The notes under the pieces were generated by a model. It had not been told where the DNA came from. It saw only the letters and a program-made list of their open reading frames with translations, and ran no database searches. DNA of 64,000 nt, from NCBI GenBank assembly GCA_032622095.1, contig CP136063.1:62819897-62883896 (forward strand), written 5' to 3'. Source of the stretch: Siphonodentalium dalli (lineage: Eukaryota; Mollusca; Scaphopoda; Gadilida; Siphonodentaliidae). The translations under genes and the position numbers were made by a program. This document shows, piece after piece, positions 1 through 64,000 of this stretch (its first letter is position 1; the number at the start of each line of letters is the position of its first letter).

Positions 1-1639
1 CTAATAATCGTGGACATGTGCATGATATTCAATGACTGCGTATAATAGCTTTGATTATCTCTATTATTGTGACACAGTTAACTGCACGTGTCTGCAATCT
101 TCTACTAAATGGCGTCACATCGGAATGATTATCTAAGTCAGCCCGGGAACGAGCATTAGACAAACTCTTACTCTGAATGGGGCATTGACGCGAAGCCGCG
201 AACTTTTGTATGTTGCACAAAGATTCTTTAATGATGATCGCCATTAGCCCAAGCGTTTTCATGCATCAGTTCGCGGCAATGAGGCAACCACTAAATTGAC
301 GATCCATTGCCCTAAAACAACAGTAAGCCAATGTTTTATACAAGTTGGAATAATGATGAATAAATTAGTACAAACGCCCCGTCAATATTCACGTCAAGAT
401 AATAAATGAGGCAGTTTTTATGATCCACGTTCCCATACTCTGAAGTAAATTGAACCAATGATATTTCCCTTGATAAGGAATTCCACACCAATCACGTGGG
501 GGAATCCCGTGGAACTATTTGTGGGGTGTCACTATTTATGGTTTATTCATGCTGTTATATTTTTTTTCTGAAGATGGACTGTGTCGATTCCATTTGGTCA
601 TTGTTAATGAAAATAGGATTAGATATCATATATAGCCTGCTGAGACAGATAAGACTGAACAAGCTTTTAATAACGTCATTTATTTGTGTATGAGCGGGAT
701 TTCATGGCAAAGGTCGGCAGGGGGAATGGGTCCGGGCGGCGGACCCGCAGCCGGCCTGGCAGAAACCCTGCATATTCTCCAGCCACCCTCAACCAATTCA
801 AAGCCGGCACTTGTTTTCTGACAAAGTGTTGCCTTTTGTCGACACGCCAATTCTGATTTTGTGTGAAAACTTACTACGGTGGTCGATGTCAGTAAATATT
901 CTGGAGACTATTTTCTGCGAATGCATTCATTAACTAACTTATAAAATAAAGATCAAATTCATCCCAAACACTCGTTAACTTCTTCCCGATGCTAAACTGG
1001 TAGGGGGTCGTTAGAATGGTGCTGAAACGGATATCCGGATGACAACCGGCTACTGTCGACAACCAGTTGAACTACGATCAACTGGTTAACCGCTATGTAT
1101 TGCACACACACGATGCCAACGACAAAAACTAACATATTAGGTTCTTAATCAGCACGAGACTGATAACAGTAGGTTTAAAACACGTGTACTTGATCAATTG
1201 TGTTATAATCTTTATCACTCTGAGGAGTCTAGTCGAAATTACGTGTATTAAAAATCAAAATCTGGTGCGAGATAAAAAGTCTTCCATGAATGGCAAGTTA
1301 CATACTAGTAGTCTGGCTTTGGCGGCTAAATATCAAAGATGCATGCCGTCATCTTTGATGTTCCAATGTCTGGTGAACACATGCACTGACGCAACTGAGT
1401 CGTCGGCAAAGATCAATGCAATCATTTTCAATGGAGTAAGGCCTGGTCATTTGACATCTACTGAAGAAATGCGTAAATCAGATGTCTGGGACCTGTTTTC
1501 AGCAGGTTTTCAGCTGATTTTTTTAATTTTCACGGCATTTGTTAACTACATAACGTTCATGACACTTCATAATTGTGTCTATCTGCCGTTGGTCATCCTT
1601 TGCATCTCAAATCGCCGAAGAATCACATGACCTAATATT

Positions 1640-1775
1640 TGTTTGATGGATTCCTCGACTCGAATCAAATATTTTTTACCCCCAAAGCCAAAGAAATAGT
1701 AATATAGGACCCTCTGATCGGATTGTTGTTGTTGGAATCTGTTGAGATGGGGACCCTCTTTACGGATTGAGTACC
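1640..1775 (-). repeat. fragment of the 57.3 kb palindromic MITE family
   Basis: The stretch carries TTCCTCGACTCG, then TTTTTTACCCCC, then GTTGTTGTTGGAATCT, GGGGACC and GATTGAGTACCTTT. The same string order occurs in the long palindromic element at 57269-58212 (for example near 57620 and 58160). It is a partial, diverged copy with no coding content. Confidence 0.6.
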
Positions 1776-2146
1776 TTTAAGACCCAGGCCCAGTCCCGTA
1801 ATCGCTATAATGACAATAAAAAGCTACCACGATTTGCATGTACGAAAAATTTATATAAGTCACGCAATATTCTTTCCAAACGAGAACGACAAGTCGGGCA
1901 GCAGTCACGACTGTAATACAAATAGGTCAAGCATGATGCGTTTATTTATAAACACTGCGAGTTGTAGTTCACCTGTGTCACCTGTCAATTTGTCAACGCA
2001 TGGCTGTTTATTTTCGTGATTTTCATTCGTTTAATACAAGCTATGTCTGTGTAAACAGGACATGATTTCGCCATATAGTTGATAAATAAAATTATGATGA
2101 TATATTGGTTCATATTATGGTGTAAATGAAAGTGTCAATGACACTG

Positions 2147-2755
2147 TAGCTCAACTTGGAAAGGGAATAATTTCTTGTGTTACAGTCAATGGAGTGATTA
2201 GGAATGTGTTAAGTTGAAAGGCCTAGTTACCGGTATGCAAAGAGTAAAATCCATGTTTTTTTGCCGAATGACCCCAAAAAGACTCGTTCCCATTTACATG
2301 TCATTGTTAACATCCATCACAAATTTCATGATAATCCGACAAAAGATACGACCTGTAGCCTGTGTCAAAATTGCAAAGAGTAAAATCGACCCCAAAATTA
2401 CTCGTTCCCATCTACCGGTACATGTCTATATTAACATCCATGACAAATTTCATGATGATCAGACGAACAGTACGATCTGTAGCCCGTGCTAATGAATTGA
2501 ATTTTGAAATCCAAGATGGCCACTGGTGGCCCTGTTTTTTGGCCGAATGACCCCAAAATGACTCGTTCCCATCTACATGTCAATATTAACTTCCACGATA
2601 AATTTCATGATGATCAGAAGAACATTCCGGCCTGTAGTCTGTGCTAATTTATGACCTGTAGCCCGTGCTAAAGGAAATTGTTGACGCATCACACACACGG
2701 ACGACAAAGCCATGGCAATAGCTCAAACTTTACAAAGTAAAGTTGAGCTAATTAA
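2147..2755. repeat. short repeat element with internal direct repeats
   Basis: Three diverged direct copies lie at about 2262-2362, 2389-2490 and 2550-2650. Each runs from a GACCCCAAAA, ACTCGTTCCCAT, TACATGTC motif through AAATTTCATGATGATC to CCTGTAGCC. The block starts with TAGCTCAACTT (2148) and ends in a hairpin at about 2719-2754 whose outer bases are TAGCTCAA and TTGAGCTA. The matching inverted ends suggest one repeat unit of about 0.6 kb. It has no credible coding frame. Confidence 0.5.
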
Positions 2756-3327
2756 TAATGAGTGTAATTTGTCAAGTCATATGTTGAAAATTGCGGATAT
2801 CCGGTTATGATCCGGTTACACATCGCGGTTAACCGGCTACAAAAATAGATCAAACGTTCAGCACTACTATGTATTATCACTGTTAGTTGAATAAAATATT
2901 ATTTAATAATATTAAATCAATATATTATATTATGTTATTATATTAATATAAAGACCAGTTTGGCAAGTAAAAATTTTGTGTTCTGCATTTTCATTGGCAG
3001 ATGATTTGAACGAAATTACAGAGTTCAATTTTTTATGCCACACAAACATTTGAACATTCTGACTTTATATAATCATATTCCGTATTTTTTTCTTGAAACG
3101 CTAGTGTATTCAGATTGTTTCTATCTTTACCCACTTACCAGAAAATGTCTGTTAGTTCCTCGAATATTCATTCAAGTCTAATTGTGGGGGCTTCCTCAGC
3201 ATTTCGGAGAATCCGAGTAATAGGGATTACGGATGTGAGTAAACAGACATCGGATGTGTTGAAACTGGCTCGACTATTACACCACTAACTACAAATTTTA
3301 ACTCCTTCACATAACTAGATGATGTAG

Positions 3328-3767
3328 CAGCCCTGGGAATTAGCCTAGGCAATAGGCAATGCCTAGGTAAAAGCAGAGGCAAAATCGGTTTACAAGTTCA
3401 TTGGGTTATTAAAATTGATTTGTGTCTATCAGAAATAGAACCTCTTTAGCCAAATTGACTTCTTTAAATCACTCTTTACATATATTGTCATACAATTGTT
3501 TCCATGGCACTGGGCCATTAACTAGCTACCTGGTATAAGGACACTTATTTTGGAGATGATTTGTGGAATTGTACATATATGTTGAGTAATGGCCTGGAAA
3601 TCATGTTCCTCAAAATAACTAAGCATTTCAGGTTATATTGAATCATTGATTTGAGATGGCAATATTGTTGCAAAATTGCCTAGGTAAAATCTGTTTTCGC
3701 CTAGGCCGATTTCTTTCACCTAGGCAAATAAATTGCCTTGGCAAATTTTCCTTAATTCCCAGGGCTG
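3328..3767. mobile_element. 440-bp MITE with perfect 15-bp TIRs
   Basis: The left end CAGCCCTGGGAATTA (3328-3342) is the exact reverse complement of the right end (3753-3767). A 5-bp direct repeat TGTAG abuts both sides (3323-3327 and 3768-3772). Subterminal GCCTAGGCA and CCTAGGTAAA motifs recur in inverted orientation inside the ends. There is no open frame, so it is a non-autonomous DNA transposon. The CAG start resembles hAT-type ends, but a 5-bp rather than 8-bp duplication leaves the superfamily open. Confidence 0.8.
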
Positions 3768-4234
3768 TGTAGGAATGATCATCTCAAACTAATATATATA
3801 TATTTTTTCAAGTAGGGGTGGTCGGTACCTTGAGATATGAAAGTATATTTTTGGACCGGTGTCTGCAAATTTTTTTCCAGCTCCGTATCTCAGTGGAGCG
3901 ATGGGAGATAACTCGCGCTGGAGTTTGATTGTGAATTTGCATTAAAGACCAGCTATGTCTTAACTCATGCTAAATAAGGTTTATAACATGTATCCTTTCC
4001 ATTTTGTTCACATTTTTACAAAAAAGTACTATTTCCAGACATTTGAATAAAACGGCTTCTTTGTTTACAATAGTCATTTTTGAATTGGGTGTTTCCGTCG
4101 CGACTCGGAAATGATGTCACCGAGGGTACCAAGACGGAGGAAATTTTATGCGCCGTTTTTAAAATCACGTATTTTGAAATCGTCTTTTTTTATTGTTGTT
4201 TATTTTTTTGAAGAATACAACGTACTCGTCGCTG

Positions 4235-4431
4235 CATGGCTGCAAACTGTAGCCATAAATGTTCAAGTGGCACTAGAATTAATGCAGCCATTCGACAACA
4301 GTGGACGGCGTTTGTCCACAGCGAGAGTTTTGAATGGGCTGTCACAATACAGCTGCTTGTGTTCCAAGCACTTTGAAGAAGGATCTTTCACAAATATTGT
4401 GAAATGCAAGCTGGGACATACAAAAGTGTGA
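4235..4431 (+). pseudogene. broken THAP zinc-finger domain relic
   Basis: From the ATG at 4235 one frame gives a C-x3-C pair (residues 5 and 9) and a QQW motif. A second frame then gives LCSKHFEEGSF followed by KLGHTK and a stop at 4431. C-x3-C, a central Trp and C-x2-H followed by FEE-x-x-F are the hallmarks of the C2CH THAP DNA-binding finger, known from P-element-type transposases and host regulators. The two halves are in different frames, so a frameshift lies at about 4320-4340. No transposase or other domain follows. Whether it came from a host THAP gene or a transposon cannot be told. Confidence 0.6.
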
Positions 4432-4439
4432 TTCACATT

Positions 4440-5699
4440 GTCAAACAAAATGTTATCTACGTGAATACCGGTACCAATAAACTTAATCCATTTGTGAAAG
4501 CATATAAATGAAATCAGATGAAAAAGTACTGCGCTGCACCCACGTGTTACGAGCTGTGTCTGTCATGTCAGTTTGTCACGATTTTTCCCCAATATTTCCA
4601 CCAACAAAACATAAATTCCTTGTATTCCAATCGAATTGTTCAGAGAAATTCTTGACGGTACTTCGAATAATATACATGGCTACGAATTTATATGACTACA
4701 TCAGTCATTAAGCAGTGAACTGGTATTTGAACTATAAACACAAACAAATATTATGCAGGTGATGTGACCTATACATCTGACCTAACCTCAACGTCATACA
4801 CGTGCGTGTGCATATCCATACTCGACAATAATGTGTCTAAAGTTGACTATGAAACACCTACTATCATAAAAGATAGATCAATTATGGAATTCTGTTACCT
4901 TTTAACATGCCTTCATTCCGCTGTATGGGTATTATTTTTAAAATAAGAACAGCAATCGCGAGGGACTATTTTGTTATTGCGAATGTGGCATGCGTAAAAT
5001 ATCGTTCGATTTGTGATCAAAGCGCAGTACCGTAAGCCTAGTAAGTACACGTTCGTCATATGCACAGGAACGCCCACATTTCCACCGAGTGTAGTAGATA
5101 TAGGCCTATATAGGCCCTAGATAGTTGGTCCGTGTGGAGATTGTGTGTTGCTGATCTTGATTCATTTGAAACAATAAAGTGAATAAACATAATACATACT
5201 GAAAATAATATATATATACGTACGCCTTTTGCGGTTTTGGTTCTGTTGACAGATTGTCAAAAAATGTGTTTTATATGATAATCTAAAGGCCATGCATGAT
5301 ACTGCATGTAGAATTCAGGTCAGTATCGGTACGTAGATAGCAGTTTGGAAATTCTTGATAGTATAAAATGTTTGATGTTTCACACCTACCTTCCATTAGT
5401 GACCATACATTCTCAATGAAAACTTGGGTGTCTATATAAAGCCAGTTGAAAAATTTAAACATATTAAGAGCATTTAATTGGAGGATTATAGGGCCTACTA
5501 GAAATGGAATATATAGGTCAAGCTTTTGCGGATTTCTGCCCACTACGTTCATGACTGACTAGATGAAATAATTACATACCAACAAATCTAATACCCAGTA
5601 TCGTGAATATCAAGTTAAAACATATAATTGTTTATTTAATCATGGAGCGATCTACTTGTGATATGCAATAGGTTTCTGCATAAATGGTGAAAGGATGTG
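4440..5699. other. no gene recognised
   Basis: The short open frames here show no domain signature or splice-consistent context. A short TA-rich run lies near 5210. I see nothing else that I can support. Confidence 0.5.
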
Positions 5700-5721
5700 C
5701 CCCCCCCCCCCCCCCCCCCCC
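5700..5721 (+). repeat. poly-C homopolymer (22 C)
   Basis: An uninterrupted C run. Its length may be imprecise in any assembly. Confidence 0.95.
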
Positions 5722-6674
5722 GCAATTAACTGCTTGACACAACATAAGTTGAAAATTATACACCACATACAGGCTGAACTGTCTAACTGTTAATTTCAAT
5801 TCAGTTATTGTTGAGGATTGGGAAATGTGTTGACGTTTAGACCAACGTACAGCAGCCTATCTTTCTATTTTTGGTCCAAAAGAGGGGGAACCGATGCAAA
5901 TGCATGGTCCATGGAATGGCATGGATGCGATGATTTATTGTCGGATCGTCGGTCAATGGTCTCTCGCCGATGTGGAGGATCATTGTCATCAGGCTCGAAT
6001 GCAGCAAGATCAAAATCATCTTTACGTTAGCGCTGACCTGCCATCGCCATGATTATAGCCACATGTTGCCAATGACGCAAAGCAGAACTGTGCATTTGTG
6101 ATCCCTCCGTGACGTCATGTCACGTGCTCCTCCAGTAGCCATGTGCGCGCAGTTCAAAATGAAAACAAATCTTCGGCGACTGTTTCGTTCCCAAGATATA
6201 AAAAATAATTGCAGGATATTTTGACGGGATTTTTCGCGGATTTGTGTTCAGGGGACTTACCGGTAGATACACACGGGATGATATATCAATACTCAAATTA
6301 GGTTACAGTTCAGCTGGACTTTAAGGAATTGCTAATAGGGAACTGAAGAGATAACTTCCTGTTACGTCAGTGAATGTTTTTCAACAATTCAATAAATGTG
6401 AATATATGCTGATATTTGGATGGAAAATTACGATTTATGTACAACTCTGACAATGTAGAGTTGATATGACTCAACGAGCGCATTAAGAACAATTAACTTA
6501 ATTGTCACATGTCAAATGTGGGGAGATAAACAGATTATGGAGATTTTGTGTCTCTCCACGATACTTTCCTTCCGCAAGGTGGTGAATACACTTCAGGTTC
6601 ACTCACCTTGTGTTATGCCTGCAATACCATGAGTGGCGGCCGGCCGCTGTCTTGAGGCATCCACCCCCTCCCCC

Positions 6675-6878
6675 CATGGAATACGGAATACCACTTAACA
6701 CAGATGGTGGAATACGGAATACCATTTAACAGCCATGTGGAATACATAAAAATATATGAAAACTTCATTTTTTTGAAGGTCGGCGTACGAATACCGGTAT
6801 TTTTGGAATACCGAATACCTCCTAACAGAGGGGCCGGAATACGACGTACCTCATAACAGGGCATGGAATACGGCAAAC
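6675..6878. repeat. degenerate tandem repeat
   Basis: GGAATACGGAATACC and CTAACAG or TTAACAG motifs recur five or six times at irregular spacing. The open frames over it arise from the repeat and have no domain. It is a degenerate minisatellite. Confidence 0.6.
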
Positions 6879-7133
6879 TGGTCTCGTCTTTTCTCTAGTC
6901 GTTTTCGTATCGGTCTGTCATCCGGGTAAAAACCCAATTGACCCAACCCACGGGATCCAATTTTTCAATGTCGGGGAGTACCATAATTATACCACAACGT
7001 GCGGTGAGCGGAGGGGAATATTCGTATTTATAGGCGATTTATATAGATCAATCATCAAATAAGAGTGAATACTCCCTCATTGGGACCATGTGAGTTGTAG
7101 TTATCATACATCGTCAGGAAAGACGGACATAAG

Positions 7134-7260
7134 GCCTAACAAAATAATACCTGTGTTTCCACTAACGGGGTCCCAAAAATGTTGGGTCGGTAGGTAGGTA
7201 AACTTTTTTTTTTTTTTTTTTTTTTTAAACCTATTTTGGTGGGGCAACTTTTTGGGATAT
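7134..7260 (-). repeat. MITE end with poly-T
   Basis: The 33 bp at 7134-7166 (GCCTAACAAAATAATACCTG, then TGTTTCCACTAAC) are nearly the exact reverse complement of 9228-9260. They are followed by GGTCGGTAGGTAGG and a poly-T tract at about 7204-7226. The same GTTTCC plus GGTAGG arrangement occurs at the termini of the element at 51444-52157. This is probably one end of a related non-autonomous element. Confidence 0.5.
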
Positions 7261-8480
7261 TTGTCTGCGATTCATGATCAAGCAACATTATTCATTTGTT
7301 CAATTTGAGTTTGCATCAGTAGAGGCAGTCAGTTTTTTTTGTAATTTTTGCATGGCTCCCATGGCATGTGTTGATGCCAAATTGGATTTGAGAAGAAATT
7401 AAATAGGTTAAATGATGCAAAACTAATACTAAATCATGTGTCACCGATAGTAGAGTGCAATGCAAGCATTAATTGGTACACGCGGTAGAATCAGATACTT
7501 AGTAGCAATTCTCGAACTGTCTGGAAGTGTCGGCGACCTTCAATCAATTCCGACCCTTTGAAGTTTTCTCTGATCTTCCGACAAAAGCATGTGTGCAGTC
7601 ACTGTGTATCAAGTCTGAATGCACACAAGGAAGTGACAACGTAAAAGTGGCGTTGGGTGGCAATGCGTGCTTTCGTAACTTAATAGTTAATACTGCACGA
7701 AAGCAACATGGATTCAAATTGCAATCACACCACGACATACTAAAAACTGTTTTACAGTGGGGTTTATAAAAACTATGTAAGTCGACAAAGTTTGAAGATT
7801 GAGATCAGCTGCACAATGTCTTCACTCTTTCCGTTCTTCCTCCATGTTGTGATATAATATGATCAGTTCAATTGAGTGACCAAACAGACATCGTAGTTGA
7901 AACAACCCAACACCTCTTTAACTTCTTCAATTATCTTCCCTTTTATCAAGGAAATTGAATAGGGATCTCGTCGATTCGTCCCGAGTACGAAACGACTTCG
8001 ATTCGTCCCAACTTAGAAATTTACTTTGATTGATTCATCCCATGTAGGCTACTATGGTTGTTTCGTACCCCGAATATAATTATAAAACCAGCTAATAAAT
8101 TTAATATCATAACTTTCCATTGTATTAACATGCTAAAATGTGTTCACTTATGAGTACTGACAGGTTGTTTTCACAACACGAAGACCACAGAGGGTCTCCC
8201 GTCTGAGTAGGCGTCATATTGTTTTTACAAGTCGACGCTCATGTGTGACCACTGGTCTCATGTGCCGATGACCACTGTTCAGTGATCAAACGGAATGCAT
8301 TTATAACAATAACAGTTCCGTAATCCGATTGTAGCTAGGCCTACATGCAATCATTATCTCGAGATTGCCTGCACGGTGGGGATTGGGATTCGCGATTTTC
8401 TCGAGGAACGATTTCCGACGCTACGAAAATATAGCAGAGGTGTTTCGAATGCCCATTGACAGCTAACGTGAACGAACGAT
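7261..8480. other. no gene recognised
   Basis: An 80-codon open frame at 7527-7769 has no recognisable domain and starts at a non-ATG codon in a non-conserved context. I see no other structure. Confidence 0.4.
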
Positions 8481-8483
8481 CGG

Positions 8484-8562
8484 GCCCGATTGGCCGATTG
8501 TGGTTGGGTGATAATAATTATTATTATTATTGGGCCGTCCGACAATCGGTCAATCTCGTGCA
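8484..8562. repeat. imperfect fold-back around an ATT run
   Basis: GATTGGCCGATTGT on the left faces ACAATCGGTCAATC on the right across a centre of ATAATAATTATTATTATTATT. It forms a hairpin of about 30 bp per arm and is probably a minute MITE. Confidence 0.55.
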
Positions 8563-8737
8563 TTTTTGTGCAACAAGATCTCGCGATCGGCCGACCACAT
8601 GACACCGTCTCCTGTCCGTCTGTAGTCGCAGTATATATCGCGTTTCTGCGGCAAGGTACCCACTCAACGCACCACGTGATATCAATTTAAATTAACTTGG
8701 TAGTTTATATTTTTTGAAAACCCAATAAAATGGGGAC

Positions 8738-9262
8738 AGTCGGCGACTTTTTCGGCGGTCGGTCGGGTTAGCAGAAACAGTGTACCCCGCTGGACAAAAC
8801 AAGTGTCCATTGGCACCGCGGTGTATTTGCCGTTTGGCCGCGGTGTCAGAGTTTGTAACTGCAGTTGAGCACCGCGGCCGAACGGCAAGTACACCGTGGC
8901 CCAACAGCAAGTACACTGCGGCCGAAAGTCAACTACACCGCAGCCGAACGGCATGTACACCATGGTTAGATTTCTGGTTTGTATCGTCTTTTTTCAGTTT
9001 AATGAACGTACACCGCGGCAATTACACTATGGCCGAACGGCAAGTACACCGCGGCCCAACTGTAGTTAGCCGGTGGAGCTGCGGTGTAGTTGCATTTCAG
9101 CCACGGTGGCAACGCTAACTGCACCGCGGTTAGGTGGACACTTGTTTTGTCAAGCAGGGTACTTTTTTTTTTTTTTTTTAATTTGCAATAAAATGGTCTG
9201 TCGGCGACTTTTTTAACGGTCGGTCGGGTTAGTGGAAACACAGGTATTATTTTTTTAGGCCT
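8738..9262. repeat. nested element with GC-rich 22-bp minisatellite
   Basis: Inner TIRs of about 30 bp (GTACCCYGCT, then GACAAAACAAGTGTCC) lie at 8782-8812 and 9132-9162. Between them a 22-bp unit built on CACCGCGGCCGAACGG and CAAGTA repeats at 8868-8966 and 9009-9060, with inverted copies at 8814-8850. Outside the TIRs a direct repeat GTCGGCGACTTTTT plus GGTCGGTCGGGTTAG occurs at 8740-8777 and 9199-9233. All open frames across the block are by-products of the repeat. Confidence 0.7.
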
Positions 9263-9269
9263 AATCCCC

Positions 9270-10470
9270 GCTCGAATAAACAGTGTTCTCTTGTTGTGAG
9301 GGTACACTTGAATGGCCGGGAACACGATAGGTATATAGTCAGATCGATTTTATATCCACAGCTACGTTTACAATACGCTTATGGGTGAAGTGCCGCGTAT
9401 GATGCAAATAAACCAGCTAGAATTCAAAGTATATAAGCGCACGTGGGTGTTGTGTGACTCTTGTGTGAATTGTAATGGGAAATATAATCGCTCTTATGCA
9501 TGATTATATATCAGAATATGTTACCTGGTTTCAGCGTAGCATCATGCCAGGTGGTACCGGTATGTCATATCACGCATTTATAGCGCTACACAATTTGCTG
9601 AATGAACCACCGGGACCATATGTTTACTGGCAATCGTTCATCGATAATCATGTCTGCACGTAGCTATTGACATCTGTTTTTTCGTACATATTTGAAAACA
9701 ATTAAGCTCATCGCTCACCATAATTGCAAAATGCCCTCTTAGTGTGTGACTATCAGGTTTGAATCTAACGAAGATACTGCTTTGTTTGAAAAATTGTTGT
9801 CCCTATAAGTATAAATGGGAATCAATACGTTGGAAAATTGTACTGGCTAATTATTTAATCATACTGATATTGATATTACTCAAATTTTGACAATTTTCGA
9901 CGACCATTTTGGTAGCCATCTTGAAATGTCGACACATTCTCAGCCATGCACACCCAAAGCATATTGTTTACAATCAGATGTCCATATCGAGACTGTATTC
10001 GTGTTTGGTCAATTTGACTTTGTGAGTAATTTGCCCTAGCTATTTATTAGTTTCGGTGGCTATGTTGAACGCCAACTTGAATTTCTGGATAGTTTGGATG
10101 TGTTAAAAAATAATTGTTATTCTGCGTCTAATGACACCAAAATCCCTTTCTTGACATTTTATTCTGTTTAACACTCAAATGACCATATTACACAATGGAA
10201 CAACGCGTAATGGACCAGCTGGGAAGGCAGAACCTGATACTTTTAATAGACCTTTGCCGTGGGCTGATTGTTTTGACCGATAACAATGTTCCGGCTCCGA
10301 ATACCAGTTTTCGTACTACCCGATTTGCCGAAGACACACGAGGAGGTCCGGCAAACTTCGGCGGTACCACCGAGCTAACAGGTGAAAACAAATTGTTAAC
10401 GTGCGATAAAACCTGGAATAAATCAACGAATAGATGCTATGCTCGCGGTAAGATTGTACAATTTGTAGAT
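9270..10470. other. no gene recognised
   Basis: The 62- and 93-codon frames here carry no signature. The segment ends at the insertion site of the large transposon, so it is the left pre-insertion flank. Confidence 0.4.
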
Positions 10471-10473
10471 CAA

Positions 10474-10482
10474 TGATTTTTC
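10474..10482 (+). repeat. left target-site duplication
   Basis: TGATTTTTC here recurs exactly at 25524-25532, directly outside the other end of the 15 kb element. The shared string extends to 12 bp (ATGATTTTTCTA). With symmetric ends TAGTC...GACTA the duplication is 9 bp; with ends moved in by one base it is 11 bp. Confidence 0.85.
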
Positions 10483-11297
10483 TAGTCCAAAATTGACTAT
10501 ACATTGAATGTATAGTCCAACTTTCCCCATCGCTGGTAACGGAGCTTTTTCTTCAAGTCCGGAAAGGAAGAATGTGACGCAAGATACGACCAAACCGCGA
10601 TGTTTTCCGGGTAATACATGTGCTACTGCATCACCCTGACATACCTTTCATATTCCTTTTCCAAAAATGAGAGATTTATTGAGAATATACCGCGGGAGCC
10701 GACGGATTTTTAAACATTTTTAAACGTTGGGTTGTGCTCGATCGAACTCCGGTCACACCGCACTCGCTGTCGTGGGAGCAAGTATTTTCGTACCCTGACC
10801 AGCTCGTACCCTCCGAAAAAGTAAATTCGTACTCTAGCGCGAAACTATTTAGATATTTCAATAAGGTTTCTCATCTAATAACTTTGCTTATCTCATTTTT
10901 TTCACCGGGATTGAACGTATACTATGGAACCCACAGTGATCTCTTGGACGTAAAAGATACAGAAATAGAACAGAAACATGCCTGATCTCTTGGACGTAAA
11001 AGATACAGAAGTAGAACAGAAACCTGCCTATATATATATATATATATACATACAAATTAAATTAAATAACCATACTTACCTGTTTTCAATCGTCGTATTC
11101 CATCACTATGCGCCGTGTCGTAATCCAGTTTCTCATCTAATAACATAAATTTGTCCAACCTGTTTTAGGGAATGGGTCCTGGGTCTTTGCCATTGGGAAA
11201 CAAATTGCGTCATAGAGGTTTACACTTAGTAAGGCCTATGACCGATAACGATTATAATACTAGAGCTGTCAGTGTGAAAATAGTGTAATCAAATACT
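10483..11297 (+). repeat. left terminal inverted repeat
   Basis: The reverse complement of 24706-25523. The arms are nearly identical from about 10538 to 11275, including an 83-codon open frame (10734-10985) that encodes the same residues in both arms. They diverge in the outer 55 bp apart from the terminal TAGTCSAAAAT and hairpin layout, and again at the innermost 20 bp. Inside are a 45-bp direct duplication (10938-10982 and 10983-11027) and a TA microsatellite (about 11029-11048). Confidence 0.95.
10495..10517 (+). promoter_or_regulatory. 23-bp terminal palindrome, left end
   Basis: GACTATACATT and AATGTATAGTC are perfect 11-bp arms around a single G. It begins 12 bp inside the element terminus. 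Its counterpart at the right end has the same total length but different bases. It is a likely cruciform or transposase-recognition structure; the function is inferred. Confidence 0.7.
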
Positions 11298-11391
11298 TTG
11301 ATGTATATTATATTTGCCAATAAAAAACATCAAAACAATAATACATATTACAAATAAAAAAAAACAAGAATATGTGCATAGATAATATCAT

Positions 11392-14300
11392 TCACCACAG
11401 GCTCACGCGTTTGCCATCGCACATACATTCCCGTGAACAGAAACTGCAGCAGTTGCAGCGAGCGCAATTACATTTTAATTTATTGCACATCAAGTTACAC
11501 TTGATGTCCGAGACAACTAACGGGCTCATTCCTTCAACAATAAATTGTTTTAGAACCGCCGCTCGATAACAATGACTTCCTGAAATTATATCCGAAACCT
11601 CTTCAGGACAACAGCCGTGCCTCAGCACAACTGCAGAACTTTGCCTGCCATCACGGCCTGCACGGCCCACCTCCTGCCAATACGAAATAGAACTTGCTGG
11701 TGCACCCCAGTGTACAACAATGTCGATATCAGGGATGTCCATCCCCATGCCAAATGCTATCGTAGCGACAAGAACTCTCGTATTCCCATGTCTGAAATTC
11801 TGAAATGAACATAGAATAAATTAACACGTATAAATGATGTTTGTTGCCACAATTGTTTTTTGAATGACTTTATTGTAAATGTATTTATAAACTATTATAA
11901 GATAAAGCATTTGAGAACAAGTTGTTTTCTTAATAGTGAATTTAACTGATTGCCAATGCATGATTGAATGATGAAAAGTGAATTACTAATATACAGACCT
12001 AGTATATATTGGGTTCACATAGTATCATTATCATATTATATAGATTTGAGACTCTAAAGAATTTATTTCACAGTTGGCGCGAAGTAAAGAATTTCACAAT
12101 TTTACTGTTTCACTATTACCTCTGCTATTGTCCCCCGATCGTTCAACAAAATACCCGCATGGTATTCCTCCACTGGCGGATCATCCAAACCTGCGCTCAA
12201 GAGAGCGTCACACAGATCCAGACAGACGCCAGAAACCGCATTTATAGTGCTGGAGAAAGAATGAATTGAAGCAAGTTAACCTACATTTAGAAGATGAAAC
12301 GGCTAAAAAATATATTCCAATGCTATTAACGTCATAAACGTTTATATAGTTCCCATTTGTCATGATAGCTGACACGCTATTGGTATAGTTATATATAGTT
12401 TTAATAACATAACTTATTAAAAAGATGTTGGTGTATCTTTGTTTCCTACCTCCCATATATCAAAACTTTCTTCCCTTTGCTTCCGTTTGTTGATAAATCA
12501 TCAATGAGCCATTGGAAGTTTTGGACGATGGCTGTTGTTGTTTTCTGTACATGTAGAAATATGTTTGGTCTGCATGAAATTAAAAGAAAATATTATAATA
12601 ATAATTTTTTGCTAATGATTAAACTACAACAAAATGATGCATGAACAGAGTATAAAGTAGCTGGATAACACACTGTACAAGATTTTTAAAAAAGACTGCG
12701 ACAGCAATGTAATTCATCACCAACCTGTCAGGTAACGCCGCAATGCAAGATGTATCCGACGCTAATGCCAGATAATGCATTATATCGCTCTTGATCGCAC
12801 TGGTTACCGTTGCTGTGGTTGCCAACATAGGTACCTGGAATATGCTTCGTAGGTAGGACAGCCTCCTGTAATCTTTGCGAAAATCCTCACCCCTGTTAAA
12901 ATGTACTGTGATAAGTCATTACTAAAGGCTACATACTACATGTATACCACAAATCGCCAATATCGCATGACAATAAGGCAACAATATTATACCAGTCATT
13001 GTCCAATTAAAAATATACATAACATAAGGCCATTAAGCTCTCATGATTCGCCATCCTCGCGGTCATGATAATGAACATAAAAAGATATGCATTGGATTGC
13101 TTAAAAATGAACGTGAAATAATGATCTTCCAATTGAAGAAGTATGTAACAACAAACAACATACATGGTAGACATAAATGCACAGCATGAAACATTGTATT
13201 GAAGTAAATGTTTTAAAAGGTTCGTAGACGTACCATTCGGAAACACAATGGCACTCATCTACTGCAATTAAACATATGCGCTCCAGCCACTTACGACTCC
13301 TGAAAGCATTCTTCCACTTCTTCTTCAACGCATTCTCCGGTGATGTATACACGAAGGTTAATTCGGCATTCTCAATAGCTAAAAAAAAACACACAAAAAA
13401 TAGTCTTTGGCATACATTGCATAATATGTAATTGGTCAAAATTGGTTAAATATTATGTAACAAGTTTTATACGTTCCATATAATTTCTCGCCTAATATGC
13501 GTTCATTCCCGGGAATACATATAACCCTCTAAAGTTCTGTGAAACACTTCACATTATAAATGACCTAAAACTGCTCAAGTACATCTAAAATGAACACAAA
13601 CTTTATAAACAAACACTTGTAAATCACGAACGACTTTAGTCAATCACAGCAAACTCTGGTTAACTTAATTCAGTTCATGTGTATTGCAAGCTCATATCTC
13701 TGATACATGTATTGAAATAAGATACAACAGGCATTTTATTACATGTAATTTATAATACAATAATTTGTATGCAGTCGATACCCACAGAGAGTGGTTTTTA
13801 CAAAGTGATATTAATAAACAGAAAATATACCATCACTTGTTGTAATTCTGTCGTCGCCGATACGACCGGCTGTAATACCTTTGGACCGCAACAACTGTAT
13901 CTGTTCTTCCATGAGGCCAATCAATGAAGAAATCACCAATACAACATTGTTCTTGTCAGGATGAATCTGAATTACGGTAATAGCATTTATGTATTACAGG
14001 CCCAAACTCGCTGAATCATCACATGTCGCAAAAAAATAAAAATAACAAAGTGCTACATTAAGAAATTTGAGTTCAACCAAACCTATCTAATAACACTCAC
14101 CGGGTCAGAGTATACATGTGCACGAATTTCCATGCCACATATGTTTCAAGCGTTCAGTCGCCAAGCCAGATTAATAAATTGAATTAATTGTTAGTGCCCC
14201 TTTAACAATTCTGAGGTCCACTCTAGCGTTTTTCCACCAGCTTGACGTATCAATGGCAATGTACATGAACTTTCGTAGAGCAATGTTTTCTCCAAGAACC

Positions 14301-14803
14301 CCCTGTGGGGCGCCCCCAGCTCGTGTCTCGGATCATATATTAATAGTGCCCAATTGTCCATAAATGCCCACGACACCCCTACTTTCACATATACACACAC
14401 ACACACACACATACCAACTTCAACAATCGTGGCCATAAGCCGTTCCATTTACACCTATATATAATACACATAAGCATGCAACCACTCCTTAATTATCCAT
14501 ACACCCCACCCAAGATCATACATGCAGCAAAAACATGTATACAAACGAATACACCCATCCATGACAATAAAGCCACCCAATTCCGCGGAATCGACGGAAG
14601 GTACTGAGGTGCCCAATTGGATAACTCATACCAACCTTATTCAAAATTAATGGCGGCAAAATATAACACATTGATTTCCCGTAACCAGTTGGCAAGAATG
14701 ACATCACATCTTCTCCACTTAACAACGCATTTATGACATCTAGCTGTTTGTCCTTCAAACAGAAATCAAACCCAAACTCGTAGCAAACAGTCTGTGCGTC
14801 CAT
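11392..14803 (-). CDS. RecQ-type SF2 DNA helicase of the transposon
   Basis: Seven exons on the minus strand: 14803-14636, 13966-13831, 13378-13234, 12892-12725, 12569-12450, 12249-12120 and 11799-11392. Together they make 1275 nt, 424 residues and a stop. Every junction has GT/AG and a matching phase. Motifs in order: Walker A LPTGYGKS (37-44), [14 protein letters not shown] (motif Ia region), DECH (142-145) followed by [22 protein letters not shown] (173-178), [10 protein letters not shown], then [17 protein letters not shown] and [10 protein letters not shown] (331-340) with the two motif VI arginines. This is an ATP-dependent 3'-5' DNA helicase core of RecQ type. The C-terminus has ten cysteines in residues 390-416 in place of the usual four-Cys zinc module, and there is no winged-helix RQC or HRDC domain. 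Its ATG is 152 bp from that of the divergent transposase gene. It probably unwinds DNA during transposition or repair of the donor site (inference). Confidence 0.93.
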
Positions 14804-14955
14804 TTCGAAGCAATGTGGGTCATGACAGAATCTGGTGGCGCCCTTGGTTAGCGGATCTGCTTATCAGTGCGCATGAGAACAGGAAAAACCCATAGTTCCT
14901 GGTTTCTGTTGATTTGTTTTGATGGAAGGGACCATTGTTATTTGTTCTCAGTTGA
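14804..14955. promoter_or_regulatory. 152-bp bidirectional intergenic region
   Basis: The only sequence between the divergent start codons of the helicase gene (14803, leftward) and the transposase gene (14956, rightward). Both core promoters and 5' leaders must lie here unless there are upstream non-coding exons. I see no clear TATA box. The arrangement would couple expression of the two proteins (inference). Confidence 0.65.
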
Positions 14956-17900
14956 ATGATGGCGACGTGTGCAAATTGCGATGCAGAGTTCGTTAAAAAA
15001 CCCAATAACAAGGGTTACGAAAGACACGCTTTCACAGCAAAATTGTACAAAAACCAGGAAATTACAATCGAAAGTGCGTTGCAGACATGTTTGGGTGGCG
15101 GCATCACCCCGAAAACTGGACGGGCAACCCGTTTTTTATGCATTAAATGTACTAATTTACTAAGGGATAGCCACCGATCCGGCGGTGATAAACTTTACGC
15201 AGCCACTGCCAACGACAGCTATCTCTGTAAGAAGACACATGTACCTTCAACTCCAGGGAGGACTCCCAAGAAAGCCAAACGGTTAAAGTTTTCAACACCT
15301 GCGAAGACATTTAACAAGCCTACTCCAAAAAAGGTAATGGTTGTTTATATTGAAAAAAGAATTAATTGATAGCTGTTATAATTCATATATACTACAATGG
15401 GTTCTTCATATCACCAAATGCACTGTACTATTACAATGAAATACAATGGACAAATCTAGAGACAGTTCTGGTTAAAACATTGAGACATTGGGGGATATCT
15501 ATTAATATTACCACCAGAAGCAATTAGCTCTGTGTCGCATCAGATGACTTCTATGTCGATTACATGGAGTCTGACACCACAGCGCACACAATATATATCA
15601 CAGACAATGTTTACAAGAAAACCATAGTCAGAAATGGTAACGCCACCAAGATCATATTATTAGCCATAAATATAAATTATAATATAAAATATATTGGTTA
15701 CATGAATGCACCGCCTCAGAATTCCGTTAAAACAACTAATCCTTCAAATTATTAAAAAAAACTATGGCTTATTACTGCAGGTTTCTCGTTCACCACACCA
15801 GAAAGCTTCTAAATGCGGATAAAAAATCGGAGGTATTGTGTTCCCGCCAAGAGTGCATGGCCCAGCCATTGTTCATACCTAAACGTCGAAAGCAAATAAC
15901 GCGGTCATAATGGTTACATACTGCAACTATAAGACATCCAGCGAATACACACCCCACGAAAACCCGAAATGTGTTGTCCTGCGAGATATCCCATCGCTAT
16001 AGCTCAATTTGACACGGCCTGATTAGTCTTTCTACAATATCCTAAAACAATAAAGCTTCTCATATCATCGGCATAGTCAATAGAATTTTCACGAACTTGG
16101 ACATTCCAACTACAGCTTTTACCGGACTCGGGTTCGCAGTACAATTTAAACGCGTCCCAAAATAACCGCATTCGGGTTAGCACTACAGTTTTTAAAGCGA
16201 CCCAATCTATTTATAAAACCTACATCGGCCCATGTCTTTCTAATATTTGGCCAACAGTATACACCGGTGGCGTTAACGACTGCATGTATATGGATTCCGA
16301 CAAACACACGGATGGCTGTATCGCTTTGCTGATAAGATTTTATAATTGGTTGACATTGACGTAATGCTCTCTGGTGGTAATTGGGGACCCCGATAGGTCT
16401 CCAGACTCAATACAGCATACATATTGAGTGTGTTTTAACCAGAACTTATCTGGAGACGTGGACTGGTTATGTACTTACGTGGAATGGGTGGGTGTTACAA
16501 GTATAGTCGTGCACTATACTAATGTGTAACAATCTTCGTCTTGCAGGTCCGCATCAGCAACGTTTCTCACAAACAACCAGGTGGGAGCATTAATGTGGCG
16601 ATACGGTTTCTACAGAAAAAACAGTACCACAGAGCCGTGCAGGCCCTTCTAAAATGTTCGTCGCCGTTGCAGAGGGCCTTTAGAGTTGTGTTTGCCCAGG
16701 AGTTGAGGAATGAAATGATATGCCTGCTGAAGGACAAATCATTTACTGATATATTAAAATGGGGTGATGTGAACCATTTTAAATGGGACAGCCTAATTGG
16801 TCAACTGGCCAACAAAGCACCAGCGGTATATGGCTCATTGGTTGCACTATTGCCGAAGAAAAAGAGAAGGTATAATTCTCCACCTTACACGCACACGATT
16901 GGATAGCGATCGGGTTCACTATTATATAGCGATTTGAAAGCACTTCTTCAAAGATCTCAATCATAACCGTGTGTGATACGCGAGATTGTGATTTAATATC
17001 AGTCGCTATCTATATATAATCGTGAACCCAGATTAGGTATATTTCGCTATCCAATCGTGTGGTGATTGGTCAGATCAGATCAAGAACATCATAACTATCT
17101 ATTAATGTCTCATATTATAATTGCCTGAAATAACTGAATACATGTCACTTACGATTGTATAGTTCACGCACTCAGAGTTGGACGATATGGCAATCGTAAA
17201 AAGGTGTGCATATATACTCTGTATATATTCTAGATCACAGTCGTTTGGGAAGTAATGTCAAAATATAACCCCGTACATGCAAAGATACCTATATTTACAA
17301 ATTTGTAAAATCTATATCTCATCACTCTGAGCTTTGATGGGTGGGTTCCTTGACTCGAATAACATATCTTTTTACCCCAGAAGCCAAAGAAATAGTAATT
17401 GGGAGGCGTTAAATAAGATTATGTAGCTTTAAAATTGAAATGTCGCTTTATTAAGCAAGTTTTACTAATTTATTCAGCACGGCGGGTGGCAGCTTTTCGC
17501 AAGACTTGACGAAATATGTCGGCTCAATAATTTGCCAAGTGCTGTTTGTATGGAGGAAGCAGCTGAACCTTCTCCAATTCATGAACTCTTTGGAAATGTG
17601 GATCGGCGGGTGTAAGATGTCTGTATGTATTTTATATATAAGAAAAAGTAAGATGCAAGCAACCCATCAACAGATATTATGACAAATTTTAAAAGTAAAA
17701 TGTGTGTAGGCTAGCTATTTTCATCAGGTGGAAACTGCCCACGTATACACGTGTACTGAAGATGCATTTTACATACGATATATATGAAGTATTTATTTGA
17801 TAACTACTAAACCTTCATCCATGTATTCTAATTTTACCAAATTTCAAATTGAAAAAAAAAACCGTTGACATGAATTTTCATCTTTGTTTTTTTAATTTTA

Positions 17901-20900
17901 TACTGCATATTACTTGATATGTTAAGTTTATACATGATATACGCACATATTCTAAACACGTTAATATATTTTAAATGCATAACTAAAAAGGAAGCGATGT
18001 GACCATGCATGACTCGTGTTTATTAAACACTGAAGTCGCCAAGATGTGACATACTAAAAATATCCCCTCGTAAATATGTGTTGTCAAAGGTATTTACCCT
18101 TTTCTCGCGCATAGGTCATACATCAATTCAACCATATGGGATGGTGCATGAGTCCCACAACAACACTGGCGTGTGTGGACAAGTTCCGGCAGAGGTACGA
18201 TAAGAAGATCTTGGTCGAAAAAGAAACAATTGAGGTAAGTGTAAGGGATGTGGGTAAAGGGGCGGGGAAACATTCATTCAATTGCTGAAGATGTTGAACT
18301 ATATCTTAATAAACTAATCGTGTTTTATGGCAATATACCATACATGTTGTGGCCTGGATTATATATTGACAGGATTTATAAAATTATGTGTTACCTTTGA
18401 TACACGACAGGTAATATTACTAGACGATAATGTTAGCATTGTAACCATGTGCATTATATATCGTTACAGAAAGCATTGCTCCAGAAACCCGTTGATGTCC
18501 CCCATCAGGATGACAAACCATCGACGAGTACTGGACGAGGGACAAAACGACGACTGTTCGCGGTCGAGAAACAGCTTGGTTTGTACACCATAAAAGACGA
18601 AAAATTAATATATGGAAACACAATTAATTCAAAACTATATGGAGTATATCCATAAACGATATAGCTCGCAATGATTTCGCAATAACAATGTAGATCGTGG
18701 GTATGAACTGGTTGCAGGAACCAAGTCTGTCTTTTCTGAACTAAACTTGATTTTGGTATGTTGGCATGTGCATGTGGGAATACCCAACTCACTGGACTAT
18801 AGTAATGGAGCCGATCCATGAGATGTTATAGAATCCTACTCATACATGAGCACCATGTAGTTGTTAACACATCAGAGAGACAGGGCTCCAGCTATATATA
18901 TCAACTTGAACCATTCGTCAGTGTATTTAAATGTTGGCCATGTCATGTATACCGGTATATTCAATATAAATGCTGATATTAATGTATTTATTCATTATAT
19001 AGAACAGCCAGCTCAACCACCAGGCTACACACTCTGCTGGGACAACATAGGACGGCATACGAAGGCCAGACACCAGACACTGAAATCAACAAATAAGCAA
19101 CATCTTTGGGCCCTCAGCTATGCGGCCATCAACCGGGTCCCGACAACCCACCTGAATTCGACGGATGGTCAGCTAGCGGAAACCATTCCTCTCACGAAAC
19201 TGATTCCTTCTCCAGATGATGTTAGCTGGCTGAGGGGTCGGCTCGAGTTTACTATTAAATATATTGTGTGCAACAATCTGCCTTTCTTTACCAGACTGAA
19301 AAATCGCACTAAGAGGTATCCATATTTTGAGAATAGTGGTGCCATGTCTCAAAAGAGCGAAATTGTAAGTATTTTGATATTGGCAATTGCATAGTTGTGC
19401 TGACGTGCCTAGTTTATATTGCAATATATCACATTTTCAAATAAACTGGAAAATAACAATATGGAGTCTATAGACCTGTAGTTGACTAGTACGCATGGGA
19501 GCGGACTGACAGACGGACGCACGGACTAATGAATAGCAATATGGCCAAATTAAAAAAGAGGAGTATGATGAGTCATAATTTATTTATATACATATTAATT
19601 TGAAAATATAATATGTGTGATGTGTGAACACGAGTTGCGGATACCCACTGGTGCGAATTCATTCAGGTTTATGTAGTTATTTGTCTTTGTTTGCGGTCGT
19701 CAACGGTCACACGCGTGCCAGTAGACCCCGAAGCCACGACAAATAGTTTTCATGGCTGGCTCAACCGATTTTCGTGGCTGGTTAGCTAGCTAAGCCGGCT
19801 CAGTCACGACGTTCGTGGCTGACGAAATATGGCGGCTCAGCCGGCTGAGATGTTATCATTCAGCGTATTTTCGTTTCCGAAATGTTCCTAATCCCCTGTT
19901 ACCGGTTATAGACGCCGTTTTTTTTAGCGTTTGTTGTGAACGCGTAGAATTCCAGACCACACGTAATCTTTTGATGTTGGGCTTTTCCATTATGGCGAAA
20001 TTTCACGAAGGACTGGCATGGATATACTATGTAGTTTCCCATCTAATCGGTATAAGTAGTTACATTGGGACTTCTGTCGACTTCAGACTGCTATCATCAC
20101 TGCCATCTTGCGATATATGCATGCATCATTGAATGATGAACCCGATAGTAATGATATATAATATTTCAAACTATTTTCTATTCTTATGTGTATATATTGA
20201 CAAATGCCAGTGATGTCTGAGACTGGGTGTGGTCGATATAAACAATTTATATTTTAACCCTTTCAATACCGAATGGATGCGCCCATTCAGTTATATGAAA
20301 GCATGCATTGGGATAGTCTATTCCACATTAAGGGGCCATGTGTTCTGATAATATAACAACCATGCCGTGTACATGCGAGTATGCCAATATTAGGCAATGC
20401 GGTTTAGTTCTTTACAATTCACAATACAGTTGTGCTTGACATATAAGCCCATGCACACGGCTCAGCCATTTTACAATTCCGGCGGCGGAGATTTTTAAAT
20501 GTGGCTGGCGTTAGATATAATATGGCTGGCGGCGGCTTGTGGCCAATATGGCTGGCGGCGGCGGCGTGCGATGGCGGCTTCGGGCTCTACGTGCCAGTGT
20601 GTATGTGTTTTCCCCACCTTTTGATTAATATCGGTCTTAGGTCTATATGTTATCGTTAATTTATTGACTTTCAGGTAAATTTGGGAGTTATACGGGAAAA
20701 TCCGTCTACATCAGCGGGAACGATTAAAATCGTTGAAACTCTACAGAAGTATGTCCCCAAAGTTAATGGTCAGTTACAGCCAGCAATCCTGTTTGGAGAT
20801 GGTCTCTCGTGCGAACGCCATAACGATGCACACAAGGCCCGTGCCAAAATGACGACCCCAGAGCTGAGGCTAGAAGGACTCGAACCAGGAATGCAGGATT

Positions 20901-23900
20901 TTCACAAACGGATGATCAGCATGCAGGTAACCTTATAATTATGTTGTGATAATTATATCTGAAGCAATGAACTCTCATACTGAATAAGTGCCTCCACAAC
21001 TCTGATATATTTATATATGCTAGTCGTATGTACATCTTACCACGAACAACATATATACGCAGCACACACGGCATGCATGGGTTGAACTCAGTTTCCGCGT
21101 GCATATAGACACCAGACTTTCAGTTTACGATATTATATAATTATCTAACAGATTATTTTCTGAGAATTAAAGCCTACTTTATTAAGTATAGCATTATTAT
21201 ATTACAGTAACCACAATTAATGCCGAATGATAATTTCACAAGTCTTAATAACCATATGCCAACATCTTATTATACTTTTGGTGTGTTACATTGAAGATAA
21301 TTCTGTTATCCAACCTACAACATGGCGATCTTGAACAACATTCCATACTTGTTAAGTGTTAAATTTTGTGTCTACATTACAACTAATCCGTCCTAATAGA
21401 AACTTATTTATACTCCCAGGACACGATGGATTTGCTTTTTAGCGGATCGAGCGTTGGAGAGAGGGGGACTTTGGCTCATATCAAAAACTTATATGGCCAT
21501 CGCTCCGTTGCGAAAGATGTATCAAAGTGCTTTAACCATGCTGCGGACTTACTTGAACACGCCACCGACAGTATGATAATAACCATGGCTATGGATCATT
21601 TGGGTATTGTCACTTGTGGTGACCATCCATGTGATGTAAACGAGACAAGCATGAAGGACATGGAGGAACTCTTGAATGGAACCGCGGAGCATATAGGTAC
21701 GTATAAATAATTCCCTTCAATGAGGAAATTGTGTCCTCATTTTATACATTCGTGTTTACTGCTTTATCTAATTAAATCAGTATTATTTGTACAGTCCTGA
21801 ATAAAGTCCATTGTATCTTGTTGCATCCGTGATTATATTCGCTATGTTAACACATGTTTATGTTATATAGCCATCCATGCAATAATATTCAAGCTATACG
21901 CATTTATTCTAATTTATAAACAGAGTAACCTATCAACTCAGTTACCTAATCACTCCATACCCAAATGATTCATCTCATTTATCCAAAAGCCTACCAGATA
22001 TAACACTTTACTGCACAGAATTAATTTGCCACCCAGCTTCATTAATGAATATTGCACAATGTCCTCTCATTTGCCTGTAAGCCCACTTTCCATGACCACT
22101 AGCTTGCATCTCTGTCTACATACAATTTGATGCGACTCGTTGTCACTTTCTCTCAGTGTGTCAATATACAGTATACATTTCTATGCATGTTCGCCAATAG
22201 TCTCTGAGATATGGGCAGATCCGGGTTATGAAGATTTGTGGCGTGAGGCGCAGATACAGGAGAAACAGAGAGAATCTTTGTTGGGTGGATCAGTTGAAGA
22301 AGGTGAGCGTTCTATATGTTTTTATTGAGGTGATTGCGGATGCTATTGAATGTATTCGTGTGTGATTATAGGTAATGAATCGCAGTTCGATTGTGTCATA
22401 CTCATATGTTTTGATCGACAGCAATTAAAGTTATTACACAGAGTTTACTCTGCGGGTCAACATCAAATGTCCCCAATCGAACTTTGAGTCATTAATTATA
22501 GTTAAGAAGTGAGATTGATATTAAAACTCACATGTTATCGATTGCAGATGACGAACCCGCTACTGTTGAAGCCACCGAATACCTGTTCTGCATTTGTAAG
22601 GACGACAAAGGTGACGATGCTCCGATGGTGTGTTGTGATAACGATCTGTGCCCAAATGGCGAATGGTTTCACTACGAGTGTATGGGACTTACGGTGGAAG
22701 ATATTCCAGGTAGACTTATAACTATGACATTTTAGATTTAGCTCAATAGGATAACACAAGTTATTTTATATATAACGTCTATTAAATACAAAATATGATG
22801 ATGGTCTTCAATGTCGATTCTAAAAAAATATACATTATTGTGTTCTTAATAGGTGGAAAACGACGGTGGTATTGTGGTGGTGATTGCAAGAAGGCCGGTG
22901 GCAAGAAGAAGGGGAAAGTCAAAGAAGACTGTAGCAGAAGACAATATGCAAAAACTCTTGTGTGGAGGGGAGTGGGTGACAGAATTAGGAAGGAGGCGAC
23001 TAGAGCCGGGGACGGATTGTCAATAGTACGGTTGTATTTATTCGACGCCATCGACTTCTATACCAACAAGCACCCGAAGTACCTGATTCTCGCCCATCGG
23101 CTGATTGTTGGTATGTTTATTAAGTATATCAGTAAAGTTTATGAATGAATACACGTGTGTTGTTTTAGACAACATAATTCTATCAATATTTTGCCTAACT
23201 GAATTCTCTTTATAAATTTTTTGAAATTGTTATATAAATACGAGTAAGGAAAAACACTATACAGATGATTGTGAAAATTCAACAGACATTTCAACATTCA
23301 TTCGTGGCCTATTGCTCGGTATCGTATAATTTGCCACAATGAAGCATGTCTATGAATCATGTTCCACGATGAAAAGTCTACCTAGATGACGATAACAACA
23401 ACTGGAATCGCTCCTAATATCAACATGTCATTGTTAACTTTGTCACACAGGAATAAATGGTTGGCTTTCAGAAAAGCTAAAGGAAGACCTCGTCAACAAC
23501 AGGACGGTAAACTATTCTGGTGGGCTGATGCGGAATATTCCAATGGACCAAGCTAACGAATATTTGAACAAGGTACCAATTTCATTTAGCATTTCCCTTA
23601 AGTTAGGAATATCATAACTTTTTGTCCAGTAAGATTCATGTGTTGACAAGGAGCAAAAAAGGCCAATTCGTATTACTAATATCAGCCATTGTGATATCCC
23701 TCAAAAGTTCATTTAATTTTGTTTCCATCAACGTGTAATAGTATATGTAACATGTGTGGCCGTATCTGTTTGCAGTGAGCATACAAATTAATACAATATG
23801 AATTATATATAACATTCAACACTTATTTTTGTTAGGAACTAATAGAGAGTTTGTCAAGGACGGGTCAGCTAACTGACAAAACAGTGGACCGCCATGGGAC

Positions 23901-24463
23901 CATGGTTGGCGGGATTACGAGAGAGGTACAGGAAAGTTACCACGATCTGTGTGGATTGAAGAATCGGGGTCCAGGACGAGGTATTCTAAGAAGTTCACCA
24001 GTTCAATAATATTGTTAATAATATGCTATTCAATCTGACATCAACCTATTTTTTGTCTCTGCCGAACGAAAATATTCACAAATTATGATGCTGAATCGAT
24101 CATGTGTTGTGGTCGTATCACACATTGCATAAATTTAAAATTTACGCAGTCCTAATGTATGTCTCATTTATTAGATATTAGATCATACTGTGTATATACC
24201 ACATTTAAAACGCATGTTCTTTTATTTTCTTTGCAGCCAAACATTTCGACAGATCAAACGACATTCAGAAGTTGGCAGAGGAGTGTTTGCGGGAGGGCGT
24301 ATTTAATAAGTCGGCAACACCTCTCAAATCATTCAAGAACGTCAAACTCCCGACCGTCACAGATCCCCATAAATTTATATCCAAATTGGCACATCTGTCT
24401 GAGAGGCTTGATTTGAGGAGGCGGGTGGTGGCTCGCAAACCACGCGGAAAGAAGAAGAAATAA
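14956..24463 (+). CDS. PHD-finger DUF6589-like candidate transposase
   Basis: Fourteen exons: 14956-15333, 16547-16869, 17478-17622, 18115-18234, 18470-18578, 19003-19364, 20675-20926, 21420-21696, 22201-22302, 22548-22709, 22853-23110, 23451-23572, 23836-23980 and 24237-24463. Together 2982 nt encode 993 residues; all joins are GT/AG and in phase. The N-terminus has two C-x2-C pairs (CANC and CIKC), a probable zinc-binding DNA-contact module. Residues of about 360-660 resemble DUF6589: WDN (D372), LFGDGLSCERHND (D521), RLEGLEPGMQDFHKRM and ERGTLAHIKNLYGHRSV. An ING-type PHD finger spans about 704-755 (C704, C706, C719, C724, H731, C734, C751, C755). NEYLNKEL (E866) is a candidate third acidic residue. 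The tail RKPRGKKKK is a likely nuclear signal. The DDE role of D372, D521 and E866 is inference. A second ATG lies at 14959. Confidence 0.88.
15453..16457. repeat. ~1-kb inverted-repeat insertion in transposase intron 1
   Basis: GTTCTGGTTAAAACA (about 15466) faces its complement TGTTTTAACCAGAAC (about 16430). ATTACCACCAGAAG (about 15508) faces the complement of CTCTGGTGGTAAT (about 16369). The arms are imperfect, about 75 bp. A CAG acceptor at 15780 would open a short alternative exon that stops after 13 codons, so I did not use it. Confidence 0.55.
16890..17062. mobile_element. MITE in transposase intron 2
   Basis: CACACGATTGGATAGCGA (about 16891) is the reverse complement of TCGCTATCCAATCGTGTG (about 17044). 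The inner parts also pair (GGTTCAC with GTGAACC). It is a non-autonomous element of about 170 bp inside the intron of the large transposon. Confidence 0.75.
17308..17440 (+). repeat. half copy of the 57.3 kb palindromic MITE
   Basis: ACTCTGAGCTTTGAT, GGTGGGTTCC, GACTCG, ATCTTTTTACCCC and GATTATG follow in the same order as at 57590-57710. This is a partial copy inside intron 2 of the transposase gene. Confidence 0.7.
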
Positions 24464-24705
24464 ACCCACTTTCGACACATGTTTTTGTCTTTGTCTGATT
24501 TTGTTTGTATTATACACTTGATGACTACACTTTGTGTCGAACGATTACAGTCCATCTGAGCGAATAGGGAAAGCATACAACAATTGTCAGCAAACTGTCC
24601 ATTCCCATTTCCCAAATTCATGGAAAATCTTCTGGTTTTCTAAAGAAAAAAAATAGAAATTTCCCTTCCATTTACAAGATTTTCTTCATACTTAATTTGC
24701 ATAAC

Positions 24706-25523
24706 AGTATTTGATTACGTTATCTTCACACTGACAGCTCTAGTATTATAATCGTTATCGGTCATAGGCCTTACTAAGTGTAAACCTCTATGACGCAATT
24801 TGTTTCCCAATGGCAAAGACCCAGGACCCATTCCTTAAAACAGGTTGGACAAATTTATGTTATTAGATGAGAAACTGGATTACGACACGGCGCATAGTGA
24901 TGGAATACGACGATTGAAAACAGGTAAGTATGGTTATTTAATTTAATTTGTATGTATATATATATATATATATAGGCAGGTTTCTGTTCTACTTCTGTAT
25001 CTTTTACGTCCAAGAGATCAGGCATGTTTCTGTTCTATTTCTGTATCTTTTACGTCCAAGAGATCACTGTGGGTTCCATAGTATACGTTCAATCCCGGTG
25101 AAAAAAATGAGATAAGCAAAGTTATTAGATGAGAAACCTTATTGAAATATCTAAATAGTTTCGCGCTAGAGTACGAATTTACTTTTTCGGAGGGTACGAG
25201 CTGGTCAGGGTACGAAAATACTTGCTCCCACGACAGCGAGTGCGGTGTGACCGGAGTTCGATCGAGCACAACCCAACGTTTAAAAATGTTTAAAAATCCG
25301 TCGGCTCCCGCGGTATATTCTCAATAAATCTCTCATTTTTGGAAAAGGAATATGAAAGGTATGTCAGGGTGATGCAGTAGCACATGTATTACCCGGAAAA
25401 CATCGCGGTTTGGTCGTATCTTGCGTCACATTCTTCCTTTCCGGACTTGAAGAAAAAGCTCCGTTGCGAGGCATGGGGGAAATTTCGACGGGATATCTTT
25501 AGTATCCCGTAGATTTTCGACTA
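24706..25523 (-). repeat. right terminal inverted repeat
   Basis: The inverted partner of 10483-11297. Read inward it begins TAGTCGAAAAT. After the 23-bp palindrome and a diverged stretch it becomes nearly identical to the left arm from AACGGAGCTTTTTC (25465 inward) to about 24728. The inner limit is set by the shared GTAATCAAATACT at 24706-24718. Confidence 0.95.
25488..25510 (+). promoter_or_regulatory. 23-bp terminal palindrome, right end
   Basis: ACGGGATA and TATCCCGT are 8-bp arms around a 7-nt centre. It starts 13 bp inside the right terminus. Its length and place match the left palindrome (10495-10517) although almost no base is shared. Confidence 0.7.
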
Positions 25524-25532
25524 TGATTTTTC
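25524..25532 (+). repeat. right target-site duplication
   Basis: TGATTTTTC, identical to 10474-10482, directly outside the GACTA terminus. Confidence 0.85.
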
Positions 25533-26207
25533 TAACTAAATATGCCGAAAACCCTGAGATTTATGCTTTTGTTGTTAAAATTCACGGGTCGAAGTGAATG
25601 GTTGTGGAGGTACCTCGAGAATGTGAGTTGCCATTCTTCTGAACCCTAAATTATAGGGCCTAATGCCTATAACTAATTTTTTTCTAAAAACAAATCTCAA
25701 AAAACTTCATAAAAGTCAGTGATTCCAATTTCTGTGCACAGTGGTTTCACTGTTTGTCGGTGCGATCACATCGATATTTATATTATTTGCTCATTAAATT
25801 TAGCTATCAGGCGCTCTGTACAGTCAATAGTTACCTTGAGATCACAATGTTTATGCGTGTGGAAGTTATTTGGTTAACCAAATGATCATGACGTCGGCAA
25901 TCGTCACCCTCGTCGAATCGACTTCCGAGGAATCGACAGAAACTGAGAAAGCACCAAGGTGTCCGATTGGTTGAATCGGTTGATACACAAAACAAAACCC
26001 GGAAATCGGAGGCGGAACAAAGGCAATGCCAAATAGCGGGTAACAGACTCCGGTGATGTGATCACATAGAAATGAAGTAGCTTTGTAAACTTTGTGTTCT
26101 TCTTCTTCCGGTTACAGTCGTCGGTCATTTGCTGACCATTATTAGCCGTTGAGTTGATTTTTTGGGGTAATTTTATACTATTAATAAAAGGGTAGTTTTC
26201 GTATTAA
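25533..26207. other. right flank, no gene recognised
   Basis: Sequence following the transposon insertion. Only short open frames without domain signatures are present. Confidence 0.4.
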
Positions 26208-26362
26208 AAACAGTTAAAGGTGGATTATCTCTTTGTAAACATGTATTATATAGTTACCGGGGTATAAAATATTAGATTTGAATCGAAGACTCCTGTCCGG
26301 AAATGCTTCTATCGATTAATATTAATTTTATTTCGAATATGTTCTGGTCTAAAAAGGTGTGT
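26208..26362 (+). repeat. dispersed repeat, inverted partner at 37.9-38.08 kb
   Basis: GTGGATTATCTCTTT, GGTATAAAAT, GAAGAC, GTCCGGAAA, GCTTCTATC and TTATTTCGAATAT occur in the same order in the reverse complement of 37915-38078. The two copies are about 11.6 kb apart and face each other. They may be independent copies of one MITE or the ends of a larger element. Confidence 0.6.
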
Positions 26363-26449
26363 TTGTTCAGCTAACGAACAATGGTGGTTACTGTTAACAG
26401 AGACCAGAAATTATATTGTGCAATTTTGTCACAAATAGATGTTAATTAT

Positions 26450-26493
26450 AAGCCCACGTACGCTCCGCCCCGCAGGGGCGGAGCGGTGGGCTT
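26450..26493. other. GC-rich perfect-stem hairpin
   Basis: AAGCCCAC, GTA, CGCTCCGCCCC, GCA, GGGGCGGAGCG, GTGGGCTT: two nested perfect stems of 11 and 8 bp with a 3-nt loop and a 3-nt bulge. The GC content contrasts sharply with the AT-rich surroundings. It has no neighbouring gene, so its role is unknown. Confidence 0.8.
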
Positions 26494-27370
26494 TAGTTGG
26501 TACTGGGCGTACGCACTCGACGCTGGGAGAGCATTGGATCTGCAATACTGTTAAACGAAAAATAAGTTTCTAAAAATATATCATGACCCCGACACACACT
26601 TTGAACTTTGAACTCGTCTTCCCAAGCCACATATGCAGCGATTGGATAATCGCGTTTGTCTTAACCAATCAGAATCAACGTTGCTCACAGACGGTTGTTA
26701 GGCAAGTGATGCTATTCAAACAAAGTTGAAAATCGCCACCTCGGATTATTACCAACTACAACACACGCGTTGGGCGAGAAAAAAAAACTGCTTACATTAT
26801 GATATACAAGGTGAGTACATGTACATGATCATTATCGGGTGTAGGATGTACCATGGTACGCCTTGTTTGTCCGCGAATGTAACAAATCCACCAATTCCAG
26901 CCAATTCCCAGGCGATGGCAGACTGACTCTTGACCGTTGACTCCAGTCCAAGTTTAGTGACTCGGGAGTCGGGTTCAAAGTCATAATTCCACGATTCACT
27001 CTTGCAACAAATTTAGAAATTACAATTTGAACGAATCAAGCATCTACTTCATTTGTGATTATACTTGCGAGTACTATGTTACGTAACTTACGTACACAGC
27101 TACAAAATTAATTTATGAACAGTTTTGTCAAAGGTGTCATTACCTGCGACCAGAAATTATTTAGACAGAACGGAAGCGATCGAATTCTCGCATTGTTGAC
27201 TTTTCGAATGATAGATCTGAACACTGACACTCGTACGGCGATGGTAAAATGGTTTTCACGGTGATAATCCTGATGAGAAAGTATGGAATAATACAATAAG
27301 TCTGCCATACACAACAGTGAACACTGACTACACTACAGTACAGTACCGTTTATTAACTTTAACTTTAAGG

Positions 27371-29400
27371 GTCCTACTAAACAACGAACACAAACGAACA
27401 TAAACGAACACAGCTCCAAAAAGCGGAATAGAACTTAGAAGGGTGAAATTTGGTTTGTGGGTGCGTGTGGGTCCACTCTATGTGTATGTGGTGTTATTTC
27501 CAACTTTGATCACTTATTTTTTGAGTTATTAGCATTATTTGAATACAAAACTAATAAACAACGAACACAAACGAACATAAGATTATCCATACTGCAAAGG
27601 TGTTAATTAACTACGGCTTACTCTGTCTCCTTGTTAATTGCACATCTGTGAGTTGCTTTTACTGCAAGGTGACTTGTCAGTTTTGTCACTGATGGCAATA
27701 AAAACACGGGAAACATCAGAGGTCGGCGGTATGTATGAATTCATGTATGAATGTGATCCGAAGTACGAACTATTGTTTCGCACATAGTCACACATACATA
27801 TGGTTCTTTCTAAGTTTAATTTCGTCGTTCGATTTTCCACTTCTCCTTGATAGAGGATATTATTTTCGTTATTTTTATCAGTCGAAAAAGTTGCAAATCA
27901 AAATTGTTCAACTTCCATCTTAAGAAGTTAAGATACTACAGGTAAGGTCAGTCCCGTCGAATTTTAGACATCGAATTGCAGCGACATGAAGTTGAACAAA
28001 ATTTATGTAGTTCGATCGGTTGTTGTGTTTTTATGGAGATGACAGTTCGCCACACTTGCGTCTGTTTTTTCCTATTTCAATGCGGAAGCGCAGTTGTTTT
28101 CTGATTTGAATTGGTGTAGTGAGAATATCTCAGACCACACGTATACATGTATATGAATTATGTTTTGGACCTTTTTCGTGTGTTGGAACCAGTCTGGCTT
28201 TCATGTTTTTGTTTTTGGTGCAATTGGTTATTAGGGAAATTCTGTTACGTGTATCTACCGAAAATATTCGCTCCTTCTTCGGAAAATAATAAATACTAGT
28301 TTAGGGTGCACCTATTAACCTTTTCCCAGGCTTGTCTGATACTGTGCGCGAGACAAAGCTCCAAACCTCTTTTTGTTCCTATTCCTTTGAGGTTTTACAG
28401 TTGAAATATAATATTATATGTTTAGTGTAAACATATTTTATTCCAATCAAAATAATAACATATTTAAACATTTGACAAACATTTTACAGTAAGACAGAAT
28501 AATATAAATAATCGATTGATTGGAAATTATTGTTTCGTTCATTTTGAAAGAGACAACCATGCATTCGTTTCCCAAAATGGCAAAGAATAGTGACCACTCG
28601 CTCATATACTCTATATAACACAATCCCCTCACAAACCGCGAGAGAAAATACAACATATTTCTTGATTAACTGCATGCTGTCGAATTTAACCACATAGGCC
28701 TACATAAAATGGAGGAAAAATTCAGGCTAGAGAGTTCTGTCTCCATGTGCAATCTGATCCGGAAGCGAGACGATGGTTTCGTAAGCAAAAGGGTTCTATC
28801 TCTAAACACATTTTTCGTAGTGTCTTTTATTATAAAACTGGCGAGTTTCTAGAACTGAGACTTCGGATATAATAATATTTTAGTTAGCTTTAACATTTTG
28901 AAACATGAAGACACACACTGAAAACGATTTACTTGGTAATTCCCGTCTCGAAATTTCAACATCGATTTCCCAACAAAATGATTAATGTTGGATAGAACCA
29001 TCTGATTCTCACACGACGATATATAAGGTCGATAAAAAGAGCAACTCAAATGTTTTGTTAGATATGCATTAAAACGCCGACCTCTGATGTTTCCTGTGTT
29101 TTATTGCCATCAGTGACAAAACTGACAATCACATTGCAGTAAAAACAACTCACAGATGTGCAAAGAGTAAGCCGTAGTTAATTAACACCTTTGCAATACG
29201 GCTAATCTTATGTTCGTTGTTTAGTAGCTTTGTATTCAAATAATGCTAATAACTCAAAAAATAAGTGATCAAAGTTGGAAATAACACCACATACACATAG
29301 AGTGGACCCACACGCACCCACAAACCAAATTTCACCCTTCTATTCCGCTTTTTGGACCTGTGTTCGTTTATGTTCGTTTGTGTTCGTTGTTTAGTAGGAC
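27371..29400. mobile_element. 2.0-kb fold-back element with ~340-bp TIRs
   Basis: The left arm 27371-27728 (from GTCCTACTAAACAACG to AGAGGTCGGCG) is the reverse complement of 29075-29400 with few differences. The arms differ in length by about 30 bp because of extra GAACA-type repeats on the left. The 1.35 kb centre holds only short frames without domains, so the element is non-autonomous. No clear target duplication abuts the ends. CCGTTTATTAA lies about 25 bp outside the left end and directly at the right end, so the boundaries may be offset. Confidence 0.85.
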
Positions 29401-29555
29401 CGTTTATTAATATAAGTTATAACTTATAACAGTTTGTAACTTTGTTTTCAGTTTTGAAATGAAACTTGTCAGAGTAAACTAAAACTGGTATTATTATTAA
29501 CCATTCTGCAATACCAAATGGCCTCACCTTCACACTGCTAGTATGGCTGAAGCCT

Positions 29556-30253
29556 TAGTGAAGGGGTCACTCTCACCAAAAAAGTGCTGTTCAAAGGGTA
29601 CACAGGCCAGGGTTTGAAAATGTGCTGGAGGGTACACAGGGTTTGTGATCGGCACGAACACCACTTAAATTGTGTTTATGAAAGTCTGGCGCCCATTAGC
29701 AGTTTGTTTTCAGTACATTTTAATATTCATTGGAACGTAAACAATTATTCTCTAACAGAAATCATGGCAGATACGAAAACTGAATGTCCTTTAGAACGAC
29801 ATTTCAAACCATGTGTACCCAGTCCTTCCCAGGAGACGGGAGTGATTGCTCTCGCACCCGTATGCACTCGTAATTTTCAATTCACAGGTGCTAAAATTCG
29901 CACCCGTTCTTCTTCACAAAATACTAATGGAGACTGTAATTGTTGGTTCAATATTGAACTATTTTAAGGTTTATTTAGATGCTTTACCATCTCAGTGCAA
30001 CTATGGCATATTAAAGTGTAACTAGACATAGGTCTATTCCACAATGACTTTTTGTTTGAGCAAAAACCCAACTTACATGTACAATTATGGTATCGTATGG
30101 GTGCCATATTACACCCGTCTTCTGCATTACGGGAGCAAATAAATGCTCTCGGTGTGTTTTCCTCATGGGAAGGACTGTGTACCCTTCAGCACATTTTGAA
30201 AATCCTGTGTACCCTTCAGCACTTTTTTTGGTGAGAGTGACCCCTTCAACACT
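29556..30253. mobile_element. ~700-bp fold-back MITE
   Basis: GAAGGGGTCACTCTCACC (left) faces GGTGAGAGTGACCCCTTC (right). Each arm of about 95 bp carries two copies of GTGCTG...GGGTACACAG. A 127-codon open frame over the left arm has no domain and is probably accidental. Confidence 0.8.
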
Positions 30254-30259
30254 AGTATG

Positions 30260-33170
30260 TTTATACACTTCATCTTCAAGTTAATCATGATACCAAGGAA
30301 ATACCGTACGTAGCGGGAATTGTCTTGGATCCAGTTATTATTTTTTTTAACTTTCATCCTAATAGTTGTAATATTATAATAGTCTCTCTGACACTCATGA
30401 GTCATGTATGAACATTATTATTTTTCGCTCAGTTTTAAATTTACGGAGCTACAGATACAGTTCTTAATCGATGTTGAATATATATTTGAGAACCACCATG
30501 CACAACATACATGTAAATGTACTGCATGCACCAGTACCGGTACATATAAAAAGGCCAAAAAAAATTCCATGTTTTGACTGACCAAAATCCATGTTTAGGA
30601 CCTCAAACCTAATTTTGTTTTCCTCGACAGCGATAATTTTTTTGCCGAACTTTACCGTTACACACTTTTGCCTCTTCCTGTTTAAATACAAAACAAAATT
30701 TCTAACACAAGTCCATTGTGAAAACACTATACATTAAACCGAAACAACTACCATGCAAGCCTTCCATCATGATCAGTTAACCATGCATTTTTTCGCTTTC
30801 CCCATGTACATGTAGGCCTATCCATGTGTAAGCTGAGATGTAAAAATGGATTAACTTACTGCGAAATCGCTACCATACATGATTTGTGGTTATGTTAAAA
30901 CCCAATTGGTCTGTCTTTCAATTCTTTTCTTGTTTAGTCAGCTAACGATCAATGAGAGCAAGTACAATTACATTGTTCTCCTTTCGTTTCACACAAGCTG
31001 ACACCAGTAGAACTTTTCTCAAAGTAAATTTATCTTCTCATGTGCATGGTCAGTGGCTCAGTGGACACCGATTCCCAGTGACAAGCCACTGTTCATCGCA
31101 GTTACTAGTACCATTGAAACGTACATGTTAAAACTCAACCATTTTAAGTTACTTGTACCACTGCAAACTTAGCTTGAAAGATATATGTCTTATTAGCATC
31201 ATAGTAGCAACTGTTTAAGTAATGGTTCCCATCACAGAACACATGGCCAACGCTGATAACCCTCAAGCATATTTGGCAAAAAATAATAATAATTGTGGGA
31301 TAGACATATGTCCAGTTAAACTTTTCACATGCCCATAATTTAACTGATGGGAAAGGTTATAAATATACCTTCGATCAACCTATATACCTTAATCAACTAT
31401 TACAGTGACCGTGAACATTTTGACAAGTGCAAATTGCCAAATTTTGGCACCTGCGAACAAAATATTGCCAGTAATTATAGGTGTGGGAGCAATAGCTCCC
31501 TTTTCCTGGGATAGACTTGGCCAATGCATTCTCTTTTATATTAGTAGGTGAGGTGCCATATTGGCGACTCGCATATATAAGAGAATGTATTGGCACAGGG
31601 ATTTTGCAAAATTTCAGGAAGCTCCAGTCAGGAAAGGGTTAATAAATAGCATCAGCTATGAAGTAGTATCAGCTTAGAAAATAATATATGTAGGAAAATT
31701 AATACACAGGTGTACTGTAACGTGACCCATGGATTGTCGTGGGATACATGTAGGTGCTGTGTTTCTCAGATGATTTTAAAGTGGCACTAATAATTAGCAA
31801 TAAAGAGTGTTTGTCATCAGCTTAGAATATATGTAGGGGGAACTGTCTCAGGTGTCTCATGGAATAGGTGCGGCAAATCAAAGAGACACTATAATAATTA
31901 GCTTGGATGACTTGTGAGCAAAATAACTATTTAACCCTCATTAAAGCAAACTCCTGGTATCCCAGCTACAGTAGTAGTTACTACTGTTTATTTTTAATGT
32001 TGACAACAATGCTTTTAGATGTCAGCAAAAATTTACATGGTTGTACTCGGTAGTTCAAACTGCTTGGCATAAAAAAGGACTGTTAGTCGTTCCTTTTATT
32101 TAACTGTTCAAGCTCCATGAAAAGAAGTGAGTACTTACTTACAATGCAGCATACACTTGATCAATTGATTAGTTGTGCAACCACACTTGTTAAAATCATG
32201 TCTGTATTGTGTATGTATTATTGTATACTTAAAGTGTTTTATTTTCTATTTTCAGGGATATTTTGGATCTACATCCTGCTTATCACACATATAACTATAT
32301 AACTATATCAACTATCAGAAGTTCAACTCTGTGATCTGACATTTACTGGTTCTGAATACATTTTGAAAAGGCATCAGACAATTGTTTTGGACAGGTGTAA
32401 AATTAAAATTCACAATCAGAGATTAAATGGAACTGTTGTATCCTGACTATGATGACACAAATGTCAAATACACTATTTTCTGTGGGCTCTCTTCTTGGAA
32501 TGTTATTCACACACAAAGACAATATCAACACCGAGGACACAAACTTTTAATAACTTGCAACTTCAGCTTATAATACTACTAGAAAAGGAAATGATGAGAA
32601 AACAGGATAACAGAAAATACATCATCTATTCTAAATTATATTGGAGGTAGTCATGTGTGCAATGTATACTTTTGGGGTGGAGGCATACATGTGTAATATG
32701 ATTATATGTGCACACGGTATAGTGATTCTTGACCTGAGGTAACAAGGAATTCACTCCAGGAAGCTGATGTGTAGTTATTTATTCAGTGCAAAACATCTTA
32801 TGAAAGTACAGGGTATTGATCCACTTGTTCTAAGGAAAATATACACTGCTTCAATTCTGGAGAATGTAAATCTTGTTCTATTACGTTTGGAAAGTGTCAT
32901 AATTTACACTTGAATGTAGCTGTACAATGTACTTATATGTCTAACAGAAAGTGTAATGAAAAGACATGAAGATTCCTGGGTGATGTGATTGCCTTCTGAT
33001 TAATAAAATATTGGGCCAACAGTATGATCATATTATGTTGAACTAAATCCAAATTCACCAATAAGCAATATATTGTTATTAGAATGAGATACTGCCATCA
33101 TACCGGTTGGTTTTTTTTCATTCTTGCCACATTTGTCATGTTCCAGGGATCAGGGTGTGCATTAAAGAGA
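30260..33170. other. no gene recognised
   Basis: AT-rich sequence. A short hairpin at about 31520-31600 (CCAATGCATTCTCTT facing AAGAGAATGTATTGG) has a diverged relative at about 35415-35470. No supported coding region. Confidence 0.4.
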
Positions 33171-33179
33171 GGATCTACA

Positions 33180-33316
33180 ACGAGTCCCCAGTTTATAGCG
33201 GAATTTACAAAACGAGTCCAGAAAATTAGAACTGGACGAGCCTTTGTTGAGGTCCTGACCTAATGTAGTGGACGAGTTTTGTAAATTCCGCTATAGCCTA
33301 TACTCTGGGGACGAGT
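33180..33316. repeat. short fold-back MITE
   Basis: GCGGAATTTACAAAAC (33198) faces GTTTTGTAAATTCCGC (33276). The outer parts CGAGTCCCCAG and CTGGGGACGAG also pair partly. Arms are about 45 bp with a central loop of about 45 bp. Confidence 0.75.
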
Positions 33317-33867
33317 TATAGGTTATATTTATTACATGATCTAAAGCCTCGACAAAACCTACTTAAATCAACAAATGGGACGCTAAACTAACATCGGCTT
33401 CTATAAGACATGGGATGACTTTTCATGTAACTGTTCATTGTTTGCGCGTGTAAAGAAATAGTCCCAGATAAATAAAGACACTTTGATGTATTTAATGGTG
33501 TATATATAATGACATAACTTTTCAAACTCTTCATGATTATAGCTGGTTGGAAAAATATTGGAAGGCATAATATATGGAGTGTAAATAGAAGACAGACCGG
33601 AAGTCAATGGTCACCTGGCACTATTTCCTGTTGTTCTTTTAATATCACAATTTATCACATAGGTAATTCACAAAACCAGGTGCATAAATATTGGTAAGAC
33701 ACACATGTAATATTAGCACGTGCGATGACGTCACGCCATTATTTAAACGACTTGTGATTGCTGACGTTTATGATAGTTTTCTTCGATGAATACTTCGCGT
33801 TTATTTGATCATGTGATAAAATGTATATCAAACTCATTCTACTTTATACGTAATTTATCAACCTCAT

Positions 33868-33918
33868 CCACTAAATTCTATTTGAGTCTCGGTGAACCTC
33901 GGCTCAAATCGAATTTAG
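33868..33918. other. hairpin
   Basis: CTAAATTCTATTTGAG faces CTCAAATCGAATTTAG around a 15-nt loop. No gene context. Confidence 0.6.
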
Positions 33919-34099
33919 TTATCTCGATTGATAGATTCCGTACAAAATATAAACTCATGTGAGATCCTCTACATACAAATATTTATTATAATTTTGCCTT
34001 ACATACATCAGGGTACATGTACTACTATAGCTATATAAGTTCGTGAAACATGACTGCAAACAGCAATTATTATGTTCAATTAGACACTCAAAGAAAGAA

Positions 34100-37000
34100 C
34101 ATACATCGGTGCTATGGCCCCAAGTTTATGAAACTCCTGCGATCCCATAACAATAACGCATGAGGTATTTCACTGTTCGTGCAGAAAATTGTGCTATCTT
34201 TGCGCATTTGCACTCATATGGTAAACTGACGACAGGAACACACATAATCAGTTGTGTGTATATATTGCATACCAACGTTTCATATCGATATACCGGTAGT
34301 GGCACATGCGTCCATATGCTTGCGATATGCACGATGGCAAGAGTCTGCTAATTTGGTCATTTCTATTCTTAACAATGTGTTCCAGACTCGGGATGTTTCA
34401 ATATTTTGGGAGTTGTGTCCACACGGTTGTGACGTTGATGAACACGTCCTGGCATATGGACTGAAAGATCCTTTATTGATGCAGTAGTGCTGTGGAAAAT
34501 GATTGACGTATTTACTCAGTATAACCAAAATAAAACTACTGCTATAGCATCGTGGCAGTCTAGTAATAACTAGACCAAGGTTTCCTTACAGTCAACTCTC
34601 AACGTAAGTTGAAAGTAATGAAAGTTAGGTCTAGTTTTAATAAGACTGGCATCGTGGTATAGCAGTAATTGGTAGCAGTGTTCTCAGCTCTACTTGGTAT
34701 GATTGTGATTTAATATTGACGGTTTGTGGTGTCAGTTATATTTAAGCAGGTACCTGTAGCTACAAGCAATTGCATTAAAATCCGACAAAAAATTCAGTTC
34801 AAACTGGCAATTTCACGATTCCATTGCACATGCAGGAACAGACACACTGCAAAGATGTTAAGATGCGGCGTGGACTTCCGGAATGTTTATGAAATTCTGT
34901 GCGATCGTGGAAGTGTATTTGACAGGTCAAGCTATCATTGCGTTATTGCACTTGTCAGATAAATTGACGACACGAGCACACACATGCGGTTTTGTTTATT
35001 TCATACCAAGCGAGTGATATTGATATGGTGGCAAGTTCTTTCATATGCTTGCGACATACAATATGGAAATAGTCTGCCTACCCATTAGTGGTAGGAAGTT
35101 CAATGGTGGCTATTACTTAATTTCACAATGCGCTCCATAGTTGGGTATGTCGATATTCCAGAAGGGACGCCCATATGGTTGCGACATTGATCAACTCAAA
35201 CTGAAAATCCTTTATTGGTGTACCAGCGCAGTGTGAAAATGGGTGAGAGCGCATTAAAATATATAATACGGCCTTAGACTTGTGACATAACCAGCAATTG
35301 TGTACAGCGTTCTCAACGCTACCTGCTATTATAGTTTTGATGCTGATGGTGCATGGTGTCTATTAAATTTAACAATTTCATGACGAGTTTCCGGAAATAA
35401 TACGAAAAACCCTGTGCCAACGCATTCTCTTACATATACGAGGCTTCATATATAAGGGAAGGCACTGGAACATGGTCTTTAATACCACAACAGTGCAGCT
35501 CCCAGCATTAAAAGGATAAACAAATATTGCAGGAAAAATACAAACAGTCACTAAAATACTTAAAATTTCCAGGTTGTGTGATTAAATCTATGAGTTATAA
35601 TCGTTATTTGTATTTGACACTTTCGTGGAAGAAACCGTGTTGAGCAACATCCATAATGCAGGGATGTAGAGACACTTGTGGGGAAGGATCAGTTAGAATA
35701 TGCCGTTCCAATGTGTGATTAACAGCCGCATAATTATGTGTGTTATTTCCCCCTGGTATATGACATACTTGCATACGTCGCGTAAGGATAACAATTTGTA
35801 TTTGACTGATCGTGCGATCATTACGCCACTGCACTCGTCCGATATACGACAACAGTATCTCGCGCATGCGATTTTGTGTATATATTCCGTACCAAGTGTG
35901 CGATATTGATGTCGTGTCAAGTGCGTCCATATGCGTGCGACATACAGTATATGGCAATAGTTTGACAACCCGTTAGTGGTATACTATGTTCAATTGTGGT
36001 TAATTCTTAATTTCACATTGCATGCGTTCTAGAGTTGGGATACGTCGATATTCCGGTAGGGGCGTTCACATGGTTGCGGCATCGATTAATGGATCCTGGC
36101 ATATGGACTGAACATTGCTTTATTGACGTAGTAGCTCAGTGTACAAAAAATGAAGCCTTAAAATGTTTACACAACCAGTAATTGGGTACAGTATTCTCGA
36201 CTACGTGTATGACTGAATGTTGGTGCTGATGGTGTTTGGTGTCCGTATTTTTTTGAAGCAGATATGACAATTATCGCAAGAAAAATACAAATTAAGTTGC
36301 TAAAATGCAGGTTTTATGGTTAAATCTATGCGTTTTTGTTTACCTGAAATTGAGCATTTTCACTCAAGAAACAGTGTTAGGCAACATCTATCTTGCAGGG
36401 ATATAGAGACATCGGTGGGGAAGAGTCAGTTAGAATATATCGATCGAGCGTGTGGTAAACAGACCAAGTTGCATGTTTGTTACTGGCCGATAGTGTATGA
36501 TAATCATGCATGCATGCGTCTTTTAATGATAACAATAATGTTTTTGGCAGATTGTGCTATCCTACGCCATTGAACTCGTCCGATATACTGACATCAGTAA
36601 GACCCACGCGTAGTTTTGTGTATATATTCCATACCAAGCATGCGACATTGATATCGTGTCATAAGTGCATTCACATGCTTGCGACATACACTAGTTATGG
36701 CAATAGTCTGTCCAACCGGTAGTGGGAAATTGTATTTAATCGTGGATACTTCTTAATTTCACATTGCGTTCCGAAGTTGATCAACATATCCTGGTATATA
36801 TTGACTGAAAATTGCTTTATTGACGTAGTAGCAGTGTACACATTATTTATGTAGGAACGCTTTACACACAAACAAATAACGATTATATAACGGTGTGACA
36901 TAACCTGTATTTGGGTACAATATTTTGGACTCTGGTATGACTGAATTTTGGGAATTATGTGCATGCCTGCGTCGCGTAAGGATGACACTTAAGGTTGCAA

Positions 37001-37250
37001 TCGTTCGATATACTGATACCAGTAACATACGCGTGCGGTTTTGTGTATGTATCCCACATATTGATATAGTGTCAAATGCATGCGTTCATATGCTTGCGAC
37101 ATATACTGTAACATGGGTCTGTCAATCCGTTAATGTCACTATGTTCAATCGTGCCGGTTAGTTCTTAATGTCACACCTGTGTTCGTTAGTTGGGATATGG
37201 GACGAGCACCCATATGCTTGCGACATGACTGTAACAGGACTTGTTTCTTC
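34100..37250 (+). repeat. degenerate large-unit tandem array
   Basis: An ordered set of motifs recurs at least five times: GATTGTGCTATC-like, then TTTTGTGTATATATTCC, then ACCAAGCATGCGA, then CATATGCTTGCGACATAC, then GGCAATAGTCTG, then ACCAGTAATTGGGTACAG. The GCTTGCGACATAC block sits near 34318, 35046, 35933, 36677, 37094 and 37210, so units shrink from about 0.75-0.9 kb to about 0.4 and 0.1 kb. No frame is shared among units, so it is non-coding satellite-like DNA. Confidence 0.75.
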
Positions 37251-37914
37251 GGATTGTGAACTGTACTATACTGTATGACGTCACCATGTGCTCACACAAT
37301 TCCCTCCAACTTATGCAAATAAGCATTTCTATCTCAGATTTGAATAGACGTTGGATATTTTCGGACTACATGACTTAGCTGTGTAGCAACACACCATGAG
37401 CTATACAGCACACCCTGTAATCACTCCACATGTAGTGCAGAATTTCAACACACAACTTGGAGCATTTTGTAATGTAATTTTATTATATTTCCACGCTGTC
37501 AAGCAGACCAGATCTTCGGTGTTAACAGTAAACGCATCGAGTAAAAAATGTTGTGAAAATGTGAACAGTGTCGCACAAAAGAACACCTCTTCGAAAGTTC
37601 TATTTGAGCACAGGAAGAAATATCATTATTTCCCTTTATCTTTGTCACATCAATTTCGTCGACTAATTTCGATACCGGTATAATTCAAAAGCGGTAATTA
37701 TTATAAATATATTTCGTATAGCAAACTGCCAGATTTAATCTACGTGGGCTTTATTACGTTTACGTATGGTCATATTACTCGTTATCGCTTATATCGTTGG
37801 AACAAAACAATACAAACAACCAATCTGTGACATTTGACATTCGTTGAGTAGCCGTGGGAACAGCCCAGTGCTCTATATCGCAATAAGGTCTCATCCGAAT
37901 GGTCGGTTCTAAAA

Positions 37915-38080
37915 ATAGTAACATAAATGGGCCCGATTTTATATTCGAAATAAAATAAATATTAATTGATAGAAGCTTTTCCGGACATAGGTCTTCAGTT
38001 CATATCTATTATTTTATACCCACGCAACTATTTAAAATTTGTTATTTAAAGAGATAATCCATCTTTAAAACTATGTACAA
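37915..38080 (-). repeat. inverted partner of 26208-26362
   Basis: Read on the minus strand it gives GATGGATTATCTCTTT, GGGTATAAAATAATAG, TGTCCGGAAA, GCTTCTATC and TTATTTCGAATAT, as at 26.2 kb. It lies directly beside the LINE remnant at 38091. Confidence 0.6.
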
Positions 38081-38090
38081 TCTCAGTTGC

Positions 38091-39009
38091 TCACTTGTTG
38101 GTGTGGTCTAGCATGATCAGAGGCTTCAAGACATCAGGCGATAGCGTCGACTTGAAGCCCCCTACATCCTCAGAGGATACAGAGTCTTGTGTTAAATTAT
38201 TCCATTGAGTGACAGTTCGGGGGTAAAAAGAGTATTCGTAATTGTCTGATGTTGTGCCTATCTGGATGAAGTTTGCTTTGTTAACAGAGGATCGTGTGGT
38301 TTTGGATTTTTGGATGAGTACATTATTTGAATCAGAAAAGACAAGATTGTTATTAATTTTGTAAAGCATAGTGAGTCTGGATTTAAGTCGTCTCTCTTGT
38401 AGGTTTTGCCAGTGAAGGTTGTCAAGTATCTCGGTGACTGAACCGATGTTATGAAATCTGTTTGAGACATATCTGGCCATATATGGCACGAAACGTGAGC
38501 ATCGAAAACTATATATCCATTTGCCGTACCTTGGCTTATCACTGGTACGTACACCTTGGTACGGCTGTTTTCTTACGATGACTGGTGTCAGTTTTCTCGT
38601 CATCGATGTGTAAGCCGAGAATAAGATTGTTAATGTATTCCCAGTAGGATTTGCGAATGTCTCGCTGTAGCTCAGCTTGTAATTTCTTAAATTTGTCGGT
38701 ATGTTTAGCTTTCTTCTGTAATTTATTCACCCTCCTTATTCTTTTCTTTAGGGGGTGGTTAATCCAGGGGAGTTTATCTTTGGATTTGAGGTGTTGAGAT
38801 GGTATGTTCTTATCTACCGATTTCAGAAGACATGATTTTAAATTTTCCCAGATGATGTTTACATCTTCAGTGAGGGCATGCATACCTGCATGGAACATCC
38901 TTAGGTCTAGATCAAGAGCAGACCAGTCAGCTTTCTTGAATTGATAAATTTTCCTACGAGATGGTTTAATTCTTTCATTGGTGTTGCAAGTAGTTTGAGA
39001 TGAAACCAT
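38091..39009 (-). pseudogene. LINE remnant lacking its RT core
   Basis: Two overlapping minus-strand frames. The upstream one (39009-38539, ATG start) reads like the linker between endonuclease and reverse transcriptase in CR1/Jockey-group non-LTR elements: LPWINHPLKKRIRRVNKLQKK, then a Lys-rich stretch and IRKSYWEYINNLI. The downstream one (38603-38091) reads like the conserved C-terminus after the RT fingers: GSVTEILDNLHWQNLQERRL, SRLTMLYKINNNL, YEYSFYPRTVTQWNNL. The catalytic RT palm expected between them is absent, so the element has a large internal deletion at about 38540-38600 with a frame change. It cannot move by itself. Confidence 0.85.
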
Positions 39010-39955
39010 AAATTCACTCGACTATTGGTCCAATTGGGAATAAATTAGTTGTTTATACTAATATTAATATGATCACACACAAGCGTAATTAACGAACCAA
39101 AGCTAAAACAATCACATAGGCCGGGGGTTCTTAATGTAGCGTTTAAAACAATTCTTGTCAAATTCACTTTATAGATTGCCACCAAATAATACTCATATGC
39201 ATAGGACTTATGTTTGGTGGGGTAATTAAATAGTTATATATGTTGTCGAGAGTGCATGGAACTGAAACTAACCATTATATGCCTATATTACTTGGCGTGC
39301 TGGTGGAGGATGTTCATTTCAATCATAACATTTCGTCATGTCAATTTCAACGATAGTCGACAAAGTTAACGCCATCGTGTAACTTTCACCATTGACCGAA
39401 TTCGCGTGGAACTGAATGTGTCTTCTGCTTTGTTCATAAGTATGTGTTTTCATTCTATTCAAGAAAATAGGATATATATGGATTATCAGATGTATGTAAG
39501 CATTATGCAGACTTATGATAACAATCACATCCACATTAAATATTATCTTATTTCCTTTGAGATGCAGGTAGATCGTGTTATGTTGTGGTGATTTTAGTTT
39601 ATTTATGATAAATTTGATCCAGTAGAGTGCCGGAGTAGACCCGTTAGAAATGCATTATGGACCCACTTTCCTTATAAATAAAAACAAATAAATGAATTTA
39701 TGACGTTTATATAAATAGGAGAGTGTTGCACATCGACTGATGTGTGTTGGCCTCTTGACAGCCGATTATACGACAATAATGCTTTAGGCCCACCGATCCT
39801 ATGTGCGACATTCGTGCTCCCCAAAATTCCAGCGTCGTATTACTTAATAATTGGTGACGTCACAAAATCAGATATAGCCTATATACGACCCAAAGCGTCC
39901 GGGTTTTGTTCGTTATAACCAATATCACAAAAAGAGAGATGAGAGTGGTTGGCCT
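39010..39955. other. no gene recognised
   Basis: No domain-bearing frame. A LINE relic begins just to the right. Confidence 0.35.
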
Positions 39956-39960
39956 ACTCG

Positions 39961-40077
39961 AAAGAGAAGCGTCACCAAACGCAGCAGTGGGGTCAGGAGT
40001 ATACCACAGGGTAAAGTATACATGGGACCACTGCTATTCATGTGTCACGTGAACGGTCTACCGAAAGCCGTAGCCTC
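39961..40077 (+). pseudogene. short LINE reverse-transcriptase relic
   Basis: One frame gives SSGVRSIPQGKVYMGPLLFM followed by VNGLPKAV. This matches the reverse-transcriptase motif SGVPQGTVLGPLLF...NDLP of LINE elements with one inserted residue and several substitutions. Only about 35 residues remain, and a G-rich tract follows. It is on the opposite strand to the LINE at 38.1-39.0 kb, so it is a separate relic. Confidence 0.6.
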
Positions 40078-40370
40078 AGGGGGTGGGGGGGGGGTCGGAC
40101 AAAATTTCCAGGCACGTATGATCATTTTAATTTTGTCCGGCCTCGGGGGACCCACCCACCCAATTTCTTCCGTTTCCAGCCTTTTTTTCCAGGCAATTTT
40201 GGACTCCCACACTTTTTTCCGTTTCATGCTGTTTCATGAATTTTTTCCGGTCAGTTTTGGACACCCACCCCCTAAATTTGAGAAAATTATCAATTGACCA
40301 ACCAAATAGCTGATTAGCTGTTGAAAATGTAAACCAAACAAAGCACGTGTTCGTCTGCCTTTCCGTGTTT

Positions 40371-40957
40371 AAAGGGGTACTGTACGCCATTTGCATTAAA
40401 TTTCCGGTGACAACAACGATCTAATATCGATAATATACAGAAACATAAGTAATTTGAGTCGAAGATGTATTCTGTAAACGCTCAGGTTAATATGCTATCT
40501 TAAAATTTAATAATTTAAAAGTTAATAATTTGATATAAATTGAATTTATGACTAGAGCCATAAAATGGCGTCAATTAAATTACGAATTTCCGTAATCAAA
40601 ATAAAGTAATTGAGGGATACTGGATGTTAAACCGATCGCACACACGGTTGCTTAAAATATTATAATGATACGGGGAGAACACTCAAGTCACTCACTGACT
40701 AGCGACGATACAATAACTTAAATGATTATATTGGACTAGTATGCCTATAATAGAACTTTTATTTGATTCATTTGGTTGAAAACTGTACAAAAATTACTCG
40801 ACAACGACAATTTGTATTTTTGCATTCCGGTAAATTTGTCATCCGTAACACTACTTCGTACTCAACAGACTTTCAAATAATGAAAAAATTGTTACCTTAT
40901 TCTCTGACTCGGAGACTATAGAAACCAACAACAACATTTGGCGTACAGTACCCCTTT
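40371..40957. mobile_element. ~590-bp MITE flanked by TTTAAA
   Basis: AAGGGGTACTGTACGCCA at the left is exactly complementary to TGGCGTACAGTACCCCTT at the right. TTTAAA (containing TTAA) abuts both ends at 40368 and 40955, consistent with a TTAA-targeting (piggyBac-type) non-autonomous element. No open frame. Confidence 0.8.
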
Positions 40958-41211
40958 AAAGCGAACGACGGCTTACATTTTTACATATATTGTTAATGAT
41001 ATCTGCAATGTGGGAAATCTGAATGTGTCTTCATATCAGCTGACTGATGCCCAAGAATTTCCTATAAATATGTATTACTATGCGTGACCCACATTCACGA
41101 AAACTTAACATTTTGGGTCATTCGGTGCAGATACATGTTAACAGTCACCAACAGTGTATGGCAATACATTTACGAAGCGACAGGAGAATAATAATTATGT
41201 TATAAACAAAA

Positions 41212-41313
41212 TACACCCATAGTAGCAGAGAATAACAAATTTTTACCACTCGTGGTTAAAACCACAATACCACTCGTGGTGAATTTTTTTTATTCTCGGC
41301 TACTATGGGTGTA
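41212..41313. mobile_element. 102-bp snapback MITE
   Basis: TACACCCATAGTAGC and GAGAATAA on the left pair with TTATTCTC and GCTACTATGGGTGTA on the right. Two CCACTCGTGG palindromes sit either side of the loop. Confidence 0.8.
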
Positions 41314-41329
41314 TCCTATATGTAAACCC

Positions 41330-41826
41330 ACCCCCTTGTATCACACCGCTGTGACCAGCCATGGTAACATACACATGAAATGTTTAAACCGATCAGACAG
41401 TGTTTACTGCAATATAAGTATATTTACACCCAAACCCTGTGCTACCCCTCTGTGACTACGTGATCGGCACTATGACGTACACACGGAATAGTGAAATAGA
41501 GCAGACAATGTCCCATGCAATACAAGTACGCACACCCTAACCCCATGTCGCCACGTCTCTACACGGCACATATTGTGACATGTGAAAACATAATGGTCCC
41601 ATGCAATATAAGTGCGTACACGTCAATCCCACGTAGCCGCGTCCCTACATATAACCAGTCGTGAGCACATGTAAATGAAATTGTCAAACAGACCCGGAAG
41701 TGTCACAATCAATATTGGAAAAGCAGTACATACGTGCACACAATCGCCCCTCGCCGCCTTCTGAAATTTTCAATTATACCCGATAGTGTCGCATACGATA
41801 TAAGTACTTACACCCCAACCCCATAT
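41330..41826 (+). repeat. degenerate ~100-bp tandem repeat
   Basis: Blocks of the form GTCCCATGCAATATAAGT, then ACACCC(T/A)AACCCCAT, then CTCTACAC-like recur near 41391, 41504, 41590, 41698 and 41783. It leads directly into the 29-bp minisatellite, so that array may have started from its last unit. Confidence 0.6.
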
Positions 41827-43611
41827 CCCAGTCCGATACCCTAGTGGTAATACATCCCAGCCCGATACCCTAGTGGTAATACATCCCAGTCCGCGATACC
41901 CAAGTGGTAATACATCCCAGTCCGATACCCAAGTGGTAATACATCCCAGTCCGATACCCAATTGGTAATACATCCCAGTCCGATACCCAAGTGGTAATAC
42001 ATCCCAGTCCGATACCCTAGTGGTAATACATCCCAGTCCGATACCCAAGTGGTAATACATCCCAGTCCGATACCCAAGTGGTAATACATCCCAGTCCGAT
42101 ACCCAATTGGTAATACATCCCAGTCCGATACCCAAGTGGTAATACATCCCAGTCCGACACCCTAGTGGTAATACATCCCAGTCCGATATCCAAGTGGTAA
42201 TACATCCCAGTCCGATACCCAAGTGGTAATACATCCCAGTCCGATACCCTAGTGGTATTACACCCAGTCCGATACCCAAGTGGCAATACATCCCAATCCG
42301 ATACCCTAGTGGTATTACATCCCAGTCCGATACCCTAGTGGTAATACATCCCAGTCCGATACCCTAGTGGTAATACATCCCAGTCCGATACCCAAGTGAT
42401 AATACATCCCAGTCCTATACCCAAGTGGTAATACACCCCAGTCCGATACGCTAGTGGTAATACATCCCAGTCCGATACCCAAGTGGTATTACAGCCCAGT
42501 CCGATACCCAAGTTGTATTACATCCCAGTCCGATACTCTAGTGGTAATACATCCCAGTCTGATACCCTAGTGGTAATACATCCCAGTCCGATACCCTAGT
42601 GGTAATACATCCCAGTCCGATACCCAAGTGGTAATACATCACAGTCTGATGCCCTAGTGGTAATACATCACCGTCTGATACCCTAGTGGTAATACATCCC
42701 AGTCCGATACCCAAGTGGTAATACATCCCAGTCTGATACCCTAGTGGTAATACATCCCAGTCCGATACCCTAGTGGTAATACATCCCAGTCCGATACCCA
42801 AGTGGTAATACATCCCAGTCCGATACCCAAGTGGTAATACATCCCAGTCTGATACCCTAGTGGTAATACATCCCAGTCTGATACCCTAGTGGTAATACAC
42901 CCCAGTCCGATACCCAAGTGGTATTACATCCCAGTCCGATACCCAAGTGGTAATACATCCCAGTCCGATACCCAAGTGGTAATACATCCCAGTCCGATAC
43001 CCAAGTGGTAATACATCCCAGTCCGATACCCTAGTGGTAATACATCCCAGTCCGATACCCAAGTGGTAATACACCCCAGTCCGATACCCAAGTGGTATTA
43101 CATCCCAGTCCGATACCCAAGTGGTAATACATCCCAGTCCGATACCCAAGTGGTAATACATCCCAGTCCGATACCCAAGTGGTAATACATCCCAGTCCGA
43201 TACCCTAGTGGTAATACATCCCAGTCCGATACCCAAGTGGTAATACACCCCAGTCCGATACCCAAGTGGTAATACATCCCAGTCCTATACCCTAGTGGTA
43301 ATACATCCCAGTCCGATACCCTAGTGGTAATACATCCCAGTCCGATACCCTAGTGGTAATTCATCCCAGTCGGATACCCTGGTGGTAATACATCCCAGTC
43401 CGATACCCTAGTGGTAATACATCCCAGTCTGATACCCTAGTGGTAATACATCCCAGTCCGATACCCAAGTGGTAATACATCCCAGTCCGATACCCTAGTG
43501 GTAATACATCCTAGTCCGATACCCAAGTGGTAATACATCCCAGTCCGATACCCAAGTGGTAATACATCCCAGTCCGATACCCAAGTGGTAATACACCCCA
43601 GTCCGATATTT
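41827..43611 (+). repeat. 29-bp minisatellite, ~61 copies
   Basis: The unit is CCCAGTCCGATACCC, then AAGTGGTAATACAT, 29 bp, with no spacers. The main variants are CCCAAG, CCCTAG and CCCAAT at the same place. Because 29 is not a multiple of three, the same peptide phrases (YYHLGIGLG, DWDVLPLGY) appear in all three minus-strand frames; the long open frames are by-products. A six-unit higher-order repeat of exactly 174 bp is visible at 42901-43074 and 43075-43248. The array ends at the truncated edge of the Penelope-like element. Confidence 0.97.
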
Positions 43612-43616
43612 CGTAG

Positions 43617-45656
43617 CACGTGCTATACCCAATTGGCCAAGCGAGAAACTTGACCACATGCACTATTATATGCTGGGTACTCTGGACACCGCCCCCTGGG
43701 AGAAATGCTTCTTTAGACGTATACATTGATACTTTCAGAGAGAGGGCGAAAGCTCAAATTCTTTCGAAAAAGCAGAAGTTATTATACAATCTCCGACCTT
43801 TAGAACGACGAGCCATCAGAACACTGCAGAACAAAAGAGATATTGTCATTAAACCGGCTGATAAGGGTGGTGCCACTGTTGTGATGGATAAGACAGCGTA
43901 CATTCAGGAAGCGAAACGGCAACTTAACAATCGGGAGTTTTATGTTTGTCTTGAAGAGGATCCCACTGCCGATTTCGAAAAAGAACTTTCACAACTTTTG
44001 GCGGAACTCCCAGAGGTAGATAGGAATATTATCTCCCCGCTTACCGTTTCAAAACCGCGACCGGGTATCTTCTACACCCTGCCCAAGATTCACAAGGAAG
44101 GGAACCCCGGAAGACCCATCGTTTCGGGAATTGGAACCATAACCGAGAAAATTTCGAGTTATGTCGATGCTACACTCAAACCGACAGTTCGCGCGTCAGA
44201 TAGCTTCATACAGGATACTACCGATTTTATCAGGAAATTAAAGGCCGTTGGATCAACAAGTTCGGATACCCTGTTAGTCACCATGGATGTGGTGTCCCTA
44301 TATTCTCAAATTGAACACACAGATGGCATAGCGGCAGTTCGACAGAGATTTCACGACGATGATACTGAATCAGACGGAGTAACTAAAGATTCGGTTATGA
44401 AGTTAATTGAATATATTCTTAAACATAACTATTTCGTGTTCGAGAATAAGTTTTACAGACAAATTAAAGGTACTGCAATGGGGACACCCATGGCGCCTCA
44501 ATATGCCAATATATTCATGACAGAGTTGGAGGAAAAGTTCTTAGCTACACAGACTCTCAAACCGCGAATTTATCTCAGGTTTATCGACGACATATTCATG
44601 ATATGGGAACACGGAGTCGCTGAATTGGAAATATTTCATCGAGCATTCAATCAGTGCAATCCTTCAATCCAGTTCAAAATAGAATTTTCTCACACCGATA
44701 TCAGCTTTCTCGATGTTACAGTCGAAAACAATGCCGATCAGTTATTCACAAAGGTATTCAGAAAACCTACGGACAGATTTTCATATCTAAACCCCATTAG
44801 TTTTCATCCCGACCACACGAAACAAGCCATTATCTACAGTCAAGGCATTCGTTACCAGCGCATCAATTCTCAGGAAAAAGTAAGAGACGAACAGTTCAGT
44901 GAACTACGCTCACAATTCTCGAATTTGGGATACGACAGACGTTCGATTAATAAACAATTGGGAAAAGCGAAATGTTTGGACAGGGAGATGCTCCTTCAAT
45001 ATCGGGACAAAACATCATCAGATCGAGTTCCCCTCGTGGTAAACTACTACCCTCAGCTAGAAAAATTACGCACAATAACTACATCTCTGAATGGCATTAT
45101 TACGAGCGACCTTCATCTCAGGAACGTGTTTAACGAAAGACCGGTTGTCGCCATGAGGCAACCACCCAACTTGAAGCGGAAATTAGTAACAAGTAAGCTA
45201 CCATCTTCTGGTGAACAGTCACCCAATGGTACATTTCCATGTAACAGGCCGAGATGTGGTATGTGTGTGTTAATTAACAAGGCCGATGTTCTTATGCGCA
45301 ATGGGCGCGTTTTCCAGGATGTGGGCCAGTTCTCGTGTGTCTCAAGTGGTGTTGTGTATATCATTACGTGCGCAAATTGTCCAGAAATGCATTACATTGG
45401 TGAAACAGGCCAACTTCTCTGCAAACGAGTGACGGGGCATAGGCAGAACATCAACAACAGGGACTTGAACCTACCCATAGCAGAACATTTCTGTCAACCA
45501 CAACACACACCCGATGACATCCGCATCAAAGTATTAAGAGGTGGACTTTCGGACATGAAAGAGAGACGTGTGGCCGAATTACAACATATAGAACTGTTTG
45601 GAAGTTTTTATCGTGGCATTAATAAGGACCGTGGTTTCATGGCGAGTTGGTCATAA
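43617..45656 (+). CDS. Penelope-like retroelement protein (RT + GIY-YIG), 5' truncated
   Basis: An open frame follows an in-frame TAG at 43614 and runs to a stop at 45654. The N-terminal part includes IVIKPADKGGATVVMD, typical of Penelope-like elements. Reverse-transcriptase motifs follow: YTLPKIHK and PGRPIVSG, LLVTMDVVSLYSQI (motif A Asp), GTAMGTPMAPQYAN (motif B), RFIDDIFMIW (motif C, FIDD in place of YxDD), ISFLDVTV (motif D) and YLNPISFHP. After a C-x4-C-x2-C cluster comes a GIY-YIG endonuclease: VVYIITCANC, HYIGETGQLLCKRVTGH, then LPIAEHF and ELFGSFYRGIN. No ATG precedes residue 89 of the frame (43884, inside the conserved domain), so the true N-terminus is lost at the minisatellite junction or lies in an unseen exon. 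The rest is intact, which suggests a recent 5'-truncated insertion. Confidence 0.93.
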   Translation, partial: HVLYPIGQARNLTTCTIICWVLWTPPPGRNASLDVYIDTFRERAKAQILSKKQKLLYNLRPLERRAIRTLQNKRDIVIKPADKGGATVVMDKTAYIQEAKRQLNNREFYVCLEEDPTADFEKELSQLLAELPEVDRNIISPLTVSKPRPGIFYTLPKIHKEGNPGRPIVSGIGTITEKISSYVDATLKPTVRASDSFIQDTTDFIRKLKAVGSTSSDTLLVTMDVVSLYSQIEHTDGIAAVRQRFHDDDTESDGVTKDSVMKLIEYILKHNYFVFENKFYRQIKGTAMGTPMAPQYANIFMTELEEKFLATQTLKPRIYLRFIDDIFMIWEHGVAELEIFHRAFNQCNPSIQFKIEFSHTDISFLDVTVENNADQLFTKVFRKPTDRFSYLNPISFHPDHTKQAIIYSQGIRYQRINSQEKVRDEQFSELRSQFSNLGYDRRSINKQLGKAKCLDREMLLQYRDKTSSDRVPLVVNYYPQLEKLRTITTSLNGIITSDLHLRNVFNERPVVAMRQPPNLKRKLVTSKLPSSGEQSPNGTFPCNRPRCGMCVLINKADVLMRNGRVFQDVGQFSCVSSGVVYIITCANCPEMHYIGETGQLLCKRVTGHRQNINNRDLNLPIAEHFCQPQHTPDDIRIKVLRGGLSDMKERRVAELQHIELFGSFYRGINKDRGFMASWS

Positions 45657-45935
45657 TTCACAATTTCTCCTTGGTCCAACTCTAATTATCTAAAATATGC
45701 TTATACATTGTATGGACTGCTTCTAAGCTAGATGAGTTCCCATATACTCAAGCATTGACTTTTCTTCACAACGCTACACATGTAGCTTCTATGTTTGGCG
45801 CGTCTTTCACCTGTAAGCTTTCCCGCCATTTTTCATTTGGCGCCAAATTTTGTCAGGTAACGTTCGTTAACGTCATAGTTACGCGGTAAACAAGTTTGTC
45901 TGTATATCAATGTGTATTTTCAAATGATTGTTCAT

Positions 45936-45978
45936 TCATGTACCCGACGAAGGCTGTATAGCCGAAAGCTAGTACGAC
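45936..45978 (+). ncRNA. degenerate hammerhead-ribozyme-like motif
   Basis: CCGACGA (45944-45950), a GGCT-GTAT-AGCC stem-loop (45952-45963) and GAAA (45964-45967) mimic the hammerhead core CUGANGA, stem II, GAAA. Flanking GTAC on both sides could form another stem. Hammerhead motifs are known in Penelope-like elements. The invariant U4 is a C here, so it is probably inactive, or the resemblance is chance. Confidence 0.4.
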
Positions 45979-46031
45979 ATTAAAGATTTGATGGGTCTTT
46001 AATTGGTGTTATCATATATTGATAAGAACTT

Positions 46032-46033
<2 letters not shown>

Positions 46034-46077
<44 letters not shown>
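46034..46077 (+). repeat. TA microsatellite
   Basis: About 22 uninterrupted TA dinucleotides at the 3' edge of the Penelope-like element. Confidence 0.95.
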
Positions 46078-46079
<2 letters not shown>

Positions 46080-46214
46080 TGGCTAAACCTCCCAGTTAAT
46101 TAATGAATAAACCCGATAGAAAATTAATTGCTCTTCAGCGGAATTATTTTCCCATATATGGGAACCCCCATTAAGTTAATTAATGGAATAACCACTTTAT
46201 ACAGGGGTGTAAGC

Positions 46215-46350
46215 TTGTAACAATAATTGCGCTTCAACGCAATTCAATTGCGCTTCAGCTGAAGAGCAATTCAGTTGCGCTTTGAACAGTGCAGTTGATC
46301 TGAATCAAGCTGGATTGCGCTTCAGCGCAATTGGATTACGCTTTGAACAG
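46215..46350. repeat. GCGCTTCAGCGC palindrome cluster
   Basis: Four or five copies of ATTGCGCTTCA(G/A)CGCAATT-like or TTGCGCTTTGAACAG(T/C)G motifs lie head to tail. Each is itself near-palindromic. Confidence 0.65.
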
Positions 46351-46568
46351 CGGAATTAATAAATGTGAATTAATAAATGTGAATTTGGCCTCCCATAGAT
46401 GGTGACCACTTCATCGTTAGTAGGTATGTGCATGCTCAATTTATCATTCAATCTTGCATCACAATTACTTATGTTTTCATACTACTTGTATAGTTATTCT
46501 AGTATGGTACATTAAATTGATATCTTAATAGTTTTTGGATAATGACTAATTTATACTATAGATGAACA

Positions 46569-46738
46569 TAGTCAAAATGACTAGTTAACATATAGAACCA
46601 ATTAGTCACTATGACTATTGACTAAGATACTGTGTATATATATATAAAAGTAAAAATGACTAACACAGTACCTTAGTCATCGTGACTAATTGGTACCAAG
46701 TCAAGATGACTAAGATATTATCCTAGTCAAAGTGACTA
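46569..46738. repeat. cluster of TAGTCA-N3-TGACTA palindromes
   Basis: Five 15-bp sites at 46569, 46603, 46674, 46698 (first base A) and 46724. The half-sites are constant and the 3-bp centre varies (AAA, CTA, TCG, AGA, AAG). The whole block also folds back around a TA run at about 46634-46646. Confidence 0.8.
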
Positions 46739-46790
46739 AGTAGTGATATAAATATTTTTGTTCTTAAACTATGTATTATGGCAATGTTCT

Positions 46791-47090
46791 CCCATATAAA
46801 AATGTACCTGGGTAAATCTTGGTGTTTACCTAGGTATACCCCGGTACATATAGGTTTTACCCTGGTTCCACCCAGGTCACACACAGGTTACACCCAGGTA
46901 AATCAGGGATTTATATAGATTTACCCAGGTGTTTTCTATATATGTTAGGTATAAACCCCAGTTTACCCGGGTTTTTACGGATTTACACCCAGGTATTTAC
47001 ACCAGGTATTTACACCCAGGTATTTACACCAGGGTTTCGCCCAGGTATTTACTACAGTGTTCACCCGGATATATACACCTGTGGTATTTT
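46791..47090 (+). repeat. ACCCAGGTATTTACACC repeat, relative of the 60.2 kb array
   Basis: It starts CCCATATAAAAATGTACC then TGGGTAAATC, and continues with irregular copies of ACCCAGGTATTTAC and TTACACCCAGGT. The starting string recurs inverted at 61033-61058, at the end of the 60.2 kb array, so both belong to one repeat family. Confidence 0.75.
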
Positions 47091-47104
47091 GTTAAACTGT
47101 ATAA

Positions 47105-48935
47105 TCTGCATTGAAGTCACCTTATTAACCCTTTCTATATTACAACACCATTGGCGTGTAGTTACCTTATTAACCATTCTATATTAAATCATTAATTGAC
47201 AGGTAGTTACATTATTAACCCTTTCTATACTAAGTAACATTGGTGAGTAGTTACATTATTAACCCTTTCTATATTAAAGCACCATTGATGTGAAGTTACC
47301 TTATTAACCCTTTCTTTATTAAAGCATCATTGACGCGTAGTTACCTTATTAACCCTTTCTATATTAAAATATCATTGATGTGTAGTTACAATGTTAACCC
47401 TTTCTATAGTATAGCATCATTGACGGGTAGTTGGCTCCTTAACTCTGTATATATCAAAGTATCATTGTCGTATATAGTTACCTTATTAACCCTTTCTATA
47501 CTAAGTACCGTTGGCGTGTAGTTACCTTATTAACCCTTTCTATATTAAAGCATTAATTGACAGGTAGTTACCTTATTAACCCTTTCTATACTAAGTATCA
47601 TTGGTGAGTAGTTGCATTATTAACCCTTTCTATATTAAAGCGCCATTGGCGGGTAGTTACCTTATTAACCATTTATGTATTAAAGCATCATTGACGTGTA
47701 GTTACCTTATTATAACCCTCTCTATATTAAAGCATCATTATTGCTGGGTAGTTATCTTATTAACCCGTTCTATACTAAGTATCATTGGTGAGTAGTTACA
47801 GTATTAACCCTTTCTATATTAAAGCATCATTGACGTGAAGTTACCTTATTAACCATTTCTGTATTAAAGCAGCATTGACATGTAGTTACCTTATTAGCCC
47901 TTTCTTTATTAAAATATCATTGACGTGTAGTTACCATGTTAACCCTTTCTATATTAAAGCATCGTTGACGGGTAGTTGCCTAATTAACCCTCTATATACT
48001 AAAGTATCATTGTCGTGTAGTTACCTTACCAACCCTTTCTATACTAAGTATCATTGGCGTGTAGTTACCTTATTAACATTTTCTATATTAAAGCATTAAT
48101 TGACAGGTAGTTACATTAAACAACCCTTTCTATACTAAGTATCATTGGTGAGTAGTTACATTATAAACCATTTCTATATTAAAGCGCCATTGACGGGTAA
48201 TTACCTTATTAACCATTTTTGTATCAAAGCATCATTGACGTGCAGTTACCATATTATAACACTTTCTATATTAAAGCATCATTGACTGATAGTTACCATA
48301 TTAACCCTTTCTATATTAAAGCACCATTGGCGTGTAATTACCTTATTAACCCTTTCTACGTTGAAGCAATAATTGACAGGCAGTTACCTTATTAACCCTT
48401 TTTATAATGAGTATCATTGGTGATTAGTTACATTATTAACCCTTTCTACAATAAAGCATCATTGACATGTAGTTATCATAGTAGCCAGTTATATATTAAA
48501 GCATCATGGACGGTAGTTACCATATTAACCCTTTCTATATTAAAGCACCATTGGCGTGTAATTACCATATTAACCCTTTCTATATTAAAACATCATTGAC
48601 GTGTAGTTACCCTATTAGCCCTTTCTATATTTAAGCATTGACGTGTAGAACTTTATCTTATTAACCCTTTCTTTATTAAAGCATCATTGACATGTAGTTA
48701 CCTTAGTAACAATTTCTACACTAAAGCATTATTGACGGGTAGTTACCTTATTAACCCTTTCTATATTAAAGCATCATTGACAAGAAGTTAAATTATTAAC
48801 CTTCTATAATAAGTATCATTGCCGTGTAGTTAGTTACCTTATAAAACCTTTCTATATTAAGACGTCGATCATTGACGGGTAGTTGTTACCTTATTAATCA
48901 TTTATGTATTCAAGCATCATTGACGAGTAGTTACC
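47105..48935 (+). repeat. 45-bp satellite, ~40 copies
   Basis: The unit is TAGTTACCTTATTAACCC, TTTCTATATTAAAGCATC, then ATTGACGGG, about 45 bp, with indels that give 42-49 bp units. Since 45 is a multiple of three, several units translate in one frame with a 15-residue periodicity (YLINPFYIK-like). Frequent frameshifts and no long frame argue against coding. Alternating ACTAAGTATCATTGG and ATTAAAGCATCATTGAC variants hint at higher-order structure. Confidence 0.95.
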
Positions 48936-48959
48936 TTATTACTTGAAGTTTATTATGAC

Positions 48960-49660
48960 AGTATGACAATACACTACCCCGGACAAATGAAGCAATATCA
49001 TACTTTATCTAACAGCCTAGCTATAATTAGTGAACATTAAACTGACAAACAGACAATTTTCAGGGCCATTATTTAATATTAAAGGGATACAAAATAAAGA
49101 GATTTCTAATTATCAGTAAGAATTATTCTCTAAGTGATACTTATTATTTCAAATAAATGATTGCATATACTATAGCAGACCATATACCAACAGGAAAATA
49201 TTAGTGAATACAATTATTGTGTTTCAAAATTCGTTTCGTTTCGTTTCTGCAGCCAAATTACAATCTTAACTTTTAGTTATCGTTCTTCAAAATGAAGCGC
49301 GGATAATTCCTTGTGGTATTTTGAGTTAATTTTGTCGCGAATCAACACGGATTGACAGAAGGAAATGGTGTATTGGCTACAAACGGATAAACTGTGGACT
49401 TATATATAAGATTCGCCGATTTATCTCCATGGATGTGCGCAAATATCGAAAAAGACTGAATTTCATGTGACAAAAAATATTTTAATTCCCGGAACAGTAA
49501 GAATTAAGCTACGATAACGAAACGGATCAACTATAGTATTGAACAGTACCTCAGCTACCTGGCCATAAGCCCATAACCAGAATATTTTCTCAAAATTGAA
49601 TTTGTGGTACCGGTACAATCATGATGTAGTGCCAGTGGCCTGCTCATAATGCACCTGTCC
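48960..49660. other. no gene recognised
   Basis: AT-rich sequence between the satellite and a LINE 3' end. No supported feature. Confidence 0.4.
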
Positions 49661-49673
49661 AGAAGAAGAAGAA

Positions 49674-50112
49674 TTGAGAAGTTTGAAGATCATGGACTAC
49701 GCAGACACCATCTGGGACCCCTACCAACAAAATCACATCGACAAGCTGGAAAGAATCCAGCGTAGAGCAGCCCGTTTCATTAAAAGAGACTATAAGAGCA
49801 AAGAAGATGGATATATGACCAAGATCCTCTACGAGCTAGATTTACCAACATTGCAGAAACGGCGGAAAATAAATCGGCTGGGATTCATGAGTAAGGTGGT
49901 GGGTGGATTGGTCCCGGCTATACCACCTAATCAATACTTTACACCCGAAACAAGGCGTCTTAGATCGCAGAGCTATGCCATACGTGTCAGCTCAGTTCGC
50001 TAATTCCACATTTGTTCGAACTATATGCGACTGGAATCAGCTGGAGGAATCCTTAATCCTACAACAACAGCCTGTGGATTCCTTCAAGAGTGCGCTGAAG
50101 GAAAAGATCTGA
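49674..50112 (+). pseudogene. LINE reverse-transcriptase C-terminal fragment
   Basis: The frame gives MDYADTIWDPYQQNHIDKLE, IQRRAARFIKRDY, LDLPTLQKRRKINRL and VPAIPP, which is the conserved region after the RT domain of many invertebrate LINEs. It breaks near 50000; a second frame then gives ICDWNQLEESL and VDSFKSALKEKI and a stop at 50112. It is therefore a 5'-truncated copy with one frameshift or deletion. It differs from the LINE at 38 kb, so two LINE lineages are present. Confidence 0.85.
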
Positions 50113-50119
50113 GACTCTC

Positions 50120-50870
50120 TCGCCCGCTGCGAAATTACCATAATTGGGATCTGCAGCGTAACCATTCAGATTCAGATTGATCCACGATAGTAAGGGGTCA
50201 GTACATGTAGTGAGTACTGATAGTGATAAGCCTGCTGTACAATAATACTACTTTTGCTGTTTTACTGGTCTTAACTGAGTACTGTGTCAATGTGACATTG
50301 TTAATTCAGTTCCACTCTAATGTACATTAACTGGCAATGATGCATCTGACGCTATTAAAGGCACCGGTAATCCCTAAATACCAGGAGGACGCGGCGTAGA
50401 AACTTGGTACAACAGTTGTTACACGACAAAGAAAATTATCAACAAGCTTAGTGAGCGTCATCATCAAAATTGCAAATTAAAACACGGCAATGGTAAATTG
50501 GTAATCCCTACATACCAGGAGGACAAGGCATTGAAACTTGGGACAACAGTTGTTACACGGCAAAGAAATTTAAAACACACTGTGCACAGATGAATGTTTA
50601 TACATGTACTGTGCAGTCGAGATCACCTGGACTACAAATATTTAAGGATTATACTATTTGATGAGTAGATGCGTGACTGATAAAAGAATTAGAGACTCCA
50701 TATTTACTCGGAAGATAACAGTATACGATGCCATACAGTTGTTCCATAACACCTCAACCTTTGGTGGATATTAACAGTAAAACTAATGAAAATGATGAAA
50801 GCCAGACTCAACATCAAGACAACATGTGCATGCATAAGTGACGGTTCAATGATTTTGACTCCATCAGATG
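50120..50870 (+). other. LINE 3' tail and unannotated sequence
   Basis: A short direct repeat, GGTAATCCCTA...ACCAGGAGGAC...GGCG or GGCA, TTGAAACTTGG and ACAACAGTTGTTACACG, occurs at about 50366-50440 and 50500-50570. No gene. Confidence 0.45.
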
Positions 50871-50875
50871 ATATT

Positions 50876-51261
50876 TAAGCGACACCAATTTTTAAGTCTG
50901 GTTTACGATGTGGGGAGAAAAAAAGTAGATGCAGGAGGGAAAAAAATAAAAATAAAAAAGATTGTCCCCCCAATTTATATCAAGTAAATCGTGGAATTTT
51001 ACATAAATTTTACAAAAATTGTGAGAAAAAAATGTTTTTGAATGAAATTCTGTTCAAACCAAACAAGACATATCTTGTCATGAAATACATGAAAATATGG
51101 ATCTGTAAATGATCATAAGCAGAACCGGATGCGACAGCACATGAAAATCAGTACGCGTGTAAAATATTTTGGGACAAAAAAAGTTAATTTTTTTTTCATG
51201 AAATGGAAACAAAGTTGTAGGAGGTGTTCGTAAACCAGACTTAAAAATTGGTGTCGCCTTA
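50876..51261 (+). mobile_element. 386-bp MITE, copy 1
   Basis: Its TIRs read GCGACACCAATTTTTAAGTC and continue TGGTTTACGA. Copy 2 at 58240-58641 is the reverse orientation and aligns along its whole length (GATCATAAGCAGAACCGGAT, CAGTACGCGTG, CATGAAATACATG). A consensus end TAAGGCGACACC is inferred from both copies. Confidence 0.85.
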
Positions 51262-51443
51262 GGCTCATGTTAACACAGGATCACATATTCTCAAAATAAT
51301 TGTCTCCCTCAAGTTGGCCTCAACCATACTAGTATTTATATTTGATAGAACCTCAGTGAGACCATGTTGAAAATTACCATCAATGCAGTTCCAGTGTTGA
51401 CGCAACGCGGTCATGTTACTTCAAACCAGTTGCAATGTTCCTT

Positions 51444-52157
51444 AGGCCAAAGAAAAAAGATACTATGTTTCCGTACATCGACCGACCCTAAAAATAACCC
51501 GCCGACCCTAAACTTTTTATTGATATTTTGAGAAAAAGTCAAAATTTTCGCAATTTTAATTTCCTGAGAGTGGATCTCCTGCCTGCTTTATGTCTTGTTT
51601 GGGACTTATGGAACACTATCAACAGACATAGTGGGTGTGTATCTGTATATATACATGTAAAGAGGTTATCACTGCATATATTAGGGGTATACATGTACTA
51701 GTAGCTACTGTTTCCAAAAACCAGGCATGCTCGGTGGGTGTACTGGCTACCCCCAGACAATGGGATGTAATCGTCACAATACATGTACGGTATAATGGCG
51801 GTATTATTGGTAAAATTCTTATAAAAAGTTAGTGACATCAATTTTGTACCAAGTTTATAGCCAAATTTATGAAAATGTGGTATTAGATATAATAAAAAAC
51901 ATACGTAAGCATGAAGTAAGTTTGATTTTTTATCAATCTTAATGTATATTTCCACTGTGTTGATCAAGTAATACTTTCCCCATGGCACGGGTTGGCATTT
52001 TATGTCACTTTGGTCGAGGTAGTTCAATATTTCTGCAGCTGGATAAAAAATATCAAAATAAAATAAAATTAAAAAAATTCCCTACCTACTAGTACCTACC
52101 CTAAATTTTTCGCTATGTTACCGGAAACATACTAGTACAATCTTTTTTCTTTGGCCT
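51444..52157. mobile_element. ~710-bp MITE
   Basis: The left end AGGCCAAAGAAAAAAGAT, then ACTATGTTTCCG and GGGTCG-like motifs, is complementary to the right end 52068-52157. The arms are about 90 bp with indels. The interior has no domain-bearing frame. Confidence 0.75.
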
Positions 52158-52196
52158 TTAGCATGGTAATTCGTGAAAATAAATGTCAATGCAACT

Positions 52197-53144
52197 TACT
52201 CTCAGGCTCCAAATAAAAGTGCAGGCCCAAATAATAGTGCGGGGGGGGGGGGGGGGGGGGAAATTCCATTGAAAGTTAATAAAAGTACAGACCCAAATAA
52301 TAGTGCAGGGGGAACTCTGAGCAAAACATCAACTGTGGTTAACCAAATAATTTTTATAGCAGGTTCAGGTATACGAGTCAACATGTAGTACAGGTACATG
52401 TATGTATCATGTGGTGTTTTTTTGGTTTGCCACATACTTGAATATGTACTCTTGAGTGCCTAATGTACGATTATTAAAATCGAGGTAAAATTCCCACCTG
52501 TTCGATCGTTATTTGGTCCTGTACGTTTATTAAATTAACCAAAAGAAATAATTCACCAATCTTAAATTGTGTTATTCATATAAGAAATGAACGGCGGTTT
52601 CAATGCGGTCATGGGGTTTTGACCGCGAGAAAAAATCAGCAAACTTCGGGGTTCATGCAGAGTTTGCTGATTTTTTTAACGCGGTCAAAACCCATGACCA
52701 CGTTGAATCCGCCGTTTATTATTTATATTTATATACTTAAATTCATTATGAACTAGGATTGTATGTCTTTCCCATTATTTATTCATCTATTTAAACAAAC
52801 GCATGGAGTTCAGTTCAGACAGTTCGAATCCTTGTTTTTTGGAAAACCAAACATTTTGAGAATCCATTCATGGAGAACGGAAGAAACGCAATTTCACAGT
52901 AAAGTATAAACATATGACAAAATGTCTTGTATAGCTAGTAACTAATGTAGACGTGTTGATCATTTTTACATCTGAATCATATAGAAATCTTGAATTTGTG
53001 CTGATTTAAATTTTCATAGCTTCAAAATATTAATAAACGTGCAGACCCAAATAAGCACTGTGCAGGGGGGGGGGGTTTCCCAAGAAAAATAATAAACGTG
53101 GATGCAGCTGGTGCATGCATATTTATTTGGAGCCCAAGAGTAAA
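52197..53144. mobile_element. ~950-bp composite fold-back with nested hairpin
   Basis: TTACTCTCAGGCTCCAAATA (52197) faces TATTTGGAGCCCAAGAGTAA (53124). Subterminal blocks GTGCAG(G/A)CCCAAATAA and a poly-G run follow on the left and near 53040-53080. A second palindrome at 52590-52717 (ACGGCGG...CCGCCGT, arms about 57 bp, with GCGGTCATGG and TCAGCAAACT inside) is nested in the middle. Confidence 0.8.
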
Positions 53145-53149
53145 GAGGT

Positions 53150-54240
53150 GGAGGTGAATGTTACATGTAAGTTGTTATTAACGAAATGGAACGATGCCTT
53201 TAATAGGTTCCACCAGCAATAAGTCGCGACTTCTTTATATTGGCCTGACAGATTGGTTTTTGTTGGCGTCATGCCTGTCGACTATTATGATGGCCACATA
53301 TATTGTCATATAACAGCGATTTACGATCTGTCTTGTTGGCTCATAATATAAATTAAGAAAGTGGCCTTGTGTTCGTTCCTTGCGTAAACAAATATTTTTT
53401 AGTACAAACGTCCTCATTGATTGTGTCCCTCGACTCCTTGTGTAATTGGTCAAGTAACTTACATGTATGTACATGTACAGACCACTCACAAATTTCTTAG
53501 AAAAGCGACCACATGTTCGAATCTACTTTGCGATTTTGGAGCAACGCATTTGTAAATGCGTTCATATTTTAACACATTTACCTTGATTTATTCACAAACT
53601 AATGTCTTGATGCAGGCCTTAAAATCCATCAGATTTTTGGCAATAATCAAAATGTTAGTGTTTCACTTTCTACAGGGAATCAAGACTTTTTACTAGAATC
53701 AAAATGAGAATCATGATTCTCAGATTCTGATTATAAAACAATTAATGTCAACAGTGTTTATTTATGTTTATTCCATTTTGAATGGAAAACTACACCATGA
53801 ATGTCCGATTCCGAACATATACATGTACACCAGGAGTGGGAAAATAACACAGAATTATTCAGATGTGAATTTAAATTAAACAAAATTATAACTAAAATTG
53901 CAAACTACACTATCGTATCGTTATTTGGGTGTTCATACTAGTATACTTTTTCGGCGCAATGATCGGTAATTTCAATGCGACTGCGATTATTCCCAATGCA
54001 GTGCATTTAATTTAAATGCTGTCATTAAGGCATTTACAAAGTGGCGTGACACAATGCACCCTCAATGCATTTTAAATGCAACAACCGCATTTCATTGATC
54101 CACGTTGTAAAGGACATTTATTTTTAGAATACATGTATGTACGTGTATATAACCACAAGAATAAAGAACAAATCAACTGTTTTTATTACTTTGTAAACCT
54201 CTGATGTTTCCCATACAGTATACATTTGTATATTATAAAC
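53150..54240. other. no gene recognised
   Basis: AT-rich, with many TACATGTA strings. No supported gene or repeat boundary. Confidence 0.4.
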
Positions 54241-54247
54241 CATGTTA

Positions 54248-54464
54248 CAGTAATTCTAGAGCTAATTAATCGACTCCTTAACTACAGCAGAATTATGGGT
54301 AACTTTTCAGGATTTAGTCCGAAATATGGCTTGTTGCCATTCATCGGAAAGCTCTCACCGAGAGCTTTCCGATGAATGGCATCAACCCATATTTCCGACT
54401 AAATCCTGAAAAGTTACCCATAATTCTGCTGTAGTTAAGGAGTCGATTAATTAGAGCATTACTG
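54248..54464. mobile_element. 217-bp mariner-type snapback MITE
   Basis: A nearly full-length palindrome with TA on both sides: CAGTAATTCTAGAGC, TAATTAATCGACTCC and onwards to the centre CTCTCACCGAGAG, then back. Only a few bases break the pairing. TA target and CAGT ends fit Tc1/mariner. Confidence 0.88.
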
Positions 54465-54469
54465 TATAT

Positions 54470-55955
54470 CCTCTATAACTGTTTATTCAACATCACGTGC
54501 TGCAATCCATAAATGCGGTTCAGATTTCGATGTCCGGTTCAACATTATTATCATATGGTTTGATAGCAGAAATACTCAGTTTGGAATGTTATACCATACA
54601 AGTTTTACGAGTTGCTCTTGCTCAAGAATGGATAAATTTATAAACCTGATTTTTGGCGCATTAGTTAGAATTATATTTTTCCACAAGAACACACCACAAA
54701 TATCGAACTGGACATCAAAAGCAGAACCGGATTGTATCGATTGCATAAACATAACAAGTTGGTCACTGACCGACAATTGCTATTCTCTGGTGTGGTTTAT
54801 AGGACTACCGTATGCAATGCCGACTTAAAAATAAAAATTCACATAAACATCGCATGAAGCGGTCTATCCACAAACTCAGGTATTCGGTAATTCCAAATGT
54901 ATGAACTATCACCATGATATCCCGGTATATCATTGTCAGGACTGTTTGTACAAAAGTTTGTTATTCTACTATGCATAATTTTGCTATATCATTGTACTCG
55001 GACTGTATTGCAATGTAATATATCAGTACATGTACCGGTATACTGGGTGCACATTATATACATGTAGGCCTACTTTCACTTTAGTACATGTATGTGTCAT
55101 AAAAGACTCATGTTGTTAAATTGAAAAAAAACATGTGTGAAAACAGAGAGAATACATGTACATGTGCCGGTACTATATACCTCTTTGTGTGCTGTACTAC
55201 CGGTACTATTCATGTACATGTACTACACTACAATAAGAGAAATTTTAATTGATTCTGCTGCCCTTGTGCCACAGGCCTCAAACACGCCAAACAAGTATCT
55301 GTATCCAGGCCCACCAGTACCAGGCTACTAGTAAATGAAGTACTGAAAGTGTCACATCATTAATCGAGCCCAATCTTAGTTATACTAGTCTCTTGTGTAG
55401 TTTGGGTTACTATTAATAAGATATTTAATGAATGTTTGGAATGTATGGTAGCATTCTTACCTGGATCAACATATGCCATGCACAACGCTGGTCATCATAT
55501 CATCACCGCTGTTGGCAGTAAACCGCTCATCGGGCTATAACAGTTAGAGTTTTCCATACCAGGGCTAATCTAATCAGTTAAAATTAGTCATTTTAGAGGG
55601 AATACCAACCAGTGGAAGACGTACAAAAAGTCATGTATATTCAGATATCAGTTTTCGAGAAAAAACCCATCTTAGTCGAGCGGACTTAGAATATCGGGGT
55701 AAACTTAAATTTCATTCAGCAACACTTTCACAGCAGAATATAAAAATAGTACATTATAATCACTTACAGTACATGTACATGTAGCCCAAGTGCAGTGCTA
55801 GCCTATATTATATACTACCAAAACTTTTGGTCAGTTTCTCGATGACTGACACTTGTAAACGCTTGAACGGGTATATAGTACATGTACATGTACATGTGTA
55901 CCGTATGTGAATTAAAGATCTTATTAGTGACACAACAGGAGGCTAGACATACATT
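54470..55955. other. no gene recognised
   Basis: Only short frames without domains. Runs of TACATGTACATG are frequent. Confidence 0.4.
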
Positions 55956-55963
55956 TGTAACTA

Positions 55964-56127
55964 CAGTAATGCTCTAATTAATCGACTCCTTAACCACAGC
56001 AGAATTACGGGTATTAAACTCGGGGAGAGCTTTCCGATGAATGGCAACAAGCCATATATCAACTAAATCCTGAAAGTTACACATAATTCTGCTGTGGTTA
56101 AGGGGTCGATTTCTTAGGGCACTACTG
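55964..56127. mobile_element. second copy of the mariner-type MITE, deleted
   Basis: Starts CAGTAATGCTCTAATTAATC after TA and ends CACTACTG before TA. It shares GACTCCTTAACCACAGCAGA and GAGCTTTCCGATGAATGGCA with the copy at 54.2 kb but lacks part of one arm. A third fragment with the same start lies at 56885-56912. Confidence 0.85.
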
Positions 56128-56545
56128 TATCTGTTTTAGTGCACATCAAATGTATTTGTTGTCTTTCCTCTTGTAATTTGTCTTTGGTTGTGTTCGCCAT
56201 TTCGATGGACAACTACATGTACTGACATCAAATGACTGAAATGAGTCAAAATTTAGCAGTGCAGCCAATTATATAGATAAACAGAATTAAATAGCATCCA
56301 AATTCCAAATGAGCATAAATGATAAAACAAACTTTATTGAGCACTCTTTTAATACTAGTAATTACAGCTACAATGAAAGCACCTAATAAAAATTCTAAGT
56401 TTGGTAAAACTGTCTGTATACAAAGTTTATCTGGCCGTGATGAATAAAACCTATAAATGGGATCATATACATGTATGTTAGATATCATTACATGATTATT
56501 TGAAAACACATATCCGTATGGAAAACAAACTATTTTACCACTGGC

Positions 56546-56668
56546 CAAGTGGTCCTGCTAATATGCTATGATGCTGGTGGTCCTGCTGAATTGCTATGAT
56601 GCGGGTAGTGCAATTCATAGCAATTAAGCAGGACCCAACCGCATCATAGCACATTAGCAGGAACACTT
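56546..56668. mobile_element. 123-bp fold-back MITE
   Basis: CAAGTGGTCCTGCTAAT, ATGCTATGATG, GGTCCTGCTGAATTGC on the left pair with the complementary series on the right. Each arm contains two TCCTGCT(A/G)A units. Confidence 0.8.
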
Positions 56669-57268
56669 GAACAGGGTATATTTACAGTGTCAAATCGAAT
56701 GGGCATCTTTTAACAATATTTTTGAACAATTTCCTAGAAGTGTTCGAAAATTGAGAACTGAATTTATATTTTTTTTTATGAGGTTTCGATTGAAAAATTT
56801 CTAACTTAGCTCATCAGGATTAACATTGTCGCACAGCTATATTCTCTTTCCCAACAAAGTCTATAGAACATACATGTAAAATTACAGCTATGCTTTAATT
56901 AATCAACTCGCCTTATATTACTCGGGTATTACTGCAGTATTCAGGCGTGTTCATGCGATCAACCGCAGTCAGTTATACCGCCGCAGAATGTGGTCCACCT
57001 CACATTTGCAGTTAGGCTGTATTTTTCATGCGATGTTTATATGAATTTTGTTTTAAAGTTGACATTGTAATCACACCAGAATTTGTTTTTATTGTTTCAA
57101 AATGTCTAGATAGAATTCAGAATTTTTGTGGTAAAAACAATTAACTTGGTTATCACAGTTAACACATATTACTGTGGTAAGATTACCAGCGGATACCGCA
57201 TGTCAACAGGGAGTGCATGCTCTAATTAATTATCAGGTTTAACATGTTTATACTGGATACAGTTCATT

Positions 57269-58212
57269 TTAAAGGTACTCAATCCGGTTCGATGATACCC
57301 ATATAATCAGATTCCAACATCATACATTTGTATTTAGAAAGGCTGCTTCAGTTACGTTATCAGAATTGATTAATTGCCCTAAAATAATGCTAACCACTGT
57401 CAACTAAAGTATACAATTGCCTGACATATGTTATTTATCAACATGTTGTTCTACAACATTTGGCCTTATTATCAACAGAAAGCCTCTTGATTTTAGAGTT
57501 ATCCATCTTCATCTGAAATTTGGTCCGAGACCGTGGGCCACTATTAATTCTTGATCGTGAAAAATAGTATATTTCAAAAATTGATATCTAATAACTCTGA
57601 GCTTTGATAGGTGGTGGGTTCCTCGACTCGTACCAAATATCTTTTACCCCCCAAGTCCAAATAAAGAGTAATGTTCGAGCATTAATTCAGGGGGCCCTTA
57701 ATCAGATTATGCATCTTTAAATTCAAATACAGTTTAAAGATGCATAATCCGATTAAGTGCCCCTCATTTGCTATTTACATATACATGTATATGGAATCGG
57801 GGGGGGGGGGGTAAAAATATTTTAATCAAGTCGAGGGACCCACCTACATGTATCAAAGCTCAGAGTTATTAGATATCAATTTTTGAAATTTTAATATTTA
57901 TCACCATCGATACTTAATAGTGGCCCAGAAAAATTTGACGAGCCGACGGTCTCAGACCAAATTGCGGATGAAGATGGATAACTCTAAAATGAAGAGGCTT
58001 TGTGTTGATAATAAGGTCAAACTTCGTCGAACAGCATGTTGATAAATATAACGTATCAGGCGATTTTATACTATACATGTAGTTGACAGTGGTTAGCATT
58101 ATTTTTGGGCAATTAATCGATTCTGATATTACTGAAGCAGCATTTCTAAAAAAAATGTTGTTGTTGGAATCTAATTATATGGGGACCATCGAATCTGATT
58201 GAGCACCTTTAA
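57269..58212. mobile_element. 0.94-kb palindromic element
   Basis: Starts TTAAAGGTACTCAATC and ends ATTGAGCACCTTTAA. The two halves, about 470 bp each, pair almost throughout (for example AGTTATCCATCTTCATC with GATGAAGATGGATAACT). The centre at about 57742 is itself an inverted pair around TTAAATTCAAATACAGTTTAA. Partial relatives lie at 1640-1775 and 17308-17440. No coding capacity. Confidence 0.9.
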
Positions 58213-58239
58213 TAGTTAGCTATATGAGTTATATACACA

Positions 58240-58641
58240 TAAGGCGACACCAATTTTTAAGTCCGGTTTACGAACACCTTCTACAACTTTTTTTCCATTT
58301 CATGAAATTTTGTTTTACTTGTTTGTCCCAATTTTTTTTACACGCGTACTGATTTTCATGTGCTGTCGCATCCGGTTCTGCTTATGATCATTTGCAGATC
58401 CATATTTTCATGTATTTCATGACAAGAAATGTCTTGTTTGGTTCAGAATTTCATTCGAAAAGTTTTTTTTTCACAATTTTTGTAAAATTTATGTAAAATT
58501 TCAAGATTTACTTGATATAAATTGGGGGGGGGGGGGGACAATTTTTTTTATTTTTATTTTTTTCCCCTCCTGCATCTACTTTTTTTCTCCCCACATCAGC
58601 CCACATGTTCGTAAACCAGACTTAAAAATTGGTGTTGCCTA
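58240..58641 (-). mobile_element. 402-bp MITE, copy 2
   Basis: The reverse-oriented relative of 50876-51261, with ends TAAGGCGACACC and GGTGTTGCC. It carries a longer poly-G run (about 58525-58539), which accounts for part of the length difference. Confidence 0.85.
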
Positions 58642-58649
58642 ATAGACAT

Positions 58650-60220
58650 TTAAACTTGGAAAATTGTAGGTTTCCGGATGATAACTTCAGTTTGTGTGAT
58701 CATATCTGAACCAAATGTGGTATGTAAGTTTATCAGACCAAAATACAGGTCAAGTTCGAATATAGGTGTGCTCCGCTCATTTTTGCGAGAGTTATGGCCC
58801 TTTTTCGACTTAGAATCGTGTTAATTTCTGGTTTCCGCATCATAATTTTAGTTTGTGTGATCAAATCTGAATCAAATTTGGTATGATAGTTTATTATCCA
58901 CCATTTCATGGGACACTGGTTGGATTGTTCTGAAATGTAGTATCGCATTTAGGGGACCTTGATATATTTTTCAGACAAGCTGATGCCCCAAAGAAGCCAC
59001 CTTTTCTCACATTTGCTGAAATAGTATCCAAAACATCAACATATCAAGAGCCATTAGACTGAATTAGATAAAAATATATCACTTGGGTCTGTTTAAGCTG
59101 GAAAATACTCAAAATTTGTATAATTTTCTGCTATTATATCTGCATACTAGCCTTTTTGCTGAATCGTGAATGCCGGTTATATTGCCGTGTGAAATCCTAG
59201 TACCAGATAACATTGGGTATGTACATGTATATAGCATACCACCTGAAAATGGCTTGAATATCACATACCAAAGCGGGGTGGGGGTGTGTGTGACACCCTC
59301 CTTGATCATAGTCTGTATTCTACAGGGTATGTTAACTGTTTCGAGTTGGTGCAATTAATGTGATTGTTTAATCTCTACCATCTGAAATCTATTTATAGCA
59401 TATTTTGCTATCTGATCAATATTGCTACTTAGTACTGATATAAAACAGGATAAAGATGGTGTGTCTCTTTCCCGAATGTTCTGTTTACATGTACATTTGG
59501 GGGTTTATGAGTCAAATAATATCAGACAACATGTCCTTCTAACACTAAGAAATAATATGTTCTTATGAACCAGGACAAAATATGACTATTTCTGGAGCAT
59601 TACAGCACATTATTACAAATCTATATTTGTAAGCAGTAAGATAATGACAGGAAACATGTCCTCAGACTAAGAAATAATTTTTTGGTGTGTATTTCACACC
59701 ACAGCTCATGTGTATACTCACATTAGTTTATGTCATTCAAAGGGAGAAACCCATTTAGAAAGTTTAAATGAGACAAAACTACCTCACTGTAGATGTAGTT
59801 GCAAGGTACAACATGTACATGTATTCTGGTAAATGACATTGGAACTAAAATAATGATTTTTGTGTCCACCGGTATGTCATGTACCGGTACTAGTATACAT
59901 TGCAACTACATGTACATGTAACTTGCCTAACATACCATATACATGTATGAAGAGGGACTTTGCAAGTGTTTTTTAATCAAAATTTTAACCCAACTCTTGT
60001 TGTCAGTAATTTTTAACCCATGCAGTTTAATGAGTTTATATATTTATATATTACATGTGTTTCTATACATGTATTTTATCTTTAGTTAGTTTGTTGTCCT
60101 TGAATAAACTTGTATTGCTGCACAATCAGTTTCCTTAATGTTCTATTATACTAAAACAACTCCATTGATAACAATACCCCTGCATCCCATCAAAATCTAC
60201 TTCATTGCCATCCTCATCCC
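58650..60220. other. no gene recognised
   Basis: Two similar TTTCCGG(A/C)TGATAA...TTAGTTTGTGTGATCA blocks at about 58670-58705 and 58830-58865 form a diverged direct repeat of about 160 bp. Nothing else is supported. Confidence 0.45.
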
Positions 60221-60221
60221 C

Positions 60222-61058
60222 ACCCAGGTGTACCTTGGTGTTATTCACCCAGGTGTTCCTTGGTGTTTCCTACCCATGTGTACCTTGGTGTTTTCTTACC
60301 CAGGTGTACCTTGGTGTTTTCTTACCCAGGTGTACCTTGGTGTTTTCTTACCCAGGTGTACCTTGGTGTTTTCCTGCCCAGGTGTACCTTGGTGTTTCCT
60401 TACCTGGGTGTACCTTGGGGTTTTCTAACCCAGGTGCATCTCAATGGGAAATCCACCTGGGTAAGAAAACACCAAGGTACACCGGCGTAAAAAAAACACC
60501 AAGGTATACCTGGGTTGGAAACATCAAGGTACACCTGGGTGGGGAACACCCAGGTAGGAAACACCAGGGTACACCTGGGTGAATAACACCAAGGTACACC
60601 TGGGTGGGAAACACCCAGGTAGGAAACACCAGGGTACACCTGGGTGAATAACACCAAGGTACACCTGGGTGGGAAACACCCAGGTAGGAAACACCAGGGT
60701 ACACCTGGGTGAATAACACCAAGGTAACCTGGATGGAAAACACCCAGGTAGGAAACACCAGGGTACACCTGGGTAAATAACACCATGGTACACCTGGGTG
60801 GGGAAACACCCAGGTAGGAAATACCAGGGTAGACCTGGGTTGGAAACACCCAGGTAGGGTACACCTGGGTGTGGTCACCTGGGTAATTACACCCAGGTTT
60901 ACCCATACCAGGGTTTGTATCCAGTTTCAGGTGGGTAAATCATGGTAAAACCCAGGTTTCGCGGGGTCTTAATGGTTGGTGGATGTCTTGGTAGATAGAT
61001 TTTTACCTGGGTTTCGGCCCAAAAAACCTGGGTGGATTTACCCAGGTACATTTTTATA
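60222..61058. repeat. head-to-head 26/65-bp minisatellite
   Basis: At 60225-60435 a 26-bp unit GGTGTACCTTGGTGTTTTCT then TACCCA repeats about eight times. At about 60445 the orientation flips, and at 60455-60870 the complementary sequence repeats as about four 65-bp units, each holding two or three diverged copies. The array ends in TTACCCAGGTACATTTTTAT, the complement of the start of the 46.8 kb repeat. Open frames on both strands are repeat by-products. Confidence 0.92.
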
Positions 61059-61275
61059 TGGGCTATTCTGCCCACCGCTGCTTACTTTTTAAACGCCTGT
61101 TTCCGGATAGACATTTTTTATTTTAATTGCTACCAATCATCCAACGGTTTCTTAACTTAACTGTATCGACCATCTGTTCGATAAAATTAACTCTTACATG
61201 ATGTTTTCTGTTAGCTTTAGTCGGGTAATATCATGCATGCTAAGCCTAGTGCTCATTGGATCTTCTACGGAAACG
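61059..61275 (+). repeat. upstream copy of the zinc-finger 5' region
   Basis: Shares CCCACCGCTGC, TTTTTAAACG, CATCTGTTCGATA-like, TTTTCTGTTAGCTTTAGTC, CATGCATG and ACGGAAA in order with 62972-63178. This is a direct duplication about 1.9 kb upstream. No zinc-finger exon follows this first copy. Confidence 0.75.
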
Positions 61276-61279
61276 GACA

Positions 61280-62965
61280 CCGTCGAATCATACTCATAGG
61301 CCAACACGGGGATTTGGTGTGTGTAGCTAGAACAGATTATGAATTTATCAGCCCCGGTGCGAAATAGGGCAATATCAAACGACTTCCCCGTCGTCGCCCA
61401 ATGTTTTGAGTTTTTCAAAGAAACATAACTCTAATATTACCGTATTTAGTAAAATCTTACCTTTACTAAATAACGGGCACACCAAAAGAATGACACCACA
61501 AAGAGGCGCGTTTCAAAAACACTGTAGGAAAAAACACTTGTAGGGTGGGTGGATTTGGTGGAGGTTGGTGGCACTTTAAAACAAACTTCAGCACAAAATT
61601 TGCTTGACGGGGAAATCGTGTGAGATTGCCCGAAATAGAAAAGTGAAAAATAACACACTGACTCAAATAGTGAATATTGGTAGGTTATTAACATCTTGAA
61701 AGAGGCTTGAAAGAGAATTCCAGGTTAATGATACTAAAGCCCTATGGAATTAGTAACTCGGCTATACATAGTATGTCGCTCAGTCGGTCTAACCAATAGT
61801 TCACACGAGATATCTCAATCCCGATCCATAGAGTTTTATACATTTATATATTAAGAATAATGTCTCCCACGCTTCGTAACTTGTGAGTTTCTGATGTAGG
61901 GGCGTTGGGGTGCATAATGAGAAGATGTATACATTACATTCTGTATTCTGTTAATCTCAATGAATCACAATCTGAACAGCACACTGACACATGTATAGTA
62001 TGACATCGATGAGACGTATATATGATGATTGATCATGCAACATGCTGGACGTACACCACAGGCACAGAACAAATGAATAATGATGGATGAGATCTAATCT
62101 CTGCTATCTCCATGATTCCATTCCAAGTATTCCAAGAAATTACCCTAGAATATAAAATTCACTAATCCAACACAAAGTATAAAAGAATATGGGAAAGAGA
62201 AATACCTTCCAATACAAATAATATATTAACCATTTCCATTGTTATTGGAAATGAAAACCAAACTGTATATAAATATATAAAGGCTCCAGAATGGAGACTT
62301 CCCATAATGCAACTTTCTATGTTGTTGGAAGTTTTATAAAAGAGTAAAATATAAAATAACACAAAAAGGGAATGATTACTGGTTACCATTTATATAGTGA
62401 ACCATCCATATGGAAAGGGACTTACTTAGTTATGGATGGACACAACTAAAGATGAATAAATATATGGGACGAAATTGGGTTAAAATATCACAATACACAA
62501 TCAACGAATTGGTACAAAAAACACATATTAAACTTACCAATTCGGAATGATTTAGGTCCTGGATGTTTTAATAATAGTAATAGCGTTCCATTTTACTTAA
62601 ACCTACATTGTAGTTTAGTAAAGATAAAATATGCTTTAAGATTTAAACATAGCAGTTTTCAAAATGCTCCGTTTGATTTATTCTGCACTATCTTATTTAG
62701 CGGGAAAGACTACTATGCGGTAATGCATTAATTTAGTTATTGGGCTGGTTTATATTTGGGTTGGGCTAAAATATAAGAACAAGACAGTCAAGTGATTTAA
62801 GAGTGCTAGGTTGATTAGACAGATATTAGGTTTAAAACAAATAAGTAATAAGCATGTATAAAATAGAATTAGTATAATTCCTACAAAACTTACTTATGCA
62901 TGTAAATATATATATTTTATACCGGTATATATAACCGTCACAATACAAGACTGGACACCCATTTT
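61280..62965. other. no gene recognised
   Basis: AT-rich sequence between the two copies of the zinc-finger upstream region. Short frames only. It may be an insertion or decayed intron. Confidence 0.4.
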
Positions 62966-62971
62966 TACAAC

Positions 62972-63178
62972 CGTTCTATTCCGCCCACCGCTGCGTAAGA
63001 CCACTTTTTTAAACGTATGTTTCTGAATTTTATTTTATTGCCGCCTATCATCCGATGGTTCCTTATCTTAACGGTATAGAGTATCTGTTCGATACATATA
63101 TATATCGTGTATGAGATTTTCTGTTAGCTTTAGTCATGTAATCCCATGCATGGGCATTATTGGATTATGTACGGAAAT
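62972..63178 (+). repeat. duplicated upstream region of the zinc-finger gene
   Basis: The second copy of the block at 61059-61275. It lies immediately before the C2H2 exon (ATG at 63233) and may contain its promoter or an upstream intron. Confidence 0.7.
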
Positions 63179-63232
63179 ACTACAGATATAATTACATGAT
63201 GTACGGCCTACGGGGAGGTGGAGCCATCAACA

Positions 63233-64000
63233 ATGGAGACAGGAGATGATAAAGACACATCGGTGAATACGTCACAAACAATGATTCAGACGGGTGATCG
63301 CCCGTATCAATGTGATGTGTGTGAGAAATCATTTACTCAGTCAACTCACTTGAATACACACTGCAAGATGATTCACACTGGAGATCGACCGCATCAATGT
63401 GATGTGTGCGAGAAGTACTGTCATTTACTGTGTCGAGTCACCTGACTCAACATAAGCGGATCCACACGGGAGACCGACCGTATCAGTGTGATGTATGCAA
63501 TAAATCATTTGCTCAGTCAACTGCCCTGTCTTTACACAAGAATATCCACACGGGTGATCGTCCGTATCAATGTGATGTGTGCGAGAAATCATTTACTCGG
63601 CCGAGTTACCTGACTACACACAATATGATTCACGCTGGGGATCGCCTGTATCAATGCGATGTGTGCGAGAAGTCATTTACTGCGTCGAGTTACCTGACTC
63701 AACATAAGAGAATCCACACAGGAGACCGCCCATATCAATGTGATGTGTGCGAGAAATCATTTACTACGTCGAGTCTCCTGACTCGACATAAGAGGATCCA
63801 CACGGGAGACCGCCCATATCAATGTGATGTGTGCAATAAATCATTTACTCGGCCGAGTCAGTTGAGTACACACAAGATGATTCACACTGGAGATCGCCCG
63901 CATCAATGTGATGTGTGCGAGAAATCATTCACTACGTCAAGTTACCTGTCTCAACATAAGAAGATCCACACGGGTGATCGTCCGTATCAATGTGATGTGT
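63233..64000 (+). CDS. C2H2 zinc-finger protein, frameshifted, runs off window
   Basis: From the ATG at 63233 ([10 protein letters not shown]...) the frame enters a tandem C2H2 array with 84-bp units, CDVCEKSFT-x-x-x-x-L-x-x-H-x3-H. All linkers read HTGDRP(Y/H/L)Q or close to it instead of the canonical HTGEKPY. Eight fingers and the start of a ninth are visible before the window ends. Finger 1 has an extra Cys (H-x4-H). In finger 2 an extra TACTG at 63416-63420, copied from the TACTG at 63425, shifts the frame and gives a stop soon after. Fingers 3-9 continue in the shifted frame without a stop. It is thus either a young pseudogene, a polymorphic null allele or a sequence error. The family normally binds DNA in the nucleus; no KRAB, SCAN or other N-terminal domain is visible in this exon. 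Confidence 0.85.

What the first reader, a model, noticed from the sequence alone, without database searches (positions are those of the whole stretch)
10483..25523. Intact-looking 15 kb transposon pairing a RecQ helicase with a PHD-finger transposase candidate
Two divergent, stop-free spliced genes (424 and 993 residues) lie between ~815 bp inverted repeats with a matching direct repeat outside. A helicase core with all RecQ motifs beside a DUF6589/PHD protein suggests a cut-and-paste or replicative system that brings its own DNA-unwinding enzyme. The described AcademH lineage is the nearest relative I recall, so the combination may be a known type. PHD fusion, TIR length and terminal hairpins may still be new.
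Basis: partly seen in the sequence, partly recalled or inferred. Interest (0 to 1): 0.9.

Follow-up and report, generated by a model that had tools for sequence, protein, structure and literature searches.

The report
Mollusc-type AcademH transposon carrying RecQ helicase
A complete-looking 15 kb animal jumping gene carries its own DNA-unwinding enzyme and a transposase with a built-in chromatin-reading finger; it fits a known kind, but its two ends carry hairpins that differ in sequence while sharing the same size and place.

Summary
The element spans 10483-25523 (15,041 bp). It is flanked by a perfect 9-bp target-site duplication (TGATTTTTC), has TAGTC..GACTA termini and TIRs of about 800 bp. 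[quoted passage not shown] All 11 protein relatives returned carry PHD-like fingers (eight named molluscs, one acorn worm, two unnamed).

Helicase plus 9-bp TSD matches AcademH (9-10 bp TSDs), which I could read only as quoted in a later paper.

The least ordinary part is at the ends. Inner TIR arms are nearly identical, yet each tip has a 23-nt hairpin, 12-13 nt from the terminus, whose stem differs completely between ends: 8 of 8 pairs formed in both are changed on both sides. This suggests the fold, not the sequence, is kept, but rests on one element. Copies and empty sites could not be checked because the whole-genome search did not complete.

The parts
10474..10482 (.). target-site duplication, left copy (TGATTTTTC)
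   Evidence: identical to 25524-25532
10483..11310 (.). left terminal inverted repeat
10495..10517 (.). left tip hairpin, 10-bp stem, 3-nt loop
10937..11028 (.). two tandem 46-bp units inside the left TIR
11392..14803 (-). RecQ-core helicase gene, 7 exons (14803-14636, 13966-13831, 13378-13234, 12892-12725, 12569-12450, 12249-12120, 11799-11392), 424 aa
14959..24463 (+). DUF6589 transposase candidate with PHD finger, 14 exons, 992 aa
22548..23110 (+). exons 10-11, which carry the ING/YNG1-type PHD finger (residues about 701-755)
24693..25523 (.). right terminal inverted repeat
24974..25065 (.). two tandem 46-bp units inside the right TIR
25488..25510 (.). right tip hairpin, 8-bp stem, 7-nt loop; stem sequence unrelated to the left one
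25524..25532 (.). target-site duplication, right copy (TGATTTTTC)

Best explanation
This is an autonomous-looking DNA transposon of the AcademH kind in an animal, probably mollusc, genome. Shown by sequence: boundaries, 9-bp TSD, TIRs, two open reading frames over hand-built exons, domain content. Inferred: the DUF6589 protein is an RNase H-type DDE transposase (candidate triad D371, D520, E865) that pairs the two ends, cuts the element out and joins it to target DNA with a 9-bp stagger. Inferred: its ING-type PHD finger, set between D2 and E, binds histone H3 tails and biases target choice to H3K4-methylated (promoter-proximal) chromatin. Inferred: the RecQ helicase unwinds the ends or the post-excision gap, so that ends are exposed or repaired.
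For: Perfect 9-bp TSD and symmetric termini. TIR arms 98% complementary over 792 nt, with one mismatch between alignment columns 75 and 798. Open genes. DUF6589 E=6.3e-24. RecQ core 1e-50 to WRN over residues 4-348; motifs [22 protein letters not shown]. PHD closest to YNG1 1.9e-10 and ING2 2.8e-10. Triad: D371 in 10 of 10 rows with a residue there (2 gaps), D520 in 12 of 12, E865 in 9 of 12. The two best helicase hits are 447-453 aa mollusc proteins (Patella 335 bits, Mya 251 bits) against 202 bits for the third, and both share a C-terminal Cys cluster with it. AcademH is described as generating 9 or 10 bp TSDs, with a helicase (PMC10045372 passage).
Against: No second copy or empty site seen (genome search did not complete). 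No reference Academ transposase was available, so DUF6589 = Academ transposase is recalled, not tested. Curated bivalve Academ consensus elements average 5,565 bp (PMC10294476 passage), far shorter than these 15 kb. E865 is not matched in 3 of 12 rows (probably truncated or differently spliced models). The AlphaFold model of relative P0001 has mean pLDDT 49.5, so it says nothing on an RNase H fold. The Pfam PHD match is below its curated cut-off (19.3 against 24 bits). No expression data.
Confidence: 0.85

Rival explanations
1. A RecQ-carrying transposon of another superfamily, such as Kolobok (KolobokH, or the rhodophyte Kolobok-1_CCri, which encode RecQ helicases).
For: RecQ capture is documented in Kolobok (PMC9587614 passages).
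Against: The duplication here is TGATTTTTC, not the TTAA of Kolobok (recalled). The transposase matches DUF6589 and no other transposase family in Pfam. KolobokH is reported only from fungi.
Confidence: 0.05
2. [quoted passage not shown]
For: Rehavkus is listed with 9-bp TSD, 26-400 bp TIR, one ORF and a PHD finger (PMC6446971 table passage).
Against: Pfam gives only DUF6589 and two PHD families up to E=1, no MULE family. Rehavkus as described has one ORF and a minisatellite before the 3' TIR; here a helicase gene is added and the 46-bp repeats lie in both TIRs.
Confidence: 0.05
3. The two genes are domesticated host genes lying between unrelated inverted repeats.
For: Many introns (6 and 13); relatives are annotated as ordinary genes such as 'YNG1-like protein'.
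Against: Exact 9-bp TSD, symmetric termini and near-identical TIRs enclose these two genes; the 11 PHD-DUF6589 relatives share only 31-36% identity with it, less than I would expect of a conserved host gene (inference).
Confidence: 0.05

Closest known systems
AcademH (lineage of Academ DNA transposons; Kojima 2020, known here only through quotation in PMC10045372 and others)
   Same: Helicase gene beside a transposase; 9-bp TSD within the reported 9-10 bp
   Different: Original paper not held, so whether the PHD insertion, ~800-bp TIRs and tip hairpins were described cannot be said; 15 kb is longer than the 5,565-bp mean of curated bivalve Academ elements
KolobokH / Kolobok-1_CCri
   Same: DNA transposon with a RecQ helicase
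   Different: Different transposase family and TSD (TTAA recalled); KolobokH reported only from fungi
Rehavkus (MULE relative)
   Same: 9-bp TSD, long TIR, PHD finger in the transposase
   Different: One ORF in the description seen, so no helicase gene; different transposase family
RAG1-RAG2 / Transib-type recombinase
   Same: A PHD finger works alongside a DDE recombinase
   Different: The PHD sits in the separate RAG2 Kelch protein (PMC4411706 passages); no helicase gene (recalled)
IS200/IS605 ends (analogy only)
   Same: Subterminal hairpins at element ends
   Different: Those use single-stranded intermediates and TnpA (start of abstract of PMC6006769, listing); here a DDE-type candidate, TIRs and a TSD

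Membership tests
AcademH | Encodes a helicase beside the transposase | tested here: met
   RecQ core; definition from PMC10045372 passage
AcademH | TSD of 9 or 10 bp | tested here: met
   9-bp TGATTTTTC; definition
AcademH | Academ-type DDD/E transposase | tested here: inconclusive
   DUF6589 hit and candidate triad, but no Academ reference sequence to compare; no paper in the library holds 'DUF6589'
AcademH | Repeated in the genome with the same termini; empty sites | not tested
   The genome search did not answer in 16 attempts
KolobokH | Kolobok transposase and TTAA duplication (TTAA recalled) | tested here: not met
   TSD TGATTTTTC; the only transposase-type Pfam family is DUF6589
Rehavkus / MULE | MULE-type transposase | tested here: not met
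   No MULE family in the Pfam scan at E up to 1 (HMMER filters drop most matches above about 0.1)
Rehavkus / MULE | PHD finger in transposase and 9-bp TSD | tested here: met
   definition

The most novel reading that the evidence does not exclude
The tips of this transposon are recognised by shape: during transposition the element's own RecQ helicase peels the end single-stranded, the 23-nt hairpin folds, and the transposase reads the fold, so the stem sequence is free to change (and differs at the two ends) as long as it pairs. This would be a DDE-type eukaryotic transposon with helicase-exposed, structure-read ends, additionally steered to H3K4-methylated chromatin by an inserted PHD finger.
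Probability: 0.1. Interest if true: 0.8.

Novelty: new member of a known kind. Interest (0 to 1): 0.42.

Why it matters
An element with clean boundaries, both genes open and near-identical TIRs is a practical candidate for testing what a transposon-borne RecQ helicase does, a point that is inferred rather than shown in the passages I read. If the tip hairpins prove to vary in sequence while keeping their fold across copies, they would point to structure-based end recognition, which would be unexpected for this class. The inserted ING-type PHD finger makes a simple, testable prediction about insertion near active promoters.

Tried and rejected
AlphaFold2 on relative P0001 with an 11-row alignment gave mean pLDDT 49.5 and pTM 0.38; no fold search was run on it because its matches would be meaningless. 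A profile search with the 12-row alignment A1 returned nothing at E <= 1e-6, not even the known relatives, so I take it as a failure of the candidate filter, not as absence. A scan of viral contigs with A1 gave 102 pattern matches, none confirmed. Tip motif in the window: TAGTC[C/G]AAAAT with up to 1 mismatch gave 10 hits against 3.78 expected (1 of 100 shuffles reached 10); only the element's own two are exact. Of the other eight I examined three: the 54315/54391 pair, which belongs to a separate palindromic repeat, and 1230, which shows nothing like the tip. The inner tip motif with up to 2 mismatches gave only the element's two ends, both exact; 2.0 were expected by chance, so this says little. 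First drafts of the transposase exon 3 boundary were wrong and replaced. Chance palindromes, and ends taken from two subfamilies by recombination, were considered for the hairpins and remain open.

Full report
What is there. Between 10483 and 25523 lies a discrete 15,041-bp unit. The nine bases before it (TGATTTTTC, 10474-10482) are repeated exactly after it (25524-25532). Its termini read TAGTC[C/G]AAAAT inward from both sides. The inverted arms are 98% complementary over 792 nt. In an alignment of the two ends, columns 75 to 798 contain a single mismatch, while the outermost 75 columns match at 50 of 75 (10 of 12, 11 of 28 and 29 of 35 in three blocks). Each arm holds two tandem 46-bp units.

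Genes. On the minus strand a 7-exon gene (14803-11392) encodes 424 residues. Pfam sees DEAD and Helicase_C. The closest solved structures are WRN (1e-50, residues 4-348), then bacterial RecQ and RECQ1, RECQ5 and BLM. RecQ motifs are present. It has no room for, and Pfam does not find, RQC or HRDC domains. It ends in a Cys cluster, which aligns with that of three of the four proteins I compared it with: the Patella and Mya proteins and the unnamed P0014. On the plus strand a 14-exon gene (14959-24463) encodes 992 residues. Pfam gives DUF6589 (6.3e-24, residues 422-914) and a sub-threshold PHD match at 703-750 (19.3 bits against a cut-off of 24). Against solved structures that finger is ING/YNG1-type: YNG1 1.9e-10, ING2 2.8e-10, and 17 distinct PDB sequences at E <= 0.001, each named as an ING/inhibitor-of-growth or YNG protein. 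All introns are GT-AG. The exon models are hand-built and need RNA support.

Relatives. The transposase search returned 11 proteins: Mya (3), Ruditapes, Mercenaria, Mizuhopecten, Magallana, Mytilus and the acorn worm Ptychodera, plus two without a source name. A Cys/His pattern for a PHD-like finger matches 11 of 11, and by eye several have two. This set is biased: the search region (residues 240-940) included the finger. Candidate catalytic residues are D371 (10 of 10 rows with a residue; 2 gaps), D520 (12 of 12) and E865 (9 of 12). The finger lies between D520 and E865. The helicase search scored 7,997 candidates, of which 5,714 passed E <= 1e-20 and 120 were listed. The top two are stand-alone 447-453 aa mollusc proteins, with a clear gap to the third (335 and 251 bits against 202).

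The ends. Each tip carries a perfect hairpin of the same total length (23 nt) at nearly the same place (12 nt in on the left, 13 nt on the right). Laid over one another, the 8 pairs that form in both hairpins all differ on both sides; two further left pairs have no counterpart on the right. In 5,000 dinucleotide shuffles of each 60-nt end, a stem as long arises 2 times (left) and 8 times (right). As folded DNA the ends have z-scores of -3.54 and -3.41, with 0 and 1 of 200 shuffles folding as well. In the window itself, 60-bp stretches holding a stem of at least 10 bp or at least 8 bp are 13 and 62 of 3,197, so the joint chance by that yardstick is about 8 in 100,000 (my arithmetic), before counting the shared position. 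Because the neighbouring TIR is near-identical between arms, ordinary point divergence of one ancestral tip cannot easily explain tips that are fully different yet both paired. Either the tips come from two subfamilies that each keep a hairpin, or they are remade. Both readings imply that the fold matters more than the sequence. This is one element, two tips; it is a lead, not a result.

What it is. A later paper that cites the AcademH paper states that AcademH generates 9 or 10 bp TSDs and AcademX 3 or 4 bp, and links the difference to the encoded helicase and nuclease (PMC10045372, passages read). The present element has the helicase and a 9-bp TSD. Academ elements are reported as amplified specifically in bivalves (PMC10294476, passages read), in line with the relatives found; but the curated Academ elements there average 5,565 bp, so this one is unusually long. 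The equation of DUF6589 with the Academ transposase is my recollection and was not tested: no paper in the library contains the word DUF6589, and the original AcademH paper is not held. KolobokH also carries RecQ (PMC9587614, passages), and Rehavkus carries a PHD finger with a 9-bp TSD (PMC6446971, passages); both fail on the transposase or the TSD. RecQ capture and PHD capture are therefore each known in DNA transposons. I did not find the two together in the listings of five literature searches that bore on the question or in the passages read, nor a tip hairpin of this sort in the 15 of 33 papers listed by a sixth (listing only). That is weak, because the key paper is missing and full texts were not read.

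How it most likely works. Steps shown: boundaries, duplication, open genes. Steps inferred: the DDE protein pairs and cuts the ends and inserts with a 9-bp stagger; the helicase opens the ends or helps gap repair; the PHD finger reads H3 tails. For the last, the ING methionine and tryptophan positions of the lysine cage are kept (M715, W728), with F702 at the position of the ING tyrosine (cage positions recalled). The insertion lies 26 bp beyond a splice-donor-like GT that could end a first exon of a host gene (10197-10447, my reading; no Pfam hit), which would suit promoter-proximal targeting but is one case.

What could not be done. The whole-genome search did not complete (16 attempts), so copy number, other tips, empty sites and the species were not established. 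The structure model of a relative was too poor to use.

Noticed in passing
window 43617-45656: 679-aa open frame with a reverse transcriptase (RVT_1 2.7e-07) and a C-terminal stretch that looks like a GIY-YIG nuclease (read by eye): a Penelope-like element candidate, just downstream of a 29-bp satellite array (41825-43608, 61.5 copies).
   Followed up: partly
window 16892-17061 and 15507-16381: Inverted-repeat units inside introns 2 and 1 of the transposase gene (18-nt arms, 100%; 30-nt arms, 73% complementary): possible nested small elements, so the element may not be brand new or tolerates insertions in introns.
   Followed up: no
window 10197-10447: Open frame starting with ATG and ending at a GTAAGA splice-donor-like site 26 bp before the left TSD; no Pfam hit. 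Possible host first exon, with the transposon sitting at the start of intron 1.
   Followed up: partly
window 54259-54457: Near-perfect palindrome with arms of about 99 nt; an inner stretch resembles the element's terminal motif with one mismatch on each arm, probably by chance.
   Followed up: partly
window 63283-64000: 84-bp periodic array whose unit reads as C2H2 zinc fingers by eye, cut by the window end.
   Followed up: no
window 60222-60857 and 47115-48941: Minisatellite arrays (periods 24-65 and 45 bp).
   Followed up: no
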